IMG/VR virus record: IMGVR_UViG_3300023112_000019
Span: 1 to 52,326 of that record
Length of the DNA: 52,326 nt
Source of the DNA: a virus
Strand: one strand, 5' to 3'
Part shown: positions 1-52,326 of the stretch, piece by piece
How positions within the stretch are numbered: position 1 is the stretch's first letter
Layout of the letters: each line of letters opens with the position of its first letter
Notes under the pieces: model-generated
The model's input: only the letters and a program-made list of their open reading frames with translations
The model's database searches: none
What the model was told of the DNA's origin: nothing
Program-made: the position numbers and the translations under genes

Positions 1-3000
1 TTTTATAAAATCTTTATTTAAATCATCATCAGCTTTGATTTCATCTGTCTTTTTATATTCAGAAAAACCTACTGAACCATCAGTATTCTGGTCATCAGAG
101 TCATCTGGGTAGACAACCTGAATAGAATTAAATACCCCGTCAGAGTTGACCCTCATTCCATTTTCGATGATGTCATGCTCTGCGGTAATCATGTGGTAAT
201 TTCTGTACTGCTTCATTAGCGTCGCAGGGATCTCTCCATTGTTTACTGGCTTGGCAGAGTTTATTGGTGCATCATCCACGTTCGATCTATCAACTTTCCC
301 ATTTGGATAAATGATATCTTTTGGTGGTGCCTTGCCATCAATTAGTCTCTTCTCATTCTTAAAGAGTTCTTTCTTTGAGAAAATTTTAGTAATACTATGC
401 CTTCCTGTTTTGGCTATTGTATAGTCTTTAAGGTTTCTTTCTACGGGACTTAGTGTTGCGGAGAGGTCATCATCTCCGCCCATTATTACTGCTTCTTCAT
501 AAGTTGGTCCTCTATGAAAGTATAGTTGCTCTGGGTAACCAAAAAAGATAGTGCTTCGTCTATCAAAATTTACAACATCACAGATTGTTCCTGGATGTCT
601 TAGTGTTAATTCTTGGAGAACGTCCCATATAGTTTGCTCATAGATAACAAACTTTGATCCTTTAAAGAATGTAAAGATTGCATCTTTGACACCTGCAATA
701 ACTCCAATAGTTCCGCCGATAATAAATCCTGCAGCGGCTCCAATAACTGCACCTGCAACTGTACCAACTACAGGAATGATTGATGCTGGGACGCCAAAGA
801 AGGCACCAATTCCGACACCTCTTCCTGCCCACTTAGTCACCTGATCCCTGAAGGTATCCCAGGACCCAAACAAGGAGGGTGCAAATATATTTTCTACAGC
901 AGTTCGTCCGCCAGCTCCACGCCAGAAGAAAGAACTTTCACCAGTAGTATTCTTTGCATTTATTGTTCCAAAGTTTTGAACCTCAGGAGAGCCATGAAGC
1001 AATTCACTAATCATGTTCTGTGTATTGGAGTTATAAGTAAAGTCATCAGCTACACCAACTCCTTTTAGTTCTTGGACTAGCTCTATTCCATCTCCTTGGC
1101 ATACGATTTCTACAACATCGCCTCCACCAATTTGTGAAACTCTTCCTGAAAATTCTACAGATAAATGATTTGGATCTCCCTCATAACCAAGTCTTAGCTC
1201 AATTCTAGTTCCTTCTTTAAGCATAACATCGTCTAGTTGATTGCTATTTGCTTTTTTGTCTCTACCTTTTGTCTCTCCACCTTTTGGTTTGGTTCTCTGG
1301 GTAGCAGGAAGTTCGTTTTTAAGCTTGCTGGTATTATCTTCAAAGGCTTTATTTACAAGGTCTTCTCTAGTATTGGCTAGTCTTACAACTAATATATCTG
1401 CAGGATTGTGTTTGTCTTTTGCTAGTCGAATATCTACTATTGCATTTATGTCATAGAAGTCTGTAAAATTTCTCCAGATACCACTACCTGCTAGTCTTCC
1501 TAGTCTGTCTTTGTCGACATCACTTAAGCTCCCAACGTCATCTTCTTTAACGTAGAGCTTAAATGTTGGCATTGATCTACGCATTGTGTATGTAGTATCT
1601 TGAAAATTATCTACAGCTGCTTGAGTATTTAGGAATTGTTGAGGACCACTAATCGGTGCTTGGATAAAACCTTTATCAAAGTCTCCTTTCTCTGGTCTTT
1701 CTTTGTCTGCACCTACAGTAATTATATTGGGAGCTGCAGCTGGTGGCCCTGGACTTCCTCTCATATCATCTGATATTTTTTTTGAAGCCTCCTGGTCTGA
1801 TACCTGTTCTGCAAATTGTTCTCCGCCTTTAGCATATCTTCCTTGTACTTTTTCTAATATTTTTCTTTTATATCTATTGTCGCCCTGATCTGACTTGTTA
1901 TAAAAAAAGAAGTCAGGCTGTAGAGTTTGATCTGGTAGCATCATGTCTGGATAGTTTGATTCGTCTGCTGTTAAATTAAAACCCTTAAACTCAGTTAGGT
2001 CTTTCTGATATGTAGTGAACCTTGCATCTTTCTCTTCTGTTCCAGCTGTTATCTTTAGTAAGTCCCACACAACTTCATTAACCATGTCTGAGCTGAAAGG
2101 TCTCATTGAAATTATTTGGTCACCACCATTGATATCGCTATTGGGCCAGATGACAGTTCTTCCTGGGTAATTATCTCTGATGTCACCTTTGACATCTCTT
2201 AGTCTTCTCTCTACAAGATCAGGATCACTTAGGGCTGACTCAACTGTTCCAAAGTCCTTTGCTGACAGAGCATCATTTAAGCTCTCTGTTAATTTTCTTG
2301 CAGCATTAAAATCAGGATCTGAATTTTGTGTATCAACCCCTATCTGGAATGTCTTTCCATTCTTTGCAATTCCATATTTGTCTGCAAGCTTTTGCACAAG
2401 AGAAAGAGAACTTTCATAGACCCTATTAGACGGTCCCTGGTTGGCTTGTTTAATATTAGTATCTATTGCTCTATGGTTTTCTGTTAGTGAGAAACTAAAT
2501 CTTGAACAGAAGGGCATTCCCTCTACTGTTTGACTTTCTGTGTTCTGAATCATGCAACCAAGATATTGATTGGGATCGAATGTTGACATCTTGCCAGTCT
2601 GCTCGTCTAGGACTTGCAGTCGCTGTTCATCATAGTGTTTATACTTGAGAAGCTTAGACATTGGGTGCTTAATAAAGATAGAGTCATTTTTAGCTACCCG
2701 TCTATAGTCAACTGCATTGCGATTAACTAGCTCTATAATACTATTTATTTTCGATAGACGACTGGACGTTCCAACTGGTGCCCCATCATTAAACCCATCT
2801 TTAAGTTCTGCATTTGCAAAAAGATTAAAGACAACGTTTCCATCTGAAGCTCCAAGGAACTGTGCAGTTGGCACGGTGTGCCCAATCAGAGGTATCGAAA
2901 CTGTTTTGGTTTGAAGACTTATTCTTGCTGACTCTACAAGCATTCTTCCAGAGTCTAGTACGGCAGCTGGATTATCAAAGTCTCTTATTCTGTATCTTCT

Positions 3001-3912
3001 GTACCTATAAAGGACTGTTCCTGCCTCCGCATCTGAGGCTTGAAATTCATCAACTGGTAGCCAGCCTTCTTTCTCTGCCTCTCTTAATGCCTCTTTTAGT
3101 TTGGCATCTGTTTCTACTACATATATTTTTTCTGATGGATCTATATCCAGACTAGTTAAAGCATCTATCTGAGCATTAGCATTATCTCTTTCTGCATCAA
3201 TTCTTTTGTACTCTTTATATATCAGCTCTAAGTCATTAGAATCACCTGCAGACATTCCGTTTGTATAAGCGCCAGCTATTGGCCCGCTTCCTTTCTCCCC
3301 AACGTTAGCTAGTGTCCCACTTTCTATAAATTTTGTAAATTGATTATCGGGAACAGCTGTGGCAATTGGGACTCCATTTTCTTCAACCTTTTTAAAAGCA
3401 AAGTCAGGAGAGAAAGGAGTGTAGTTAAACCACTCAAGATGAATCCTTACATTAAACATTCCAGGTTCTCTTGCTTTTGATTCTACATCTATCTGCTTAA
3501 TGACCGCAGCCATGTTCGTTTGGGATACATCTTCTGTTCCAATCCCAACAAATGTCTCGACATCTATTTTCTCTATCTCTCTTCCCACTATCTCTTTTCT
3601 TATCTTTTCATTTTCTATTGAAACAAAAGGACACTTTCTAGCTTGAATAAGTAATGGAGCCAGCTGCTCATTTACCCAGGCTTCTGCCTGTATATCATTT
3701 CCTGTTCTTGCATCATAACCTGTAGCAAAATATGTATCTATAATTATAGAGATAGTTCTACGACCACTCTTCACCCATGTACTGGATTGAGAACGCAGGG
3801 TTGAAACAGAGGCGTTGTGATCCTGTTTAAGGATTGTAATGTTCTTGGGTGGAACACGAAGCTCTATGTCATTGATTCTGAGAGAGCTTGAAGTTAGTGG
3901 TGCTGTTGCCAT
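1..3912 (-). CDS. Giant baseplate-hub-like virion protein, C-terminus beyond window
   Basis: The frame is open from ATG at 3912 to the left edge, giving at least 1304 residues with the C-terminus missing. Around residues 905-950 a pattern of the form xRLGYxGD, then FSGRVxxI, then Vx(I/V)xCxGDG matches the phage late control D / gp27-like hub fold, in which a barrel domain lines the end of the tail tube. A strongly hydrophobic Gly/Ala stretch at about residues 1035-1080 looks like a glycine zipper or a membrane-inserting segment, which is unusual in a hub. The start overlaps the stop of the upstream 1413-residue gene as TAATG, implying coupled translation. Position after the giant tail genes fits a baseplate role. 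The hub assignment rests on pattern resemblance; the rest of the protein is unrecognised. Confidence 0.6.
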   Translation of the reverse strand, partial: MATAPLTSSSLRINDIELRVPPKNITILKQDHNASVSTLRSQSSTWVKSGRRTISIIIDTYFATGYDARTGNDIQAEAWVNEQLAPLLIQARKCPFVSIENEKIRKEIVGREIEKIDVETFVGIGTEDVSQTNMAAVIKQIDVESKAREPGMFNVRIHLEWFNYTPFSPDFAFKKVEENGVPIATAVPDNQFTKFIESGTLANVGEKGSGPIAGAYTNGMSAGDSNDLELIYKEYKRIDAERDNANAQIDALTSLDIDPSEKIYVVETDAKLKEALREAEKEGWLPVDEFQASDAEAGTVLYRYRRYRIRDFDNPAAVLDSGRMLVESARISLQTKTVSIPLIGHTVPTAQFLGASDGNVVFNLFANAELKDGFNDGAPVGTSSRLSKINSIIELVNRNAVDYRRVAKNDSIFIKHPMSKLLKYKHYDEQRLQVLDEQTGKMSTFDPNQYLGCMIQNTESQTVEGMPFCSRFSFSLTENHRAIDTNIKQANQGPSNRVYESSLSLVQKLADKYGIAKNGKTFQIGVDTQNSDPDFNAARKLTESLNDALSAKDFGTVESALSDPDLVERRLRDVKGDIRDNYPGRTVIWPNSDINGGDQIISMRPFSSDMVNEVVWDLLKITAGTEEKDARFTTYQKDLTEFKGFNLTADESNYPDMMLPDQTLQPDFFFYNKSDQGDNRYKRKILEKVQGRYAKGGEQFAEQVSDQEASKKISDDMRGSPGPPAAAPNIITVGADKERPEKGDFDKGFIQAPISGPQQFLNTQAAVDNFQDTTYTMRRSMPTFKLYVKEDDVGSLSDVDKDRLGRLAGSGIWRNFTDFYDINAIVDIRLAKDKHNPADILVVRLANTREDLVNKAFEDNTSKLKNELPATQRTKPKGGETKGRDKKANSNQLDDVMLKEGTRIELRLGYEGDPNHLSVEFSGRVSQIGGGDVVEIVCQGDGIELVQELKGVGVADDFTYNSNTQNMISELLHGSPEVQNFGTINAKNTTGESSFFWRGAGGRTAVENIFAPSLFGSWDTFRDQVTKWAGRGVGIGAFFGVPASIIPVVGTVAGAVIGAAAGFIIGGTIGVIAGVKDAIFTFFKGSKFVIYEQTIWDVLQELTLRHPGTICDVVNFDRRSTIFFGYPEQLYFHRGPTYEEAVIMGGDDDLSATLSPVERNLKDYTIAKTGRHSITKIFSKKELFKNEKRLIDGKAPPKDIIYPNGKVDRSNVDDAPINSAKPVNNGEIPATLMKQYRNYHMITAEHDIIENGMRVNSDGVFNSIQVVYPDDSDDQNTDGSVGFSEYKKTDEIKADDDLNKDFIK

Positions 3913-6900
3913 TAGTGTCCTTTCCCTATCATATCTTTAATTGTAAACTTATCCATGTGAGACCTATGATCCTGTAATCTAACGTTTAAATCTTTCATAT
4001 TGGCTGAAGCATGAGCTCTTAGGGAATCAAAATTCGTTCCGACATCAGCCTGTCCTCGTACATCAAAGGAAGAAAACTTTTGTTCTGGGATTTGAAATAG
4101 TGTTTTGCCGGCAGATGCATCTCCCATGCCGTTTGCATATCCTTTTTCAGACTCATGTAATGGGCCTGCTGTCGCAGTTGGCTGCATCATCTTTGGTTTA
4201 GACATTAAACTTGCAGCTAAACCAATACCTGCTGTAGGTAGGATACCCCATTTTGCTATGTTTTTCAAGCCCTTACTCATAAAATGAGACGCTGCGTTTG
4301 ACGCATCTTTAAGCATAGCCTTGTATCCGCTGGCCTTGCTTATGTTTCTCTGCGCAATAGACGAGGCATAGTTGCCTGATGCTTGAAGATCTCTCCCCAA
4401 AGTATGAGACTCTATTACATTCTCAAGGTTTTTTGCACTAGATATCTTCTGGTATGCATTTCTTTGACTGGTTGCTCTATTCATTATTGACTCAACTTCA
4501 GCTGCCCGTAGCCTTGCATTCTCAATGCCTCTTGCTTCCTTCATCTCTTTTGCATAGCCCATTTTCTCAGCTAGCTCCATAGATGCTACCTCAGAACTAG
4601 ACTGCCTTATGGCATCTCCAGCCTCTTTTCCTCCAAAGCTTAGCTCGTCAAAAACTCTCTGAAGACTCTGGGCCTTCTCTCCTTTTCCCATTCTTGCGTA
4701 TTCTGTTCCAACAGATCCTCTAAAAATATCTAATACATCGTCAACTGAGCCTGAAAGCAGTGCTTCCTTTCCCTGGTGCTTTGCTTTAAGTACATTCTCT
4801 ACGAATAAATGGGAGAAGTCTTCGCCTAAATAGTATGCTTCTGCGGCACCTCGGCCCATGTTGGGTCTTAATTGTTCTCTTAATCCTATATGTATATTCT
4901 TGAATTCGTCAGAGAATGAGCCAATCTTTGATTCTAAATTCTTCTGTGCAGCATTAAGTCCTACTAGCTCTTGGTTTAATAAAGAGGTAATACCTTCTGG
5001 TGCTCTACCTTTAAGTTCAAATGCAGACATTCTCTTAAGGGATGAGGTAAACTCACTCCCCATAACACTTTGTTGTTGGCCGCCGTATCCGTAAAATTGT
5101 TCTATTGATCCTCTTGATTTTTCTGATGTAGCTGCGATAACGTTTAACTGATCCTTGTCGAAGTCGACAAACATTGATCTTCTAATTAAACTTTGAGAGG
5201 CATTCTCTCCAGACACAAATATGCGCCCTTTCTCGCCACCAACGTTACCAAACTCTTCAGCTGTTCTGATATTAACAGGTAGTGAACTGTGAGTACCTTC
5301 TATCGGCTCTCTTGTCATTAGTCCCCAAAGCCTTCCTTCTTCTGCCTGCTTTATAGCTTGAGCTCCAAACTTTTCTCCTATGTCACTTTTGGTCATAGCG
5401 ATAAGAGGAGCCTGCATGTCGTCTCCTATTTTCATTGCCTTTCCAAGTTCTTGTGCTGCTCTATCCATGCCATCTAGTGAAGATACAGCTTGTCCATATA
5501 CTGAACCACTAACCTTTCCTCCGAATAGATTTTTAGAGACAGCTCCTTCGACCTCGCCAAATGCTGCTTGGTATTTTTTCATTTTAGCTTCTTGGAATGC
5601 TTCGTCTTGCCCGTTCTTAACCGAGGCAAGTAAATCAAATGTAGCTCTATCCAAAGGACTTTTCCCAGCCTTTGATGCACCAACATATGGTGACATTGCC
5701 TCTGAAGCAAAGACAGTTACTTTATCTACTCCTCCAATCTCTTTCCCTAGATTGATAGTCATTCTTTCTTTACCCTGCATGTAGTTTCTTCTACCAGCAA
5801 GGTCTTCTTGAAGTAGCTTGCCTAGATCCTCTCCTACGTCAGCAAGGTTTACTCCTCTTGCTGCTTTGTCTCCTGCTATATTCTTTGCAGCATTAATCTC
5901 TCCAAGTTGAGCAAAAGGACTCTGCTCTCCAACTCTTCTTGATGTGAAATCTTCAAGAACATCCCCAAGCCCCATTGCCTGCAAGTTGAAGGCTGCACGA
6001 TCAGACATTCTACCCTGGCCAAATATCCCAGCTTGAGTACTAGAGATATCTGCAGATAAAACCATTTCACTTACGCTACTTCCAAGATGCTTCTTTCCTC
6101 CAAAGATCTCGTCTGTAGACTGGTTAGGGTGCCAGCTTTCTATTTTGTTTATCATTTCTTTACCAGACATATTACTGCCTTGGAACTCTCCGCCTTTGAT
6201 CCCTAACTCTTCTAGTCTTTTAATTGCAGCAGCGTCCCCGCTTTCTACAACACCAGAAGCATAAGATAGGATTCCTGTCATCCCCTCTCTGGCCGGTAGC
6301 ACTCCGCCCTTTATCTTTACGGGTGCCTCTGCAGAGATCATGTCAACGTCTTTAAATATCGTATTGGCAAAACCTTCTGCTTGAGCTTCTGTTGCTCCTT
6401 GACCATATTTCTCTATGGCCTCCATCCAACCTGCTGTTAGAGGAGTGTTTGCTGTTCCTTTCACGGTCCACTTTCCACCGCCTCCGCCACTAAATGACTT
6501 AGACATAACACCATACTTAAACCTACTTTCTGTCCCAATAGATAGTACGCCCTCGTTCTTTCTTATGCTGCTAATTGTATTAGAGAGGTCTCCTCCTTTC
6601 ACCTTTATAGGATTTCCTATAGTGTCGTATCCCATGACACCATATCCTTTAATAGATTCATTAATACTTTGAAGGCCTCTTCTTTTTCCTGCTAGTTGTT
6701 TTTCTAAACTCTTCAGCCCTTCAGTTTCACCTTTCATTCTTTGGGTGCTAATACTAGACTCTAGTGAATCTATCTCTCTTCCTATTCCAAGCTTTCTGTC
6801 TTCTAACCTTCTTAGTTTCTTATTCAGGTCAAGGTTTAATCCTTCTAGCCCTCCAGGGGAGGTCATTGCTTTTGCAACATCAGCTGAGTTCATACCCTGT

Positions 6901-8153
6901 GCAGCAGCCTGCCTATAAACATCTTTCATTAATCTTTCACCAAATTGAGTTCCCTCTCTCTGTAAGTCTATGTGAAAGTTATACATTTTATTTTTTATAC
7001 TAATATTTGATTTGTTTGAGAGAAGGACTTCTTCGGCAGCTAACTCATGAGCTGGTAGTCCTTGTCTCTTTAGAGCCTCTCTATATGTATCCATATTCTT
7101 AACAGTCGCAACTTTGAATTGACCTAATCCAGAGTCTATATCTGGAGTCCAGTTTATAGATGTCTTCTTAGTTCCTTCAAATTTACTTTGTCTATGTAGT
7201 TGATAAGAAGAGATAGAAGCTTCAGCTGCAGGCATTCCTCTTGACAAGAGTGACTCAGGAGTAGCCATTACTCCACCTACAAACATACTTTGATTACCAC
7301 CAGAGTAGCCAGGGTTTCTGGCTATGTCTTTCATCATGTCTATTCTGGCTTCTCTAGTTTTCTGGCCAAATAGATCTACTACAAATTGTTCTTTTCTTAT
7401 TTCTTGCAATCCAACAGCTCCTGGTCCAGACCCTTTTGCCCCTTCCCATATTGCTTTATCTGTTGCTGCTCTTCTTATATCTCTTGGGTCAATCTCCCCT
7501 GCTTTGATTCTACTTAGCTCTTCTTGGTATTTTTTAGTAAGGGCTACATCAATTCCTTCTAGCTCAACTCCTGTTTCTCCATAGCTAAGTAAAGATGATC
7601 GTGCTATATGCGTATTCTTTCCGCCAAGAGTCATTGCTCCCTCAGTATTAACTAATGGTATATCAAATACGAAATCTTTTCCACCCCTAATTCTAATCAT
7701 ATCTGAATATTCAGCACCTGGCTGAGAGTGAGCGAAGGCTTTTACTGAACCGAACTTAGCTTCAACCATATCATATAGGCTGCTAACTTCTTTTCCAAGC
7801 TCTGCACTTCTCCCCTTATAGCCTCCCTCAAGGTACCCTATCTCTTCCATGATACCTCTCTTGCCTTTTAGGAAAGTTGTCTCATAAGATGGTCCCGATG
7901 TTTCTGGTATACCACTTCTAAGAAAGTTACTCATTGTAAGACTTGAGGCAACTGGGTTTACTGCCTTATTAAATGTTGGAGCTACGGCAGCTTGAGGCGC
8001 AATAGATCTTCTAAAGTATCCAGTGGGATCAGCCGATGAAGGAAAGTCTCTAGCTGTTAAGTAAAGACCATATCCAGAACCAGCGATTAGAGTTCCTCTA
8101 CCCAGCACACTGGCTGCGTCTACATCATTTTCAAAGTTAAATTTTTCTATCAT
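3912..8153 (-). CDS. 1413-residue virion protein with RNA-polymerase-like DFDKD motif
   Basis: This 1413-residue protein lies between the tape-measure-position gene and the hub gene; its start overlaps the upstream stop as ATGA. Seen directly: a probable coiled coil at residues 440-500, a Gly/Ser-rich loop at 553-560, a hydrophobic segment near residue 1310, and TREP at 947-950 followed 49 residues later by DFDKDQ (997-1002). In multisubunit RNA polymerase beta-prime an Arg-x-Pro motif precedes the metal-binding loop NADFDGDQ by about 35 residues, and single-chain relatives (QDE-1, YonO, crAss-like gp66) keep three aspartates in the same pattern. Here the usual Gly is Lys. A Lys pair at 874 and 880 (KNLFGGK) could belong to a first barrel. 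The polymerase idea is inference; a purely structural or second tape-measure role is possible. Confidence 0.6.
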   Translation of the reverse strand: MIEKFNFENDVDAASVLGRGTLIAGSGYGLYLTARDFPSSADPTGYFRRSIAPQAAVAPTFNKAVNPVASSLTMSNFLRSGIPETSGPSYETTFLKGKRGIMEEIGYLEGGYKGRSAELGKEVSSLYDMVEAKFGSVKAFAHSQPGAEYSDMIRIRGGKDFVFDIPLVNTEGAMTLGGKNTHIARSSLLSYGETGVELEGIDVALTKKYQEELSRIKAGEIDPRDIRRAATDKAIWEGAKGSGPGAVGLQEIRKEQFVVDLFGQKTREARIDMMKDIARNPGYSGGNQSMFVGGVMATPESLLSRGMPAAEASISSYQLHRQSKFEGTKKTSINWTPDIDSGLGQFKVATVKNMDTYREALKRQGLPAHELAAEEVLLSNKSNISIKNKMYNFHIDLQREGTQFGERLMKDVYRQAAAQGMNSADVAKAMTSPGGLEGLNLDLNKKLRRLEDRKLGIGREIDSLESSISTQRMKGETEGLKSLEKQLAGKRRGLQSINESIKGYGVMGYDTIGNPIKVKGGDLSNTISSIRKNEGVLSIGTESRFKYGVMSKSFSGGGGGKWTVKGTANTPLTAGWMEAIEKYGQGATEAQAEGFANTIFKDVDMISAEAPVKIKGGVLPAREGMTGILSYASGVVESGDAAAIKRLEELGIKGGEFQGSNMSGKEMINKIESWHPNQSTDEIFGGKKHLGSSVSEMVLSADISSTQAGIFGQGRMSDRAAFNLQAMGLGDVLEDFTSRRVGEQSPFAQLGEINAAKNIAGDKAARGVNLADVGEDLGKLLQEDLAGRRNYMQGKERMTINLGKEIGGVDKVTVFASEAMSPYVGASKAGKSPLDRATFDLLASVKNGQDEAFQEAKMKKYQAAFGEVEGAVSKNLFGGKVSGSVYGQAVSSLDGMDRAAQELGKAMKIGDDMQAPLIAMTKSDIGEKFGAQAIKQAEEGRLWGLMTREPIEGTHSSLPVNIRTAEEFGNVGGEKGRIFVSGENASQSLIRRSMFVDFDKDQLNVIAATSEKSRGSIEQFYGYGGQQQSVMGSEFTSSLKRMSAFELKGRAPEGITSLLNQELVGLNAAQKNLESKIGSFSDEFKNIHIGLREQLRPNMGRGAAEAYYLGEDFSHLFVENVLKAKHQGKEALLSGSVDDVLDIFRGSVGTEYARMGKGEKAQSLQRVFDELSFGGKEAGDAIRQSSSEVASMELAEKMGYAKEMKEARGIENARLRAAEVESIMNRATSQRNAYQKISSAKNLENVIESHTLGRDLQASGNYASSIAQRNISKASGYKAMLKDASNAASHFMSKGLKNIAKWGILPTAGIGLAASLMSKPKMMQPTATAGPLHESEKGYANGMGDASAGKTLFQIPEQKFSSFDVRGQADVGTNFDSLRAHASANMKDLNVRLQDHRSHMDKFTIKDMIGKGH

Positions 8154-11100
8154 ATAATTTCACCCATAGCTCTAAGCTCTTGGTAGATCTCATTATTTCG
8201 ATCGTACTCTAAATCGTAGGATACTGTTGGACCTACACTATCCCTCTGAATTATCTGAGGATTTCTAATTCCTGCCTGAACCGCTTGCTTGTAAACCTGT
8301 TCATAGGTAACGCTTTCAGCTAGAGGTTGGAATGGGTCCACTCCCTCTAATGATTCTTCAAGATATGGCTTTCTTCTTAGCCCTCTTAGTCTATCATCCC
8401 ATAGATCATAGTAGTGATATTCCCTACCTGTGTCTATTAGGTATTTTAATTTTACATCCTCAAGATCCACATCAGCTCTCCATCCGATCCAGTCTTCTGC
8501 TGGAAGATTTTCGCTAGCCTGTAATGCTTCTCCTTCTGCTTGTCTTCTTGCTCTAATGGTAGCCATTCTATTGAAGACTTCTTTCTCTAGATCCTGACCT
8601 TCTGCTTGGCTTATATCAAGCTTGCCTTCTGCCATATCATTTAGCAAGACCTTATCCCATTGGGCTATATATAAGTCTTTCATATTGTTAGGCATGATCT
8701 CAAGTAAGCGAGCCTTGTCTTCTGGTCCTGCTTCCTTGAACTGTTCAAAGTACACCTTTTCTCTTTTAGGTAGCGCTGCCATTAATCTAAATTCATTCTC
8801 GTATACATCTGTGCCGGCTAAGGTTCTACCCGCCTTGTTATGGAAAGTTCTTGCTTTGCCTTCTGACCCTTGAGCCATTGCCATTCTTTCATGGCGCTTA
8901 TTTTTAACGTACTCTATCTTATCGAAGTAACTCTCTATTTGTCTAGCATCTCTTACTGCGTCTGGGATTCTATCTATCCCTGCCATGTTGGCAACTGTTG
9001 TAGCAAAAGGTTTAATAAAATCTTCTATTGGTCTCTGCCAAAGTTTAAACTCTTTACCGTATATTGATTCTTCATAATCTGTCATAGCAGATGAAGGAGG
9101 AAGGAGTTTATGAGCAGGAGCGATAGGGCTTAATTGCTCTAGTGGATTTGCTCTTGCTATATCAACTAGTGCTGCACCGTATCTACCAAGGACGCTTTGA
9201 TCGTATACGTCGTCTCTAAAAGACTTTCTTTTACGCTTATCCTCAAGCTGCTCTTCTGTTCTTTGAAAGATCTCTAATTCATAATCTGTTGGATCATGTG
9301 CTTCTAATTCTTTTCTTGCACTTCTGAACTCTCTAGAATATGGAGCAATATCTGCAAGTATTTTATATCTATGTATTAATGGGTAATCTGCAGGATTAAC
9401 TCCCTCAAGTTCTTTATACCTGGCTGCGTATCCTCTTCCTGGTAATCTGTATTCACCTTCTTGAACTTTAGTAAATGGATCACCTTGCTTGAAGTTCTTG
9501 TAGTAGTCTTCTCCAGGCATCCAGTCAGGCATATCATTGGCTATAGGATTTACATACTCTGTTGTATAAGGTCTCTTAGGAATGAAACGCCTGATAGGCT
9601 CTGTCATACCAAGGAAACCACCGAGGTTTAAATCCCAGAATTTCCTACGAGTGCTATCTATATCTGCAGATGATTGAAGAATAGGTGTATGTTCGAATAC
9701 ATCTTGCTCTCCTGTCACTGCTTGTTTAATAGCCGAGGCCACAAAACCACGTAGACCTACAGCTTCATAGGTTGTATAGTATTGTTGTTTAATTTGTTCA
9801 GCGGCACTATATGGTGTGACCGCATCTTCTGGAGGAAGTGCTCCTGCAATCTTTTTAGATGGAGCATACTTTCCTGATCCACCATGCAGGTGATCTCCTC
9901 TATGTCTCCCTTCAAATATTTCTGGATGCATTAGTACTGGTGGCTTCATTACTCTACCAACAGTCCATTCGTATGCGGCTCCAAATAGACCGAGGTCTTC
10001 TCCGGTTGAACCAGCTATAGGATAGGGTCTATCCTCGTAGTGCATCTTCTCTAACCAATAAGGATCAGCTAGGTCTCTTACAAATTTGCCAACAGGAGAA
10101 ATATCTTCGCCATCGTATATTGACTTGTCTGTAGGTCTATCTAGTATTCTGTTGTACCAGTTAGGACGATAGTAATCTGTCTTGGATCCTTCCCATGGGG
10201 TCGTTCCAAATTCCCACCAGCGAGCTTTCTTGATAGCAACTTCTTTACCACCAAGGTATTCTTCATCTAGTTCTGCTACTGATTTTTCTGAACCTAGACC
10301 AAAGAGTAAGAATGGCGCAGCTAATGCAGCCATCGCTAGCCCTCCATGCTTCCCCCATCTTAAGGCTCTTGTATAATTGCCTCCCATAGTTGGGATTTTT
10401 CTTAGACCTGCCGCCATTGCTTTCTCGGCCGTCTTTGACTTAATCATTGCATCGTATCTAGCCGGGCCAGCTGCAGCTCTTGCTTCTTCAAATATACCAG
10501 CACCCATTCCGAGTGCAGTTCCTGTTATCATCCCAGACAAGGTAAACCCTAGCCATGGTTTGACTCCAGTTAATCCAGGTGCTTTTTCTTCTGCGTATTT
10601 CCTGATCTCTGTTAAGCCAGAGGCTTCAGATAGTCCAGCATAAGTCATGTGTGCTACACGAGCACCCTCTGCTAGAACTCCTGTTATCCCGGCTTTGCCT
10701 GCAACGCTATCTTCTGGTGCAACCTGTCTAGTCATCCAGTTCAGTGTTCCGAACACTGCTGGTAAGCCAATAAGTAAAGGAAGAGCTTTTGCTGCATGTC
10801 TTCCTAGTATCTGAGGAAGAGTTCCTATTAATTGTTTCTCTCCTCCAACACCAAACTTAGGCAATCTTTTTGTAATAGACTGTACAGTATCTGTTACTCC
10901 TCCAGTTTTAATATTAGGAAATAGATCCCTAAAGGCTTTAACTGGATCGTCAACTAGACGTAAGTATTTAGATAATGTTTCATGACCATAAGCATGAGCG
11001 GCACGGAATGCTGCTTGTCTCTTTGTCTTCCCACCACCAATTAAGATTTCGTGCTCTCTACCAACTCCAGCTATATTAAATGTATGTTCATACGATTTTG

Positions 11101-13660
11101 TAAACTGAGTCTTAGAAGTACTAATATTTTTATCGTGTATTGCTTGGTATGCTCTAGCTTCTTTTAATAGAAGTTCTCTTCCGCCTGTTCCTGTTACACC
11201 ATAAAGCTTTCCGCCCTCGAATGACATTTTGGTAAACTTCTGGAAGTCAGCCCCTTTGCCAATACCGAAAGTCTTCTTGTTTCTTTCTGTAAGCTGCATA
11301 AAATATGTTTCATAACCATACCCTACAGACTGTTTAAAGCTTCTATTTTTAACTTTATTTAACTGGTCTCCAACTGGATCAAAAGCTTTTGTTCCTAGGT
11401 CTACCTCAAAGTTCATATCCTTTAAGATACTTGGAGACATCATTGTACTCAAACTGAAAGCTTTTGGTATTCCACCTAGCCCTAGTTCGAATCTTCTTAA
11501 TGCGTTATATGCTACGTCTTTATATTTTGCGTTTTGTCTTCCCAGAGCTTCTGGGCTTATCCCCATATACGAGAACTTGTTCAGGTCAAGAGGGTTGCCT
11601 TTTATGCTATAGACATCTCTATCCCATAGGAATCTTGCTGCCCCAACCATTGCTGCTGCAGTAGCTATGCCACTCCAGGCTACAGGCGTTGGGTCTTCGT
11701 GAGCTGTTGCAAGTGAGCCTTTAAATCCTGAACCAAATTCTGTTGTGTTCTTTCTTTGCTTACCAAACCATCCATGAGGCATGGCGTTGATACTATTATA
11801 TGCAGCACCTTTTCCAGAAAACTGATTAGTTATTTTGTATAGTGCACCCTGCCTGTATGACTCTTCTTCGTTATATCCGTCTTCCCACATTTCTGCGGCA
11901 CCTGCAGCCAGGTGTTTGTTTCTTCCTAACCTAAGAAGATCCGTTAATGAGTTGAATGTTAAATCTTTTCCTTGTCCTGCAGAAAATGCTTTCCAGTCTT
12001 TGAAAAAGTCATGCCCCCAAATTCCAAGGCCTTCTCTCTCTGCCTTCCCTCCAGCAGCCATAAATGTAGCTCTGTCTACTGCGTCTTTATGTTGAGGTCC
12101 AAATTCAAGAGACGAAGCATAACCTTCTGCGGCTAGTTTTAAGTTAAGGTTTTCGTTGCCCTTATAGATAACACCAAGATATCTACCATAGGTTTTTTCA
12201 GTAGGATCTACTATTAGCCTAAGGTCTTCTTTGTCCCCTAGCATTTCTTTAAATCTATCTGTAGCAGCTTGCCCCAGAGGTTGCTCTTGACCAACTCTAT
12301 ATGGTCCTAGTGGATCATTAGCATGGGTTGTTTCAGGAGCATCAATTCCAGACATTCTAATTACGACATCTGGTTCAGATGAGCCTTTCTTGTTCAAGAC
12401 AAGAGTATCGGCATCATCAACCATAACGTTATATTCGGATAGTTTAACTTCTCTTAATTGTTTCCTTTTCTTATTCAGCCCTTGAAGAGTTGCCTGGTCT
12501 CCAAAGTACATCAAGTCTAGACGACTAATCTCTCCATGCTGGACTTTCTCCTGGCGTCTGTCTCTATCTTTATTTATGGCCTCAGCCATTAGCGGGTCTT
12601 TTAATGCTGTAGACATTCTATTGATTCTGTTCATATTGAAACCAGAACCAAAGTCTGTTATGTGATTTCTTGATTGGCCGAACCAACCATGATTCAATCC
12701 TTCTATTGTATTATAGTCATCATCTTTGCTTGAGATGCCTGCTGTCTTACCTAGTAGGTATCCAGCTGCCGCAACACCACCAGCAATAGCAGCATATCTC
12801 CCCAGCCCTTTTGGAAGTTTGCCAGCAAGTTTATTTACCTTGCTTACTTTGATTCCAGCTTTAGCTTCTGCTTGTAAAAATATTTCTGTACTAGAAAGGC
12901 CATACTCTCCAAGCCTAAAACCTTGAGAGCTTTTAGCATTAAGCATTTCATTTCTATAAGATGCGTAATTAGTTTTAAGCATTGTTCCAGAGAACAACTT
13001 CGCCCCGTAGGAATTTGCAAGTTTCTTTCTCACATTAAGAATGCTTCGAGTCTCTTGTTCTACCTTTAGTGCTGTTGGATCCTTCCAGGCTTCAAGCCAT
13101 TTGCCTAGCCCCTTCGGAACATTACCAGCTTTAATCTGCTCAATGCTATGGATTAATCTTCTATTTAAATTCTTATTAGTACCAGAACCAAATGACTCTT
13201 TTAAAAACTGCTTATGTATACCTACAGATATATCAGCCTTTGGCGATATGATTCCTTTCTCTTGAGCAATAGCGTTCAGAGATTTTGCCAGCTCGATAGT
13301 ACTGATGGTACCACCGCCAGCCTTGCCTTGCATTACCATCTGCTCGTAAACACGCATCTGTCTGATACGGTCTCTTTGCCTTGCAACCTGCTTGCTCATT
13401 CTATTTAAACCAACATCCTCTAGGTCTTTCATCCTTTGATGTCGGTTTTCTTTTATGATTGCTTGATAGGCAGTGTCAGGAGTTCCAGTCTTTCTTAGAT
13501 TTATATCATAAGAAAAGAGGTTGGCTTTATTAGATGTTAGATTAAATATGTCTCTTGAGGAGGCTGATTTGTTTGAGTTCAAGACGAACGAGTGCTGCGT
13601 GGGCAGATAAGCCCCCGTAGCTCTACGGTTGGAATTTAATTTGCTTGAGTTTCTAGCCAC
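8150..13660 (-). CDS. Giant tail protein in tape-measure position with staphylococcal-nuclease domain
   Basis: This 1836-residue protein directly follows two chaperone-like genes, the usual place of the tape measure protein. Residues about 405-548 form a staphylococcal nuclease (thermonuclease) domain. The catalytic set is complete: D418 in DDADT, R435, D440 and E443 in GIDAPE, and R493 in YGR, equivalent to D21, R35, D40, E43 and R87 of the S. aureus enzyme. A 26-residue motif containing HGWFG and FGSGF occurs twice, at 316-341 and 621-646, flanking the nuclease. Hydrophobic Gly/Ala segments lie at about 288-306, 660-677, 956-972, 1036-1056 and 1106-1122, compatible with membrane insertion during ejection. 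The last 700 residues are polar. The nuclease is well supported; the tape-measure role rests on position, length and hydrophobic segments. Confidence 0.75.
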   Translation of the reverse strand: MARNSSKLNSNRRATGAYLPTQHSFVLNSNKSASSRDIFNLTSNKANLFSYDINLRKTGTPDTAYQAIIKENRHQRMKDLEDVGLNRMSKQVARQRDRIRQMRVYEQMVMQGKAGGGTISTIELAKSLNAIAQEKGIISPKADISVGIHKQFLKESFGSGTNKNLNRRLIHSIEQIKAGNVPKGLGKWLEAWKDPTALKVEQETRSILNVRKKLANSYGAKLFSGTMLKTNYASYRNEMLNAKSSQGFRLGEYGLSSTEIFLQAEAKAGIKVSKVNKLAGKLPKGLGRYAAIAGGVAAAGYLLGKTAGISSKDDDYNTIEGLNHGWFGQSRNHITDFGSGFNMNRINRMSTALKDPLMAEAINKDRDRRQEKVQHGEISRLDLMYFGDQATLQGLNKKRKQLREVKLSEYNVMVDDADTLVLNKKGSSEPDVVIRMSGIDAPETTHANDPLGPYRVGQEQPLGQAATDRFKEMLGDKEDLRLIVDPTEKTYGRYLGVIYKGNENLNLKLAAEGYASSLEFGPQHKDAVDRATFMAAGGKAEREGLGIWGHDFFKDWKAFSAGQGKDLTFNSLTDLLRLGRNKHLAAGAAEMWEDGYNEEESYRQGALYKITNQFSGKGAAYNSINAMPHGWFGKQRKNTTEFGSGFKGSLATAHEDPTPVAWSGIATAAAMVGAARFLWDRDVYSIKGNPLDLNKFSYMGISPEALGRQNAKYKDVAYNALRRFELGLGGIPKAFSLSTMMSPSILKDMNFEVDLGTKAFDPVGDQLNKVKNRSFKQSVGYGYETYFMQLTERNKKTFGIGKGADFQKFTKMSFEGGKLYGVTGTGGRELLLKEARAYQAIHDKNISTSKTQFTKSYEHTFNIAGVGREHEILIGGGKTKRQAAFRAAHAYGHETLSKYLRLVDDPVKAFRDLFPNIKTGGVTDTVQSITKRLPKFGVGGEKQLIGTLPQILGRHAAKALPLLIGLPAVFGTLNWMTRQVAPEDSVAGKAGITGVLAEGARVAHMTYAGLSEASGLTEIRKYAEEKAPGLTGVKPWLGFTLSGMITGTALGMGAGIFEEARAAAGPARYDAMIKSKTAEKAMAAGLRKIPTMGGNYTRALRWGKHGGLAMAALAAPFLLFGLGSEKSVAELDEEYLGGKEVAIKKARWWEFGTTPWEGSKTDYYRPNWYNRILDRPTDKSIYDGEDISPVGKFVRDLADPYWLEKMHYEDRPYPIAGSTGEDLGLFGAAYEWTVGRVMKPPVLMHPEIFEGRHRGDHLHGGSGKYAPSKKIAGALPPEDAVTPYSAAEQIKQQYYTTYEAVGLRGFVASAIKQAVTGEQDVFEHTPILQSSADIDSTRRKFWDLNLGGFLGMTEPIRRFIPKRPYTTEYVNPIANDMPDWMPGEDYYKNFKQGDPFTKVQEGEYRLPGRGYAARYKELEGVNPADYPLIHRYKILADIAPYSREFRSARKELEAHDPTDYELEIFQRTEEQLEDKRKRKSFRDDVYDQSVLGRYGAALVDIARANPLEQLSPIAPAHKLLPPSSAMTDYEESIYGKEFKLWQRPIEDFIKPFATTVANMAGIDRIPDAVRDARQIESYFDKIEYVKNKRHERMAMAQGSEGKARTFHNKAGRTLAGTDVYENEFRLMAALPKREKVYFEQFKEAGPEDKARLLEIMPNNMKDLYIAQWDKVLLNDMAEGKLDISQAEGQDLEKEVFNRMATIRARRQAEGEALQASENLPAEDWIGWRADVDLEDVKLKYLIDTGREYHYYDLWDDRLRGLRRKPYLEESLEGVDPFQPLAESVTYEQVYKQAVQAGIRNPQIIQRDSVGPTVSYDLEYDRNNEIYQELRAMGEII

Positions 13661-13669
13661 TAGCTTCCT

Positions 13670-14290
13670 CTAGTTCTGTCTTTTACTAAAGTCACCTGAA
13701 GGTGCGCCAAATTCTTCTTCGCGCAGGTTTGCATTTACTTTTGTAAAATCAACAGATGTCTCAGTATATTCTTGTAACCTATCGAATATTTTACCACTTC
13801 CATCGGTAGGCTGGCTAGCTGGGGTCTGGAATTCAAACTCTCTTTTAAGTATAAATTCAGCTTGAGCTAAACGTCTAATCAAAACAGGCCAAGTCATCTT
13901 CTCTAATGTCTCTGGCAGATAAGAAGGAAAAGCTTCACAAATAGTTATAATTGCTTGCTCTCTTGCGTCGGCAAGTAATTCTCTTGCATCTCCTAATTGA
14001 ATGTTTACACTATCAATTGATTGAGGACAAGAAAGATATAGGATAAGTTGAGATACAGTAGTGATAAGGCCCGCAGGTAAGTAATCCTTTCCGTTACCAA
14101 AGGAGTGCTCGACGACACAGTCGTCCCAAATACGATCCTCTAGATCGAACTTGAACTCAGGGTAGGCCTGCATGATATATCGCATGGCTTTGTAGGACTC
14201 ATAGTCTAGTAAACTAAACATGACTCTACCTTCAGTCGTTGCGAAAAGATACAGGTCCCTATGTTTCTTAAGGACCTTATCGAAATCCAT
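13670..14290 (-). CDS. Putative tail assembly chaperone, second gene of pair
   Basis: This 206-residue protein is read just before the giant tape-measure-position gene (9-nt gap). Its ATG overlaps the stop of the 171-residue gene as TAATG. Many tailed phages encode two chaperones here, the second often reached by frameshifting. I find no usable slippery site: the frame of this gene has a TAG four codons upstream of its own ATG and the codon pair there does not re-pair. Separate initiation by coupling is therefore more likely. The protein is mostly polar and helical by appearance, with no catalytic motif. Function is inferred from position only. Confidence 0.55.
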   Translation of the reverse strand: MDFDKVLKKHRDLYLFATTEGRVMFSLLDYESYKAMRYIMQAYPEFKFDLEDRIWDDCVVEHSFGNGKDYLPAGLITTVSQLILYLSCPQSIDSVNIQLGDARELLADAREQAIITICEAFPSYLPETLEKMTWPVLIRRLAQAEFILKREFEFQTPASQPTDGSGKIFDRLQEYTETSVDFTKVNANLREEEFGAPSGDFSKRQN

Positions 14291-14805
14291 TACAGTTTTC
14301 TAACTAGCTGCATTGCCATTTCAGGGGCGATAAAGTTAGAGACTTGTAGAATCATGTCTCTGGCGCTGTCAATAGAGCCGGCTGTTAAAACATTGATGTT
14401 TTGCTGATCCAGCCTAGGCCACAGTGTAGCTTTCATTACAATAGCTTCTGCTTTCTTGTCATCTGGAATCTTTTGAATCTTCTGCATTAGAGCTCTCCAC
14501 TCTAAGCGCTTCAGAGGCCTGAATACGAAGTTCTCATGCTCGCTGAGACTCATTAGGTACACGTCACCTATCTGGGCCTTCATCTGCTCAATCTCTTCGT
14601 CTGAGGGTCTGTTCTCAAGTTCCTTAAAGGTCTGGATAACAAAGTCTTGCTCCATCTGCTTTTGTTGGATCTTGGCCAGTAATTCTTTCTCTTCATCTGT
14701 AAGGCTAGCGATTACTGGATCTTCTTCCTCATATGACTGTTCTGCGAAATCTTCTTGAGCTAAATGAGCATCAAGATCTACGTCTGCGTAATTTTCTTCT
14801 GACAT
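14290..14805 (-). CDS. Putative tail assembly chaperone, first gene of pair
   Basis: This 171-residue protein has an acidic N-terminal 40 residues, then a core with FVFRPLKRLEW and a later IVMKATLWP ... AGSIDSARDMI segment. That resembles chaperones in which an Arg-containing RPLxRxEw strand precedes a Cys/Thr-x-WP helix and a terminal helix ending in SNF or SGF. The gene lies between the tube-like genes and the giant tail protein. Its SD is GGGAGA seven to ten bases before ATG, and a sigma70-like promoter lies just upstream at 14831-14859. The family assignment is by pattern memory and context. Confidence 0.6.
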   Translation of the reverse strand: MSEENYADVDLDAHLAQEDFAEQSYEEEDPVIASLTDEEKELLAKIQQKQMEQDFVIQTFKELENRPSDEEIEQMKAQIGDVYLMSLSEHENFVFRPLKRLEWRALMQKIQKIPDDKKAEAIVMKATLWPRLDQQNINVLTAGSIDSARDMILQVSNFIAPEMAMQLVRKL

Positions 14806-14830
14806 TACAATTCTCCCGTTTGTTTGTAGT

Positions 14831-14859
14831 ATTATATAGTTATATTAGTCTTCTTGCAA
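14831..14859 (-). promoter_or_regulatory. Sigma70-like promoter for chaperone/tail block
   Basis: On the minus strand, TTGCAA (14854-14859) is followed after exactly 17 bases by a perfect TATAAT (14831-14836). The predicted transcript would begin near 14824 and leave a leader of about 19 bases carrying the SD of the 14805 gene. The -35 box lies inside the end of the upstream tube-like gene. A terminator at 16521-16555 would reduce read-through from upstream, so an internal promoter makes sense. No mapping data are available. Confidence 0.5.
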
Positions 14860-15460
14860 TAAAATTATATTGTTCTTGAACTGGACGACCGTCCGCATTA
14901 ACAACCTTGCCTTTACCCATAATCTGTATACCGGAAATAGTCTCACTAGGCGAGTCCTTTCCTAACTCATAGCCATATCCAACAGTTATATCGAATGTAC
15001 TATGATTAAAATTTTCTTTAGTGTTATCTTCTGATATCCCATTGAACTCTCTAGACTGTTCTACTAGACTTCCTTTTGCTGTTCTTGCATCGATCTCATC
15101 AAAAAATTGACTAAATCTTTGCCTTTTATCCGTTAGGTATGTTAGTGACTTTTCTTTTGCATCATCTTTCTTTGTCTGTATAAGCCTAGCTTCTCTAGTT
15201 GTGTTAAATGATTTATACCTATCTAGGATTAACCATAGATAGTTTGGCTCCCTAAAGTTAATAGTGAAAGAACCAGTTACTATAATATTCCCTTTGGGAA
15301 TGAAGTCATAGTGTTGTGATCCGTATCCAAACTGAGGGAGTCTTGTGTGCTGAACGCTATAGTCTAAAGCTAGAATATCATCTACCCATACATCACCAAT
15401 AAAGGCTGATGCCTGTGCTCCTGAAAAATATTGTCCATTAATTGTTAAAGCTTCTGCCAT
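14840..15460 (-). CDS. Tail tube-like paralogue 3
   Basis: This 206-residue protein is the third of three consecutive tube-like genes. It shares with the other two the order: short N-terminal strand, an aspartate/valine strand leading to LDYSV, a loop with FGYG, then a Gly-x-Ile-x-VTGSFTINF strand and a helix with LW(L/I)ILDRYK. The paralogue at 16588-17196 has ISYSI, YTMG, IAGSLIFIVF and HALLERFK at the same places. Start ATG overlaps the preceding stop as TAATG. It may be a baseplate tube-extension protein (like T4 gp48/gp54), a completion protein or a minor tube protein. The paralogy is seen in sequence; the exact role is not determinable. Confidence 0.6.
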   Translation of the reverse strand: MAEALTINGQYFSGAQASAFIGDVWVDDILALDYSVQHTRLPQFGYGSQHYDFIPKGNIIVTGSFTINFREPNYLWLILDRYKSFNTTREARLIQTKKDDAKEKSLTYLTDKRQRFSQFFDEIDARTAKGSLVEQSREFNGISEDNTKENFNHSTFDITVGYGYELGKDSPSETISGIQIMGKGKVVNADGRPVQEQYNFIARRLI

Positions 15461-16509
15461 TAGAATGATCCTCTACTTTGTTTTAGAAGTCTGTTCGCTT
15501 CTCCTTTTGTTTTAAAAGGATTAGTTAAAGCATCAATCCTATTTCTAGAGGAAGCTTTAGCAGAACTAAGTCCTGAGTCAGCTACATCTCTGATACTTCC
15601 AATTATCATTTCATCGTAACTATTAAATCTGTTACCAAGATTTGTCATAGGTATCATATCAGTAGCATAGAAGTTCATAGTGTTATATGTAATAATGCTG
15701 TCGACCGACATCTCTTGTCCCTCTGAAGATATATCAACATTGAGAAGATGAAGTGACGAGTAAGCGCCGTATTCATTTGCGAACAATAGCAGCACGTTAA
15801 AAGGTTGAACTTGATCAATCATAACCGCGTGCGGGTGTGGCGGAAGATCTCTATTGCCATCTATATTATCTACAAGCTTAAGAAAATCATGCTCCTGAAA
15901 AACATTAAAGGCCATTGTCCCTGCTATTGTTCTGGGCCCTCTTGTATAATCTTTAGCTCTGACTGTTCCTAGTGCTCTTACTCCGAATTTTTCTCTGAAT
16001 GAACTATAGGATAGTGTGTGGATTGAGCCAAGCTCAAAGTAATTTTCTACATCACCCTGAATTTTTAGTTCTCTTTGCAGATCATCTAAGTTACCGTTAA
16101 GAGTAACTAGTTCTCCGCCTACCTTGGCTTCTCTGGCTGCTGCTGCGGAAACCTGTTTTGCGTACTTTCCTTCTTTGTTATTAAGGCTACTCATTGCTGT
16201 TGAGTCCTCAGGGACACCAGAAGCTCTAAGCTGATTTCTTCTTTTGGCTATATTTTCTATCTGCGCAATATTTAGATCAGAGACAGCTGTAAGATCTTCT
16301 GATGCTATAGCTTTTGCTTTTCTCTGTCTTTGTATCTCAACTTCTTTTATCTCTATTTCTTTCTTTAGGTTGTCTACTGCAAACCTGGAAGCAGGAGTCT
16401 CATTTCTATATGCAACTACAGTTATGTCAGCACCAGAAAAAGACACTAAATTCTCTATGGAACTGAAGCCTTTTCTTGTTTGTTTAACTTGATCTCTGAA
16501 GTCTACCAT
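15460..16509 (-). CDS. Tail tube-like paralogue 2 with coiled-coil insertion
   Basis: This is a 349-residue protein. I place the start at ATG 16509 (SD GAGG, 6-base spacer). The longer reading from 16578 would translate straight through a strong terminator hairpin. Residues 21-31 (FSGADIT) align with the start of the 202-residue tube protein. Residues about 156-260 align with its body: LSYSSFREK, IAGTMAFNVF, PFNVLLLFANEYGAYSS, versus ISYSINREK, IAGSLIFIVF, PFDIVLAAANEYGAQAT. Between the first and second strands sits an inserted, highly charged helical segment (residues about 36-155) predicted as coiled coil. The insertion would project from the tube, so this is probably a specialised tube-end or baseplate-proximal subunit rather than the main tube. 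Confidence 0.65.
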   Translation of the reverse strand: MVDFRDQVKQTRKGFSSIENLVSFSGADITVVAYRNETPASRFAVDNLKKEIEIKEVEIQRQRKAKAIASEDLTAVSDLNIAQIENIAKRRNQLRASGVPEDSTAMSSLNNKEGKYAKQVSAAAAREAKVGGELVTLNGNLDDLQRELKIQGDVENYFELGSIHTLSYSSFREKFGVRALGTVRAKDYTRGPRTIAGTMAFNVFQEHDFLKLVDNIDGNRDLPPHPHAVMIDQVQPFNVLLLFANEYGAYSSLHLLNVDISSEGQEMSVDSIITYNTMNFYATDMIPMTNLGNRFNSYDEMIIGSIRDVADSGLSSAKASSRNRIDALTNPFKTKGEANRLLKQSRGSF

Positions 16510-16520
16510 GCATCCTCGTA

Positions 16521-16555
16521 ATAAAAAAGGGAGAAAGACTAGGTCCTTCTCCCTT
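16521..16555 (-). terminator. Rho-independent terminator after tail tube gene
   Basis: On the minus strand AAGGGAGAAGGAC, loop CTA, GTCTTTCTCCCTT form a 13-bp stem with one G-U wobble, immediately followed by a run of T (TTTTTTAT). It lies 33 bases after the stop of the tube gene (16588) and 12 bases before the SD region of the next gene. It probably limits transcription downstream of sheath and tube, the products needed in most copies. It also argues strongly that the next gene starts at 16509. Confidence 0.85.
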
Positions 16556-16587
16556 AATATTAGACTATTTAATTTCATATTGCAAGC

Positions 16588-17196
16588 TTAGCTTTCTATG
16601 GATTCCTTGATCAGAGCAATTCTATCTGTAGAATTTTGATCAAATATCCATGGAGTAATTGACTTAGCGATATACGTATACTGTTGTTCAGTCACGATAT
16701 CATCAATACTTACACCTGAATTCTCGTTCAGTAGTTCAATCCCAAAGATTCTCATGGTTGCCTGAGCCCCATATTCGTTAGCCGCAGCTAGTACGATATC
16801 GAATGGAGGAATCTGATCTGAGTACCATGGAGCTACTTCTTCTTGATTAAAGCTGTTCGACGGTGTTCCTGGTGTCGCAAACTCGGCCTGTGTCTCGAAG
16901 AGAGCATTAGCGTTAATGTTCCCCCTGATACCAGTCTCGTCTTTGTCGGCAGAGAACACTGAGTCCTTAAACCTTTCAAGTAGTGCATGCTTATCAAATA
17001 CAATGAAAATTAAGCTACCAGCGATACCCCTTTTGCCTCTAGCAAAAGATCTAGGGTCAGCCTTTCCCATTGTGTAAACAGGAGCCTTCTCTCTATTAAT
17101 CGAATAAGAGATAGCCTGGATTTCTCCGATAGGCTTTCCTTGAAAGATGGGAGTAATGTCTACACCTGAAAAGCTGTTAAATGTTTCTGTTGCCAT
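16588..17196 (-). CDS. Tail tube protein
   Basis: This 202-residue protein is encoded directly after the sheath gene (17-nt gap), the standard place for the inner tube protein of contractile tails. SD AAGGAG lies eight bases before the ATG. The N-terminal SFSGVDIT, then ISYSINREK, IAGSLIFIVFDKH and ANEYGAQATMRIFGIELL, is the pattern reused in two downstream paralogues; this is the shortest and simplest version. The gene is followed by a strong terminator, as expected for an abundant product made with the sheath. I assign it as the main tube subunit from order and paralogy. Confidence 0.75.
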   Translation of the reverse strand: MATETFNSFSGVDITPIFQGKPIGEIQAISYSINREKAPVYTMGKADPRSFARGKRGIAGSLIFIVFDKHALLERFKDSVFSADKDETGIRGNINANALFETQAEFATPGTPSNSFNQEEVAPWYSDQIPPFDIVLAAANEYGAQATMRIFGIELLNENSGVSIDDIVTEQQYTYIAKSITPWIFDQNSTDRIALIKESIES

Positions 17197-17213
17197 TTCT
17201 GTGTCTCCTTATC

Positions 17214-19337
17214 TTATTGTTTCGCCAGAGAAGTAATAATCGTAATTTTACGTAGCTCGAAAGCTGGTACGATTGTTAATTCTACTGTTGCATCACCTTG
17301 AATCTCTTGAGCAGTTGTTGCAGAAACTCTAGCTTCAAATCGTTGGATGTTTCCAAGTTCTTGTAAAGCAGCAAGTTCTCTTACGATACCTGTTTCAAGT
17401 GCAATTCTAGCAAGCGCTGTGTTAGGCTCACCGATATAAGGTTCAGCTACGGTTCTAACGGAATCAATTGCGTCAGCAATAATTCTCATCGTTGTTAATC
17501 TTGTAAAGTCACTGTCGTCTCTAGCAGCAGTTGGAGCATCAGAAATTCTTAATCTATTTTCTTTTGCCTTAATTGCAACATACTTTAGTTTCGCTAATGA
17601 ATTTAGTTTTGTTTTACTAACTCTAAATGGAGCTCTTACACCTGAAACAATCTTGTTGGTAGGCGCGCTAGCAACAGGTAGTCCAGAGTAGAATCCACCG
17701 TAGAATCCAGCCATATTAGCTTGGTATCCAAAACCAGTTTCGTCAGTTGAATTAAAGAATGTTAAGTACATAGCTGTTAAAGAAATGTATTTACCAATAT
17801 CAATTTTGTGACCATTTCTATCTGTTAAGATATCTACATCTGCATCAAATTCTGCTGACGTTGGTAGCCATCCAGATTCTGTAGCAAAGAAGCCTTTCTC
17901 TCTAACTAGAGTTCCAGCAACAAATTTGTTACCTAGAAGTCCTGAGCCATCAAGAACAACATCTCCTGTTGCGTCTGTAGTTGCTTCCTTCCCTACCCAA
18001 AGAGAAATATCTTTAGCTGAGAATGATGCTGGTGCTTTGGTACCAATAACACCTGTTACTTCATTATCGTTTACCGATAGTGAGAAACAAAAGTTTGCTA
18101 GTTGGTAAGCAAAGTTAACTTCATGGAAGTCATCTGATGATAAAGCTGATCCATCAATACCTGTAGTAGCGGAGGCTGCGCCTACACCTGCAGGAAAGAC
18201 TTCTGCTGATCCGTCATCGTTAGTATCCCAAAAGTAAAAGAATTCACCTTGATATTCTTCTACGTGTAGTAGACCAAGTCCATCACCAGCTGAGCCAGCA
18301 ACAGGATATCTACGTCCTACGTCTAAAGAAATATCAGAAGATAAAGTAATAGTGTCGCCATCTGCAACGTTTTTATCATCTAGATATACGTTTTGTGGAA
18401 TGACAATATCAACTTCATCATTTTCTAATGATCTATATGTTTCAGCTAGTGATTCATAAAGTTTCATTTTAGATGGACTAAGTCCGTCTGACCCATCTTC
18501 AAGGTTGTGTGCTGTGTCCGCGTCATATGTAAAGTCAACAGTGATGGCCTCTCCACCAGTTAGTAACGATCCAAGGTCAACGTTAATTTGATCAACGCCA
18601 AGTGTCCCTGTTCCTACTAATAGTGCCCATTCTGTATCTACGAGTTCTACTCCATCTACATATACTACGTGACTTCCTGCATTCGTTTCTGCCTGAGTTA
18701 GGTCGAATGCTTCTGGTCCAGCTGCTGCCATAGCACCAACCGCTTCTGCGGCTACTGATACTGTGTCTTGTGCGACGTCTCTTAAAGAAACGAAAGCGTT
18801 TGCTGTACCAAGGTCAACACCAGCATCGAAAGTTCCAGAGACGATCACTTCTCCGGTATCAATGGGTTGCCCACCTGGGTTGTTATCATATACTAAAAGA
18901 TCTAAAGCGTTTTTAACCTGTAGTCTGCCTTCTACGGCATTAGGACCAACAGTCGCTGGGGTCTGATAGAATACGAAGTAAAGATCAGCTGCAGAGCCGT
19001 CTTTAATTAAAGTTGTGATTGCCGTTGGATCTGTAACTTGGTTATCAGTTCCTACGCCATAAAGTGTTGCTGCTTGTGCATTGATCCTGTGAAGAAACGT
19101 ATTTGTTGAGCCACCAGCTAAAGTTTCATACATACCTCTGACAAGAGTTCCCTCTTTGCCAAATTCGTTTTCACTTTCTTGTGCTCTCACTACTTGCTTC
19201 TTAAGACCAGCTACCCCTTGAGAAGCGGTCCCCAGAACTAGTACGGCAGGTGCTGCAGAAGCTTCGCTTATCTGTAGTCCACCATCTTGTAGTTCATGGA
19301 TAATGCCAGGCAGGTTTTTAAACTTATCTAGAGCCAT
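17214..19337 (-). CDS. Tail sheath protein
   Basis: This 707-residue contractile sheath subunit forms the outer tail tube that shortens on infection. The N-terminus has a PAVLVLGTASQG strand and an EFGKEG ... GMYETLAGG region, typical of the sheath handshake arm and first domain. The C-terminal domain has RLTTMRIIADAIDSV, helices with ALARIALETGIVRELAAL and a closing strand FELRKITIITSL, the sheath family's conserved end. I start at ATG 19337, eight bases after AAGGAG, rather than at the in-frame TTG two codons earlier. The middle (about residues 150-450) is a long Asp/Gly-rich beta insertion, probably surface domains. The order sheath-tube supports the call. Confidence 0.9.
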   Translation of the reverse strand: MALDKFKNLPGIIHELQDGGLQISEASAAPAVLVLGTASQGVAGLKKQVVRAQESENEFGKEGTLVRGMYETLAGGSTNTFLHRINAQAATLYGVGTDNQVTDPTAITTLIKDGSAADLYFVFYQTPATVGPNAVEGRLQVKNALDLLVYDNNPGGQPIDTGEVIVSGTFDAGVDLGTANAFVSLRDVAQDTVSVAAEAVGAMAAAGPEAFDLTQAETNAGSHVVYVDGVELVDTEWALLVGTGTLGVDQINVDLGSLLTGGEAITVDFTYDADTAHNLEDGSDGLSPSKMKLYESLAETYRSLENDEVDIVIPQNVYLDDKNVADGDTITLSSDISLDVGRRYPVAGSAGDGLGLLHVEEYQGEFFYFWDTNDDGSAEVFPAGVGAASATTGIDGSALSSDDFHEVNFAYQLANFCFSLSVNDNEVTGVIGTKAPASFSAKDISLWVGKEATTDATGDVVLDGSGLLGNKFVAGTLVREKGFFATESGWLPTSAEFDADVDILTDRNGHKIDIGKYISLTAMYLTFFNSTDETGFGYQANMAGFYGGFYSGLPVASAPTNKIVSGVRAPFRVSKTKLNSLAKLKYVAIKAKENRLRISDAPTAARDDSDFTRLTTMRIIADAIDSVRTVAEPYIGEPNTALARIALETGIVRELAALQELGNIQRFEARVSATTAQEIQGDATVELTIVPAFELRKITIITSLAKQ

Positions 19338-19349
19338 GTCCAATTCTCC

Positions 19350-20078
19350 TTATTCTGTATCTGTGTTAAGTCTTATTATTAATCTATTAAGAGCCTGTTC
19401 CGTAACTTCGTGACACTTTTCAGTTCTCACGAAATAATAATAAGGTCTGCATTCGTATGAACCGTTACCTAATTGCTTGAACTCATCAGCCTCTCTAATA
19501 TTCATGAAGTATTTCGTAATACCTCTAAATGCAAAAAATGGTCTATTACTTTCCATTAGATTCTCAAACCACAAGGCTAACTCATTTGCTCTTTTGTTAG
19601 TTCTTGCTGTGATGTCGAATTTAACTTCGTTATCAAACCATTGTGAATAAACTATTTTGGCTTGTCCAGGATTGCAGGGATCGTTTGCTATGATCTCTCT
19701 AATTCTTGACTTTACCTCTCTTCGACCTCTGTCGAACCAGGTATTCCCACCTTCCATAGTTCCTGGTGCGCGTCTCTTCATTGAATATAAAACAACACCA
19801 GACAGTTCTTGGTTCGGGTTATCAGGGTCTTCCATTATGTTAGTGGTAGTATAATCATCTTTTAGGATGACCCTTTGTCCGGTTGTTTCCTGATCAATGT
19901 CGATCAGCTCCTTAACTCCATCGATAAAATCTTCGATGCTGCTATGGACAGGAATCTTACTAACGGCTTCACCTCTTCTAGGTTGTGCCTTCGTATAATC
20001 CCTTAAAATCTCTCGTGTTAACTGTTCCTTTAAAAGGAGTTGAGAGTCAGTTAAATCTTCGTTAAAATTGAAACTCAT
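19350..20078 (-). CDS. Putative tail terminator protein
   Basis: This 242-residue protein lies immediately upstream of the sheath gene (12-nt gap). The segment WFDNEVKFDITARTNKRANE (residues about 149-168) followed by an aromatic helix resembles tail terminators of contractile phages, where an FD-strand is followed by a helix rich in A/R and a LxE(N/D)LM motif. These proteins cap the tube and sheath and join the tail to the neck. The ATG overlaps the stop of the gene before as ATGA. Assignment is from position and this short pattern. Confidence 0.5.
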   Translation of the reverse strand: MSFNFNEDLTDSQLLLKEQLTREILRDYTKAQPRRGEAVSKIPVHSSIEDFIDGVKELIDIDQETTGQRVILKDDYTTTNIMEDPDNPNQELSGVVLYSMKRRAPGTMEGGNTWFDRGRREVKSRIREIIANDPCNPGQAKIVYSQWFDNEVKFDITARTNKRANELALWFENLMESNRPFFAFRGITKYFMNIREADEFKQLGNGSYECRPYYYFVRTEKCHEVTEQALNRLIIRLNTDTE

Positions 20079-20674
20079 ACTAAAAAACTCTTGTCAATCA
20101 CAGATATGATTCTGATCCTATAGTACTCTATTCTCCCATTATTGTCCAATCGGTAAGGTTCAACCGAAAGGATTTCATAGGCTTCTCGAATAGAGCTAGG
20201 GGATAAAATCTTACCGCTTAGATCTTTCTTGATTTGTATTATGCTGTCGAATCTGTTGGGAATATTATCCCCATCATCTAAAGCGTTCTTTATAAAGTCC
20301 CATTCAAAGTAGGCTGTCTTGTATTCAGTTTGAGATTCGCCTTCTTGCTTAAACTTCTTATGAATAGAGTAAGCTTGTGAATGGTTTATGTATGTTCTTA
20401 CTACAATGTCTGAATAGTAATATCCAAGACCACTGCAGTTATCGCAAGGGATGTCTTTGTTTGCTTCGTTGCTTCGACTGGTCTTTGTGCACTCACATTT
20501 CTTTGGCACTCCGTCTTCTATTCTAGCTCTACGAAAGATAACTTCTGTTCCTATATCATCTGTGTACAGGAGGTCGTGAACCTCTTTCCTGATGTCCACT
20601 CCTGAAATAGGTTCCTCGTCGCCTCCATATATATTTAGGCACTGAGTACTTTTCTTATAAAGATCTGCGCCCAT
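20075..20674 (-). CDS. Neck or head-completion protein with Cys4 zinc-like site
   Basis: This 199-residue protein carries a CxC pair (KCECTK) about residues 59-61 and CDNCSGLGY about residues 76-84: CxC, then CxxCxGxG, the DnaJ-type zinc turn. Similar Cys4 knuckles occur in some phage neck/stopper proteins, where the text after the last Cys is GxGY. It overlaps the upstream connector-like gene by 20 nt and the tail-terminator candidate by 4 nt, so it sits in the head-tail joining cluster. The rest is beta-rich (YEILSVEPYRLDNNGRIEYY). I infer a stopper or adaptor role. Confidence 0.5.
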   Translation of the reverse strand: MGADLYKKSTQCLNIYGGDEEPISGVDIRKEVHDLLYTDDIGTEVIFRRARIEDGVPKKCECTKTSRSNEANKDIPCDNCSGLGYYYSDIVVRTYINHSQAYSIHKKFKQEGESQTEYKTAYFEWDFIKNALDDGDNIPNRFDSIIQIKKDLSGKILSPSSIREAYEILSVEPYRLDNNGRIEYYRIRIISVIDKSFLV

Positions 20675-21368
20675 ATATATCTCGCGTTCCTATGTTTGTT
20701 TTGTATTTGCGTCCGTTTATTTGTATCTCGTTATTACCTCGTGGTGCACCATAATGATCTGATGCCCATCTTCTACCAACGGTTGGCTTATTAGTATCAC
20801 ACTGACCTTTTTCAACTAGTTGAGCCAGCTTAGGTTTGTATGGCATAGCGCCGGAGTCAGTCAGTCCAAGACAATTCATTAAAGGATCTTCACATTCTCT
20901 TACAGAGTATTCGTACTTGAAGCCTTCACATTCTAGCCAGTCTATCATTTTTGATACACCGTCACTATCAGCAGAGCCTCCACCTTTAGAAACAGAGAAG
21001 TCTCCAAGCTGTTTGAATGCTTTGCTTCCTGTTGTCCCTCTGAACTCTTCAGTATTGTAAAGGATAATTAAAGCTACTTTATAAGCAACCCATTTATTTG
21101 CATATCTTTTCCACTTATCGTCAATGGTGCAATTGGCTAGGTCTTGAGCCACAATAGACCATTCAAGGATGAGCTGGTTAATTACATCGTCTGGTATCTC
21201 TGTTACAAAAGAACCAACGAGTCTTCTAACATCAAGTACTGATGCGCACATTGGTGTCATCTCTGTAGTAAAGTAACTACAGAACTCATCTAGCATTACT
21301 GTATCATCTAGGGCTTCGATGCCTGGTGATATCTTAATCTCAATAAGACTATTAATATTCAGTATCAT
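20655..21368 (-). CDS. Putative head-tail connector (adaptor) protein
   Basis: This 237-residue protein has helices in the first half (VINQLILEWSIVAQDLA, then YANKWVAYKVALIIL), followed by KAFKQLGDFSVSKGGG. That is reminiscent of gp6-like/gp15-like adaptor proteins, in which a helical bundle is followed by a short K(x)LGD(F/Y)S motif. It overlaps the fibre gene upstream by 17 nt and the neck gene downstream by 20 nt. The C-terminal 60 residues are basic and Gly-rich. Function is inferred from pattern and gene order. Confidence 0.5.
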   Translation of the reverse strand: MILNINSLIEIKISPGIEALDDTVMLDEFCSYFTTEMTPMCASVLDVRRLVGSFVTEIPDDVINQLILEWSIVAQDLANCTIDDKWKRYANKWVAYKVALIILYNTEEFRGTTGSKAFKQLGDFSVSKGGGSADSDGVSKMIDWLECEGFKYEYSVRECEDPLMNCLGLTDSGAMPYKPKLAQLVEKGQCDTNKPTVGRRWASDHYGAPRGNNEIQINGRKYKTNIGTRDIYGRRSL

Positions 21369-24300
21369 ATGGAATACCTTTGACGCTAGCTCTGTTCTTT
21401 CTAGGCGCTTCCGGCTCTACCATAAAGGTAAGAAAAGGATCTGCCCATTCAACTACTCGTCCAACTTTAATTCTTCTGTCATCATCTTTTCTTAATCTAT
21501 CTGAAGCAAACCATTGTGCTTGATTCATATATGGACTTAGTCCTTCATCATCTACGAAGTCTAAACATGTCATACCTGCAGCATTTGATTCCGAACAAAG
21601 AAGTCCGTTTGCTGCTCTTTCTGATCTGTACAATCTTGCAACTGATGTACCGCCAGTAAGATTTCCTGGACTAGTAATTGTCGCAGATGTATCTGATACC
21701 ACAATGCTGTTACCCATCTTTCCTGGGCCAGCCCATCTAATATCTATGTAGTCTCCATAAGCTGTAGCAAAACAGTTATGACCATCACCAGCTGTCTGTG
21801 GGTCTGGACCGTCAAAAGCAGAAGTTCTATTTATTGCATCTGCAAGTTGAACAGCTTCTTCAGCTGCTGTAACTCCAGCTTCATATTGAAGCCATGTTGG
21901 AGTCGTTCCACTAGCAACAGCAGTTAATGTAATTACTGCACCAGGAATAGAAGCACCAGGAGTTAACACAACTGTGTCTCCAGGAGTTCCTGCGCCGGTT
22001 ACTCTTAGTCTTCCTTTGGCTGTTTCTCCACCCAGGAATGCTCTAATGAAAAAGTCATTACCAGCATCCATGTATGTTGCATCATTCAGTGTGTCTATTA
22101 AATTGTTTCTTGTTATGTCTGCTGCTGCATTTGGATCCGCATCAGCTGAGATATCAAATTCTCCTAATGCTGGAACTGCGCCAGCACTCTTTGCTGTGTA
22201 GACTTTTGCTGCAGTAGCTGTGTCTAATGTTATTATATCGTTATTGGATAGTGATCCAGTTGAAACTATCTCTGCTTCAGCATAACCAACTCTGGCTACA
22301 TACAGTGCGTCTCCTGGTCTCCATCCTATTCCTAAAGAATGTTCCCCAACATTGGCTCGTATTTTTCCAGACATTCTAATTCTTCCTACTGCACCAGCAG
22401 CGACATCTTCGTCTACTACGCCTGATGCATGCCAGAATAAATCAGAGTTTGGTGGTGTCTCTAAGACAGCACCTGCTTCTGCTGGGTCTGAATAAGGAAT
22501 CCAGAAAGAACCATCTGCTCTAAGGATAACTGGTGAGCCTTTTAGGACAGGTCTTCCAGTAGAGTTTAATGAATCTGTCACGTGGTTTTGTGCTAGATCA
22601 TTTGTTCCGCCAATTATATCTTGAGATAGTGAAGGATCTAAAGCTACGATAGGAGTCCCGTCAGTAAATGGAATTCCTTCGATTACTGTTGTTTGACCTA
22701 CAGTTGGTGAATTGATAGAGACTGAACCACTTGATGATTCAACAGCTATGTTTGAGACTGCGTCTATATCTAAACCTGAAGTCGAGGAGATTCCTGCTCC
22801 AACATTTATGAAGGCTAAGTTCCTGCTCATCTCTAGACCAGTAATCTTAAACTCTCCGATTAGTGCCGAGGATGAATCTTTAATTAATAGGTTCTTTGCG
22901 CCAGTTGTATCTAATACAAAGTCTCCATTAGCTTGAGCATCGTAAACACTCTGTAATGTATTGCCTGCAGATGTTGCGATCTCTATATCTTGTCCTACTC
23001 TAGTAAGAGTAATACCTGCGCCTTCACTAACTGTTACGATACCTGATAAAGCTGTATCACCAAATTTAGCAAAAGACTTAACTACGTTGTGTGGATTAGA
23101 AGCTAGAAAGTGAGCGGCTACTGCCGAGTGACCAGATCCATCATCAAGCCTGTGTGCCGCATTCGCAGCTAATTCAGAGTTAACATCATAGATATCTAAG
23201 TTCATTGACTCAGCAGTAATTTCACCAAGAGCATCCATTGAAATCTTGGTTACTGCGCTTCCATCCTTGATTAAGAATCTTGGTGTAGATTCAAAACCAG
23301 CGGCTGATTGAGTAGTAATGATTTCATGCTTACCAGTTACTAGGTCATGTTCTATATCTAGAACCGCTAGGTTGGTAGCATTTCCAAGTGCTAAGGCGTT
23401 AACTTCATTAATCGAACCAAAGATACTTTGATTAACAGTTCCTAAAGATCCTTCTCCAATCTCTGTTAGATTAGCGCTTCCTCTAGAATCTAAGAATGTT
23501 AATTCTCCAGTACTGTTTTCTAGTCTTGGAGATATAAGTTTAGTTGCTGTTTCTATATCTGCGAGAGCATCAATGCTCCCGTCTGAATCAATTGTTATAT
23601 TTACTACGGCACCAGGTCCGATCGTTAGCTTGTCTGCATCTAAGAAATCTATTGTACTAATTCCACCATCTACAACTAGTGCAGGTGTATTAGGGTTTCC
23701 AGATCCATTAACAAAGTTAACTGGTCCTCCGCCAAAAGTTGTTGTAACTGTTGCTGGAGCTGATTGATCATATATTTGCTGGAAGTCTGTCCCAGTAAAA
23801 CCACCAGAGATTTCATTGATCGCGCCAATAATACTCTGAGCTATAGTTGATAAGCCTGTAACTCCACTTTCAGATAGGGCTACGCTGGCTGTAAGATAAA
23901 GATCTTTAAGTTGAAGTTCTCTCCCGCTTGTCAGGAGAGTGTCATTAACACCAGAGGTCGTTCCAAATGTAAGGTCTGAGTTAGCAGATCTAACTCCATC
24001 CTTCGAAAGAAACATGTCATTAACGCCATTTGTTACCTTAAAGGTATTGGGATTTATTTTAAGGTTGCCGGAACTATCAAGTTCTATTTCCCCAACGGCA
24101 CCTAAAGAAAGAGATCTACCTGGAGCTACAGAAATAAACCTACCATTATCATAGGCATCCTGTAATGTTGTTGTTCCAAATGTATCTTCTATTGTTTTTA
24201 TTCTAGATAGCGAGCCTTCTGCTGGGTCTATTAGGACTGCAGGAGAGTATGTTCCACTTTTAAGAATCTCATGCTGTGTATCACTTACAGCTTGAGCTAA

Positions 24301-24417
24301 CTCATTTGGATCCTCTGCGACTACATCATCTCCGATGATAACACCCTGGTCATTTATTCTAAATACCCATTCGTCTATTATCCCTGTATCTATTTTTTTT
24401 ATTCTAAATTGTGACAA
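21352..24417 (-). CDS. Fibre-like appendage protein, 1021 residues
   Basis: This is a long, Ser/Thr/Asp/Gly-rich beta protein with repeated short modules: IAQSIIGAINEIS and VNQSIFGSINEVN are two copies of the same turn, and GSGNPN-, GVND-, GAGI-type loops recur. Such modules form trimeric shafts in phage fibres. It starts at TTG 24417 with SD AGGGAG six bases upstream, inside the end of the HNH gene. The C-terminal 80 residues change character (Cys, Trp, charged; WFASDRLRKDDDRRIKVGRV), perhaps an attachment or capping domain. It is encoded between the capsid and neck genes rather than after the baseplate, so it could be a head or neck fibre. No receptor-binding domain is recognised. Confidence 0.55.
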   Translation of the reverse strand: MSQFRIKKIDTGIIDEWVFRINDQGVIIGDDVVAEDPNELAQAVSDTQHEILKSGTYSPAVLIDPAEGSLSRIKTIEDTFGTTTLQDAYDNGRFISVAPGRSLSLGAVGEIELDSSGNLKINPNTFKVTNGVNDMFLSKDGVRSANSDLTFGTTSGVNDTLLTSGRELQLKDLYLTASVALSESGVTGLSTIAQSIIGAINEISGGFTGTDFQQIYDQSAPATVTTTFGGGPVNFVNGSGNPNTPALVVDGGISTIDFLDADKLTIGPGAVVNITIDSDGSIDALADIETATKLISPRLENSTGELTFLDSRGSANLTEIGEGSLGTVNQSIFGSINEVNALALGNATNLAVLDIEHDLVTGKHEIITTQSAAGFESTPRFLIKDGSAVTKISMDALGEITAESMNLDIYDVNSELAANAAHRLDDGSGHSAVAAHFLASNPHNVVKSFAKFGDTALSGIVTVSEGAGITLTRVGQDIEIATSAGNTLQSVYDAQANGDFVLDTTGAKNLLIKDSSSALIGEFKITGLEMSRNLAFINVGAGISSTSGLDIDAVSNIAVESSSGSVSINSPTVGQTTVIEGIPFTDGTPIVALDPSLSQDIIGGTNDLAQNHVTDSLNSTGRPVLKGSPVILRADGSFWIPYSDPAEAGAVLETPPNSDLFWHASGVVDEDVAAGAVGRIRMSGKIRANVGEHSLGIGWRPGDALYVARVGYAEAEIVSTGSLSNNDIITLDTATAAKVYTAKSAGAVPALGEFDISADADPNAAADITRNNLIDTLNDATYMDAGNDFFIRAFLGGETAKGRLRVTGAGTPGDTVVLTPGASIPGAVITLTAVASGTTPTWLQYEAGVTAAEEAVQLADAINRTSAFDGPDPQTAGDGHNCFATAYGDYIDIRWAGPGKMGNSIVVSDTSATITSPGNLTGGTSVARLYRSERAANGLLCSESNAAGMTCLDFVDDEGLSPYMNQAQWFASDRLRKDDDRRIKVGRVVEWADPFLTFMVEPEAPRKNRASVKGIPYDTEY

Positions 24418-24943
24418 GGCTATCTCCCTTGATAATATTATCTGTAGCAGTTAACACTTGAAGATTTTGAGGGGCATGCAGTCCGCCTTTAGAAAGTGGA
24501 ATTATGTGATCAACATGATGCTTAATTCCTGTTTCTTTTTCTAGCTTTTTTGCTTCTTTATAAAACTCTCGAATCATGCTATTGTCTTCTTCTGTCAGCG
24601 ATGATGGAGTTCCATTAATCTTATTTGCCCTATATTTTCCGTTTAATGCCAGCTTATTCTCTGGGCTTACTTTGTATGTGGCTCTCTTCTTCCTGTTAAT
24701 CTTTTCTCTGTTTTTTTTGCTATATTCTTTATTGTACTCTTTAATTCTATCTTCATATCTGAAGTAGTCTTCTTTGCACTTCTTTAATATCTTTTCTTTA
24801 CTGCTCTCGTAGTGTTTCTTTTTAGCTACTTTGATTTTATCTTTATTCTTGTCTCTATATTCCTTACAGCATAGTTTGCACCAATGTGCTTTTCCAAACT
24901 CTTCTAGGCCTATTTCTGTTTTACATTTAGAACAAACTCTCAT
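24404..24943 (-). CDS. HNH homing-type endonuclease
   Basis: This 179-residue free-standing HNH nuclease has an N-terminal Cys knuckle (CSKCKTEIG, then CKLCCKEY, residues 4-29), a very Lys-rich helical middle, and HHVDHIIPLSKGG ... NLQVL ... NIIKGD (residues about 141-176). The last is the HNH metal-binding pattern with the DHI core and terminal N/K. Such genes are mobile and cleave DNA near their insertion point. It sits inside the appendage block between a small Cys protein and the 1021-residue fibre gene and overlaps the latter's TTG start by 14 nt. A short duplicate of its N-terminal coding sequence lies 284 bp upstream. Confidence 0.85.
   Translation of the reverse strand: MRVCSKCKTEIGLEEFGKAHWCKLCCKEYRDKNKDKIKVAKKKHYESSKEKILKKCKEDYFRYEDRIKEYNKEYSKKNREKINRKKRATYKVSPENKLALNGKYRANKINGTPSSLTEEDNSMIREFYKEAKKLEKETGIKHHVDHIIPLSKGGLHAPQNLQVLTATDNIIKGDSLVTI
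24924..24938. repeat. 15-bp direct repeat, copy within HNH gene start
   Basis: CATTTAGAACAAACT on the plus strand (AGTTTGTTCTAAATG in the coding sense, encoding VCSKC with flanking bases) is exactly repeated at 25208-25222. The match extends to 18 of 19 bases. See the short reading frame at 25165-25227. Confidence 0.8.
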
Positions 24944-24946
24944 AAC

Positions 24947-25165
24947 TTATCCTTGTGTGGCCACTTTAGCAAAGACTTTGGACACAGCCAGGCTGTGCAC
25001 ATCGTTCTGATTGTTGTTGTGTAAAACCTCAAGCGAGCCACAGTCGCCACAAGCAGGTAAAGAAATAAAGCTAGTAGATATGCTTAGCGCAGAATAAGCG
25101 TGTGCATGCAGAGATCCGCAAACACACTTCTGAATTAATTGTGTATCTTCAACCTTAGTAATCAT
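24947..25165 (-). CDS. Small Cys-rich protein, possible zinc ribbon
   Basis: This 72-residue protein has a CVC pair at residues 14-16 and CGDC at about 39-42, the CxC...CxxC spacing of a small zinc ribbon, with His residues in between. Its ATG overlaps the stop of a 20-codon reading frame as TAATG, and its own stop is three bases before the HNH start codon. It could be a small virion or regulatory protein, or cargo carried with the adjacent homing gene. I do not recognise the family. Confidence 0.5.
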   Translation of the reverse strand: MITKVEDTQLIQKCVCGSLHAHAYSALSISTSFISLPACGDCGSLEVLHNNNQNDVHSLAVSKVFAKVATQG

Positions 25166-25227
25166 TAGTTACCTACCTTGTTACTTTTTCTGCGGTTATC
25201 TTCTCTGCATTTAGAACAAACTTTCAC
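25165..25227 (-). CDS. Tiny Cys-knuckle reading frame, likely HNH remnant
   Basis: This is a 20-codon frame starting at GTG 25227, three bases after the stop of the 450-residue gene, and ending TAA at 25165, which overlaps the next ATG. It reads MKVCSKCREDNRR..., very close to the HNH protein's first residues MRVCSKCKTE. The 15-bp exact DNA repeat with the HNH start suggests duplication or a remnant left by insertion of the mobile gene. Too short to be confident that it is expressed. Confidence 0.35.
   Translation of the reverse strand: MKVCSKCREDNRRKSNKVGN
25208..25222. repeat. 15-bp direct repeat, upstream copy
   Basis: Second exact copy of CATTTAGAACAAACT (first at 24924-24938), 284 bp apart, flanking the small Cys-rich gene. 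It lies inside the 20-codon frame resembling the HNH N-terminus. Confidence 0.8.
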
Positions 25228-25229
25228 TT

Positions 25230-26582
25230 CTAGTTACCGACAGTTGTATAAGTTCCGAATACCTTTGCAGCGCCAACGGCTACACTGTCGTACTCAAAGA
25301 AGAACCCATATTGATTCATATCAACAACTGATAAGTTGCTATAGTTTAAACTTCCTGCATCTGGTGTTAGTGTCACAGATGATGGAGAGTTAGTTAATTG
25401 ATGTTTAAAGTTTACGCCTGCTCCGAAGAATACTCCGCCAGCATTGTCTGATATAACTCTTTGTCCAAAGTATCCAGTTTCCTGAACCCCAGACTTAAGA
25501 ACATGAAGACCTGTTACTAGTGTTGACGTCTCATCAAGATTCATTAGTAGATCTGCTGAAGCTAGGTTCGCACCTGTATCTCCATCCATTGTTACAAAGA
25601 ATCTTCCTGCTGCACTACCGTCTGCTCTATCTAATTGTATATGTAATTCATCTGAATCCAAATCTAGCTTAGCGTCTGTTAGGTCAGCTGTACCTACTGA
25701 CACCTGAGTGGATGCCACTAAATTCACAGCTGTTACATCACCTACCGAAACTACATCTCCGGCCTCATCAAAAGATAAGACTAGTGCATCTAGTCCATTT
25801 CTAACTTCAAAGACACCTGCGTCTGAGTTCCCGTCTGTTGCGTCATCAGCATCTAGTCTAAAGACAAAATCTTTATGTGAGTAGAACTCTAGCTTGTCTG
25901 CTCCAAACATAATATAGGAAGCATCTGTTTCACCTTGCTCTGCAATCTTCTTTCCTACTTGAACTAATGTGTCATCTGTAGTAGTAAGGATTCCAGTTAC
26001 ACCTAGTGTTCCACCAACCGTCATAGCGTCTATGACAGTAGTGGTATCTCCAAGAGCGTCTCCTAGAGTTGTATCTCCATTAATTAATAAATCTGTTGTT
26101 ACTGTTAGCGGACCCTGCATTGACTGAGCGCCGGCCAATTCAACATATCTGTCATCTAGGGTTACACCCTCTACTAGTCCACCTGACATGATACTATCAA
26201 TATCTGCCTGATGTTCTACTAGTGCTGTTTGAACTCTGTCTGATGCAAGGTTCCCAATCGCTGTAACCTCGACAACATTTGCGTGATGCTGTACCGGGTC
26301 AGTAACTAGAACGTATGAAATATGGTCAGTTAAGCTGGAACTAATTGTTCCGATTGCTGTATCTAGTGCTTCGACCATCACCTTAAATGATGAATCATCA
26401 GCGATAAAGTTGTTAGAGTCCATGTCTAGCGTGAGTCCAGCTCCTGCTAATACTTCCTGAAGTGCTCTAATAGCATCTTGCAGGTCGTTAACATGGGCAG
26501 CACTAACAACGTCTTCCCCATCTATTTTTGTATAGACAGGATTTGTAAATGTATCTATTCCTGATGGGAAAATTGATGCCAT
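25230..26582 (-). CDS. Fibre-like virion protein, 450 residues
   Basis: The first 45 residues (FPSGIDTF, then VVSAAHVNDLQDAIRALQEVL) form a pattern common at the N-terminus of phage head- or tail-fibre proteins, where an S/A-x-HVNxLxDAIxAL helix anchors the trimer. The rest is Asp/Thr/Gly-rich beta repeats (GDTTLGDALGDTT, VGGTLGVTG), with LDLDSDELHIQLDRADG resembling shaft modules. The C-terminus (FFFEYDSVAVGAAKVFGTY) may be a small end domain. SD is AGAGGA; an extended -10 promoter lies 60 bases upstream. Adhesion or surface decoration is inferred. Confidence 0.55.
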   Translation of the reverse strand: MASIFPSGIDTFTNPVYTKIDGEDVVSAAHVNDLQDAIRALQEVLAGAGLTLDMDSNNFIADDSSFKVMVEALDTAIGTISSSLTDHISYVLVTDPVQHHANVVEVTAIGNLASDRVQTALVEHQADIDSIMSGGLVEGVTLDDRYVELAGAQSMQGPLTVTTDLLINGDTTLGDALGDTTTVIDAMTVGGTLGVTGILTTTDDTLVQVGKKIAEQGETDASYIMFGADKLEFYSHKDFVFRLDADDATDGNSDAGVFEVRNGLDALVLSFDEAGDVVSVGDVTAVNLVASTQVSVGTADLTDAKLDLDSDELHIQLDRADGSAAGRFFVTMDGDTGANLASADLLMNLDETSTLVTGLHVLKSGVQETGYFGQRVISDNAGGVFFGAGVNFKHQLTNSPSSVTLTPDAGSLNYSNLSVVDMNQYGFFFEYDSVAVGAAKVFGTYTTVGN

Positions 26583-26643
26583 GGTTATTCCTCTCGTTTC
26601 TGTTTAATTTTAATAGTTTATGTAGTCATTCACTTTGTAAATG

Positions 26644-26652
26644 ATTATATCA
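26644..26652 (-). promoter_or_regulatory. Extended -10 promoter upstream of 450-residue fibre gene
   Basis: On the minus strand TGATATAAT is a perfect TATAAT with the TGn extension; no convincing -35 box is seen at 16-18 bases. Predicted start is near 26637, giving a leader of about 55 bases before the ATG at 26582. The TGA is also the stop codon of a 34-residue frame. Extended -10 promoters can work without a -35. Confidence 0.45.
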
Positions 26653-26754
26653 TAATATCTTCTTTATAGCCCGTAATAACTTCTTAACAATCCCTGGTCC
26701 CTTTTCAGGCTTTTCTTTTGTTAGGAGTACACTCTTTATCTTAATCTTAGCCAT
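26650..26754 (-). CDS. Small basic protein, 34 residues
   Basis: A short frame starts at ATG 26754 with SD AAAGGAT that overlaps the stop of the 287-residue gene, eight bases away, and ends TGA at 26650. It encodes a Lys-rich, amphipathic peptide beginning MAKIKIKSVLLTKEKPEKG and ending KKLLRAIKKIL. The good SD, tight spacing and clean fit in an otherwise empty 180-bp gap favour a real gene. Strongly cationic helices of this kind can bind nucleic acid or membranes; no family is recognised. Confidence 0.5.
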   Translation of the reverse strand: MAKIKIKSVLLTKEKPEKGPGIVKKLLRAIKKIL

Positions 26755-26764
26755 TTTATATCCT

Positions 26765-27628
26765 TTAATAGGTTAGCTTCTCTACTATGAAGTCACGGAC
26801 AGTATATGTTGGTGCTAGCTCTATACCCAGCCAAGTGTGCGCAGTGACTCCTAGGTCGAGTGCTGCCATCTCTGTCCTCCAGTTCTCTGCACCTAGTTCG
26901 ATAAAATCACTCCTTTGTGAAGAATACTCATCCCAAAAAGGTCGAATAACCACAACGGTTTCTGCCATTGTTTTACCAAGTCCTGCCATTATGATTCCTG
27001 CCAAGTTCGCTTTAATACCTTCTAGGATATTGTTTCTAGCATCAACTCTTTCTTTCATAACCAATGCACCATCGTCAATAGATTGGTCAGTTGGGTCGAA
27101 GTCTTTATTCTTAATTAAAATTTTATCTGACTCTGAATTATCTGGTCTGATATAAACTAATTCTAATTTTTTATTTGTTACCACGTTGCTTGCTGTTGTT
27201 GTAAAAGTCCAATATATAACAGCTACTAAAATACCGTCGATATAATATTCTGCTTTTTGTGGCCTACCATTAGCTAATTTATAAGTTTTTTTAGATGTAG
27301 CACATTCTCTTAGGAGCATATTCTTAAAATCAAAAAGATTAAATGGCTGATTAATGTAGTATGGATCAGTATAGTTGCCTATTATAAAATCTTTTATTGT
27401 GGTTGCTACTCCAAAATTTGCATCATAAACATGAGCTGCGACCAAGGCATCTAAGCTTGGTTGATCCGTTATACTGTCCCCTAATATTTCTAGGGAGTCT
27501 CCATTAGTGTTTAGTCCACTAAAACCAGAAACTGAACCATCGTCTGTGATTTCTTGATGGAGCTTATTTGGGCTAACTGCCCCGTTAGCTGTGTCCTCTG
27601 TTATTGAATAAGATATTAAATTTGCCAT
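26765..27628 (-). CDS. Virion-associated protein of unknown role, 287 residues
   Basis: I start at ATG 27628 (GGAG eight to eleven bases upstream and a TAATG overlap with the preceding stop) instead of the ATG five codons earlier. The protein begins ANLISYSITEDTANGAVSP and has mixed alpha/beta composition, unlike the repetitive fibres on both sides, with YYIDGILVAVIYWTF and TYTVRDFIVEKL strands. It sits between two fibre genes and is probably a tail/neck appendage partner or chaperone. No motif is recognised. Confidence 0.55.
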   Translation of the reverse strand: MANLISYSITEDTANGAVSPNKLHQEITDDGSVSGFSGLNTNGDSLEILGDSITDQPSLDALVAAHVYDANFGVATTIKDFIIGNYTDPYYINQPFNLFDFKNMLLRECATSKKTYKLANGRPQKAEYYIDGILVAVIYWTFTTTASNVVTNKKLELVYIRPDNSESDKILIKNKDFDPTDQSIDDGALVMKERVDARNNILEGIKANLAGIIMAGLGKTMAETVVVIRPFWDEYSSQRSDFIELGAENWRTEMAALDLGVTAHTWLGIELAPTYTVRDFIVEKLTY

Positions 27629-30600
27629 TAGTTTACTCTCCATAATGTTAGTCTTGCATTCTTAATCGCCGCAGTATCATCATTTTCTCGATAATCAATA
27701 TCAATAGTATTGATACCACTTAAGGTCTTAATTGCATGACCACCCATTGGTATGTAAGCAAAGCTATTGCCTACACCTCCCCCTTTTATCTTAAAATCAG
27801 TCTCAGATAAATTAATTGAATCATTTAGCTGAACTCTAAAAGCAACTTTTTTGTCGCTGGAGCCGCCTATATCTGCTGACCAATTTATGATGTACTCCCC
27901 GCTTGGAAGACCTGAGGTAGTTAGTCTTAATTTCTGCTGGAAACTTGAGCTAGTAGTTGTGGATTGTGACAGTGACTCTGAAAATTGGAACTGAGACCCA
28001 AAGAGTCCTCCGCTAATGGTGACTGTCGTCTTGTTCGTTCCTTCATCTACGACGGAAGAAACTCCGCTACCTTCGAAATTCAGGGTGTCAGTCACTGTTC
28101 CCACTGTGATATCGTCTTCTTGAACTATGATATTTGCACCAGCCCCAGTGGCTCCTGCCTCCCCTCTTGCTCCAGCGCACTTTGTTACTATAAAGCTAGT
28201 ATCAGCCTTTAGGCTCCCTGAACCTCCAGACCTATTGACCTGTAACGAGAGGAAGTCTCCAGCAGCACACATACACAAAAAGGTTGCGCCATTAGGAAAA
28301 GTGTCTCCAGCATCACTTCTAAAAGTCTCACTACCTGCTAATATTGTTGTGTCATTTGCACGGACTCTATAGTTAAATATCGCAGAGCCAGTAATTTCTG
28401 TCTGTGTATGATAATGAACATTGTATAGACCTGCTTCTTTAATTAGGATACGATCAGTATTTACATTATCGTGTTCTAGAACTGTTGCGTCTGTCTCTAC
28501 ATCTGTTGTGTCAAAAGTAAGATCAACAAAACCTGTAGTAATCACATAGTCTGTAGTCCTTCTTACTTGAACAGCCGGACAGTCAGTTCCCGTGGCTCCT
28601 ATAAGATCTGATATATTTACTTTCTTTAGATTTCCTGAATCACTAGTGTCCGACACAAGAACAAAGTCTCCTGGAACTGGCGCGACAGTTGTCTGGTTAG
28701 TAATCGCAGTTTTGTCTAGAGTCTGGACTCCGTCTCCTATTGATGTTACCTCTCCTGTGTGGTTGGGATGAGTGTAGTGGCTCAGGTCTGAAATCTGAGA
28801 CTCTGTAATGGTGATCTTGCTTTCATCAATTCTAAATTCTAGATCCTCATCACCTGCGTCGTTTGCCTCATATAGCTCTAATATATTGGTTGTATTACTT
28901 CCTTCTGTTGCAGTAGCTTTATCTAATAAATATCCTGCAGTCGTATCATTGGCAGAAATCTTTACTGTTTCATCTGTGTTGGTTGTATGAGACAAGTCTG
29001 ATATCTGAGATTCAGTAATAGAAATCTTTGTTTGATCTACCTGGAACTGAAGGTCTTCATTGGCACCATCGTTTAAGGTTGTTATCTCTAATATGTTTGT
29101 TGAGTTAGTTCCTTCTGATGCTACTACTGCGTCTTCTAAGAATTTAGCTGTAGTATCATTAGCTGAAACCTTGGCTTTTTCATCTAGGTTGGCAGCATGA
29201 GTATGCAATGCATCAGCATTGCTTCCATCTGTTAGTGTCTCTGCTTCAGCTGCAGTAATATCTGTACCACCGTCAGCGGTAACCACTTGCGTAAATGTTA
29301 CGTTATGAGGATTGTCTGAAGGGAGCGCATCATGTCTAGTCTCCGTTAGATACTGAAGATGATCGTCGTCTCCAAGTCCTAAAAGATTTCCATGATCAAG
29401 CTGACCATTCAATCCTGCTAGGGTTGTATTTTCCCATTCTCCAGAGACTGAATTATATTGTAGTATATCGTCATCTGACACTGTTGTGATTGTGACGTCA
29501 CCCAGGTCATTAAGGTCAATATTACTAGGGTCAACTTTAAAGTCTATTGTGTCAGACCCAGCTGTACCTGTTACGACAACAGTATTGTCTGAAGTTGTTA
29601 GATTAAGTGTATCCGTAGTTGTTGCTGCAACAGGATCTGTTCCTGCTGGAGTGTTAATAGTTTTGTATGCTAGCGTATGAGCTAGGTCAGAGATCTGTGA
29701 TTCCGTTATGGTAAGCTTTGTTTCATCAAAGGCTATTTTAAGATCTTCATCACCACCATCATTTACTTCTTTGATTTCTATAGCACTAGTTGAGTTCGAT
29801 TCATCTGCTGCAATCACTTTATTTAAGAGATAACCTGCTGTAGTATCATTCGCACTAACCTTTACACTCTCATCTGTATTAACTGTGTGTGTAAGATCTG
29901 AGATTTGACTTTCAGTAATAGTTAAGTTAGCCTCATTAACATCTATATCAATTTCATTATTAGCACCATCTAGTATAACACTAACTTTGTTGGATGCCGC
30001 ATTTATATTTCTAAACTCAAGATCGACTCCGGTCTTTTGTTTAAAAACGCCGACCCCTGCAGTACCTACATTGGAAGCGGTATTGTCCTCTCCTGTGTCT
30101 GTATCATCTAGGAGATCTGAAATCGCTACCTTTTTAAGATTGCCAGAGTCATCTGTATCTGATACAAGAACAAAGTCAGCACCGTCAGCAGCTATAGTCG
30201 TCTTATTGGTGATGGCTGTCTTGTCTACTGTCTGTGCCCCATCTCCAATGCTTGTTACTTCGCCTGTATGATTTGGGTGAGCATAGTGGGATAAATCTGA
30301 TATCTGAGATTCAGTAATAGATATTTTTGATTCATCAATTCTGAACTCTAGGTCCTCGTCTCCTGCATCATTAGCTTCATAAAGCTCTAAAATATTTGTG
30401 GCATTACTTCCTTCTGTAGCGGTAGCTTTATCCAGTAAGTATCCTGGAGTTGTATCATTAGAGGATACTCTAACCTTGTCATCTAGAGAGGCAGCATGAG
30501 TATGTAATGTATCTGCATTTGATCCGTCAGTTAAGGTCTCTGCTTCAGCTGCGGTAATATCTGTTCCAGCATCTGCTGTAACTGCCTGTGTAAAAGTAAC

Positions 30601-31158
30601 ACTATGCGGGTTATCCGCCGGGAGAGCGTCATGTCTTGTTTCTGTAAGATACTGAGTATGATCATCATCTCCGAGCCCAGCAAGAGATCCATGATCTATG
30701 CCGCCTGGGATTACTACTGCAGTTATCTGATCTCCAGCATCATTGTATGTGAAATCAATAGAAGCTGTGTCTGTAAGGATATTCCCCACAGCATCTTGTG
30801 CAGCTTCATCAAAGTCAGTAACCTGACTTGATGTTACTTCTATTTTTGATTGGTCTATTCTGAATTCCAGGTCCTCATCGGCACCATCATTCATTTCATA
30901 CAGCTCTAGAATATCGGACGTATTAGATCCTTCAGCTGCCGTAATCTTGTCCAACAGGTACCCAGGAGTCGTATCGTTTGCAGACACCTTAACTTTTATA
31001 TCTACTCCTGTATCATTTAGAATCCAATTAGCTACACTAGCTGTACCGTTCGAGAACCACATCTCTCCAGTATCCGTATTAATCCAGTGTTGTCCTACAA
31101 ATTCCGGAGTAACATTTGGATCCATATTGCATTCTATAACGTGAACATTAAGTCCCAT
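27628..31158 (-). CDS. Long modular fibre protein with C1q-like ends, 1176 residues
   Basis: Start ATG 31158 fits the SD AAGGAG (seven-base spacer) and a TAATG overlap; an ATG two codons earlier is too close to the SD. Five copies of a roughly 55-60-residue unit, marked by SANDTT(P/A)GYLL or variants and ending ITESQISDL, begin near residues 57, 228, 431, 661 and 731. A GLGDDDH(T/L)QYLTETRHDALP unit appears twice (about 161, 594) and HPNHTGEVTSIGDG twice (about 294, 797). Residues about 862-985 resemble a C1q/TNF-like jelly roll (ILIKEAGLYNVHYH ... FLCMCAAGDFLSLQV). Then come four collagen-like Gly-x-y triplets (GARGEAGATGAG) and a second jelly-roll-like end. A trimeric fibre with receptor-binding tip is the likely product. 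Confidence 0.7.
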   Translation of the reverse strand: MGLNVHVIECNMDPNVTPEFVGQHWINTDTGEMWFSNGTASVANWILNDTGVDIKVKVSANDTTPGYLLDKITAAEGSNTSDILELYEMNDGADEDLEFRIDQSKIEVTSSQVTDFDEAAQDAVGNILTDTASIDFTYNDAGDQITAVVIPGGIDHGSLAGLGDDDHTQYLTETRHDALPADNPHSVTFTQAVTADAGTDITAAEAETLTDGSNADTLHTHAASLDDKVRVSSNDTTPGYLLDKATATEGSNATNILELYEANDAGDEDLEFRIDESKISITESQISDLSHYAHPNHTGEVTSIGDGAQTVDKTAITNKTTIAADGADFVLVSDTDDSGNLKKVAISDLLDDTDTGEDNTASNVGTAGVGVFKQKTGVDLEFRNINAASNKVSVILDGANNEIDIDVNEANLTITESQISDLTHTVNTDESVKVSANDTTAGYLLNKVIAADESNSTSAIEIKEVNDGGDEDLKIAFDETKLTITESQISDLAHTLAYKTINTPAGTDPVAATTTDTLNLTTSDNTVVVTGTAGSDTIDFKVDPSNIDLNDLGDVTITTVSDDDILQYNSVSGEWENTTLAGLNGQLDHGNLLGLGDDDHLQYLTETRHDALPSDNPHNVTFTQVVTADGGTDITAAEAETLTDGSNADALHTHAANLDEKAKVSANDTTAKFLEDAVVASEGTNSTNILEITTLNDGANEDLQFQVDQTKISITESQISDLSHTTNTDETVKISANDTTAGYLLDKATATEGSNTTNILELYEANDAGDEDLEFRIDESKITITESQISDLSHYTHPNHTGEVTSIGDGVQTLDKTAITNQTTVAPVPGDFVLVSDTSDSGNLKKVNISDLIGATGTDCPAVQVRRTTDYVITTGFVDLTFDTTDVETDATVLEHDNVNTDRILIKEAGLYNVHYHTQTEITGSAIFNYRVRANDTTILAGSETFRSDAGDTFPNGATFLCMCAAGDFLSLQVNRSGGSGSLKADTSFIVTKCAGARGEAGATGAGANIIVQEDDITVGTVTDTLNFEGSGVSSVVDEGTNKTTVTISGGLFGSQFQFSESLSQSTTTSSSFQQKLRLTTSGLPSGEYIINWSADIGGSSDKKVAFRVQLNDSINLSETDFKIKGGGVGNSFAYIPMGGHAIKTLSGINTIDIDYRENDDTAAIKNARLTLWRVN

Positions 31159-31640
31159 TAGCATGCTCCTTTTTTAATAAAGCACAAAGTACTGTCCAAT
31201 AACATAGATGCTCCCATCACACAGTTCTTTCCTGGAACACACTTTACATGGATTAGGCGCTCGTCTGTACCTTCTCCTTCGTTCATTCCTTTTACTGTTG
31301 CCTTACCGTTACCGTTGTCGGTAACTGTTAAATTATCTTCAAAGTTTAAGTCGACATTAACTCTTGTTACATCAACGCCATAGCTCTGTATATATGCTCT
31401 ATCGGCATATCTTAAAAATCTTATTCCATCTGCAGCAGAAAGGTCATTTGTTCCGTCATTAACGATAACATCTCCTGCATTAATCAAGGGCGTAAGCTCG
31501 CTGATTGCTTCGTCTGCAGCAACATCGAGATACTCCTCTATTGTTAGCTCAACATAAACACCACCAGTAGGAAGCTCCAGGTCTCCCAATTCAAACAACT
31601 CTATCAGAGTTCCTGTGGTATTTTTAAATCTCTTAGACAT
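31158..31640 (-). CDS. Small virion appendage protein, 160 residues
   Basis: Start overlaps the preceding gene by 8 nt with SD AGGAGA; the stop overlaps the fibre start as TAATG. The protein is acidic with a beta-like N-terminus (TLIELFELGDLELPTGGVYVEL) and a helix IEEYLDVAADEAISELTPLI. The C-terminus carries three Cys (KCVPGKNCVMG..., ending KKGAC) that could bridge. The first 30 residues resemble short proteins that precede phage fibres and may attach them. Function unknown; fibre-assembly or anchoring is inferred from coupling. Confidence 0.45.
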   Translation of the reverse strand: MSKRFKNTTGTLIELFELGDLELPTGGVYVELTIEEYLDVAADEAISELTPLINAGDVIVNDGTNDLSAADGIRFLRYADRAYIQSYGVDVTRVNVDLNFEDNLTVTDNGNGKATVKGMNEGEGTDERLIHVKCVPGKNCVMGASMLLDSTLCFIKKGAC

Positions 31641-32148
31641 CTCTGTCTCCTGTTGGCCTAACTATAACTGTTGGCTCAAATACTTTTGTGCCAGTAATTC
31701 TGACAGCTATCTGTACATCTTTTGGTATGGCTACTACTCCAAAATCATCTGTATCAAATGATACTTCGCTAACACCTGTCGGTAGTGGCCTATTTGCCAG
31801 AAGAGTCAATCCTGAACCGCCACCTGTATGGTAATATATCTTAATTCTAGATCCTGCAGCAAAATTGAACCTAGAGCCTACCCATATTTCATTTAACTTG
31901 CCATTTATTAATCCGAACGGTATTCCAACCCTGTTACTAAATACGGTTCCCTGCTTTAGCCATCCCCGGACCTGTCCATTCCTAGTATAGTGGTATGTTA
32001 CAGAAACAGCCAGCCTAACTTTGTTGCATAGCTCCTCTATGGCTTCCTGTATGGTCTCAGATATTAAATCACAAGTAGGATCATTCTCTGTGTCATATGG
32101 AATGGTTAAGCCATGTGGCCCAATCTCAATGTACTTGCCGTCTTCCAT
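31633..32148 (-). CDS. Beta-rich virion protein, 171 residues
   Basis: The protein has an acidic N-terminal helix (LISETIQEAIEELCNKV, residues about 28-44) followed by strands such as LAVSVTYHY, GIPFGLINGKLNEIWVG and GSRIKIYYH, giving a compact beta sandwich or jelly-roll appearance. The gene lies between the 253-residue and 160-residue genes with overlaps of 1 and 8 nt. It looks like a distal or adaptor domain of the appendage. No family recognised. Confidence 0.45.
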   Translation of the reverse strand: MEDGKYIEIGPHGLTIPYDTENDPTCDLISETIQEAIEELCNKVRLAVSVTYHYTRNGQVRGWLKQGTVFSNRVGIPFGLINGKLNEIWVGSRFNFAAGSRIKIYYHTGGGSGLTLLANRPLPTGVSEVSFDTDDFGVVAIPKDVQIAVRITGTKVFEPTVIVRPTGDRDV

Positions 32149-32909
32149 TATGCCTCTGCCACAAAGACTTTAACGCCGGCGGATCCAATTATATATACTG
32201 AAGTATTTGCTTCTGCAGTAATTTCCGCTGGCTGTCTTTTGAATAGAGGGTCCCCGCCTGTTGCAGCATCGTCATCAGTTATGTCATTCTGAAATCCCCA
32301 TCTTGCTTTACCGGTTAGGGGTCTCATAAATACTGTTTTTCTATCTGCTTTAGCTGTTGCTGCAACTTTAACTTCTTGCACAGATCCAGTAAGGGTAATG
32401 ATCTTGTTTACTCCGCCGCAGTGTAATGTGTCAACGACTCTGGCTTCACCCTTGCCTGCTTCACAGTCGGGTTTAAACGCCAGCTCGTAATCTTGGTTGC
32501 CAATTCTAACAGCGTCATGAACATCACCAGCAAGTGGATTGTCATCTTTGCGGGTTAACTGTACGTCTAGATTGACATCTTGTATAGAGATCTCTGCATC
32601 TACGCAGAGGCGGCCATTCTCATCCATGGCTAATGGCTTGAATTCGTTTGTGCCTTTCTGAATACCACCTGTAAGAAGCCCTAGTCTTGTCAATGGGTCA
32701 GTTATTTCACAGTCTGTATAAACGATGTCTGGACCGAAAGGTGAGTCCATACAAACGCGGATAGCTTCTACATCTTCACAGTATGCATTGTCCCTAAACC
32801 ATTTAGAGGTTATGTCTGTAGGTAAAGCTTTCTTTGGGGATGGGCGAACCCTATCTCCTCTAAGCTTAAACTCTAGTTCTTCCTGTGGTGGACATTGTTC
32901 TGTCGGCAC
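32148..32909 (-). CDS. Virion protein of unknown role, 253 residues
   Basis: GTG start at 32909 with SD CAGGAG. The N-terminus has clustered Cys (residue 6; then YCEDVEAIRVCMDS and YTDCEIT). The second half is beta-rich (KIITLTGSVQEVKVAATAKADRK; TSVYIIGSAGVKVFVAEA) and looks like an attachment or decoration domain. The 57-nt gap upstream can pair ACTCCT with the SD region, so translation might be modulated. It belongs to the appendage block by position. Confidence 0.45.
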   Translation of the reverse strand: MPTEQCPPQEELEFKLRGDRVRPSPKKALPTDITSKWFRDNAYCEDVEAIRVCMDSPFGPDIVYTDCEITDPLTRLGLLTGGIQKGTNEFKPLAMDENGRLCVDAEISIQDVNLDVQLTRKDDNPLAGDVHDAVRIGNQDYELAFKPDCEAGKGEARVVDTLHCGGVNKIITLTGSVQEVKVAATAKADRKTVFMRPLTGKARWGFQNDITDDDAATGGDPLFKRQPAEITAEANTSVYIIGSAGVKVFVAEA

Positions 32910-32966
32910 TTACTCTCCTGTATAATATACCTTAGGAGTATATCATTTCAATATATTAGCGTAAAG

Positions 32967-34286
32967 CTACCCTTGTTCAACAAGAGTCATAATTAGCTGT
33001 TTTCCTGAAACTGCAGTAGTAAATGTTAGCTCTTCGGATGGTCCCGAAGGGTATATTGGTTGACTGGTTATTTTAACCTTATCAGTAACCGATGCTGCTT
33101 TTAAATCTTTATTGAATGTCACAGTGATAACTGTAGCATCTATTCCTTTTGATAGAGAAGACTGTGCTTGCACAACTTGCCCTGTGGCTGTAGATTCAGT
33201 AGAGGCTTCGAAGTTTACATTGACAAGGGCAGATGCATTAAATGCATCCACCACTTGTTGCGCTGTACTTACTCCGTCCTCAATTGTAACTGTAATATCT
33301 GTTCCAACTAACCCTATGACTTCAGCTCCTGCAGTCGCTCCAGCAAGAAATTCAACTGTATAATCATTAAATAAAGAAGTATACTCCTTAGTGATTATAG
33401 CAACATCTCCAACTTTAACGTTAGCTTTTCGCGGTATCTTTAGCATCGAATCCGCATTTGCAGGTTCCACTCCGACAACGAATAATGCGTCGCCAGCTGT
33501 GGTTGATCCACCAACAACAGGTATGTTTAAAACATCGTCAGATTTCTCATCATCAGGGACCTGATAATCCCCAGAACCAGAAGAGAAAGTCCAGCTATAT
33601 ATATCCACCTGCGTGTCCGCAGGTAAAGTTCTAATTACAAAAGAATCACCTATGACATATGTGCCATCTGTGAATTTGATTTTTAAGCCTTCATCAATTC
33701 CAATATATCTAGCTCTGGCTTCAATAGATACAGAAGTCTTCCCGTCAGACGCTCTCGTCCATACGTACTTTGCTGTATTCTTGTTGCCACTAGTTACTAC
33801 TGTAATCGTGTATGTATCTGCTGCTAGGCCTTCATAGACCCCTTGAGATACCAGCGCGCCTGTACCTGTGTTCCCGCCGTTTGGCTCAGGATCAAATACA
33901 GATAGTAAAGATATATCCTTACTTAACATAGCAGCAAACGTAGTGTTTGGCTTTAGTAAAGTGTCAGGATTAATTGTGATTTTAGTTCTATATTTTTCGC
34001 CACTATCAATATCGGTGCCGAAGTCTAAACCTGTATATAAATCTTCATCAAGAAGATTGATTCTTTCAGACTCAACTTTAGCTGGAACGATATTGCCAAG
34101 AGCTGCATTCGCTAGAAAAGCGTCTAGGCTCTCTTCATTGTGTGTAGGAATTTCAACTAGGAAACAACTAGATGCGGAAATGCTACCTTCATCTAATGAT
34201 TGCTCAAAGATTGCGGTAGGCTCGAACCCGACAGCTACGCCTTCGGCGTTACTAGCAGGTGTTACAATAGGTACTAAGTTCGACAT
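32967..34286 (-). CDS. Ig-like (Big_5-type) virion surface protein, 439 residues
   Basis: The N-terminus (VPIVTPASNAEGVAVGFEPT ... SISASSCFLVE) and C-terminus (VITVTFNKDLKAASVTDKVKI) each have the pattern of a bacterial Ig-like Big_5 domain: xTPxxNAxGV, then (F/V)xFxxxLdxxS(V/I)s. In between lie more beta strands, with YTITVVTSGN and STAQQVVDAFNASALVNVNF. The gene follows the Lys-tailed small gene by 2 nt in the capsid-proximal part of the appendage block, so capsid surface decoration or head fibre is plausible. Ig-like domains on virions commonly give weak binding to host surfaces. Confidence 0.6.
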   Translation of the reverse strand: MSNLVPIVTPASNAEGVAVGFEPTAIFEQSLDEGSISASSCFLVEIPTHNEESLDAFLANAALGNIVPAKVESERINLLDEDLYTGLDFGTDIDSGEKYRTKITINPDTLLKPNTTFAAMLSKDISLLSVFDPEPNGGNTGTGALVSQGVYEGLAADTYTITVVTSGNKNTAKYVWTRASDGKTSVSIEARARYIGIDEGLKIKFTDGTYVIGDSFVIRTLPADTQVDIYSWTFSSGSGDYQVPDDEKSDDVLNIPVVGGSTTAGDALFVVGVEPANADSMLKIPRKANVKVGDVAIITKEYTSLFNDYTVEFLAGATAGAEVIGLVGTDITVTIEDGVSTAQQVVDAFNASALVNVNFEASTESTATGQVVQAQSSLSKGIDATVITVTFNKDLKAASVTDKVKITSQPIYPSGPSEELTFTTAVSGKQLIMTLVEQG

Positions 34287-34288
34287 AT

Positions 34289-34648
34289 CTACTCATTTTT
34301 AGATTTTTTATTACTACGTTTAGTTGCCTTCTTCTTAGTTGCTTTAGGCTTCTCGACTTTCTCAGTAATAACGTCGTCTTTAGCTTTCTCTATCTCTTCG
34401 GATTTTTTTGGTCTTATGTGTGACTCACCAGTATTGACTAGCTCTTTTCTGTTGATGCTTGTAACAATCTGTGCTTGAGCCCATCGAGGATAATCATCTA
34501 ACTCTATTTCTACTAGCATATCGCCTGTAATAATGAGCTTGTCTTCTTGATACCCTACTCCACTTTGACCGTGAATATATTCCTTAGAAACTGGATGGGC
34601 TAGTGCCCAAACAACTTTGCCAGTTGGCAAACCAAGTTTTAATACCAT
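34289..34648 (-). CDS. Small virion-region protein with Lys-rich tail, 119 residues
   Basis: ATG 34648 is preferred over the in-frame TTG three bases earlier, because GGGAG is then six bases away. Residues 1-65 form a small beta domain (VVWALAHPVSKEYIHG ... DMLVEIELDDYP). The last 45 residues are an alternating acidic then Lys-rich tail ending KATKKKATKRSNKKSKNE, reminiscent of nucleic-acid-binding tails. It is the first gene after the MCP terminator. It may be a capsid-interior or decoration protein; role unknown. Confidence 0.5.
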   Translation of the reverse strand: MVLKLGLPTGKVVWALAHPVSKEYIHGQSGVGYQEDKLIITGDMLVEIELDDYPRWAQAQIVTSINRKELVNTGESHIRPKKSEEIEKAKDDVITEKVEKPKATKKKATKRSNKKSKNE

Positions 34649-34664
34649 CAATCTCTCCCTTGAT

Positions 34665-34689
34665 GTAAGAAAGGGGGCCGAAGCCCCCT
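34665..34689 (-). terminator. UUCG-loop terminator after major capsid gene
   Basis: On the minus strand AGGGGGC, TTCG, GCCCCCT form a 7-bp all-GC-core stem with the very stable UUCG tetraloop, followed by TTCTTAC. It lies 12 bases after the capsid gene stop. The T-run is short, so it probably attenuates transcription or protects the 3' end of capsid mRNA rather than stopping it fully. Confidence 0.75.
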
Positions 34690-34701
34690 CTACTTATTTA
34701 T

Positions 34702-36090
34702 TTATGGTAAAATTGGAACTCTTTCGTCAATCTCTTCGAGACCACCGGAAGAAGTTGCGTTACCGTCTGCATCAAGTGCTGCGATATTGATTTGTGGAAC
34801 AGCTGGTTGGCTAGTTACCATGTTATCAACATTTACTGCGTTCTTAATTAAAGCTACCGCTTGACCTTCGTTAAGAATACCTAGGGCATATCTTTCACGA
34901 ATTTTGATCTTACGAATATCTCTTGCAGGGTCATCCCACTCTTCTGTTGTTGGATCTTCATCAACAAGAAGTACTCCAAGCTCACCTTGATCAAAGATCA
35001 TGATGTCTGTTAACTTTTTGATTGGATCATAGTTAACAAAAGGAGAAACAATTACTGTCATTGGGTTACTTAGATAACCTGGAAGGATAGGAGCAGAATC
35101 AATTGCTTGATTTCTTAACTCAACACCTGTATCAGGTTGAACATCTTCGATTTTCCCGACAGACATACCACCAGCAGCTAGTGCCCATGGATTTCCACCT
35201 TTAGCTTGTCCTCTCCAAGATGCAAATAACACGTTAGTGTTTGCATTGAAGAACATAGCTCTCATGTTTGGATCCTTCAGGAACATAGTGTAAGTAAGCG
35301 GGTGAACTAACATTGTGTCACCAGAGAAACCTCTAGCAAGTAAATGTCCCCAAAGATCAAATAGATCTTCGGCTGTTGCCGCACCGTTAGCTGCTCCGTT
35401 GAAGCCTCTACCGTGTGTTACACCTAATACTGAATTAACCGGATCAGCGTTGTCGAAGTATACTAAACCTTCAGCGCCAACCATGTTAAAGATCTTAACT
35501 TCTTTGTGACGAGCTAGTGCTCTTGAAGCTGCTCTAAGGTGCATAGAAATTACGTCTACTTGTGAATAACGAACCATTTCATCCGAGATTTTAACGGCAA
35601 TACCGCTTTTCCCGATGTTCGCCACCATAGCAGCTCCACCTTGAGTCATCTTCGCTTCTGGGTATTCTCCACCTTCTGGGATATCAAGTTCTGCCAAAGA
35701 CAGGGCTGATGCCGCAGGAAGTAGGATCGTTTGACCCATAGAAAAGTTAATTCTTTGTAGTAATGATACACCGATCATCATTGGTTCCATAGCTTCTCTA
35801 ACTACTGTAGAGATTACTTTGGGAAGTAAAATTGGTGCATCTGGCACAGAGTACATATCCTGAACTTTCCATTCAGTTCCATCTACGTCCATCCCGCTGT
35901 TATCCCAGATAAACTGGAATTGTTTCAAGCGATTCTTATATCCGTCAAGAACTTTTGCCTGATCGAGCTCTTCTTGGCCTTCTACTTTTCCTGCTTCAGA
36001 ATAGTAATCGGTCAGTTCGTGCTTTCGACCTGAGTCCTTATTGACTTGGATAGAATAAGAGTTTGTCGCTTTGTCTTTAAAAAGTCTCAT
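34702..36090 (-). CDS. Major capsid protein (HK97-fold type)
   Basis: This 462-residue protein has a helical N-arm (residues 1-60), then RINFSMGQTILLPA, GGEYPEAKMTQGG and IGKSGIAVKISDEMVRYS, the spine/E-loop style pattern of HK97-type capsid proteins of large myophages. This is followed by VDVISMHLRAASRALARHKE (spine-helix-like) and a P/A-domain with GDTMLVHPLTYTMFLKDPNM and MTVIVSPFVNY. The C-terminal 30 residues are loose. The gene order protease-scaffold, decoration, capsid supports it. SD is GAGGAG; a hairpin terminator follows. Any N-terminal processing site is not evident. Confidence 0.85.
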   Translation of the reverse strand: MRLFKDKATNSYSIQVNKDSGRKHELTDYYSEAGKVEGQEELDQAKVLDGYKNRLKQFQFIWDNSGMDVDGTEWKVQDMYSVPDAPILLPKVISTVVREAMEPMMIGVSLLQRINFSMGQTILLPAASALSLAELDIPEGGEYPEAKMTQGGAAMVANIGKSGIAVKISDEMVRYSQVDVISMHLRAASRALARHKEVKIFNMVGAEGLVYFDNADPVNSVLGVTHGRGFNGAANGAATAEDLFDLWGHLLARGFSGDTMLVHPLTYTMFLKDPNMRAMFFNANTNVLFASWRGQAKGGNPWALAAGGMSVGKIEDVQPDTGVELRNQAIDSAPILPGYLSNPMTVIVSPFVNYDPIKKLTDIMIFDQGELGVLLVDEDPTTEEWDDPARDIRKIKIRERYALGILNEGQAVALIKNAVNVDNMVTSQPAVPQINIAALDADGNATSSGGLEEIDERVPILP

Positions 36091-36107
36091 GGTACTTGTC
36101 TCCTCTC

Positions 36108-37304
36108 TTATCTTATGTTTAGGTTAAATCTAACTATTCCAGTCATCTTGTCACCACCAGCATAGAAGATATTATGAGGCATACCATCAGTCGCTGAACC
36201 TGGCATTCTATCTAATTTAGATACCTGCCCTGTTCTACCGTCTACGATAGGTCCTGTTAATCTGTCATCATATGCAGTTTTAACTCTGTCTAAGAATTGT
36301 TTAGGGAATTTGTCATCTACTAAGTAGACTGTTCCAACGATATCTAACGTCTTGTCAATAGCAGCTTCAATGCTAGCAGAAGCGTCAACAAGATCTGTTG
36401 CTGCGACTGTTGCGGCTGTGTATGTAACAAATGAAGATGTCTCATCAAAAGTAACTAAGTCCCCCGGTGTAGCTCCGCCTCTCCAAGTTGCAATTCCTGC
36501 AAAAGGAGCATTGAAAACACCTGTATTTTCGTATAGATATTCTACTACAACTACGTCGCCAATCTTCAGGTAATCATCTGATGTCCCTGAGTTCCAGTCA
36601 ATAGAGTCTGGAGCGCCGCCAACGAAAGTAAAATCTACATCTCTACGTCCATTAACTGTTACCTTAATAGTGTAGTCGAGAACTGTAGCGTGAGCCAGTT
36701 GGAAATCCCCTTGGTCCGCGCCTGCAATCGTCGATTCGATTTTGTGATCTAGTCTTTCATTTGGTTCAACAGGATATTCTAGGTAGTAATCTGTTAAGAT
36801 TGCCACACCAGTTTGTCTGTTGTAGTTGTGGTATTTGTAAGTCGCAGGGTTTGTTGGATCAGATCCTGATAGTTGGTATGCATCATAAGATGCAACACCA
36901 GCACATCGCCCTACTGTGATTCCTTCCGAAATCATTGTGTCAATTACGTAATCTCCAGCTGCGGCTACTGCCCCATCTGCTTTTAAGACTCCGTGATCTG
37001 CGTCGTTTTGTGTGTACTGTGGTCCGTTACTCGCTCCGAGAGCTAAAAGTAATCTAAAACCTGCAGGAACCATTGAACCGTTGCTGTCTAGTGCAACTGG
37101 TTTCCCAGCTCCGATAACCTTCCAGTCTTGAAAAGTTGACTCGTATCTTTCCAGTGGCAAATATGCTGCTGGATGGTTTAAGCCAAATCTCATACCTTCT
37201 GATATTTCGAAATTAGGTGTCCATGGGCTGCTTAGGTCTTTGTTACCTTTGTGAGTAGCTTTGTATCCACCTGATGGAAATGCTCCATTAAAGTAATCAG
37301 CCAT
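36108..37304 (-). CDS. Probable capsid decoration protein, 398 residues
   Basis: This gene lies between the protease-scaffold and the capsid gene, the classic position of head decoration proteins. The N-terminus (YFNGAFPSGGYKATHKGNKD) is Gly/aromatic-rich. The middle is beta-rich, with KVTVNGRRDVDFTFVGGAPD and IGDVVVVEYLYENTG, consistent with a jelly-roll or Ig-like surface protein. SD AAGGAG. Length exceeds small lambda-D-like decorators. Function is from position; an alternative is a second shell protein or vertex protein. Confidence 0.55.
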   Translation of the reverse strand: MADYFNGAFPSGGYKATHKGNKDLSSPWTPNFEISEGMRFGLNHPAAYLPLERYESTFQDWKVIGAGKPVALDSNGSMVPAGFRLLLALGASNGPQYTQNDADHGVLKADGAVAAAGDYVIDTMISEGITVGRCAGVASYDAYQLSGSDPTNPATYKYHNYNRQTGVAILTDYYLEYPVEPNERLDHKIESTIAGADQGDFQLAHATVLDYTIKVTVNGRRDVDFTFVGGAPDSIDWNSGTSDDYLKIGDVVVVEYLYENTGVFNAPFAGIATWRGGATPGDLVTFDETSSFVTYTAATVAATDLVDASASIEAAIDKTLDIVGTVYLVDDKFPKQFLDRVKTAYDDRLTGPIVDGRTGQVSKLDRMPGSATDGMPHNIFYAGGDKMTGIVRFNLNIR

Positions 37305-37315
37305 TATTAATCTCC

Positions 37316-39790
37316 TTAATCAATTGTTGGTATACTACCGTTTTGTTTTTGAACCCTTGCGAGCCACCTGTCAGCGTTAGGCTTTCCATATGTGGCCACC
37401 TTCTTATTATATTCATCATATAACTTGAATTTTTTCTGTTCTTCCGTGTTGTTTTCTGACTCAATCGCTTGACCGGACTTAGAATCTTTCTGCGACAATG
37501 TTGGATCTTCGATATCTGCAGAAGGGGCTTGTTTCATTCCATCTTCTTTTACGAAATCATTAATCTTAAATTGTGTTTCTAAATCTTTTAATCCGTCTTT
37601 AAGTGAATCTAAACTTCTTTCCTTGTGGTCTTCGATCTCTTGAACCCTATCATTGATTTCAAAGTTTCCACTCAGCATTTTCATATCGACTGTTCTTGTA
37701 GCTAATTCTGATGATAGTTGAACCTTGAGCAAACTATTTTCTTCCACCACTGAATCTAACTCTTCATTAGCAGCTTCAAGTTGTGCTTCTAAAATCTCAA
37801 TTTCTGAATCTTGGTCGGTTTTTACACCTGCCATTAATTCTGGAATTTCAATTCCAAGCTCAATGAGCTTTTCTTTAGCATCCTCGAAAGCCTTAACAGC
37901 ATCGTCGTTACTTATACTAGCGTTATTATTACATGGTTCTGATTTACTGTCAAAATTATCCGTCAAGTCTAATTGCAATCTACTGGCTTTTCTGTAAATA
38001 GCAGAAAGAATTCTACCTTTAACAGAATCTGCAGCTTTGCACTTTCTTAAAACGGTTAATGCAGCACCTAGATGAGCTTGATCAACTACTGGGAAGTAGC
38101 CTTTCATACCACAATAATCAGATGCTTTTAAGCTGCCATAAGTTTCCTCAGACATTGCATCTTCACCTAGGATCTCTTTCATTTCTGAATAGATCTCGTC
38201 ACCACTTTTGTCATCTAAAACAATAAGTGAGTCTTTCCAAGCCTTGTATTCCTTAGCCATATCTTCATGAGTCTTGTCTTTCCAATCAAATGTTGCGAGA
38301 ATAATTGCATCTTCATTTTTATAAAGAGCGATATATTCAGACAGTTCGGAAACTTCCTCATGATCTAGTCCAGAATCTTTAACTTTTAAAAGCTCATCTG
38401 CCTCAGCTTTAATACTGTCAAAAGTAATTTCTTCTCCATTCTCCATTTTGAATTTATCAGAAACCTTTTTAGATGTCTTTTTCTTTCTTTTCTTTTTAGT
38501 AGCAACTACGCCTTCTGCACCTTTGTGTGCTGTGTCTTCACTGACTAAAATTTCTTCTCCGTAGAGCACTTCTCCAAAGAAGCCTTCATTAACTGAGTCG
38601 TCATTAGCTGCTGGATCGTCTGCCGAGGAAACTACTGCCTCAAAGTTTTCAGCGCAATATTGATCCACAACTACTTTAATGTCTTCGTCTGAGGCTTTGT
38701 CCTCTGATTTTAACATCTTAGCAATTTGAACGATCATACTCTGAACCCCTGATACATCTAGGTCTTCCATGTGTTCTCTTACAGTTACTTCTTTGGAACC
38801 TTCGTCCCCAGTGCTGTACTTGTAAACTTCGACTTTGACGTCCAATGCATCTTTGACTCTCTCTTCGATCGTCTTTTCTTTCATTGCATTCTCCATCTTT
38901 TGAATATTGTCTTTAATTTCAATAAGATTAGTATCTGTTTCACTGGATAGCGAAACTATGTTTTTATCATTACAAGCGAACAACTGCGCCGCAATTTCAT
39001 AATCATTGTGTACTTTATATAGGTCTTTATCTGCGCTGTCAATAGAGAAGATTGTTTTCTCTTGAGGATCATCGCTAACAATTGTAAAGTTGTGAGCATG
39101 TGGATCAGCTGGAGCATTTACAATACCAAGATGATCGTACATCATACTTCCTGGAACCACAACACAAACATCATCGTCATAGACTTGACCTCTGCTATGG
39201 TCACATAACCCGTCTCTAACCCAATCCGTTCCACAAACAGAACATGTAGCGCTGTCTGAGATCATTGATGTAGATACCGTAAGGTATGTCTCGTTTAGTA
39301 TTCCTTCGATTGCTTCGGCATCTGTAAGCTTTACAGTACCTCTTAAGTGGCCAAGGCCTTTGTAGCTATCTTTTGAATCGTATTCCTTAATGACATGCTG
39401 AACAAAATCAAGCATTGTGTCTTTGTCTGCGCCGTCTTTAAACTGGAATAACTTCTTTAAGTAGCTGTCATTTGATTTATAGAAATCAGAAGTGTCAACG
39501 TATTCTGCGTTGATTACTCTGCCAACTGGTTTTGTGTCTGCGACTTCGTCATGTCCGATAAGAACAGGTTTGTTGTAGTCCTTCATAAAAGAACCAGCTC
39601 CTGCTTTCATTCTTGCAGGAAGGTAGAAACCATAGTTTCTTGTTACAATCCCTGAATGAGTCATGTCTATCTGAGCCAGCAGAGAGTGACCAGATGGAGA
39701 TGCGCTGTCTTTTGTTTTAAAGTACTTTCCTTTTCCTTTAGAAACATGAACATGCCCACCAATGGCATCTATGATTTTAAGTTTTTTCAT
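37316..39790 (-). CDS. Prohead protease fused to scaffold, 824 residues
   Basis: I start at ATG 39790 (GGAGA nine bases upstream), not at the ATG eight codons earlier that lies before the SD. Residues about 30-240 are protease-like: PVLIGHDEVADTKPVGRV (H80 a candidate catalytic His), GHLRGTVKLTD, then TYLTVSTSM (S173/S175 candidates) and VNAPADPHA, the closing motif of such proteases. A Cys cluster (C183, C186, C196, H198, C209) inside it may bind zinc. Residues about 240-824 form a long acidic/Lys scaffold, with a short GYFPVVDQAHLGAALTVLRK region near 564-583 resembling DUF6582 and a coiled coil near 661-696. The scaffold would be removed during head maturation. Confidence 0.75.
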   Translation of the reverse strand: MKKLKIIDAIGGHVHVSKGKGKYFKTKDSASPSGHSLLAQIDMTHSGIVTRNYGFYLPARMKAGAGSFMKDYNKPVLIGHDEVADTKPVGRVINAEYVDTSDFYKSNDSYLKKLFQFKDGADKDTMLDFVQHVIKEYDSKDSYKGLGHLRGTVKLTDAEAIEGILNETYLTVSTSMISDSATCSVCGTDWVRDGLCDHSRGQVYDDDVCVVVPGSMMYDHLGIVNAPADPHAHNFTIVSDDPQEKTIFSIDSADKDLYKVHNDYEIAAQLFACNDKNIVSLSSETDTNLIEIKDNIQKMENAMKEKTIEERVKDALDVKVEVYKYSTGDEGSKEVTVREHMEDLDVSGVQSMIVQIAKMLKSEDKASDEDIKVVVDQYCAENFEAVVSSADDPAANDDSVNEGFFGEVLYGEEILVSEDTAHKGAEGVVATKKKRKKKTSKKVSDKFKMENGEEITFDSIKAEADELLKVKDSGLDHEEVSELSEYIALYKNEDAIILATFDWKDKTHEDMAKEYKAWKDSLIVLDDKSGDEIYSEMKEILGEDAMSEETYGSLKASDYCGMKGYFPVVDQAHLGAALTVLRKCKAADSVKGRILSAIYRKASRLQLDLTDNFDSKSEPCNNNASISNDDAVKAFEDAKEKLIELGIEIPELMAGVKTDQDSEIEILEAQLEAANEELDSVVEENSLLKVQLSSELATRTVDMKMLSGNFEINDRVQEIEDHKERSLDSLKDGLKDLETQFKINDFVKEDGMKQAPSADIEDPTLSQKDSKSGQAIESENNTEEQKKFKLYDEYNKKVATYGKPNADRWLARVQKQNGSIPTID

Positions 39791-39843
39791 AGTGTGTATT
39801 CTCCGATGATACAAGTATATAGCTTTATTGCTTTTTTGTAAAA

Positions 39844-41973
39844 TTAGTCAATGGGTTTCCCAACAATTGCGCCAGAGTTTGGATGAAATGGAGGAACATC
39901 TAGGATACTTAGAATCTCAAGATTGACTTCATCTGGAGCATCAGCGCAAGACGCGCAGTTTGAATCCTTAATGATTTCAGCTTTCTTGAATCCTCTGTCT
40001 TTTAATCCTGCTGCTTTCCCATAGTTATATGCTCTCATCCTTTCTGTAGCATCTATAAAGTCGCCTCTATACTTAATCTTATCAAAAATTTCGTTAACGG
40101 CTGCTTGCATGAGAGTTCTACTATTGCCTTCCCATGTCATTTGGTCAATGGTGTTCTGAACCTTTCCGTTAATGTCTTTCATGTACTTATTTATAAAATG
40201 TGTTGTTGTATCTTTAACTGCTTGAAAATCTGTAGTTATTAATCTTTCAATATCTTCTGCAGGTACATTAGCATCTCTTAATCCTTGAACATACTCTGCT
40301 CTATCTATTGCGAGATACTTCTTTAAGGCATTATCTTTGCCTAAATTAATTAGTGTATTAATCCAATTGCGGTCAATTATCTGACTCTTAACATGCTTTG
40401 AGATATCATTCTTAAGCATTCTGGTTATATTGGAAACGTATCCATCACTGGTCTTGTAGTAGTCCAATCTAGATCTCTGTGGACCTGTCTTGGTTCCGTT
40501 TTGATTAGTTGGGGCGTTAGAGTTCTTCGCAGAAGCTGACGCTTTAGCAGAGCCTCCACTAGCGCTAGATCCCGTTGAAGCTGCTTTGGCTGCTGCTCCA
40601 ACTTTAGTAATGGCGAGCTGTCCTTCCATTTGTGCATTAATCTCTCTAAGTCCAACTCTATCAAAGAACATGAGCGCCTCTTGTTCTTCTGTAATAGGTT
40701 CTTGACCGGTGATTCGCCTGGCTTCATTAACATCAATTATATTTCCGTTGAACAGAACTTGAGCATTAGTGTTCTTCTTTAACTGCTCTTCTATGTCTAT
40801 TTCTCTGTACTTGAACTCAGGTATGTACTCTGGATCTAATACATCAAAGTTGAATGTGGATTCAAGAAGAAGTTCTTTTACGACTTCTTTATTAATGAAC
40901 TCCTGCATTATGTCTTGGTAATCTTTAACTGAGTCGACCATTGTTCTAGATAATGAATCGGCTGTTGCGCGGTTGGCTGTATCCCCTTCTCCAAGGTCTA
41001 CTCCAGAAACTCCTAGTCCAGCAAATACTCTTTGCTTGAAGTAGTCTAGGTATTCTCTAACCTTAAGCGCTTTCCCTTCTGCTCCAATGAATTCAATGTC
41101 ATGTCTCTCAGGAGTAACGATACCACCTTCTGCTGGCATATTCTGTATCTGAGATCTAACATACTCAACCTCTGACATCACTGTTCCATCAGGCAGTCTA
41201 ATATCTGCTGAAGGCTTTGATTCAGTTCCTACTTTATATTGAAAGATAGGGAATAGAGTTTGATATATAAGGAGCTCTACGTTTTCTTCAATACGACGTA
41301 GCGCGCGAATGTCTTCTTTTACTGGTACAATTTGAGGTGTACCAAATGTGAAGCCTGTTTTCTTGTAAGCATGGAAATGAATTATATCTCTTGGAGAGAA
41401 TTCTCTACGTCTACCATCAGGCATAACCTGGCGATACTTAACGACTTTTCCACTCTTGTTCTTTTTTACTTCTACGTTTTCTGCACCCATAGGAAAGTAA
41501 CCTGCCACTGGTTGAATACCAGCGATAGTTCTACCACCTGATGCTTTTGCATTTCTTACTTTGACCCAGAAGAAGTTAGATCTAGACAGAAGCGCATGCC
41601 CTGTCTGACGTAAGAGATCATTCCAACACATTCCTGAGACATGCTCAATCTGCTGAAGTCTTCTCTTTATGTAGTCAATAGTCTCTTTGTTCTTGCCTCT
41701 GTACTCATGTCCTTCTTTGAACATTAAGGCTGTCTTCTTTTGGAAGGCTTGACGAACGTAGGACTCAACGTCCTCGATTACACCAATTTCCATTAGGTTA
41801 TATTCAGGTGGAGAGAATTGCTCTCTGGCACCGTAGTCGTGAGTAGGCTTTCTTATGCTTATCTTCCTGCCGTTACTTCTGTTTTCAACAACAGCTAGTG
41901 TAGCACTTTGAGCATCTCTATATTCTTTCATTTTATCGAAAGTGATTATTCTATCGGCTTTCTCTATCTTCAT
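39844..41973 (-). CDS. Portal protein with MuF-like C-terminal extension
   Basis: This 709-residue protein's portal body comprises an N-terminal wing, FAGLGVSGVDLGEGDTANRA (a conserved portal stem/crown signature), SQIQNMP and helices with DYFKQRVF. A flexible Ala/Ser/Gly linker (GAAAKAASTGSSASGGSAK) leads to a helical region and a C-terminus with DSNCASCADAPDE and VPPFHPNSGAIVG. That echoes the DxxxCxxC ... PPxHPNC end of SPP1 gp7/Mu F proteins. If so, this is a portal fused to a minor head protein. The DNA-gate role is standard; the MuF fusion is inference. The gene overlaps the 707-residue gene by 4 nt. Confidence 0.85.
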   Translation of the reverse strand: MKIEKADRIITFDKMKEYRDAQSATLAVVENRSNGRKISIRKPTHDYGAREQFSPPEYNLMEIGVIEDVESYVRQAFQKKTALMFKEGHEYRGKNKETIDYIKRRLQQIEHVSGMCWNDLLRQTGHALLSRSNFFWVKVRNAKASGGRTIAGIQPVAGYFPMGAENVEVKKNKSGKVVKYRQVMPDGRRREFSPRDIIHFHAYKKTGFTFGTPQIVPVKEDIRALRRIEENVELLIYQTLFPIFQYKVGTESKPSADIRLPDGTVMSEVEYVRSQIQNMPAEGGIVTPERHDIEFIGAEGKALKVREYLDYFKQRVFAGLGVSGVDLGEGDTANRATADSLSRTMVDSVKDYQDIMQEFINKEVVKELLLESTFNFDVLDPEYIPEFKYREIDIEEQLKKNTNAQVLFNGNIIDVNEARRITGQEPITEEQEALMFFDRVGLREINAQMEGQLAITKVGAAAKAASTGSSASGGSAKASASAKNSNAPTNQNGTKTGPQRSRLDYYKTSDGYVSNITRMLKNDISKHVKSQIIDRNWINTLINLGKDNALKKYLAIDRAEYVQGLRDANVPAEDIERLITTDFQAVKDTTTHFINKYMKDINGKVQNTIDQMTWEGNSRTLMQAAVNEIFDKIKYRGDFIDATERMRAYNYGKAAGLKDRGFKKAEIIKDSNCASCADAPDEVNLEILSILDVPPFHPNSGAIVGKPID

Positions 41974-44093
41974 ACACTAAATCCCGCGCTTACTGCCCAC
42001 TGCTCTATTTTACTAACATCAGCATCAGTAGACAAGTTAGAACCACGACATAAGTTAAATTCAATCACTGAAACAGGTACTTGGAAGCCAAGGTCTGTAA
42101 CTGTTGCCGTTACTTTTTTGTCAGTAATGTCTCCAACATCTTTTGGAATACCATCACTGTTTAATTTCTTTATCTCATCTAGATTGTCTAACTGTGTTAT
42201 TTCATCAGTCTCTGGATCTGCAAGTTCTAAAACTGCATCCGAAGGAGCGATTAATAAACTCTGCTCTCCACCATCGTTCTGACCAACATAGACATTATAA
42301 TAATTGTTCTTTTGTTCAGTACCACTATTTGCAGTTAGGAAACTTCCTAGTGCAACTGAGGGATCACCATTGCTATTCTCGCATATATTTTTGTTGTTGG
42401 CTAGTTTTATCAATGTGTTAACAACACCAATCAGTCTTGCAATCCTTTGAATGTTGCGAGCTCCTTCCATCATTTCACCGGAAGTTGCTGCTCTACCAAA
42501 GATAAGTCTTTGTAATTCATCACGCATAACAGTCAGCGTATCATTAACCATACGACGTCCATTAAGTGCTTGATTTCTTAGTTCGTAAAGACTTGAGCTT
42601 AATCCTTGTCTTGCATTTCTTAAAGCCCCTTTTGTTTTTCCTAGCACGTTTGGACTAGATACTTGGCTTTCTCTTATTAGCTCAGTTAGATTGTTCTCTC
42701 CACCTTCTCCATATTCTGTTTGATATTTTGCTTTAACATCAGCTAGATCATCATCGATTGTGGCAATCTCTTCATTAATAGTTACTGCACTAAAGATGCC
42801 TGGTGATTGCTTCTCGCTAGGCTCAGCTGCATTATCAAATTTATTGGCTAAGTCATAAGACTTTTGACCTTTATATCCACCAACAATTTGTGGCGGTGGT
42901 CTATTACCAGATAAAGGTTCATCTGGATTTTGCTTTAATTCACTAAGGTAAGATCTTCTTTCCTCTAGCTGTTCTTTCTTGTTTCTTAAGTATCTCTCAC
43001 GTTTCCTGTGATAACTTATATTCTGAATCTCTGCGACGTCTAATGCTCTCTTTACATCAAGCTTTGCAAGCTGATTATCTAAAGAGTTAATAATACAATC
43101 AACTGGACCCATAATCATTTGAATAAACTTATCTAATAATTCATTGAGACCATTTAACATAGGGCCAAAGAAAGGTCCTATAAACTGTAAGAATGCGCCG
43201 TCTAGATTTGGAATTAAATCTCTGTACTTATTCATCAATGTACTTAGTAGCACAATCAATGCATATAGATCAGGTACACATATTGGGTCTAAGAAATTAA
43301 GAAGACTACATATGTCATCTGCTATTTCTGTATTGTTGAGAAGGGCTTTCATCTGGTCAATTAAAGCTCTGTATTTATTTAGGAGTTCTTCTAGAACTCC
43401 AAGTAAGGCTCCACTAATATTGATATCATCTAAACCGTCTAGCCTCAAGCCGCACGGAATACATGTTTCCATAGTAGTGTTTTTATATTTACCTTTTGAT
43501 TTGTTTTTATAGGATGCTGTTGGTTTAGTGCCTGCTGTCTCTGCTTGAATTCCACTAACGACTTTTGTAGGACTAGAGAAACCTTCTGCTGGATTAATTT
43601 GTTCTGGTTGAGCATTTGGTAGAGATTGAGAGTAATCAAGACTAGAGTAGTCTTCTGACGTCTCATCTACAAACCCATCTTTTCTAAAACCAAGACCTTG
43701 TGTTTCTTCTGTTCTTGGAACTTCTCGATCTTTCATTCCATCAAAGATTTCTTTTACTTGAGTCTGAGCATCATCGTATACAGACTGACTTACTGTATAG
43801 TTTCCAGTAAACTTTTCTATATCTTTATAGCTATTTAATTTCCCCAAGGAATCTACTGGTCTATCTATTTCATCTAGCGTTAGCTTCTCAAAGTTATCAA
43901 GAGTGTTCTTTCCTGCTTCGACATCTACTCGTAGACCTTTCATTTGCTCAAGAAGCATTGGGTATATACCAGTCTCGTCACTAACAACTAGTGAGCTGGC
44001 ATAAGTTTTATATGCATCTATAATGACTTGGCATGATTGCTTAAGCGATATGACATCAGCTGAAGTAATAGCAATTTCAATAGTCTCAGCCAT
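41970..44093 (-). CDS. Large virion protein of unknown role, 707 residues
   Basis: The protein is mainly helical. A Cys pair in TCIPCGLRL (residues about 208-216) is followed by hydrophobic helices (DLYALIVLLSTLMNKY; FLQFIGPFFGPMLNGL). Next comes a coiled coil with YHRKRERYLRNKKEQLEERR around residues 348-370 and a C-terminal beta domain (KKVTATVTDLGFQVPVSVIEF). Its start overlaps the preceding stop as TAATG and its stop overlaps the portal start. Tight coupling to the portal suggests a portal-vertex or internal protein. I do not recognise the family. Confidence 0.55.
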   Translation of the reverse strand: MAETIEIAITSADVISLKQSCQVIIDAYKTYASSLVVSDETGIYPMLLEQMKGLRVDVEAGKNTLDNFEKLTLDEIDRPVDSLGKLNSYKDIEKFTGNYTVSQSVYDDAQTQVKEIFDGMKDREVPRTEETQGLGFRKDGFVDETSEDYSSLDYSQSLPNAQPEQINPAEGFSSPTKVVSGIQAETAGTKPTASYKNKSKGKYKNTTMETCIPCGLRLDGLDDINISGALLGVLEELLNKYRALIDQMKALLNNTEIADDICSLLNFLDPICVPDLYALIVLLSTLMNKYRDLIPNLDGAFLQFIGPFFGPMLNGLNELLDKFIQMIMGPVDCIINSLDNQLAKLDVKRALDVAEIQNISYHRKRERYLRNKKEQLEERRSYLSELKQNPDEPLSGNRPPPQIVGGYKGQKSYDLANKFDNAAEPSEKQSPGIFSAVTINEEIATIDDDLADVKAKYQTEYGEGGENNLTELIRESQVSSPNVLGKTKGALRNARQGLSSSLYELRNQALNGRRMVNDTLTVMRDELQRLIFGRAATSGEMMEGARNIQRIARLIGVVNTLIKLANNKNICENSNGDPSVALGSFLTANSGTEQKNNYYNVYVGQNDGGEQSLLIAPSDAVLELADPETDEITQLDNLDEIKKLNSDGIPKDVGDITDKKVTATVTDLGFQVPVSVIEFNLCRGSNLSTDADVSKIEQWAVSAGFSV

Positions 44094-44551
44094 TAAGCAA
44101 TTCCTATATCTGACTTAACATCAACTCTAGCTTTTATAACTTCTGGTGATACACCTTGACCTAGTGGTGCTGCAGAAGGACCTAGTGCTTGTTGTCTTGC
44201 GTCTTGTTGTTGTGCAAATGTGTCTGCAACTGCAAGAATCGGCGTAGCTGAAGGAACAGCAGGTGCTGGTGGTGGTCCAGGAATTCCAGGAGAAGGCGCT
44301 CCAGGTGCAGCAGTCGCATGTACGTGACCTGCTATTGCTGCTGTAATATCTGTCTTTAATGCTAGAACTTCTTTATTGAAATTACCTTCTATCTGAGTTA
44401 ATCTTTTATTTAGATCTGCTTCAAACTTTTTAAAGTCTTCAATGTGTACGAAGTCGCCTTTAAAGAACTTGTTAAACATTGTTCTGTATAGTTTTTGAAA
44501 TCTCGTAGATGTAGCAAGTTCATTGGCTACAATATCAGCTAACAGCGTCAA
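44093..44551 (-). CDS. Pro/Ala-linker virion protein, 152 residues, TTG start
   Basis: The long reading frame from 44626 would overlap its neighbour by 92 bases without an SD. I place the start at TTG 44551, where GGAGG lies five bases upstream, leaving a 17-nt overlap with the 158-residue gene. The N-terminal half is helical (LLADIVANELATSTRFQKL ... a coiled coil near residues 45-70). The second half has a Pro/Ala-rich linker (PGAPSPGIPGPPPAPAVPSA) and a short acidic end. Coiled coil plus long flexible linker fits a minor structural or scaffolding-associated protein next to the portal. Role unknown. Confidence 0.5.
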   Translation of the reverse strand: MTLLADIVANELATSTRFQKLYRTMFNKFFKGDFVHIEDFKKFEADLNKRLTQIEGNFNKEVLALKTDITAAIAGHVHATAAPGAPSPGIPGPPPAPAVPSATPILAVADTFAQQQDARQQALGPSAAPLGQGVSPEVIKARVDVKSDIGIA

Positions 44552-45011
44552 GTGGGCCTCCGTTCTCAATAGACATATGAGAAATGTATTTATTAATTTT
44601 TTCGTGGTAAGCCAGAACTTCTTCAAACATTGCGTATGTTATTCTTCCTGATGATGCTCCAAATAGGTCCATCTCAGCTGAAGCTAAAGCTTCATTCTTT
44701 GTCAGTTCTGGATCATAGTTTAGGGCGATATGCCCTGCTCTCTTTCTCATGACTTTTTGTATTAAATCAAAGTCATCCATTAGTCCATCTAAACCTGTCT
44801 TTAAGTTCTGAACTCTTTCAGGTTTGCTGATCTCTTTCACTGAAGACTGAGAGACTACGGCACCTTGAGCCGTGTCCACTTGCGGTGGTGGCTCAAAGTT
44901 AAAATTGCCTGTAGCGTTTATCCTTGTGCTATCATCAGTCGGTAAAGACTTAGTTAGAAAAGGAAAAATTACACGAATCTTTACATCGAAGTTTTCAGTA
45001 ACTGCTGCCAT
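44535..45011 (-). CDS. Virion-region protein of unknown role, 158 residues
   Basis: ATG overlaps the preceding stop as TAATG. The protein starts with a beta strand segment (FDVKIRVIFPFL), then a helical stretch (VQNLKTGLDGLMDDFDLIQKV) and another helix near the end. It ends two bases before the codon overlap with the TTG-start gene, and carries that gene's SD in its last codons. No recognisable motif; part of the terminase-to-portal set. Confidence 0.45.
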   Translation of the reverse strand: MAAVTENFDVKIRVIFPFLTKSLPTDDSTRINATGNFNFEPPPQVDTAQGAVVSQSSVKEISKPERVQNLKTGLDGLMDDFDLIQKVMRKRAGHIALNYDPELTKNEALASAEMDLFGASSGRITYAMFEEVLAYHEKINKYISHMSIENGGPLDAVS

Positions 45012-45475
45012 TAACTACCTACCGCGTTTTCCTCTGCGTTCATATGCAAAGATACGTCACTGATAGTTTGGACTCTAGTTCCAGGTGAGATACCAACTTG
45101 AATCCAGAATGGTTTGTATGATGTGTCGGATGCATTCGTATCACCGATGTCATCAAATACAACTTCATTTCCTGACTCAACGGCCAGCCATTCACTCTCT
45201 GTAGGTTGTTCATCTTTTATAATAATCTTATAATTAACAAACGCTTCAGGGAAATTGATATCTCCTACTCTAACTTTTCTGGCAGGTGTAGTAGTCATTC
45301 TAATTACTGTGTAATACGAATTCGTATCATCATTTCTTAAGAATTGTTTTTTCTCTACTACTTGTCCATCAGTCCCGTTATGAGTAGTCTGAATAGGTCT
45401 TGTCTGTAGTCCGTTCTTAGATATTTCTAAAAACTCACTGTTGTCTTCATCAAATTCGTAAACAAATAAAGCCAT
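45011..45475 (-). CDS. Beta-rich virion-region protein, 154 residues
   Basis: ATG 45475 (AGGAG seven bases upstream) is chosen over an upstream in-frame codon at 45541, which would translate through a long GC-rich inverted repeat. The protein is beta-rich: MALFVYEFDED, YYTVIRMTTTPARKVRVGDI, AFVNYKIIIKDEQP, and a late FWIQVGISPGTRVQ strand. It resembles a small head or neck decoration domain in composition. It begins the gene set downstream of the terminase. Function unknown. Confidence 0.5.
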   Translation of the reverse strand: MALFVYEFDEDNSEFLEISKNGLQTRPIQTTHNGTDGQVVEKKQFLRNDDTNSYYTVIRMTTTPARKVRVGDINFPEAFVNYKIIIKDEQPTESEWLAVESGNEVVFDDIGDTNASDTSYKPFWIQVGISPGTRVQTISDVSLHMNAEENAVGS

Positions 45476-45498
45476 GTTCACTCCTGTTATATAATAAG

Positions 45499-45536
45499 TG
45501 GGGGCGCAGGAAAAGGGAGAGAAACCCACGCCCCCA
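45499..45536 (-). terminator. Long GC-rich inverted repeat downstream of terminase
   Basis: TGGGGGCG (45499-45506) pairs with CGCCCCCA (45529-45536), an 8-bp mostly GC stem with a 22-base loop; an alternative GTGGG/CCCAC pairing is also possible. In the minus direction it is followed by CTTATTATA, a weak T-run. It lies 16 bases after the terminase stop and before the next gene's SD. It may be a terminator or attenuator, or an mRNA-stability element. Confidence 0.5.
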
Positions 45537-45552
45537 GGCAACCGAAGTCACC

Positions 45553-47508
45553 TTAAAAACTTGTTCTTCTTGTCCTCATCCCACCTCTTTTCGCAAATTG
45601 CTTTCTAGCGTCTTTACGTCTCGGGACTTGGTAATCATCATTATTAAAATCTTCTGGACTATTCATAATCCTTCTTTGTGTTTTTCTACTATCGGTTGAG
45701 GCCGGAAGTGGTTGGACAATGGATAAACCGTATTCTGTCCTGACCTTTGGCCCCTGAGGGGAGAGGTTTTGATTCCTAGAAGTAGCCGCCGCGGTTCCGC
45801 CTAACGTTGACTGTTCTAAGCCTTCGCCTATTCTACCGCTAAAAGTTATGTCTGTCGAGTAAGTTCTGTTAGTAAATTCAGAAAGTTCCATCTGGAAAGC
45901 TAATAGCGCAAGAACCATTGCATCAAGATCATGATCGCCGTTTGTTGCTTCGTATACTGGAACTCCAGATGCGGTAACTTTACCAACCATGTATCCACCA
46001 AGTTGATCCATTAAAATGTCATCAAATTCAGAGATCTTGATCTGTTGTTGCTCAAAGCGTCTAACAGCATTCTCTATCATGTATGGCTTCATCATTTTCT
46101 TTATAGGTTCTCCTGATATAGGATCGAACACTTCTACTTTGGAAGATGAATTAATACCAACTATGTTTTTTAGCCTCTCATCAATTCTGGCGTGCTCGTG
46201 ATCTTCACGCAGTGCGCTTAATCCGAATTGCTTTATAACTTCTATTTGTGTGGCTCCATATCCTTCATCAACGTAGACGAAGTCTGGCTGCCATAATCTG
46301 TTTAATTTAATTAGTTCTTGAATTGCCGCAGTCTGTGTCCATCCTGCTTTCTGAACAGTTTGTTTATCTACGATTCTAAAGATACTATGCTTTGGATCCC
46401 ATCCGACAACACACAACTTAGTTCCGTTCTCAACATCATTCCAGTCAATACCGATTGAGTATGTCCAACCGCTCTGAGGAATCATCTCTTGATATTTATA
46501 TTCTTCTTTGGCCGCATGCACATATTTGTGCTGGAATACACCTGTTGCAGCCTCACCGAACTCAGCAAGGATCTCATGTTGCCAACCTGTCTCTGTTTTA
46601 TAAAACTGACGTAGTTCCGCTTCCATCTTTGGACCCCATGCGGGATTCGCAGTAGATGCGTAGTAGAACTCTTTGAAACTCATGTTCTCTTGGCAGAAAC
46701 TGTAGAAGTATTCTCTACGACCTGAAGGAGTAGAAGATGCAAGGATTCGCACTTCACTATGCTCCATCATTAGGGCTACAACTGATTCAATATCTTCTGA
46801 TGAAAGGTAATCCATTTCGTCTAGAATAATAAAGTCAGCTTTCTGTCCACGGACAGCTTCAGCACCTTTAGCACCTGAAGAGAAACCTACAACTTTCGCA
46901 CCATTATACAGTTCAAGTACATGGTGAGGCGTTGCAACATTTTTCTTTACTTCAGCTTTTAATTCTGGGTTTCTATCTAGTAGTTCGTTGATTCTATTGA
47001 AGATCAGCTTAACCTGAGATAGATATGGTGTAAGAACAAGGATAGTTGAGAATCCGTCGACATACATCTGCGCGTCTTCGTCCCATCTTTGAATCTTTGG
47101 TGAATTTGTAAAAAGGTAATGCAAGATAGCAATAACCATCGCTTCTGATTTACCAAGACGACGCCCGAGTCTAAGAACCTTTCTTTTACTGGAGCATCTT
47201 AATATTAGTGATTGATATTCTTGTTTAGACTTAGAAACTCTAGGTTTCCAGTTTAGATTTGTTTCAGCCCACTCAATTGGATCATAGAGTGTTTGAGCAA
47301 GTTTTACTTCATCTTCTTCCCAGCCTTTTGTGACTATGTCTTGATTTGGTATAAACTTATTGTCTCCAGGTATGCCTTTACAATCAATGATGAACTCATT
47401 CTTCTTATGTGTTGGTTTCCCTGTTATTTCTGAAATTGGACCATCTTTAAGTGCAAGTCTTGTATCCTTGCAGTTCGTGCAATAGTCGTGTAGAACTTCA
47501 CATCCCAC
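45553..47508 (-). CDS. Terminase large subunit (packaging ATPase/nuclease)
   Basis: This 651-residue DNA packaging motor starts at GTG 47508, with SD AGGGAGA. Motor domain: Walker A-like GRRLGKSE (115-122), Walker B FIILDE (226-231) and the coupling motif SSTPSG (258-263). RNase-H-like nuclease: IGIDW (D355), VDEGYG (D414), and GDHDLDA (D525, D527, D529). The N-terminus has C3, C10, C13 and C43, which could bind a metal and is unusual. The C-terminal 90 residues are loose, basic and Arg-rich. It translocates genomic DNA into the prohead through the portal and cuts it. This is the anchor for identifying the region. Confidence 0.95.
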   Translation of the reverse strand: MGCEVLHDYCTNCKDTRLALKDGPISEITGKPTHKKNEFIIDCKGIPGDNKFIPNQDIVTKGWEEDEVKLAQTLYDPIEWAETNLNWKPRVSKSKQEYQSLILRCSSKRKVLRLGRRLGKSEAMVIAILHYLFTNSPKIQRWDEDAQMYVDGFSTILVLTPYLSQVKLIFNRINELLDRNPELKAEVKKNVATPHHVLELYNGAKVVGFSSGAKGAEAVRGQKADFIILDEMDYLSSEDIESVVALMMEHSEVRILASSTPSGRREYFYSFCQENMSFKEFYYASTANPAWGPKMEAELRQFYKTETGWQHEILAEFGEAATGVFQHKYVHAAKEEYKYQEMIPQSGWTYSIGIDWNDVENGTKLCVVGWDPKHSIFRIVDKQTVQKAGWTQTAAIQELIKLNRLWQPDFVYVDEGYGATQIEVIKQFGLSALREDHEHARIDERLKNIVGINSSSKVEVFDPISGEPIKKMMKPYMIENAVRRFEQQQIKISEFDDILMDQLGGYMVGKVTASGVPVYEATNGDHDLDAMVLALLAFQMELSEFTNRTYSTDITFSGRIGEGLEQSTLGGTAAATSRNQNLSPQGPKVRTEYGLSIVQPLPASTDSRKTQRRIMNSPEDFNNDDYQVPRRKDARKQFAKRGGMRTRRTSF

Positions 47509-47529
47509 TATACTCTCCCTTAGAATATT

Positions 47530-48045
47530 TTAGTAGGCTCCTGGCTGCCAGATCTGTTTTTTCATCATAGTTTCGGTTAATCTTACTGCAGATTGTTGTT
47601 TAGCTTTGGCTGTATCGTATTGTAGCTTTTGAGCTAGTGTTGCATTTCTGTGAGTAACGTTTAGTCCTTGGTTTGAGCTTAGTGTAGAATAACCGAGCCC
47701 TGCTCCTGCCATTCCTCCTATTGCTCTACTTCCGCTACCCATTCTATTCAGTCTCATTTGAAACTGACCTACAGCATCTCCGATCTTGCCTTTACGGTTC
47801 TGAGACATTCCTGAAGCTCCCAGTCTTGATAAGCCTTTGTTTATTAACTTATCTCCTCCGACTCTTGCTCCTGATATTGCACCTGCGCCAAGTCGTCCTC
47901 CGACACCCATGGCTGCACCTTTCGCTGCTCCACCCAGTATGTCCCCACCTGAATAAGCTGCTCCTGCCCCACCTGCTATTGCGCCTGCTGCTCCATAGGC
48001 TGCAGTTGATGTGGCTAGATTTCTTATTGCATTCATTCTACTCAT
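47530..48045 (-). CDS. Gly/Ala-rich small protein, 171 residues
   Basis: It has an Ala/Gly zipper in residues 15-65 (AAYGAAGAIAGGAGAAYSGG; GGRLGAGAISGARVGG) and basic residues elsewhere, with a Gln-rich helix at the end (KLQYDTAKAKQQSAVRLTETM). It is one of five related-looking small genes upstream of the terminase; its ATG overlaps the HNH stop as ATGA. GxxxG-rich helices can insert in membranes. It could be an internal or ejected virion protein. No family is recognised; the gene position is well fixed. Confidence 0.5.
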   Translation of the reverse strand: MSRMNAIRNLATSTAAYGAAGAIAGGAGAAYSGGDILGGAAKGAAMGVGGRLGAGAISGARVGGDKLINKGLSRLGASGMSQNRKGKIGDAVGQFQMRLNRMGSGSRAIGGMAGAGLGYSTLSSNQGLNVTHRNATLAQKLQYDTAKAKQQSAVRLTETMMKKQIWQPGAY

Positions 48046-48398
48046 TTCAGTCTCCTAGTTCTTCTCTTTCTACGTAGTGTTGGTCTCGGTTTATTCTCTC
48101 TTGCGAGCTTCATAAACTTTCTGACGTATCTCTTGTGCCCTTCGTCTTCTTGATGAATGCTCTTGTGGCATTTACCGCAAAGGGTTATTCCGTTAGTAGA
48201 CAAGAACGTTAGTTCTGGAAATACGGACTTTAGTTTAATATGGTGGGCCTCAATGTACCCGCCAACTTTTTCACATAGCTGGCACTTAAATCTATCTCTT
48301 TTGAAAACTCTGGTACGCCAATCTCTATATTTCTTTGTTCTGTAAATCGTACCTTTCTTTATTTGTTTTCTTATTTTCTCTTTTGAGTCTTTTTTCAT
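48042..48398 (-). CDS. HNH endonuclease, 118 residues
   Basis: This compact HNH nuclease has a first Cys pair (CQLCEK, residues about 39-44), EAHHIKLK with the HH core, then NGITLCGKCHKSIH closing the zinc-supported beta-beta-alpha metal fold. The rest is highly basic, with a C-terminal tail RRKRRTRRL. HNH genes often lie beside terminases and can cut DNA for packaging or act as mobile elements. Overlaps of 4 and 1 nt with its neighbours mean that, if mobile, it has been tightly integrated. Confidence 0.8.
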   Translation of the reverse strand: MKKDSKEKIRKQIKKGTIYRTKKYRDWRTRVFKRDRFKCQLCEKVGGYIEAHHIKLKSVFPELTFLSTNGITLCGKCHKSIHQEDEGHKRYVRKFMKLARENKPRPTLRRKRRTRRLK

Positions 48399-49030
48399 TA
48401 GTTATGCATGTACTGCGCTTCAGATCCTAGCATACTATGTCCGGGACTTCCGGCTCCTCTGCTTTGACCTATCAGGTTCATGCCCTGCTGTTGTGAACGC
48501 ATTGTTCTTTGATTTTGTGTTATTGGAGTTGCCCCCAGCCCCAAACTCTTTCTGTAAGATTTTCCGGCGTTATCCATCATGTTTCCTACTATAGCTCCTG
48601 GATTAGTTCCTGTCATATGCATTGCGACAGATCCTATAAGTGCTGCGGCCATTCCATATGGTCCAGCTCTTCCAACAGTTCCAAAGAGCGCCATGTCAAA
48701 AGCTGCATCAGCACCTATCTTCATGGTTTCTTGAGCCATGTGGCTTCCAAAACTATTCTTAGTAGAGTCATGAGACATTGCAGCGAAAGGTAAACCAAGC
48801 AGTGCATATCCACCAGGGATCGTCATTGCTGCTTTACCAAACATTCCAGCGGCTTTTCCACTTGCTCTTGCGGCCATGCCTGCAGCATTGCTTCCAACCA
48901 TAGCCTTGTTTAACTGCCATGCATTATTCATTGCTGCTGTACCGCCTATGGCAGCACCTCTGCCAGCTGCGACAGCGCCTCTGCCTGTTGCTCGTAGCAT
49001 TCTTCTACTAATTCCTGGTCTATCAGCCAT
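48398..49030 (-). CDS. Gly/Ala/Met-rich small virion-type protein, 210 residues
   Basis: Its basic N-terminus has RRMLRATGRGAVAAGRGAAI. Hydrophobic Gly/Ala segments occur at about 65-85 (AAMTIPGGYALLGLPFAAM) and 118-145 (VGRAGPYGMAAALIGSVAMH), and a polar Gln/Ser C-terminus. Two membrane-like segments with GxxxG motifs fit a pore or ejected internal protein. Start overlaps the upstream HNH stop as TAATG. Unknown family. Confidence 0.5.
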   Translation of the reverse strand: MADRPGISRRMLRATGRGAVAAGRGAAIGGTAAMNNAWQLNKAMVGSNAAGMAARASGKAAGMFGKAAMTIPGGYALLGLPFAAMSHDSTKNSFGSHMAQETMKIGADAAFDMALFGTVGRAGPYGMAAALIGSVAMHMTGTNPGAIVGNMMDNAGKSYRKSLGLGATPITQNQRTMRSQQQGMNLIGQSRGAGSPGHSMLGSEAQYMHN

Positions 49031-49620
49031 TAATCACCCCAGCCTAGTTTATTGTAATTATCGCCATATTTTCTATATCGACTCATCATCGTCCTGTATT
49101 TTATTCCTAGCATCTCTGCTCCTCTCTTTATGCAAACTTCGAATCCATCTGATAAAGTAATGAACTTCTTTGGTATTCTTTCTTGGATTAGCTCAGAAAG
49201 AACTAATCCATGCCTTCTATACCTATCTTTTATCGTTCCTCTTGGAATTCCCGTTATGTCAGCTAATTCAGCCAAGGTAACAATTCTATTCTGATATCGA
49301 ATAGTTATGTTATTTCTCTTATTTCGACATTGTTGCCGAGGTGTTGCCCATCTGCAATTTCTTGGCTCATAATTTCCTGATGTTTCGGTCCGGTCTAGCG
49401 TCTTTGAGTCATCATAACCATTCTCTATCGCCCATTTTTTAAATGAAAGATAAGATGTATCCCATTCCTCGCAAATGCTTATTCCCTTCGCTCCATAGCT
49501 TAAGAAATCTTTATGCTTATCACTATTGCATCTTCTTCTTGCTCCAACCCAAATATTATAAATTCTATGATACTTTGATTTTGGATTGGTATCACCATCA
49601 CTACTTCTTTTATTTGCCAT
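49030..49620 (-). CDS. HNH homing endonuclease with C-terminal HTH, 196 residues
   Basis: The first 100 residues match the free-standing HNH family: YNIWVGARRRC, YGAKGISICEEW, FKKWAIENGY, LDRTETSGNYEPRNCRWAT and QQCRNKRNN, containing the His/Asn-type active-site fold (ER/DR..GNY..NC.W). Residues about 112-140 (TLAELADITGIPRGTIKDRY) and a second similar unit near the end are NUMOD-like helix-turn-helix DNA-recognition motifs. It has its own sigma70-like promoter upstream. This kind of gene moves by cutting intron-less or gene-lacking alleles. It lies between Gly-rich genes, which it separates. Confidence 0.85.
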   Translation of the reverse strand: MANKRSSDGDTNPKSKYHRIYNIWVGARRRCNSDKHKDFLSYGAKGISICEEWDTSYLSFKKWAIENGYDDSKTLDRTETSGNYEPRNCRWATPRQQCRNKRNNITIRYQNRIVTLAELADITGIPRGTIKDRYRRHGLVLSELIQERIPKKFITLSDGFEVCIKRGAEMLGIKYRTMMSRYRKYGDNYNKLGWGD

Positions 49621-49656
49621 TATTTTTCCTTTTATTAATCCTCTAATCTTAAGGAA

Positions 49657-49685
49657 ATACTACCACAAGGCTTTAAAGTAGTCAA
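49657..49685 (-). promoter_or_regulatory. Sigma70-like promoter of HNH homing gene
   Basis: On the minus strand TTGACT (49680-49685), 17-base spacer, TAGTAT (49657-49662). Both boxes are close to consensus. The predicted start near 49650 precedes the ATG at 49620 by about 30 bases with SD AAGGAAAA. It is the only close gap in this cluster, so the mobile gene seems to carry its own promoter. Confidence 0.6.
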
Positions 49686-49717
49686 CCCCCTTATTCTAAA
49701 GGGAAAAAATTAATCCA

Positions 49718-50002
49718 TCAATCTCCGAAACCTAATCCCCACGGATTTAAAAAGTCTGCGGCTGCACCAACTGTTGCGCCTGCTGCACCGATAGATCCGG
49801 CAGCTTGCCACTTATTCATGGCCGCACCTCTTCTCATTCCTCTGTCCAGAAGCTTTCCGTAGTCTGCTTTGTTTCTGACTCCGGCTAGTCCTCCAAATTG
49901 TTTCATTTGAGACTTAGCACCAGACATAAGTCCTTTCATTGGGGCACTGTTCCATCCTGCAGATAGTGTACTTTTGATTGTGTTAAATGCTTTGTTCATC
50001 AT
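49718..50002 (-). CDS. Gly-rich small protein, paralogue of neighbour, 94 residues
   Basis: It starts MMNKAFNTIKSTLSAGW, nearly identical to the next gene's MNKAFNAIKSTLGNGM, showing duplication. It then has a basic, Met/Gly-rich middle and a Gly/Ala zipper (AAGSIGAAGATVGAAADFL) near the C-terminus. SD GGAGG eight bases before the first ATG. It is presumably a virion internal or accessory protein. No family recognised. Confidence 0.55.
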   Translation of the reverse strand: MMNKAFNTIKSTLSAGWNSAPMKGLMSGAKSQMKQFGGLAGVRNKADYGKLLDRGMRRGAAMNKWQAAGSIGAAGATVGAAADFLNPWGLGFGD

Positions 50003-50014
50003 ATCAATAACCTC

Positions 50015-50377
50015 CTAATAGAGCCCCCAAGTTGCTGTTGCTAATCCAGTACCACCTATTGTGGCCGCTGTAATACCAGCATCTCTCATCCCGTTTCTTT
50101 TCATAAATGTGTTATAAAAGTCCTCACTACCTTTGAGTCCAGCTTCTACTCCACCTTTAAGTCCGGTCTGAACTCCTCTCATTCCTGCTAGAGCTGAACC
50201 AGCTCCAAGTCTTTCTGCGGCAGTTCCTGCCCCCATCTTGTCAAAGAGTCCAAGCATAACATTAAGACCTTCTTGGCCTCCGGCTTTATATGCGCCTCTT
50301 CCCATGTCTACTCCCATGCCCATTGCTTTCATTCCATTTCCAAGCGTACTCTTGATAGCGTTAAATGCTTTGTTCAT
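50015..50377 (-). CDS. Gly-rich small protein, paralogue of neighbour, 120 residues
   Basis: It shares the MNKAF(N)xIKSTL start with the 94-residue gene, then a Gly/Met-rich amphipathic stretch (GNGMKAMGMGVDMGRGAYK) and a second Gly/Ala-rich half (GAGSALAGMRGVQTGLKGG), ending in GGTGLATATWGLY. Start codon immediately follows the upstream stop, with SD GGAGG. Same presumed role as neighbours. Confidence 0.55.
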   Translation of the reverse strand: MNKAFNAIKSTLGNGMKAMGMGVDMGRGAYKAGGQEGLNVMLGLFDKMGAGTAAERLGAGSALAGMRGVQTGLKGGVEAGLKGSEDFYNTFMKRNGMRDAGITAATIGGTGLATATWGLY

Positions 50378-51145
50378 CTAGTCCTCCGAGATATCTATAA
50401 CAGACATCTTATCTATTCTTGCTTTAAGATCTGCAGCAGCTGTACTTGGTGACACTCCGGTTCTTTCCTTCAATGCCGCCATCTGCTTATACTTCTCTTT
50501 CCGCGTTCCTACTAATGATTCTAACAGATTCCGCCTCCAACGCCAAGCACGCTCTATTTGATTGTATGCTGGGTGTTCTTGTAGCTGAACTATAGGCTCA
50601 TCATCACTGTTGAATCCTACAACGTTCTTTATAAATCCATCAGGATTTTCATCATCTGAGTTTCCTAACGTAATGAAAGCACGCATTTCCATAATGTGGG
50701 TCGCCGCTAGCATAGTCATAGTAGTTACCTCTGACATCAAGCCAGATGGAACTTCAAACTCATCTATATATCTTTTAGTGTATGTATCCATAAGCATTTC
50801 TTCCACGGGGCACGCTTTGCCGGTGGGAGCTTTACCAATCTTATGTAATGGACATTGTAATTTGAATGGGCACTTATCGCCGTAACAGTTAATAGGAATG
50901 CTGGATCTAAGGCCTGTACTAAGACGCCTCATGCCGTTTCTTAAGGAAACGAGCTCAGCCTCTGTTAACTCCAACCCTTCTGGAATATAGTTCTCTACAA
51001 CTGGTTCTAGGCCGCCTGAGTAGTACTTGTGTTCCACAAGTCCCTTGTAGTCTTGTACCATAGGTGCCAATTGATCTCTGATCTCTTGAATGTTCTCTTC
51101 AATAGATTCAACAGTCTTGTATTGGTCTTCTCTAATTTCTTGCAT
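50378..51145 (-). CDS. Cys-rich protein in small-terminase position, 255 residues
   Basis: Helical protein with a coiled-coil N-terminus (QEIREDQYKTVESIEENIQE) and a Cys cluster at about residues 86-113: C-x4-C-x5-C-x13-C within INCYGDKCPFKLQCPLH and PTGKACPVEE. Such a pattern could bind zinc or, with this spacing, an iron-sulfur cluster. Upstream of a terminase large subunit a DNA-recognition small subunit is expected; this gene is the only candidate. The C-terminal helices (MEMRAFITL; RAWRWRRNLLESLVG) would suit oligomerisation and DNA binding. The assignment is contextual. Confidence 0.4.
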   Translation of the reverse strand: MQEIREDQYKTVESIEENIQEIRDQLAPMVQDYKGLVEHKYYSGGLEPVVENYIPEGLELTEAELVSLRNGMRRLSTGLRSSIPINCYGDKCPFKLQCPLHKIGKAPTGKACPVEEMLMDTYTKRYIDEFEVPSGLMSEVTTMTMLAATHIMEMRAFITLGNSDDENPDGFIKNVVGFNSDDEPIVQLQEHPAYNQIERAWRWRRNLLESLVGTRKEKYKQMAALKERTGVSPSTAAADLKARIDKMSVIDISED

Positions 51146-51210
51146 TTATCTTCCCTTTTTCTGCCGAAATTTTTTGCGTGTTTTTTCAACGATTTAGACG
51201 CATCTTGTAA

Positions 51211-51552
51211 TTAAAGCCACTTAAGCGATAGTGGACCGCCTTGGCCTTTAGGTGCAGAACCTAAATCTCCGTGGATACGTTTTGCTACTTCATTCATTCT
51301 ATCTATGTGTTTTTCGGACATTCCTGCATTACGACCTTTACTAAAGATTCTATCCATCATTGCGCCTGCGGCGTCTGGTCTTGAGTGCATCATCTCTGCA
51401 GTCTTTCTTGCGAATGCTGATCCTTGTGCTGAATTGAATGGTGCTGTTCCCATTGTTCCCATTTTCTTTCCGTAAGGTGCTGATACCTTCATGAGAGATT
51501 CTATATGTCTTTGTATTCCATTAATCGCTTTGTTTGCATACATTAAGTTCAT
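51211..51552 (-). CDS. Small basic Gly/Met-rich protein, first gene of operon
   Basis: This 113-residue protein begins with MNLMYANKAINGIQRHIESL and contains many Met, Gly and basic residues (KKMGTMGTAPFNSAQGSAF; DAAGAMMDRIFSKGRNAG). Its end is polar and Gly-rich. It is the first gene after the leftward promoter at 51590-51618, so it is made first in the late set. Resembles the other small proteins of the cluster in composition only. Function unknown. Confidence 0.5.
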   Translation of the reverse strand: MNLMYANKAINGIQRHIESLMKVSAPYGKKMGTMGTAPFNSAQGSAFARKTAEMMHSRPDAAGAMMDRIFSKGRNAGMSEKHIDRMNEVAKRIHGDLGSAPKGQGGPLSLKWL

Positions 51553-51589
51553 AAAGATCCCATAGAAAAGAAAAGGTTAGTAATGGCTA

Positions 51590-51618
51590 ATAGTAGCATA
51601 TCAGGTGGTTAGGGTCAA
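51590..51618 (-). promoter_or_regulatory. Leftward sigma70-like promoter of the structural operon
   Basis: On the minus strand TTGACC (51613-51618), 17-base spacer ending TGC, TACTAT (51590-51595). The TGn just before the -10 is an extended -10 element, making this a strong candidate. Predicted start near 51583 precedes the ATG at 51552 by about 30 bases. It can drive everything leftward to position 1, with internal terminators and promoters modulating levels. Confidence 0.65.
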
Positions 51619-51664
51619 TCACTTCCGGCCGAGGTCTCTTTTAGGTTGTTTTTATATAAAGGAA

Positions 51665-51682
51665 AAGAACTTGTAAGTTCTT
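51665..51682. repeat. 18-bp dyad, operator-like
   Basis: AAGAACTT, GT, AAGTTCTT: 8-bp arms with a 2-base centre. No T-run follows in either direction, so it is more like a protein-binding operator than a terminator. It lies about 50 bases upstream of the leftward -35 box. Confidence 0.6.
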
Positions 51683-51772
51683 CCTTAAGTCTTATTGGTC
51701 TATAGGTATATAAGGTAGTGGGTAATAGGGGGTAGGGATACCTGTATAGAAATAATAGGACGTTGGTTGTAT

Positions 51773-51792
51773 GTGGGGAATCCCCACTTTTT
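51773..51792 (+). terminator. Rightward rho-independent terminator-like hairpin
   Basis: GTGGGG, AAT, CCCCAC (51773-51787) followed by TTTTT (51788-51792). It faces rightward, where no upstream gene is seen within the region, so it would end a short rightward transcript or guard against read-through. Confidence 0.65.
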
Positions 51793-51816
51793 ACGGGGTA
51801 ACAAATACGAGGAACG

Positions 51817-51830
51817 GCTAACATGTTAGC
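51817..51830. repeat. Perfect 14-bp palindrome
   Basis: GCTAACATGTTAGC reads identically on both strands. Typical size for a homodimeric repressor operator. It overlaps the first of two direct repeats. Confidence 0.7.
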
Positions 51831-51836
51831 AATTAG
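51823..51836. repeat. 14-base direct repeat, copy 1
   Basis: ATGTTAGCAATTAG, repeated with one mismatch (ATGTTGGCAATTAG) at 51864-51877, centre-to-centre 41 bases, nearly four helical turns. Confidence 0.65.
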
Positions 51837-51863
51837 GTCCAATAATAGGCTTTAAATGTATAT

Positions 51864-51877
51864 ATGTTGGCAATTAG
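51864..51877. repeat. 14-base direct repeat, copy 2
   Basis: ATGTTGGCAATTAG; one mismatch to copy 1 at 51823-51836. Lacks the palindromic left half that copy 1 has. Confidence 0.65.
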
Positions 51878-52142
51878 TATCTCCCGGCGCGATGCGCCTT
51901 ATAGGGGTGCTTTTAGTTAAAAAAAATATAGGGGAGCAAGGTAAATTAAACCTTATGAAAACAAATAGATATAGCAGGGCTTTTTCCTTATACGGGCGCA
52001 TTTCAGTATTAAAAATTTTAGAGAAAAAATAAAAAGAGCATTTCTCTAAAGAGCCCTTATAGGGACCAAAAATGTGTCTCACCTCTAGGACTCTGATTGA
52101 GTACTCTGGCATTCAGATGTACGCCATTCGAGGTACCGGGTA

Positions 52143-52162
52143 AATTGTCAATAATGACAATT
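52143..52162 (+). promoter_or_regulatory. Inverted repeat in leader of rightward gene
   Basis: AATTGTCA, ATAA, TGACAATT: perfect 8-bp arms with a 4-base centre, ending 37 bases before the ATG at 52200. Could be an operator or an mRNA hairpin. Confidence 0.6.
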
Positions 52163-52199
52163 GATCCCTTTCCTATTCACTCTTGCCTAGGAGGCAATC

Positions 52200-52326
52200 A
52201 TGACTACACGTACACCCGTCACCATGCTCAATGGTGACACGCTTGAGCTTACGCTTACTCATGAGCATAACGTTGCTCATTACTCCTACTACTCAGCTGT
52301 CATTGATGGTGTTACACACTACTTCA
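52200..52326 (+). CDS. Rightward gene, N-terminal part only
   Basis: ATG at 52200 preceded by TAGGAGGCAATC, a near-perfect SD (AGGAGG) with suitable spacing. The frame stays open for 42 codons to the window edge and reads MTTRTPVTMLNGDTLELTLT..., Thr- and His-rich. Its third-base use is more C/G-rich than the leftward genes, hinting at a different expression class (for instance an early or middle gene) or origin. Too short to name. Confidence 0.7.
   Translation, partial: MTTRTPVTMLNGDTLELTLTHEHNVAHYSYYSAVIDGVTHYF

Follow-up and report, generated by a model that had tools for sequence, protein, structure and literature searches.

A putative single-chain two-barrel RNA polymerase in the tape-measure slot of large sheathed-tail phages

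The window analysed here is an IMG/VR virus record of 52,326 bases, with all main genes on the minus strand. Gene order is terminase, portal, capsid, sheath, three genes in tube position, two in chaperone position, giant 1, giant 2 and baseplate hub. Both of the giant reading frames that an earlier note on this DNA had described are present. The genes are as follows:

45553-47508, minus strand: terminase
39844-41973, minus strand: portal
34702-36090, minus strand: capsid
17214..19343, minus strand: tail sheath (phrog_16991, E 3e-68; Pfam sheath C-terminal, E 1e-5)
14840-15460, 15460-16578 and 16588-17196, minus strand: three tail-tube-position genes between sheath and chaperones, all matching phrog_9206
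14290..14805, minus strand: tail assembly chaperone homologue (ME3_33), 171 aa, by sequence match to ME3
13670..14290, minus strand: second small gene before giant 1, 206 aa, in tail chaperone position (by position only)
8150..13660, minus strand: giant 1, 1836 aa, conserved virion protein at the position of 0305phi8-36 gp145, with an inserted SNase domain
3912..8153, minus strand: giant 2 (P0002), 1413 aa, putative single-chain two-barrel RNA polymerase homologue in the tape-measure slot
1..3912, minus strand: baseplate hub (P0001), T4gp27/P2gpD-type position; the frame is open and runs off the window

Giant 1 matches proteins annotated as virion structural or hypothetical in Acinetobacter phage ME3, Moorella phage MTATph1 and Bacillus phage KLEB27-3. 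These phages share the order sheath, tube, chaperones, giant 1, giant 2, hub; the exception is MTATph1, which has a few additional genes ahead of the hub. The ME3 annotation links the slot genes to Bacillus phage 0305phi8-36, and the window has the order from sheath to hub, with sequence homologues, that places it in the 0305phi8-36/ME3 structural lineage. In 0305phi8-36 the matching region begins with the chaperone genes orf143/144 and continues with orf145, with orf146, which was called tape measure chiefly on its length, and with the hub gene orf147 (PMC2147016). Because the gene order corresponds to orf143-orf147, giant 2 occupies, by gene position, the tape-measure slot of this lineage. 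Around the tape measure genes of 0305phi8-36, all genes except orf143/144 are described as structure genes (PMC2147016); the products of the slot are therefore virion proteins in that phage.

The giants had been described as following the tail chaperones. This holds for the 171-aa product, which is 26% identical to the ME3 'tail chaperonin' (E 3e-9) and dozens of loci have a homologue of it directly before giant 1. The 206-aa product is not recognisable as a chaperone by sequence, the comparison giving only a weak signal. Translational coupling of the giants, also proposed from the sequence, is borne out: the stop codon of giant 1 and the start codon of giant 2 overlap as ATGA. The end of giant 2 and the start of the hub overlap as TAATG. 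Among 26 non-redundant relatives with a polymerase-type giant 2, the genes for the two giants overlap in 17 and are within -20..+10 bases of each other in 24; tight coupling is thus a feature of the lineage.

Several glycine-zipper proteins were also part of the earlier proposal. Of the hub and the two giants, the hub alone is above chance, with seven GxxxGxxxG motifs against 0.56 in shuffles; giants 1 and 2 are not (3 against 1.5 and 3 against 2.2, respectively), and the zipper argument thus applies to the hub only. Such a strong segment is unusual for a baseplate hub.

673..795, minus strand: glycine-zipper membrane-like segment in the hub (GxxxGxxxG count against shuffles)

Searches with the single giant 2 sequence gave no match in Pfam, PHROGs, tblastn against 50,697 phages or a back-translated scan; its identity came only from proteins in the same slot of related phages. 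The most conserved block of the giant 1 family is encoded by 177 viral-contig stretches, and 80 loci were retrieved. A scan of genome contigs with giant 1 brought up no relative in prophages or bacteria.

9311..9643, minus strand: most conserved giant 1 family block, NxMPxWLPG...ILADVAPYS, residues 1340-1450

In a first set of slot proteins, most of them without pairwise BLAST similarity, the giant-2s share R.P followed 25-60 residues on by D.D.D. KLEB27-3 gp034 carries the textbook form of the motif (NRYPTINQSTIQA...ADYDGD), and a 50% relative of P0002 retains LWGLITREPIEGTHS...DFDKD. Two-barrel RNA polymerases carry a conserved RxP..H/S..Q segment 35-60 residues before DxDxD, and giant 2 has its counterpart with R948 and P950; the Q is missing in P0002 and is there in most relatives. 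R.P...D.D.D occurs in 27 of the 33 giant-2s of polymerase-type groups (shuffles: 0.77 expected, at most 5 in 200), a set selected after one clade was seen to be without the motif; over all 56 non-redundant giant-2s the count is likewise 27. By comparison, it occurs in 2/30 giant-1s and 1/27 third genes.

Alignment of the giant-2s with L-INS-i brings four RNA-polymerase-like blocks into register: a lysine-glycine-lysine loop, G(K/R)xxGSRFL, RxP and DxDxD. The main alignment (A6) contains 24 giant-2s, with P0002 as its first row and the others mostly 12-18% identical to it. Only G508, K552, D997, D999 and D1001 are invariant in these 24 sequences, while R948 and P950 are near-invariant. In an alignment of 28 sequences, the three aspartates are the only invariant columns. 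The second lysine of the beta-like barrel, K561, is less conserved and its spacing varies, as judged by eye. The positions in the window are:

5151..5165, minus strand: catalytic-type DxDxD motif of giant 2, D997-F-D999-K-D1001; invariant in 24 and 28 giant-2s and aligned with RNA polymerase beta' DxDGD in a PDB profile search
5304..5312, minus strand: R948-E-P950, equivalent of the beta' 'RxPTxH' upstream of DxDGD; near-invariant, spacing kept in the motif survey
6498..6500, minus strand: K552, invariant lysine of the beta-like barrel (alignment of 24)
4749..5576, minus strand: beta'-like double-psi barrel region, residues 860-1135, the basis of the A7 profile

A family profile built without P0002 and its 50% relative retrieves P0002 at E 9e-15. 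It also retrieves left-out members with canonical motifs, namely L019 (DNDGD), L023 and KLEB27-3 gp034 (DYDGD), at E 4e-10 to 3e-5, the DYDGD members being reached at E 4e-6 and 3e-5. The barrel-region profile gave 105 matches against all PDB sequences (E up to 10), and the best 60 of the 105 are all RNA polymerase large subunits. The best match, phage AR9 beta', has its DxDGD aligned on the giant 2 DxDxD; E-values against solved polymerases are modest, this best one being 0.004. Restriction to the barrel region was needed, as a profile of the whole giant 2 alignment gave no real match in PDB. The Pfam Rpb1 model (PF00623) does not detect the giant 2 family in whole genomes, and the RDR family model (PF05183) has no match in the window or the ME3 genome at E 0.1.

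Predicted structures point in the same direction. The AlphaFold model of P0002 has a pLDDT of 56.9 and is weakest in the beta-like half; its top 50 Foldseek matches are all RNA polymerases, and VIA-align gives Z 11.9 with the Pol IV largest subunit and Z 10.7 with QDE-1. A relative (L037) models better (pLDDT 71.8, pTM 0.70), and its top 50 Foldseek matches are likewise all RNA polymerases. The N half of the L037 model (residues 1-523) aligns to Rpb2/beta at Z 11.3 and the C half to Rpb1 at Z 10.8; QDE-1 aligns over both halves (330 residues, 4.1 A). Matches in a viral structure library include an uncharacterised ME3 protein, a 'minor tail protein' and viral polymerases. Foldseek E-values are about 1e-3 to 1e-4 and global TM scores are low, and the strength of this evidence lies in its consistency.

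4332..6044, minus strand: approximate beta'/Rpb1-like half of giant 2, residues about 704-1274 (VIA-align range matched to Rpb1/beta'/QDE-1 chains)
5994..7676, minus strand: approximate beta/Rpb2-like half of giant 2, residues about 160-720 (transferred from L037)

Giant 2 very probably has an RNA polymerase fold. Judged from aligned motifs and models, it appears to be a divergent single-chain two-barrel RNA polymerase homologue, with beta and beta' fused. The label 'polymerase-like' given to it earlier is thus upheld by relatives, profile and structure, and by no single-sequence family match.

The slot does not hold a polymerase in every related phage. In a sister clade of 17 non-redundant loci (e.g. 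L049, L083, L097), giant 1 is about 2200 aa and giant 2 about 1600 aa; these giant-2s have no catalytic-type DxDxD and no match to the giant 2 profile. The polymerase is dispensable to the tail design and the slot can hold another protein, since this clade has an unrelated protein in the same place. It provides a natural comparison with and without a slot polymerase. The clade, to which L059, L069, L081, L106 and similar loci also belong, has the same gene order. In a further alignment (A3), the RNase_T/DnaQ exonuclease family is matched by one giant-2-slot protein (Pfam E 5e-5), while two fall into phrog_192, 'DNA polymerase exonuclease subunit', at E 5e-11; on account of these matches, further enzyme domains may be fused to slot proteins.

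The catalytic-type motif of P0002, DFDKD, has lysine in place of the glycine of DxDGD. This need not mean inactivity, because DFDID is found in the polymerase of the crAss-like phage phi14:2; by analogy, DFDKD would be compatible with activity. The phi14:2 sequence used here is AGO48955.1 (2180 aa), which we take to be the virion RNA polymerase of that phage (gp66 in the literature).

Giant 2 could instead have kept the polymerase fold while becoming mainly a structural or tape-measure protein, catalytically dead or vestigial. The corresponding slot of 0305phi8-36 is assigned to the tape measure (PMC2147016), the sister clade retains a similar-sized non-polymerase protein there, and the giant 2 sequences are extremely divergent, with identities mostly of 12-18%. 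The columns that stay invariant over this divergence are the reverse of what decay would give, being solely the catalytic aspartates, one lysine and one glycine. Moreover, gp96 of Thermus phage P23-45, which occupies the equivalent slot, is active (PMC10770324). A mainly structural, inactive giant 2 is therefore considered unlikely.

Alternatively, giant 2 might be an RNA polymerase that is not part of the virion, its gene lying in the late structural operon by chance and its product acting once infection has begun or late. Two related genomes (G020 and G021, the records of L098 and L105) encode separate RDR-type polymerases (PF05183) elsewhere, G020 at two places; other genomes, including ME3, show none at this sensitivity. 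Polymerases of their own are thus in use in these phages, and the second gene resembles the virion/non-virion pair of P23-45. The position of the giant 2 gene speaks against a non-virion role: it lies between chaperones and hub, coupled to the gene of a virion protein, in dozens of diverse phages. In 0305phi8-36 the products of this region are virion proteins (PMC2147016), and KLEB27-3 gp034 is annotated as a structural protein. A non-virion enzyme is accordingly rated as highly unlikely.

The nuclease attributed to giant 1 in the earlier note is readily found. The Pfam match, at residues 434-548, scores 55.8 bits against a cut-off of 21 and covers nearly the full PF00565 model. The catalytic residues are apparently retained, with the usual acidic residues and arginine in VDDADT, VIRMSGIDAPE and YGRY, as read from the sequence. 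The domain and its surroundings are:

12017..12361, minus strand: SNase domain of giant 1, residues 434-548 (Pfam PF00565, E 7e-15; PHROG endonuclease, E 2e-11)
11831..12616, minus strand: cassette, residues about 349-610, missing in a 62% relative (L005/L006; alignment to the relative)
12641..12691, minus strand: HGWFG..R...TDFGSG, copy 1, residues 324-340, upstream of the SNase cassette
11726..11776, minus strand: HGWFG..R...TEFGSG, copy 2, residues 629-645, downstream of the SNase cassette

The 62% relative aligns to giant 1 residues 1-348 and from 611 onward; it is without the SNase cassette and has a single HGWFG..R...TDFGSG copy where the window's giant 1 has two. No SNase was found in the other giant-1s searched. 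The fixed 'enzyme set' of nuclease and polymerase that had been proposed for this locus is not supported: the SNase sits in an inserted cassette that both near and remote giant-1 relatives lack, which rules it out as part of a conserved pair. The conserved unit is the giant 1 virion protein together with the polymerase. From its distribution, the SNase is an accessory, exchangeable module of tail proteins.

Other irregularities were seen in giant 1 genes. The giant 1 of the 62% relative is frameshifted into 892- and 625-aa frames (L006, 8303-12848), which is either real or an assembly error. In KLEB27-3 (gp031-gp033; L003, 12118-19271), the giant 1 gene is split by about 1.1 kb containing a 211-aa frame (gp032). 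MTATph1 giant 1 aligns over both KLEB27-3 halves with hardly any residues lost, pointing to an intron or a comparable insertion within the gene of a virion protein. Intein domains are contained in two of the 17 giant 1 homologues in alignment A2 (PF14890, E 2e-10, Hint).

Among all loci fetched, the sole other SNase of the giant 1 type is in the hub of MTATph1. The protein at this hub position is annotated 'endolysin' (L002, 25707-32384), and its SNase is homologous to that of the window's giant 1. PHROG family phrog_8809 spans both SNase-like and hub segments. A nuclease can thus sit at the tail tip, as would be the case if both giants were outer baseplate proteins and the SNase acted on extracellular nucleic acid. 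An RNA polymerase, however, requires NTPs and phage DNA, which it would meet only inside the cell, and the slot holds lumen proteins in most tailed phages; an outer location of the giants is very improbable. Giant 1 itself carries several hydrophobic stretches and is probably the lumen or membrane partner of giant 2.

The preferred reading is that giant 2 is a tail-built two-barrel DNA-dependent RNA polymerase, delivered at infection for the first phage genes, with giant 1 as its coupled virion partner; the probability of this is put at about 0.72. Delivery with the genome is the natural reading because giant 2 is a putative polymerase, lies in the tape-measure slot and belongs to a slot whose products are virion proteins in 0305phi8-36. 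By analogy with P23-45 gp96, giant 2 would ride in the tail lumen, be expelled into the cell with the DNA and make the first phage transcripts during DNA entry, with no need for the host polymerase. Giant 1, whose gene lies upstream and is coupled to that of giant 2, is a conserved virion protein and probably the tail-lumen or channel partner of giant 2; the SNase domain gained by giant 1 in this phage would be delivered together with it. For this phage, presence in the virion, ejection, activity, promoter use and any role of the nuclease in the cell are inferred.

The delivered polymerase might serve primarily as a DNA-entry motor, internalising the genome by transcription, with early-gene expression second. 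For P23-45, Chaban et al. propose that the DNA is transcribed while it is being translocated (PMC10770324). As the primary function of giant 2, this is thought distinctly unlikely, and delivery of a polymerase for the first genes is retained as the main reading.

A broader proposal is favoured only slightly over its negation. A widespread lineage of large, mostly uncultivated phages with sheathed tails would pack a complete, fused beta-beta' RNA polymerase in the tail, where it would replace the tape measure or serve as one. It would be delivered with a channel-forming partner able to carry exchangeable cassettes such as SNase, and infection would start on the phage's own transcription. One sister clade would have replaced the polymerase in this slot.

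Two-barrel virion polymerases are already known. In the literature found, Thermus phage P23-45 (2024) is the single described case of a tape-measure gene that encodes an RNA polymerase. The same arrangement, with a shorter and separate protein, is indicated here across dozens of diverse large phages whose tails are sheathed (contractile-type), including the cultured phages Acinetobacter ME3 and Bacillus KLEB27-3. This suggests that the combination of tape slot and polymerase is common and present in a different tail type. No paper found recognises the giant 2 family, and a published survey with ME3 among its phages did not pick it up; it may already be listed in the supplementary survey of Chaban et al. 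A polymerase identity would explain why this lineage's 'tape measure' does not resemble one, and the family would add a highly divergent branch to the two-barrel polymerases. Host-independent early transcription and passage of a polymerase through the tail tube become testable in culture.

The closest known system is P23-45 gp96, a virion RNA polymerase fused to a tape measure, the N-terminal part of which is active and transcribes pre-early genes (PMC10770324). Both gp96 and giant 2 are, on present evidence, two-barrel single-chain polymerases with DxDxD, in the tape-measure slot and formerly annotated as tape measure. However, gp96 has 5002 aa and also contains a long tape measure, to which the polymerase is fused and which bears transmembrane and metallopeptidase domains. 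Giant 2 has 1413 aa and no such fusion; it has one weak hydrophobic segment (1299-1317) and no peptidase match in Pfam. The P23-45 tail is long and non-contractile, whereas giant 2 comes from a sheathed-tail lineage and is preceded by a separate giant virion protein. By hhalign, the two sequences align over 13 residues at the DxDxD stretch with a probability of 1%.

The phi14:2 polymerase is another virion type. Like giant 2 it is a single chain with two barrels, and both depart from DxDGD. The hhalign match to giant 2 is weak (probability 10%, E 0.003, 92 columns), with the motif aligned. Close kinship of giant 2 with either gp96 or the phi14:2 polymerase is not claimed, given these weak alignments.

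YonO, QDE-1 and 0305phi8-36 orf99, which are RDR-like, resemble giant 2 in having the two barrels on a single chain. Among single-chain structures, QDE-1 matches the giant 2 family best (L037 model, Z 10.8, 330 residues). Unlike giant 2, orf99 is a separate non-structural gene (PMC2147016). The beta' part of giant 2 has AR9 beta' as its best sequence and Foldseek match; in the jumbo-phage polymerases (AR9, phiKZ) beta and beta' are split over several subunits, whereas in giant 2 they appear to be fused. In comparison with staphylococcal nuclease homologues (PF00565), the giant 1 domain is distinctive in being inserted into a giant virion protein, between two HGWFG...TDFGSG copies. The 0305phi8-36 'tape measure' orf146 has the same position as giant 2 between chaperones and hub; a tape measure is a long helical ruler, while the part of giant 2 that was tested has a predicted enzyme fold.

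Follow-up and report, generated by a model that had tools for sequence, protein, structure and literature searches.

Our analysis suggests that P0001, a 1413-residue protein encoded among giant tail genes, is an active single-chain two-barrel RNA polymerase carried in the virion (we put the probability at roughly 0.7), and the family to which it belongs very likely consists of divergent single-chain two-barrel RNA polymerases. The window, meaning the whole stretch of 52,326 nucleotides analysed here (a 52-kb IMG/VR record), encodes a terminase, a portal, a capsid protein and contractile-tail genes. An earlier note on this DNA had placed an RNA-polymerase-like catalytic signature in the protein, and direct translation returned exactly the letters and the place it gave (T947-R948-E949-P950 and D997-F-D-K-D-Q1002, then LNVIAA). 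Its reading of P0001 as a single-chain double-psi-beta-barrel polymerase among giant tail genes is supported by conservation among homologues and by the structure predicted for one of them. The gene and its proposed parts are listed below with the basis of each.

3912..8153, minus strand: P0001, 1413 aa, candidate virion RNA polymerase (ORF; held-out family HMM; syntenic homologues with the same signature)
5151..5312, minus strand: catalytic signature, R948 to D1001 (direct translation)
5130..5336, minus strand: proposed aspartate barrel (DPBB-A), residues ~940-1008, with R948-x-P950 and D997-F-D999-K-D1001 (invariant triad; HMM built without P0001; homologue model)
6459..6671, minus strand: proposed lysine barrel (DPBB-B), residues ~495-565, with G-x-x-[LM]-G508 ... 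K552-x-F-(x)n-K561 (conservation; six strands in the homologue model)
6498..6500, minus strand: K552, invariant lysine (22/22)
6471..6473, minus strand: K561, second lysine of the pair, in a loop longer than in most relatives (HMM alignment; K in 19/22 at a shifted column)
6285..6350, minus strand: segment 602-623, DVDMISAEAPVKIKGGVLPARE (by-eye likeness to RpoB 'VDIVLNPLGVPSRMNIGQ'; family alignment)
5574..6236, minus strand: connector between the barrels, residues ~640-860, clamp/variable region (lies between the two conserved cores; homologue model predicts mainly helices)
4767..4844, minus strand: trigger-loop-like segment 1104-1129, family consensus LLEWxEQxPISAKH (conservation)

The RxP..DxDxD pattern alone is not rare, since a few unrelated giant ORFs among the ~200 scanned carry such a pattern, and the signature stands above chance because it is conserved across 22 aligned family members. 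In the layout that we propose, an N-terminal region of ~490 residues would be followed by a barrel supplying K552 and K561, whose pattern K-x-F-..-K may be compared with KMAGRHGNKG in RpoB. A helical connector would then lead to a second barrel, the source of R948 and of D997/D999/D1001 as Mg-binding triad, and last would come helices with an element resembling a trigger loop. In the family alignment and the homologue model a conserved ISAKH segment and long helices, possible counterparts of the trigger loop and bridge helix, come after the aspartate barrel. Known single-chain two-barrel RNA polymerases run in the order lysine barrel, connector, aspartate barrel and helical region with a trigger-like segment (PMC10770324), and the order proposed for the one chain of P0001 is the same.

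The genes on either side are the following:

8150..13660, minus strand: probable tape measure protein of 1836 aa, next to P0001 (its upstream neighbour where gene order is conserved; follows small tail genes)
1..3912, minus strand: baseplate-hub/endolysin-like protein of 1304 aa, next to P0001 and truncated at the edge of the window (its downstream neighbour where gene order is conserved)

The 1836-residue neighbour is homologous to ME3 gp35 (9e-74) and to its counterparts in MTATph1 and KLEB27-3, and the hub-like neighbour matches phrog_20474 (1e-40) and ME3 gp37 (3e-20). The capsid and sheath proteins of the window match those of Acinetobacter phage ME3, Moorella phage MTATph1 and Bacillus phage KLEB27-3, and the ME3 record states homology of its capsid and sheath genes to Bacillus phage 0305phi8-36. 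Distant family members keep the gene in this slot, flanked by the probable tape measure gene and the hub gene. P0001 is probably a virion protein, judging by this gene position and by analogy, as P23-45 and crAss-like phages package their polymerases with the tail. It would be built into the tail or carried with it, enter the cell with the leading DNA and transcribe the first phage genes, before the host polymerase or without it. We consider it unlikely that P0001 is a two-barrel RNA polymerase made in the cell and left out of the particle, its location among tail genes being an accident of gene order. One phage is indeed known with both packaged and non-packaged two-barrel RNA polymerases (PMC10770324), but distant members retain this placement beside the probable tape measure gene and the hub, as is the case for tail-associated virion RNA polymerases, and KLEB27-3 gp34 bears the label 'structural protein' (a record label only), both of which argue for a packaged polymerase.

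Several features of the surrounding tail region were observed alongside. The probable tape measure protein contains a PF00565 staphylococcal-nuclease domain (7e-15; residues 434-548; window 12017-12361, minus strand), and its residues ~349-610 are absent from the relative in contig L002. In L002 the gene appears as two overlapping ORFs, 10001-12679 (892 aa) and 12669-14546 (625 aa), reflecting either a frameshift error or a real split. Three adjoining paralogues at window 14840-17196 (minus strand) match phrog_9206 'major head protein', yet they lie beside the sheath gene and are more likely tail tube proteins than head proteins.

Direct searches with P0001 gave no match in Pfam, PHROGs, PDB sequences, tblastn against phages or a first scan of viral contigs, and its homologues were reached solely via the neighbouring genes and the capsid protein, a profile of which drew in >500 related viral contigs (80 kept). 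One close relative with 50% identity across the whole protein was reached through a neighbouring gene, and a two-sequence profile of residues 860-1160 matched long ORFs in 5/38 related contigs. The same gene position in the remaining contigs holds ORFs of 1.4 to 2.1 thousand residues with RxP and then DxDxD, and ME3 gp36 and KLEB27-3 gp34, which occupy this position in isolated phages, also bear both motifs, while pairwise hhalign of the two-member alignment against these two proteins was unsuccessful. The family proteins are separate ORFs of 1.4-2.4 thousand residues, and both conserved cores fall in one ORF in all of them. A motif-bearing gene is absent at this position in MTATph1 and in contig groups G023/G024 and G037. 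MTATph1 gene 27 (L009 30512-34441), which takes the same position, was rejected as a member and carries a DnaQ-like exonuclease domain instead (PF00929, 5e-5; phrog_192, 5e-11). No homologue of P0001 was found in the prokaryote genome contigs searched. Two contigs of ~200 kb, L140 (Paenibacillus sp. TCA20) and L141 (Alicyclobacillus shizuokensis), encode a related capsid protein and therefore probably hold phages of the lineage of P0001; a polymerase homologue was not detected in them. The homologues come from one and the same gene position in a large lineage of ME3/0305phi8-36-like myoviruses.

Mean identity of P0001 to the other members of the 22-member set is ~17%, and only six positions are invariant in the 22 distinct members, namely G508, K552, P950, D997, D999 and D1001. 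The invariance of the motif is partly built in, because part of the member set was chosen by motif; members L099, L136, L146 and L147, recovered by profile or similarity and not by motif, also carry DxDxD. The column of R948 reads R in 20 members and K in two, so that this residue and the three aspartates bear out what the earlier note had proposed, whereas its lysines do not, K874 being Lys in only 4/22 and K880 varying (K11/R7/Q2/other 2). Since they are so poorly conserved, K874 and K880 are not the lysine pair, and the partner barrel is placed upstream of them at residues ~495-565, with K552 and, in 19/22 members, a second lysine corresponding to K561. Both lysines of the pair are invariant in a 14-member set, as are K and Q of segment 602-623 and I and K of the trigger-like segment, in which K1125 is kept in 19/22 and H1126 in 18/22. 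The glycine of the motif is indeed replaced by Lys in P0001, as had been noticed, but with its column at G8/A8/K2/other 4 this Lys is one of several residues found there.

These patterns bear on a second alternative, in which P0001 would be a tape-measure or other tail-structural protein whose polymerase fold has degenerated, is catalytically dead and persists for structural reasons. The replaced motif glycine and the predicted helical nature of the C-terminal third agree with it, as does orf146 of 0305phi8-36, which takes the position of P0001 (flanked by the ME3 gp35 counterpart and the hub) and was assigned as tape measure mainly by correlation with tail length (PMC2147016). The catalytic residues, however, are nearly the sole positions that never vary across the 22 members, a pattern that a fold without catalysis would not be expected to keep, and the adjoining 1836-residue protein is the better tape measure candidate; we regard a dead fold as improbable and an active polymerase as the better account of P0001.

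Profile tests in which the tested sequence was held out support the membership of P0001. P0001 scored E=3.9e-26 against an HMM from which it and its closest relative had been left out (best shuffled control 0.28), and ME3 gp36, likewise held out, scored 1.1e-6 over two stretches, which match the proposed barrels in position; KLEB27-3 gp34 and L128 stayed below significance in HMM tests that were held-out or independent. A profile made from the 14 best-aligned members (P0001 excluded) aligned residues 818-1089 of P0001 at 1e-10, placing TREP over RHP and DFDKD over DxDxD, and the lysine stretch was colinear in the same alignment (K561 on the second Lys), being below significance when taken alone. 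No significant sequence match of the family to a known RNA polymerase was found in Pfam, PDB sequence or HMM searches (best E=0.05). That best value came from an HMM of the aspartate-barrel region run against ~200 sequences including shuffles, whose top three matches were the P23-45 gp96 virion RNA polymerase, E. coli RpoC and P23-45 gp64; the corresponding HMM of the lysine-barrel region did not retrieve known RNA polymerases. KLEB27-3 gp34 carries RYP..DYDGD and matches Pfam RNA_pol_Rpb1_2 at E=0.015, below the family cut-off. Many RNA polymerase families are without significant similarity outside the DxDxD region (PMC10770324).

An AlphaFold2 model of P0001 residues 470-1330, built from a noisy 18-row alignment, was poor (pLDDT 51, pTM 0.31) and was left out of the fold search, so the fold of P0001 is carried over by homology. 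Homologue L104 (residues 418-1270; 14-row alignment), which bears the same signature as P0001, gave a good AlphaFold2 model (pLDDT 79.5, pTM 0.76). Its lysine region is predicted to form six strands (model residues 111-167; lysines at 155 and 161), and six more are predicted for its aspartate region (572-647; aspartates 637/639/641 immediately ahead of the last strand), six being the strand count of a double-psi barrel. A Foldseek search of this model against the PDB returned RNA polymerase subunits, of both the beta and beta' types, in all of the best 50 matches listed (best beta-type 8wa0_B, 5.3e-5; best beta'-type 6fbv_D, 2.7e-4; 21 with E<=1e-3 among the matches listed), a result in keeping with the earlier proposal of double-psi barrels. 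The TM-scores were low (~0.14-0.18 of the query), which would fit a model that has just the catalytic core in common with the matched polymerases, and the output does not tell which barrel a given match covers. Among viral predicted structures, the model matched ME3 gp36 (A0A172Q021_2, so taken by length and origin), pox, asco and other viral RNA polymerase subunits, and phage RNA polymerases. That the DxDxD and RxP elements are a coincidence in a structural protein unrelated to RNA polymerases is hardly credible, for although the bare pattern is seen in a few unrelated giant ORFs and sequence comparison does not significantly reach known RNA polymerases, the motif and the lysine pair are conserved and RNA polymerases, of the beta and beta' types alike, fill all of the best 50 places listed in the fold search.

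A further ME3 protein, A0A172Q0S6, also matched the L104 model (E=3.6e-5) and was taken, by length only, as gp152 (L158 17554-19950, 798 aa); as it is without DxDxD, it is only a lead for a possible second ME3 polymerase.

Taking P0001 to be a virion RNA polymerase, we lean towards extending this reading to the lineage as a whole. Throughout the ME3/0305phi8-36-like jumbo myoviruses, among them hundreds of metagenomic contigs, the gene slot given to the tape measure in 0305phi8-36 would then encode single-chain virion RNA polymerases of a family that had gone unrecognised. A description of the family was not found in the open-access full-text literature. A 2021 survey of 224 jumbo phages, which mentions ME3, found RNA polymerases only in the phiKZ group and in two YonO-type cases and stated that all other jumbo phages lack one of their own (PMC7824862). 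If the P0001 family is catalytic, a large lineage would contradict that statement, early transcription in its phages may be host-independent and the tape-measure assignment in 0305phi8-36 needs re-examination; the supposed tail ruler of one relative may instead initiate viral transcription. The family would also represent a highly divergent branch, tolerant of change at the motif glycine, for reconstructing the origin of two-barrel polymerases. Both ME3 and KLEB27-3 exist as isolates whose hosts are named, so a direct test of the claim is possible.

P0001 is new as a family and in its setting and not as a kind of enzyme. To our knowledge, such phages would be the first contractile-tailed ones with a one-chain packaged two-barrel polymerase. 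The crAss-like virion RNA polymerase (the giant structural protein of phi14:2, PDB 6VR4) is likewise a single-chain two-barrel protein of a tail cluster, with the motif variant DFDID, while a close relationship to the P0001 family was not detected by sequence (E=3.6 with the aspartate-barrel HMM). The phiKZ-type virion RNA polymerase shares with P0001 a DPBB catalytic core and a home in contractile-tailed jumbo phages, but it is split over several beta/beta'-related proteins, whereas P0001 holds both barrels in one chain. The QDE-1-like polymerases YonO and 0305phi8-36 orf99 are single-chain two-barrel enzymes like P0001, and orf99, a known RNA polymerase, belongs to the non-structural right arm, where it has a transcript to itself (PMC2147016). 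No PF05183 match was found for P0001 in the Pfam search, and there were zero YonO/PF05183 matches in seven large contigs in a search run without a positive control. In phage P23-45, the record labels gp64 (L154 7291-9141), a characterised non-virion RNA polymerase, as 'head protein'. The virion RNA polymerase of the same phage, gp96, forms one polypeptide with the tape measure and is presumed to be active as the DNA passes through (PMC10770324); for P0001 our best guess is a role of the same kind. Like P0001, gp96 has two barrels in a single chain, the lysine barrel ahead of the aspartate barrel, and a tail-gene setting; it too was first found by its DxDxD motif and is without detectable RNA polymerase similarity elsewhere (PMC10770324), and it is the top match of the aspartate-barrel HMM of the P0001 family, though at E=0.05. 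The two differ in their motifs (DFDKD in P0001, DFDGD in gp96) and in arrangement, gp96 being the N-terminal part of a 5002-residue tape measure in a long-tailed siphovirus, whereas P0001 is a separate protein beside the probable tape measure of contractile-tailed phages.

Follow-up and report, generated by a model that had tools for sequence, protein, structure and literature searches.

A staphylococcal nuclease module between linker repeats in a probable virion protein of a 0305phi8-36-like phage

Peptidoglycan hydrolase domains occur in the tape measures and in the hubs of phage tails. In phage 0305phi8-36, the tail genes follow the order tail chaperonins (orf143/144), orf145, tape measure (orf146) and hub (orf147), and the hub of BtI1, a phage of the same lineage, has been reported to carry a staphylococcal nuclease (SNase) domain (PMC2147016). 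The authors of that study proposed that enzyme domains are transferred within the genome into virion proteins (Hardies et al. 2007, PMC2147016). Polyvalent proteins are very large phage proteins in which kinases, nucleases and other enzymes form recombining modules and which are thought to be co-injected with the DNA (Iyer et al. 2017, PMC5512222); the term 'staphylococcal nuclease' is absent from that paper. In the literature on ejected nucleases in tape measures, we found no precedent beyond the work of Hardies et al. (PMC2147016).

Here, we analysed a virus record of 52,326 bases, a single 52-kb fragment that is hereafter referred to as the window. It encodes a SNase domain, which is of a type that cuts both DNA and RNA, within a very long protein, named protein A. 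As in enzyme-bearing tape measures and hubs, a catalytic domain is inserted in a probable structural protein of the tail line; those enzymes act on the cell wall, whereas the expected substrate of the window module is nucleic acid. The window has the gene order and the protein family of the 0305phi8-36/BtI1/ME3 lineage. However, the SNase of BtI1 and similar phages is located in the hub (orf147 type), while that of the window is in an orf145-type protein and belongs to a distinct SNase subgroup. The linker that bounds it is used repeatedly by relatives, and the protein A of phage ME3 has no SNase. A SNase in a virion (hub) protein of this lineage and the proposed intragenomic transfer are already known from 2007 (PMC2147016). 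What appears to be new, as far as the literature was searched, is the linker, the module and its home beside the terminase, its relocation into protein A, a second insertion and the conservation in 48 of 48 modules.

The carrier gene and its neighbourhood

The window phage has a contractile tail, since it encodes a tail sheath protein (Table 1). The genes for the sheath, the tube-type protein, protein A and the hub have homologues in the 0305phi8-36-like lineage and stand in the same order, which places the phage in this lineage. The named phages related to it, Acinetobacter phage ME3, Moorella phage MTATph1 and Bacillus phage KLEB27-3, are all relatives of 0305phi8-36. The open reading frame of protein A starts with GTG, as it does in the nearest relative, L001.

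The sequence-only reading had placed protein A at the position of the tape measure, which is most likely one gene off. The C-terminal half of protein A matches ME3_35, and the first gene of the window matches the hub. The annotation notes of ME3 pair ME3_33 with the chaperonin YP_001429634, ME3_35 with YP_001429636 and ME3_37 with the hub YP_001429638, and ME3_35 therefore corresponds to orf145 by the numbering in PMC2147016; 0305phi8-36 itself was absent from the phage collection searched. By synteny, protein A is probably the orf145-type gene that precedes the tape measure, and the tape measure would be the 1413-residue product of the next gene, at the orf146 position. Protein A as the tape measure itself was rejected as the likeliest identity on the same synteny. 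A tblastn search with the probable tape measure against the phage collection gave no match. The model of the protein A core, which is of moderate confidence only, had no structural match in the PDB, and its matches to tape measures in BFVD were at chance level (E above 0.2), with none in the PDB. In BFVD, it neighbours a few viral proteins to which no function is assigned; one of them bears the title 'Large polyvalent protein associated domain-containing protein'. ME3_35 is annotated as 'virion structural protein', citing 0305phi8-36, and gp031 of KLEB27-3 as 'structural protein'; from these homologues we infer that protein A is in the virion of the window phage.

Some observations concern the same genes in relatives. 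The protein at the tape-measure position of MTATph1 (L004 15339-19265) has a marginal match to an RNase T exonuclease (24.2 bits, cut-off 24), possibly a second nuclease in the tail line. In record G112, protein A (2411 aa; L140 2-6082 (-) = L177 5685-12917 (+)) contains an intein-like insertion with a LAGLIDADG match, and has two linker copies that are 16 aa apart. In KLEB27-3, gp032 (L005 13304-13939) lies between the two halves of the protein A gene, gp031 and gp033, as expected of an intron-borne endonuclease; an HNH-type gene of the window (49030-49620) is 36% identical to it.

Table 1 Features of the window with their coordinates.
Feature	Coordinates	Strand	Basis or remark
Baseplate hub homologue, ME3_37-like	1..3912	minus	similarity; runs off the record
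Probable tape-measure gene, 1413 aa	3912..8153	minus	synteny only
Protein A (P0001), 1836 aa	8150..13660	minus	nuclease carrier; probable orf145/ME3_35-type virion protein, between tail chaperones and tape measure
Protein A core, aa 872-1836	8153..11047	minus	common to ME3_35 and to the majority of the other relatives found
Hydrophobic segment after motif 2, aa 660-678	11627..11683	minus	flanks the module
Linker motif copy 2, aa 612-652, YNSINAMPHGWFGKQRKNTTEFGSGF	11705..11827	minus	motif; the single copy of L001 sits here
Complete insert, aa 347-611 (pre-domain, SNase and post-domain)	11828..12622	minus	absent from the colinear L001 protein
SNase domain, aa 405-548	12017..12448	minus	profile match, PDB-chain alignment, predicted fold
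Catalytic R493 (= R87)	12182..12184	minus	alignment
Catalytic E443 (= E43)	12332..12334	minus	alignment
Catalytic D440 (= D40)	12341..12343	minus	alignment
Catalytic R435 (= R35)	12356..12358	minus	alignment
Catalytic D418 (= nuclease D21)	12407..12409	minus	alignment
Linker motif copy 1, aa 311-346, YNTIEGLNHGWFGQSRNHITDFGSGF	12623..12730	minus	motif
Hydrophobic segment before motif 1, aa 291-309	12734..12790	minus	flanks the module
Two genes at the tail-chaperone position	13670..14805	minus	position only
Tail sheath protein	17214..19343	minus	homologous to sheath genes of the lineage
Terminase large subunit	45553..47508	minus	borders the slot
Slot between gene X and terminase	47530..50377	minus	only small genes (one HNH-type); in relatives, a multi-domain linker/SNase protein
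Gene X	50378..51145	minus	orthologue of the gene abutting the multi-domain module protein upstream in relatives

The nuclease domain and the inserted module

The SNase domain is the sole Pfam match in protein A (PF00565, aa 434-548, 55.8 bits, E 7e-15, cut-off 21); in the genome-scan search the same match reached 60.6 bits. A phmmer search against PDB chains aligned it nearly end to end with S. aureus nuclease, and residues D418, R435, D440, E443 and R493 pair with the five catalytic positions. Both results bear out the sequence-only reading, which had described all five thermonuclease catalytic residues within an 1836-residue protein of the tail cluster. It had also expected an OB-fold for residues 405-548, and the prediction agrees: in an AlphaFold2 model of aa 290-690, made from an input alignment of 12 related modules, the SNase domain has pLDDT values mostly of 81-96. 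The best PDB matches listed by Foldseek are all S. aureus nuclease, with a probability of 1.00 and TM scores, by target, of 0.70-0.81. The linker copies and the hydrophobic segments on both sides of the domain have pLDDT below 50 and no confident structure. Fold and catalytic residues are thus those of the staphylococcal nuclease family (PF00565), while the domain of the window sits between linkers in a giant phage protein. When compared with S. aureus nuclease, the related modules have an additional conserved loop (HANDPL-type) that follows E443, and conserved helices on both sides of the domain.

The earlier suggestion of a survey of homologues for conservation of the catalytic residues was followed up, and none that lacks them was found. 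In all of the 48 non-redundant modules found (below 95% identity), the five residues are invariant, together with D416 and Y491, which are equivalent to D19 and Y85. The dN/dS values (NG86) between related modules are mostly 0.02-0.3, and in many pairs dS is close to saturation. The invariant residues and the low dN/dS argue for a working enzyme, and catalytic competence of the SNase of protein A is well supported. A chance or degenerate domain was rejected on the Pfam match, the predicted fold and the invariant catalytic residues.

Comparison with the nearest relative indicates that the SNase of protein A is an inserted module. The protein A of L001 is colinear, with 49-61% identity, and has no SNase at the same site; PF00565 has no match in the whole L001 record. 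In L001, the N-terminal part passes to the core through one copy of YNTIEGLRHGWFGESRKHLTDFGSGY, while in the window one copy lies on each side of the nuclease. The two copies of the window are clearly diverged at the DNA level and the base composition of the insert equals that of the rest, so that this is no fresh event, and a very recent duplication of the linker was rejected. An assembly artefact was also rejected, given that the frame is open through the insert, that the flanks are homologous to those of other carriers, and that the protein A family has a second carrier. The frame of the L001 protein A is itself broken, into 892 and 625 aa, near 10,650 (10600-10700), about 1.6 kb from the insertion site, by a mutation or an assembly error.

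The linker and the usual home of the module

The linker is about 42 aa long. Pattern and profile scans of viral contigs gave the consensus FSGKDDxYNTIEGLxHGGxAxxxRKxxTDFGSGYxG, the motif of the window being 'GKDDxYNTIEGLxHGGxAxxxRxxxTDFGSGY', and showed that very large proteins of the lineage contain it in one to six copies. Protein A is also encoded in 25 of the 40 linker-bearing records. Besides SNase, the linker proteins have domain matches, often weak ones, of kinase-like, ABC1/APH-like, RNase H/DEDD-like and other types. In a second scan, in which the patterns were SNase peptides from an alignment that included linker flanks, 43 of 46 distinct carriers had the linker at 15 bits or more, all at most 132 aa from the SNase, and shuffled controls had none. 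The linker lies within 110 aa of the SNase in 28 carriers, against a permutation mean of 15.3 and a maximum of 26 in 5000. A tblastn search for the linker in cultured phages, with 50,697 phage records, gave no match, its power being limited with so short a query. In none of the proteins scanned did the linker match a Pfam family.

Protein-kinase-like, ABC1 or APH-like matches lie between or beside linker copies in L130 7773-12893 (-), L121 9274-13140 (-), L117 6864-11252 (-), L109 5926-10845 (-) and L129 420-3512 (+), several of them below the curated cut-off; these domains are possible virion-delivered kinases. A DEDD-exonuclease-like motif (e.g. FDLETTGL) is found at or near the N-terminus of the terminase-adjacent proteins of L206, L210, L166, L178, L109, L156, L179 and L182. 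At many linker loci (L147, L149, L153, L154, L156, L160 and others), the contig often stops a few kb from the linker-protein gene, which may reflect genome ends or a hypervariable region.

As judged from gene positions, the module usually resides in a multi-domain protein whose gene, in related phages, closely precedes that of the terminase. In nearly all carriers, gene X abuts the carrier gene upstream, and some 1-3 kb separate the carrier gene from the terminase gene downstream. The terminase-adjacent proteins of L109, L117, L121 and L130 have SNase, kinase-like and RNase H/DEDD-like matches, several of the kinase ones below the cut-off, while the window protein has SNase only. These carriers may resemble polyvalent proteins (PMC5512222), as they are large and modular and seem to combine several enzymes. 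In 22 records, protein A was located and the terminase-adjacent protein matches the linker strongly; in none of them does protein A have the linker. The linker is in protein A in the window, G001, G013, G014, G016, G017, G019 and G112, and no record has both placements. The slot between gene X and the terminase contains no linker protein in the A-type records read (the window, G013 and G016). In the window, small Gly/Ala-rich proteins occupy this slot (48398-49030, 49718-50002 and 50015-50377), two of which begin with MNKAFN(A/T)IKSTL and are paralogue-like.

The pre-domain (aa 347-433) and the post-domain (aa 561-611) of the insert match those of the terminase-adjacent carriers, with E values of 5e-9 and 6e-9. 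The SNase of the window is 28-44% identical to terminase-adjacent or linker modules and 22-26% identical to free-standing SNases, and in a tree it groups with a terminase-adjacent module (support 86/92), the deep forks being weak. Hub SNases were rejected as the source, with 23-25% identity and long separate branches. As for a cellular source, the matches listed include only generic cellular SNases, whose best segments are 22-38% identical.

The module has a further location in the protein A family. The protein A of L334, which is 45-49% identical to that of ME3, carries the same module with the pre- and post-domains and all catalytic residues, without the linker. Its insertion site differs: the module (aa 582-950) separates two core blocks and occupies a variable loop that is free of it in the ME3 protein. 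Protein A has thus received the module on at least two occasions. A PF00565 search of the records of 80 loci found with the protein A core profile gave no SNase in other A proteins; it gave hub-sized frames with SNase in ME3 and G023 and, in about seventeen records, short, apparently free-standing SNase genes, most of about 137 aa. In G018, the SNase is in a separate 1843-aa protein, flanked by two linker copies. SNase domains are also present in the hub proteins of ME3, MTATph1 and G023, and the hub ME3_37 combines an M23 peptidoglycan peptidase with SNase. Taken with the hub SNases of ME3, MTATph1, G023 and BtI1, the two entries into protein A suggest that these proteins have been favoured repeatedly as sites for a nuclease.

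Possible roles of the nuclease

The explanation that we favour, with somewhat better than even confidence, is that an active nuclease module, recombined at the linker, is carried in the virion and delivered at infection, where it most likely cuts host DNA. Protein A would be a virion protein of a 0305phi8-36-like contractile-tailed phage, and would have gained the module by recombination at the repeated linker from a multi-domain, polyvalent-like protein of the terminase-adjacent type. The nuclease, catalytically competent, would travel with the particle, be delivered at infection with the genome or ahead of it, and cut nucleic acid on the far side, where host DNA would be the most likely target and competing or extracellular DNA a less likely one. 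Since a complete nuclease domain is found in a virion-type protein, phages of this lineage probably carry a nuclease into the cell. The hydrophobic segments that flank the module are counted in favour of this explanation. We infer the ejection, the activity and the target of the nuclease; of the readings, a role at DNA entry needs the fewest assumptions.

S. aureus nuclease requires millimolar Ca2+, and the bacterial cytoplasm is without such levels, so that periplasmic or extracellular action fits at least as well as action in the cytoplasm. The main rival, which we regard as unlikely, builds on this requirement of SNase enzymes: the nuclease would act outside the cytoplasm, in a Ca2+-rich space, where it would cut extracellular, surface or periplasmic DNA, clearing the path or weakening competitors. 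The ME3 hub pairs SNase with a peptidoglycan peptidase, as tail-tip enzymes do, and the hydrophobic segments could set the module at a membrane. However, the usual carrier lies beside the terminase and not beside baseplate or fibre genes, and its kinase-like and exonuclease-like domains suggest intracellular targets.

Because the home of the module adjoins the terminase, a role in packaging is the second rival. The substrate would then be phage DNA, with the nuclease trimming the genome ends or removing packaging intermediates that have stalled, and the terminase link would reflect this. A usual carrier encoded so close to the terminase in nearly all relatives would also suit a packaging or maturation role, and the DEDD-exonuclease-like N-terminus of some carriers fits it as well. 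However, the module moved to protein A twice and SNases are found in hubs, all far from the terminase gene, and SNases are largely sequence-nonspecific, which makes them poor end-processing enzymes; we consider this role quite improbable.

Just as improbable is that the delivered nuclease destroys the DNA of co-infecting or resident elements, the phage's own DNA being modified or protected. DNases of polyvalent proteins have been proposed to act in this way (PMC5512222). Exchangeable modules on conserved linkers resemble conflict systems as well, but genes for DNA modification were searchable within the 52-kb fragment only. That the domain is a folded OB-type spacer or binding domain in which catalysis is irrelevant, as could be suggested by the SNase-fold domains without catalytic residues in eukaryotic SND1/Tudor-SN, is very improbable in view of the seven residues that are invariant in such divergent modules.

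A wider proposal about the linker is put forward tentatively, and with clearly less confidence than delivery of the nuclease at infection. The DFGSG linker may be the conserved junction of a modular effector system, in which interchangeable enzyme modules (nuclease, kinase-like, exonuclease-like) would be swapped by linker recombination between terminase-adjacent and tail-line virion carriers and delivered into the host, with the linker as a signal for processing, unfolding or docking.

Within one phage lineage, at least three families of entry-line or packaging-adjacent proteins carry a strictly conserved nuclease; in two of them it is the module described here, and in the hub it is a SNase of other lineages. 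If the nuclease of protein A is delivered, it would be a virion-borne enzyme that acts from the first moment of infection, and the questions would then be how the packaged genome is spared within the particle and how a folded domain passes the tail tube.
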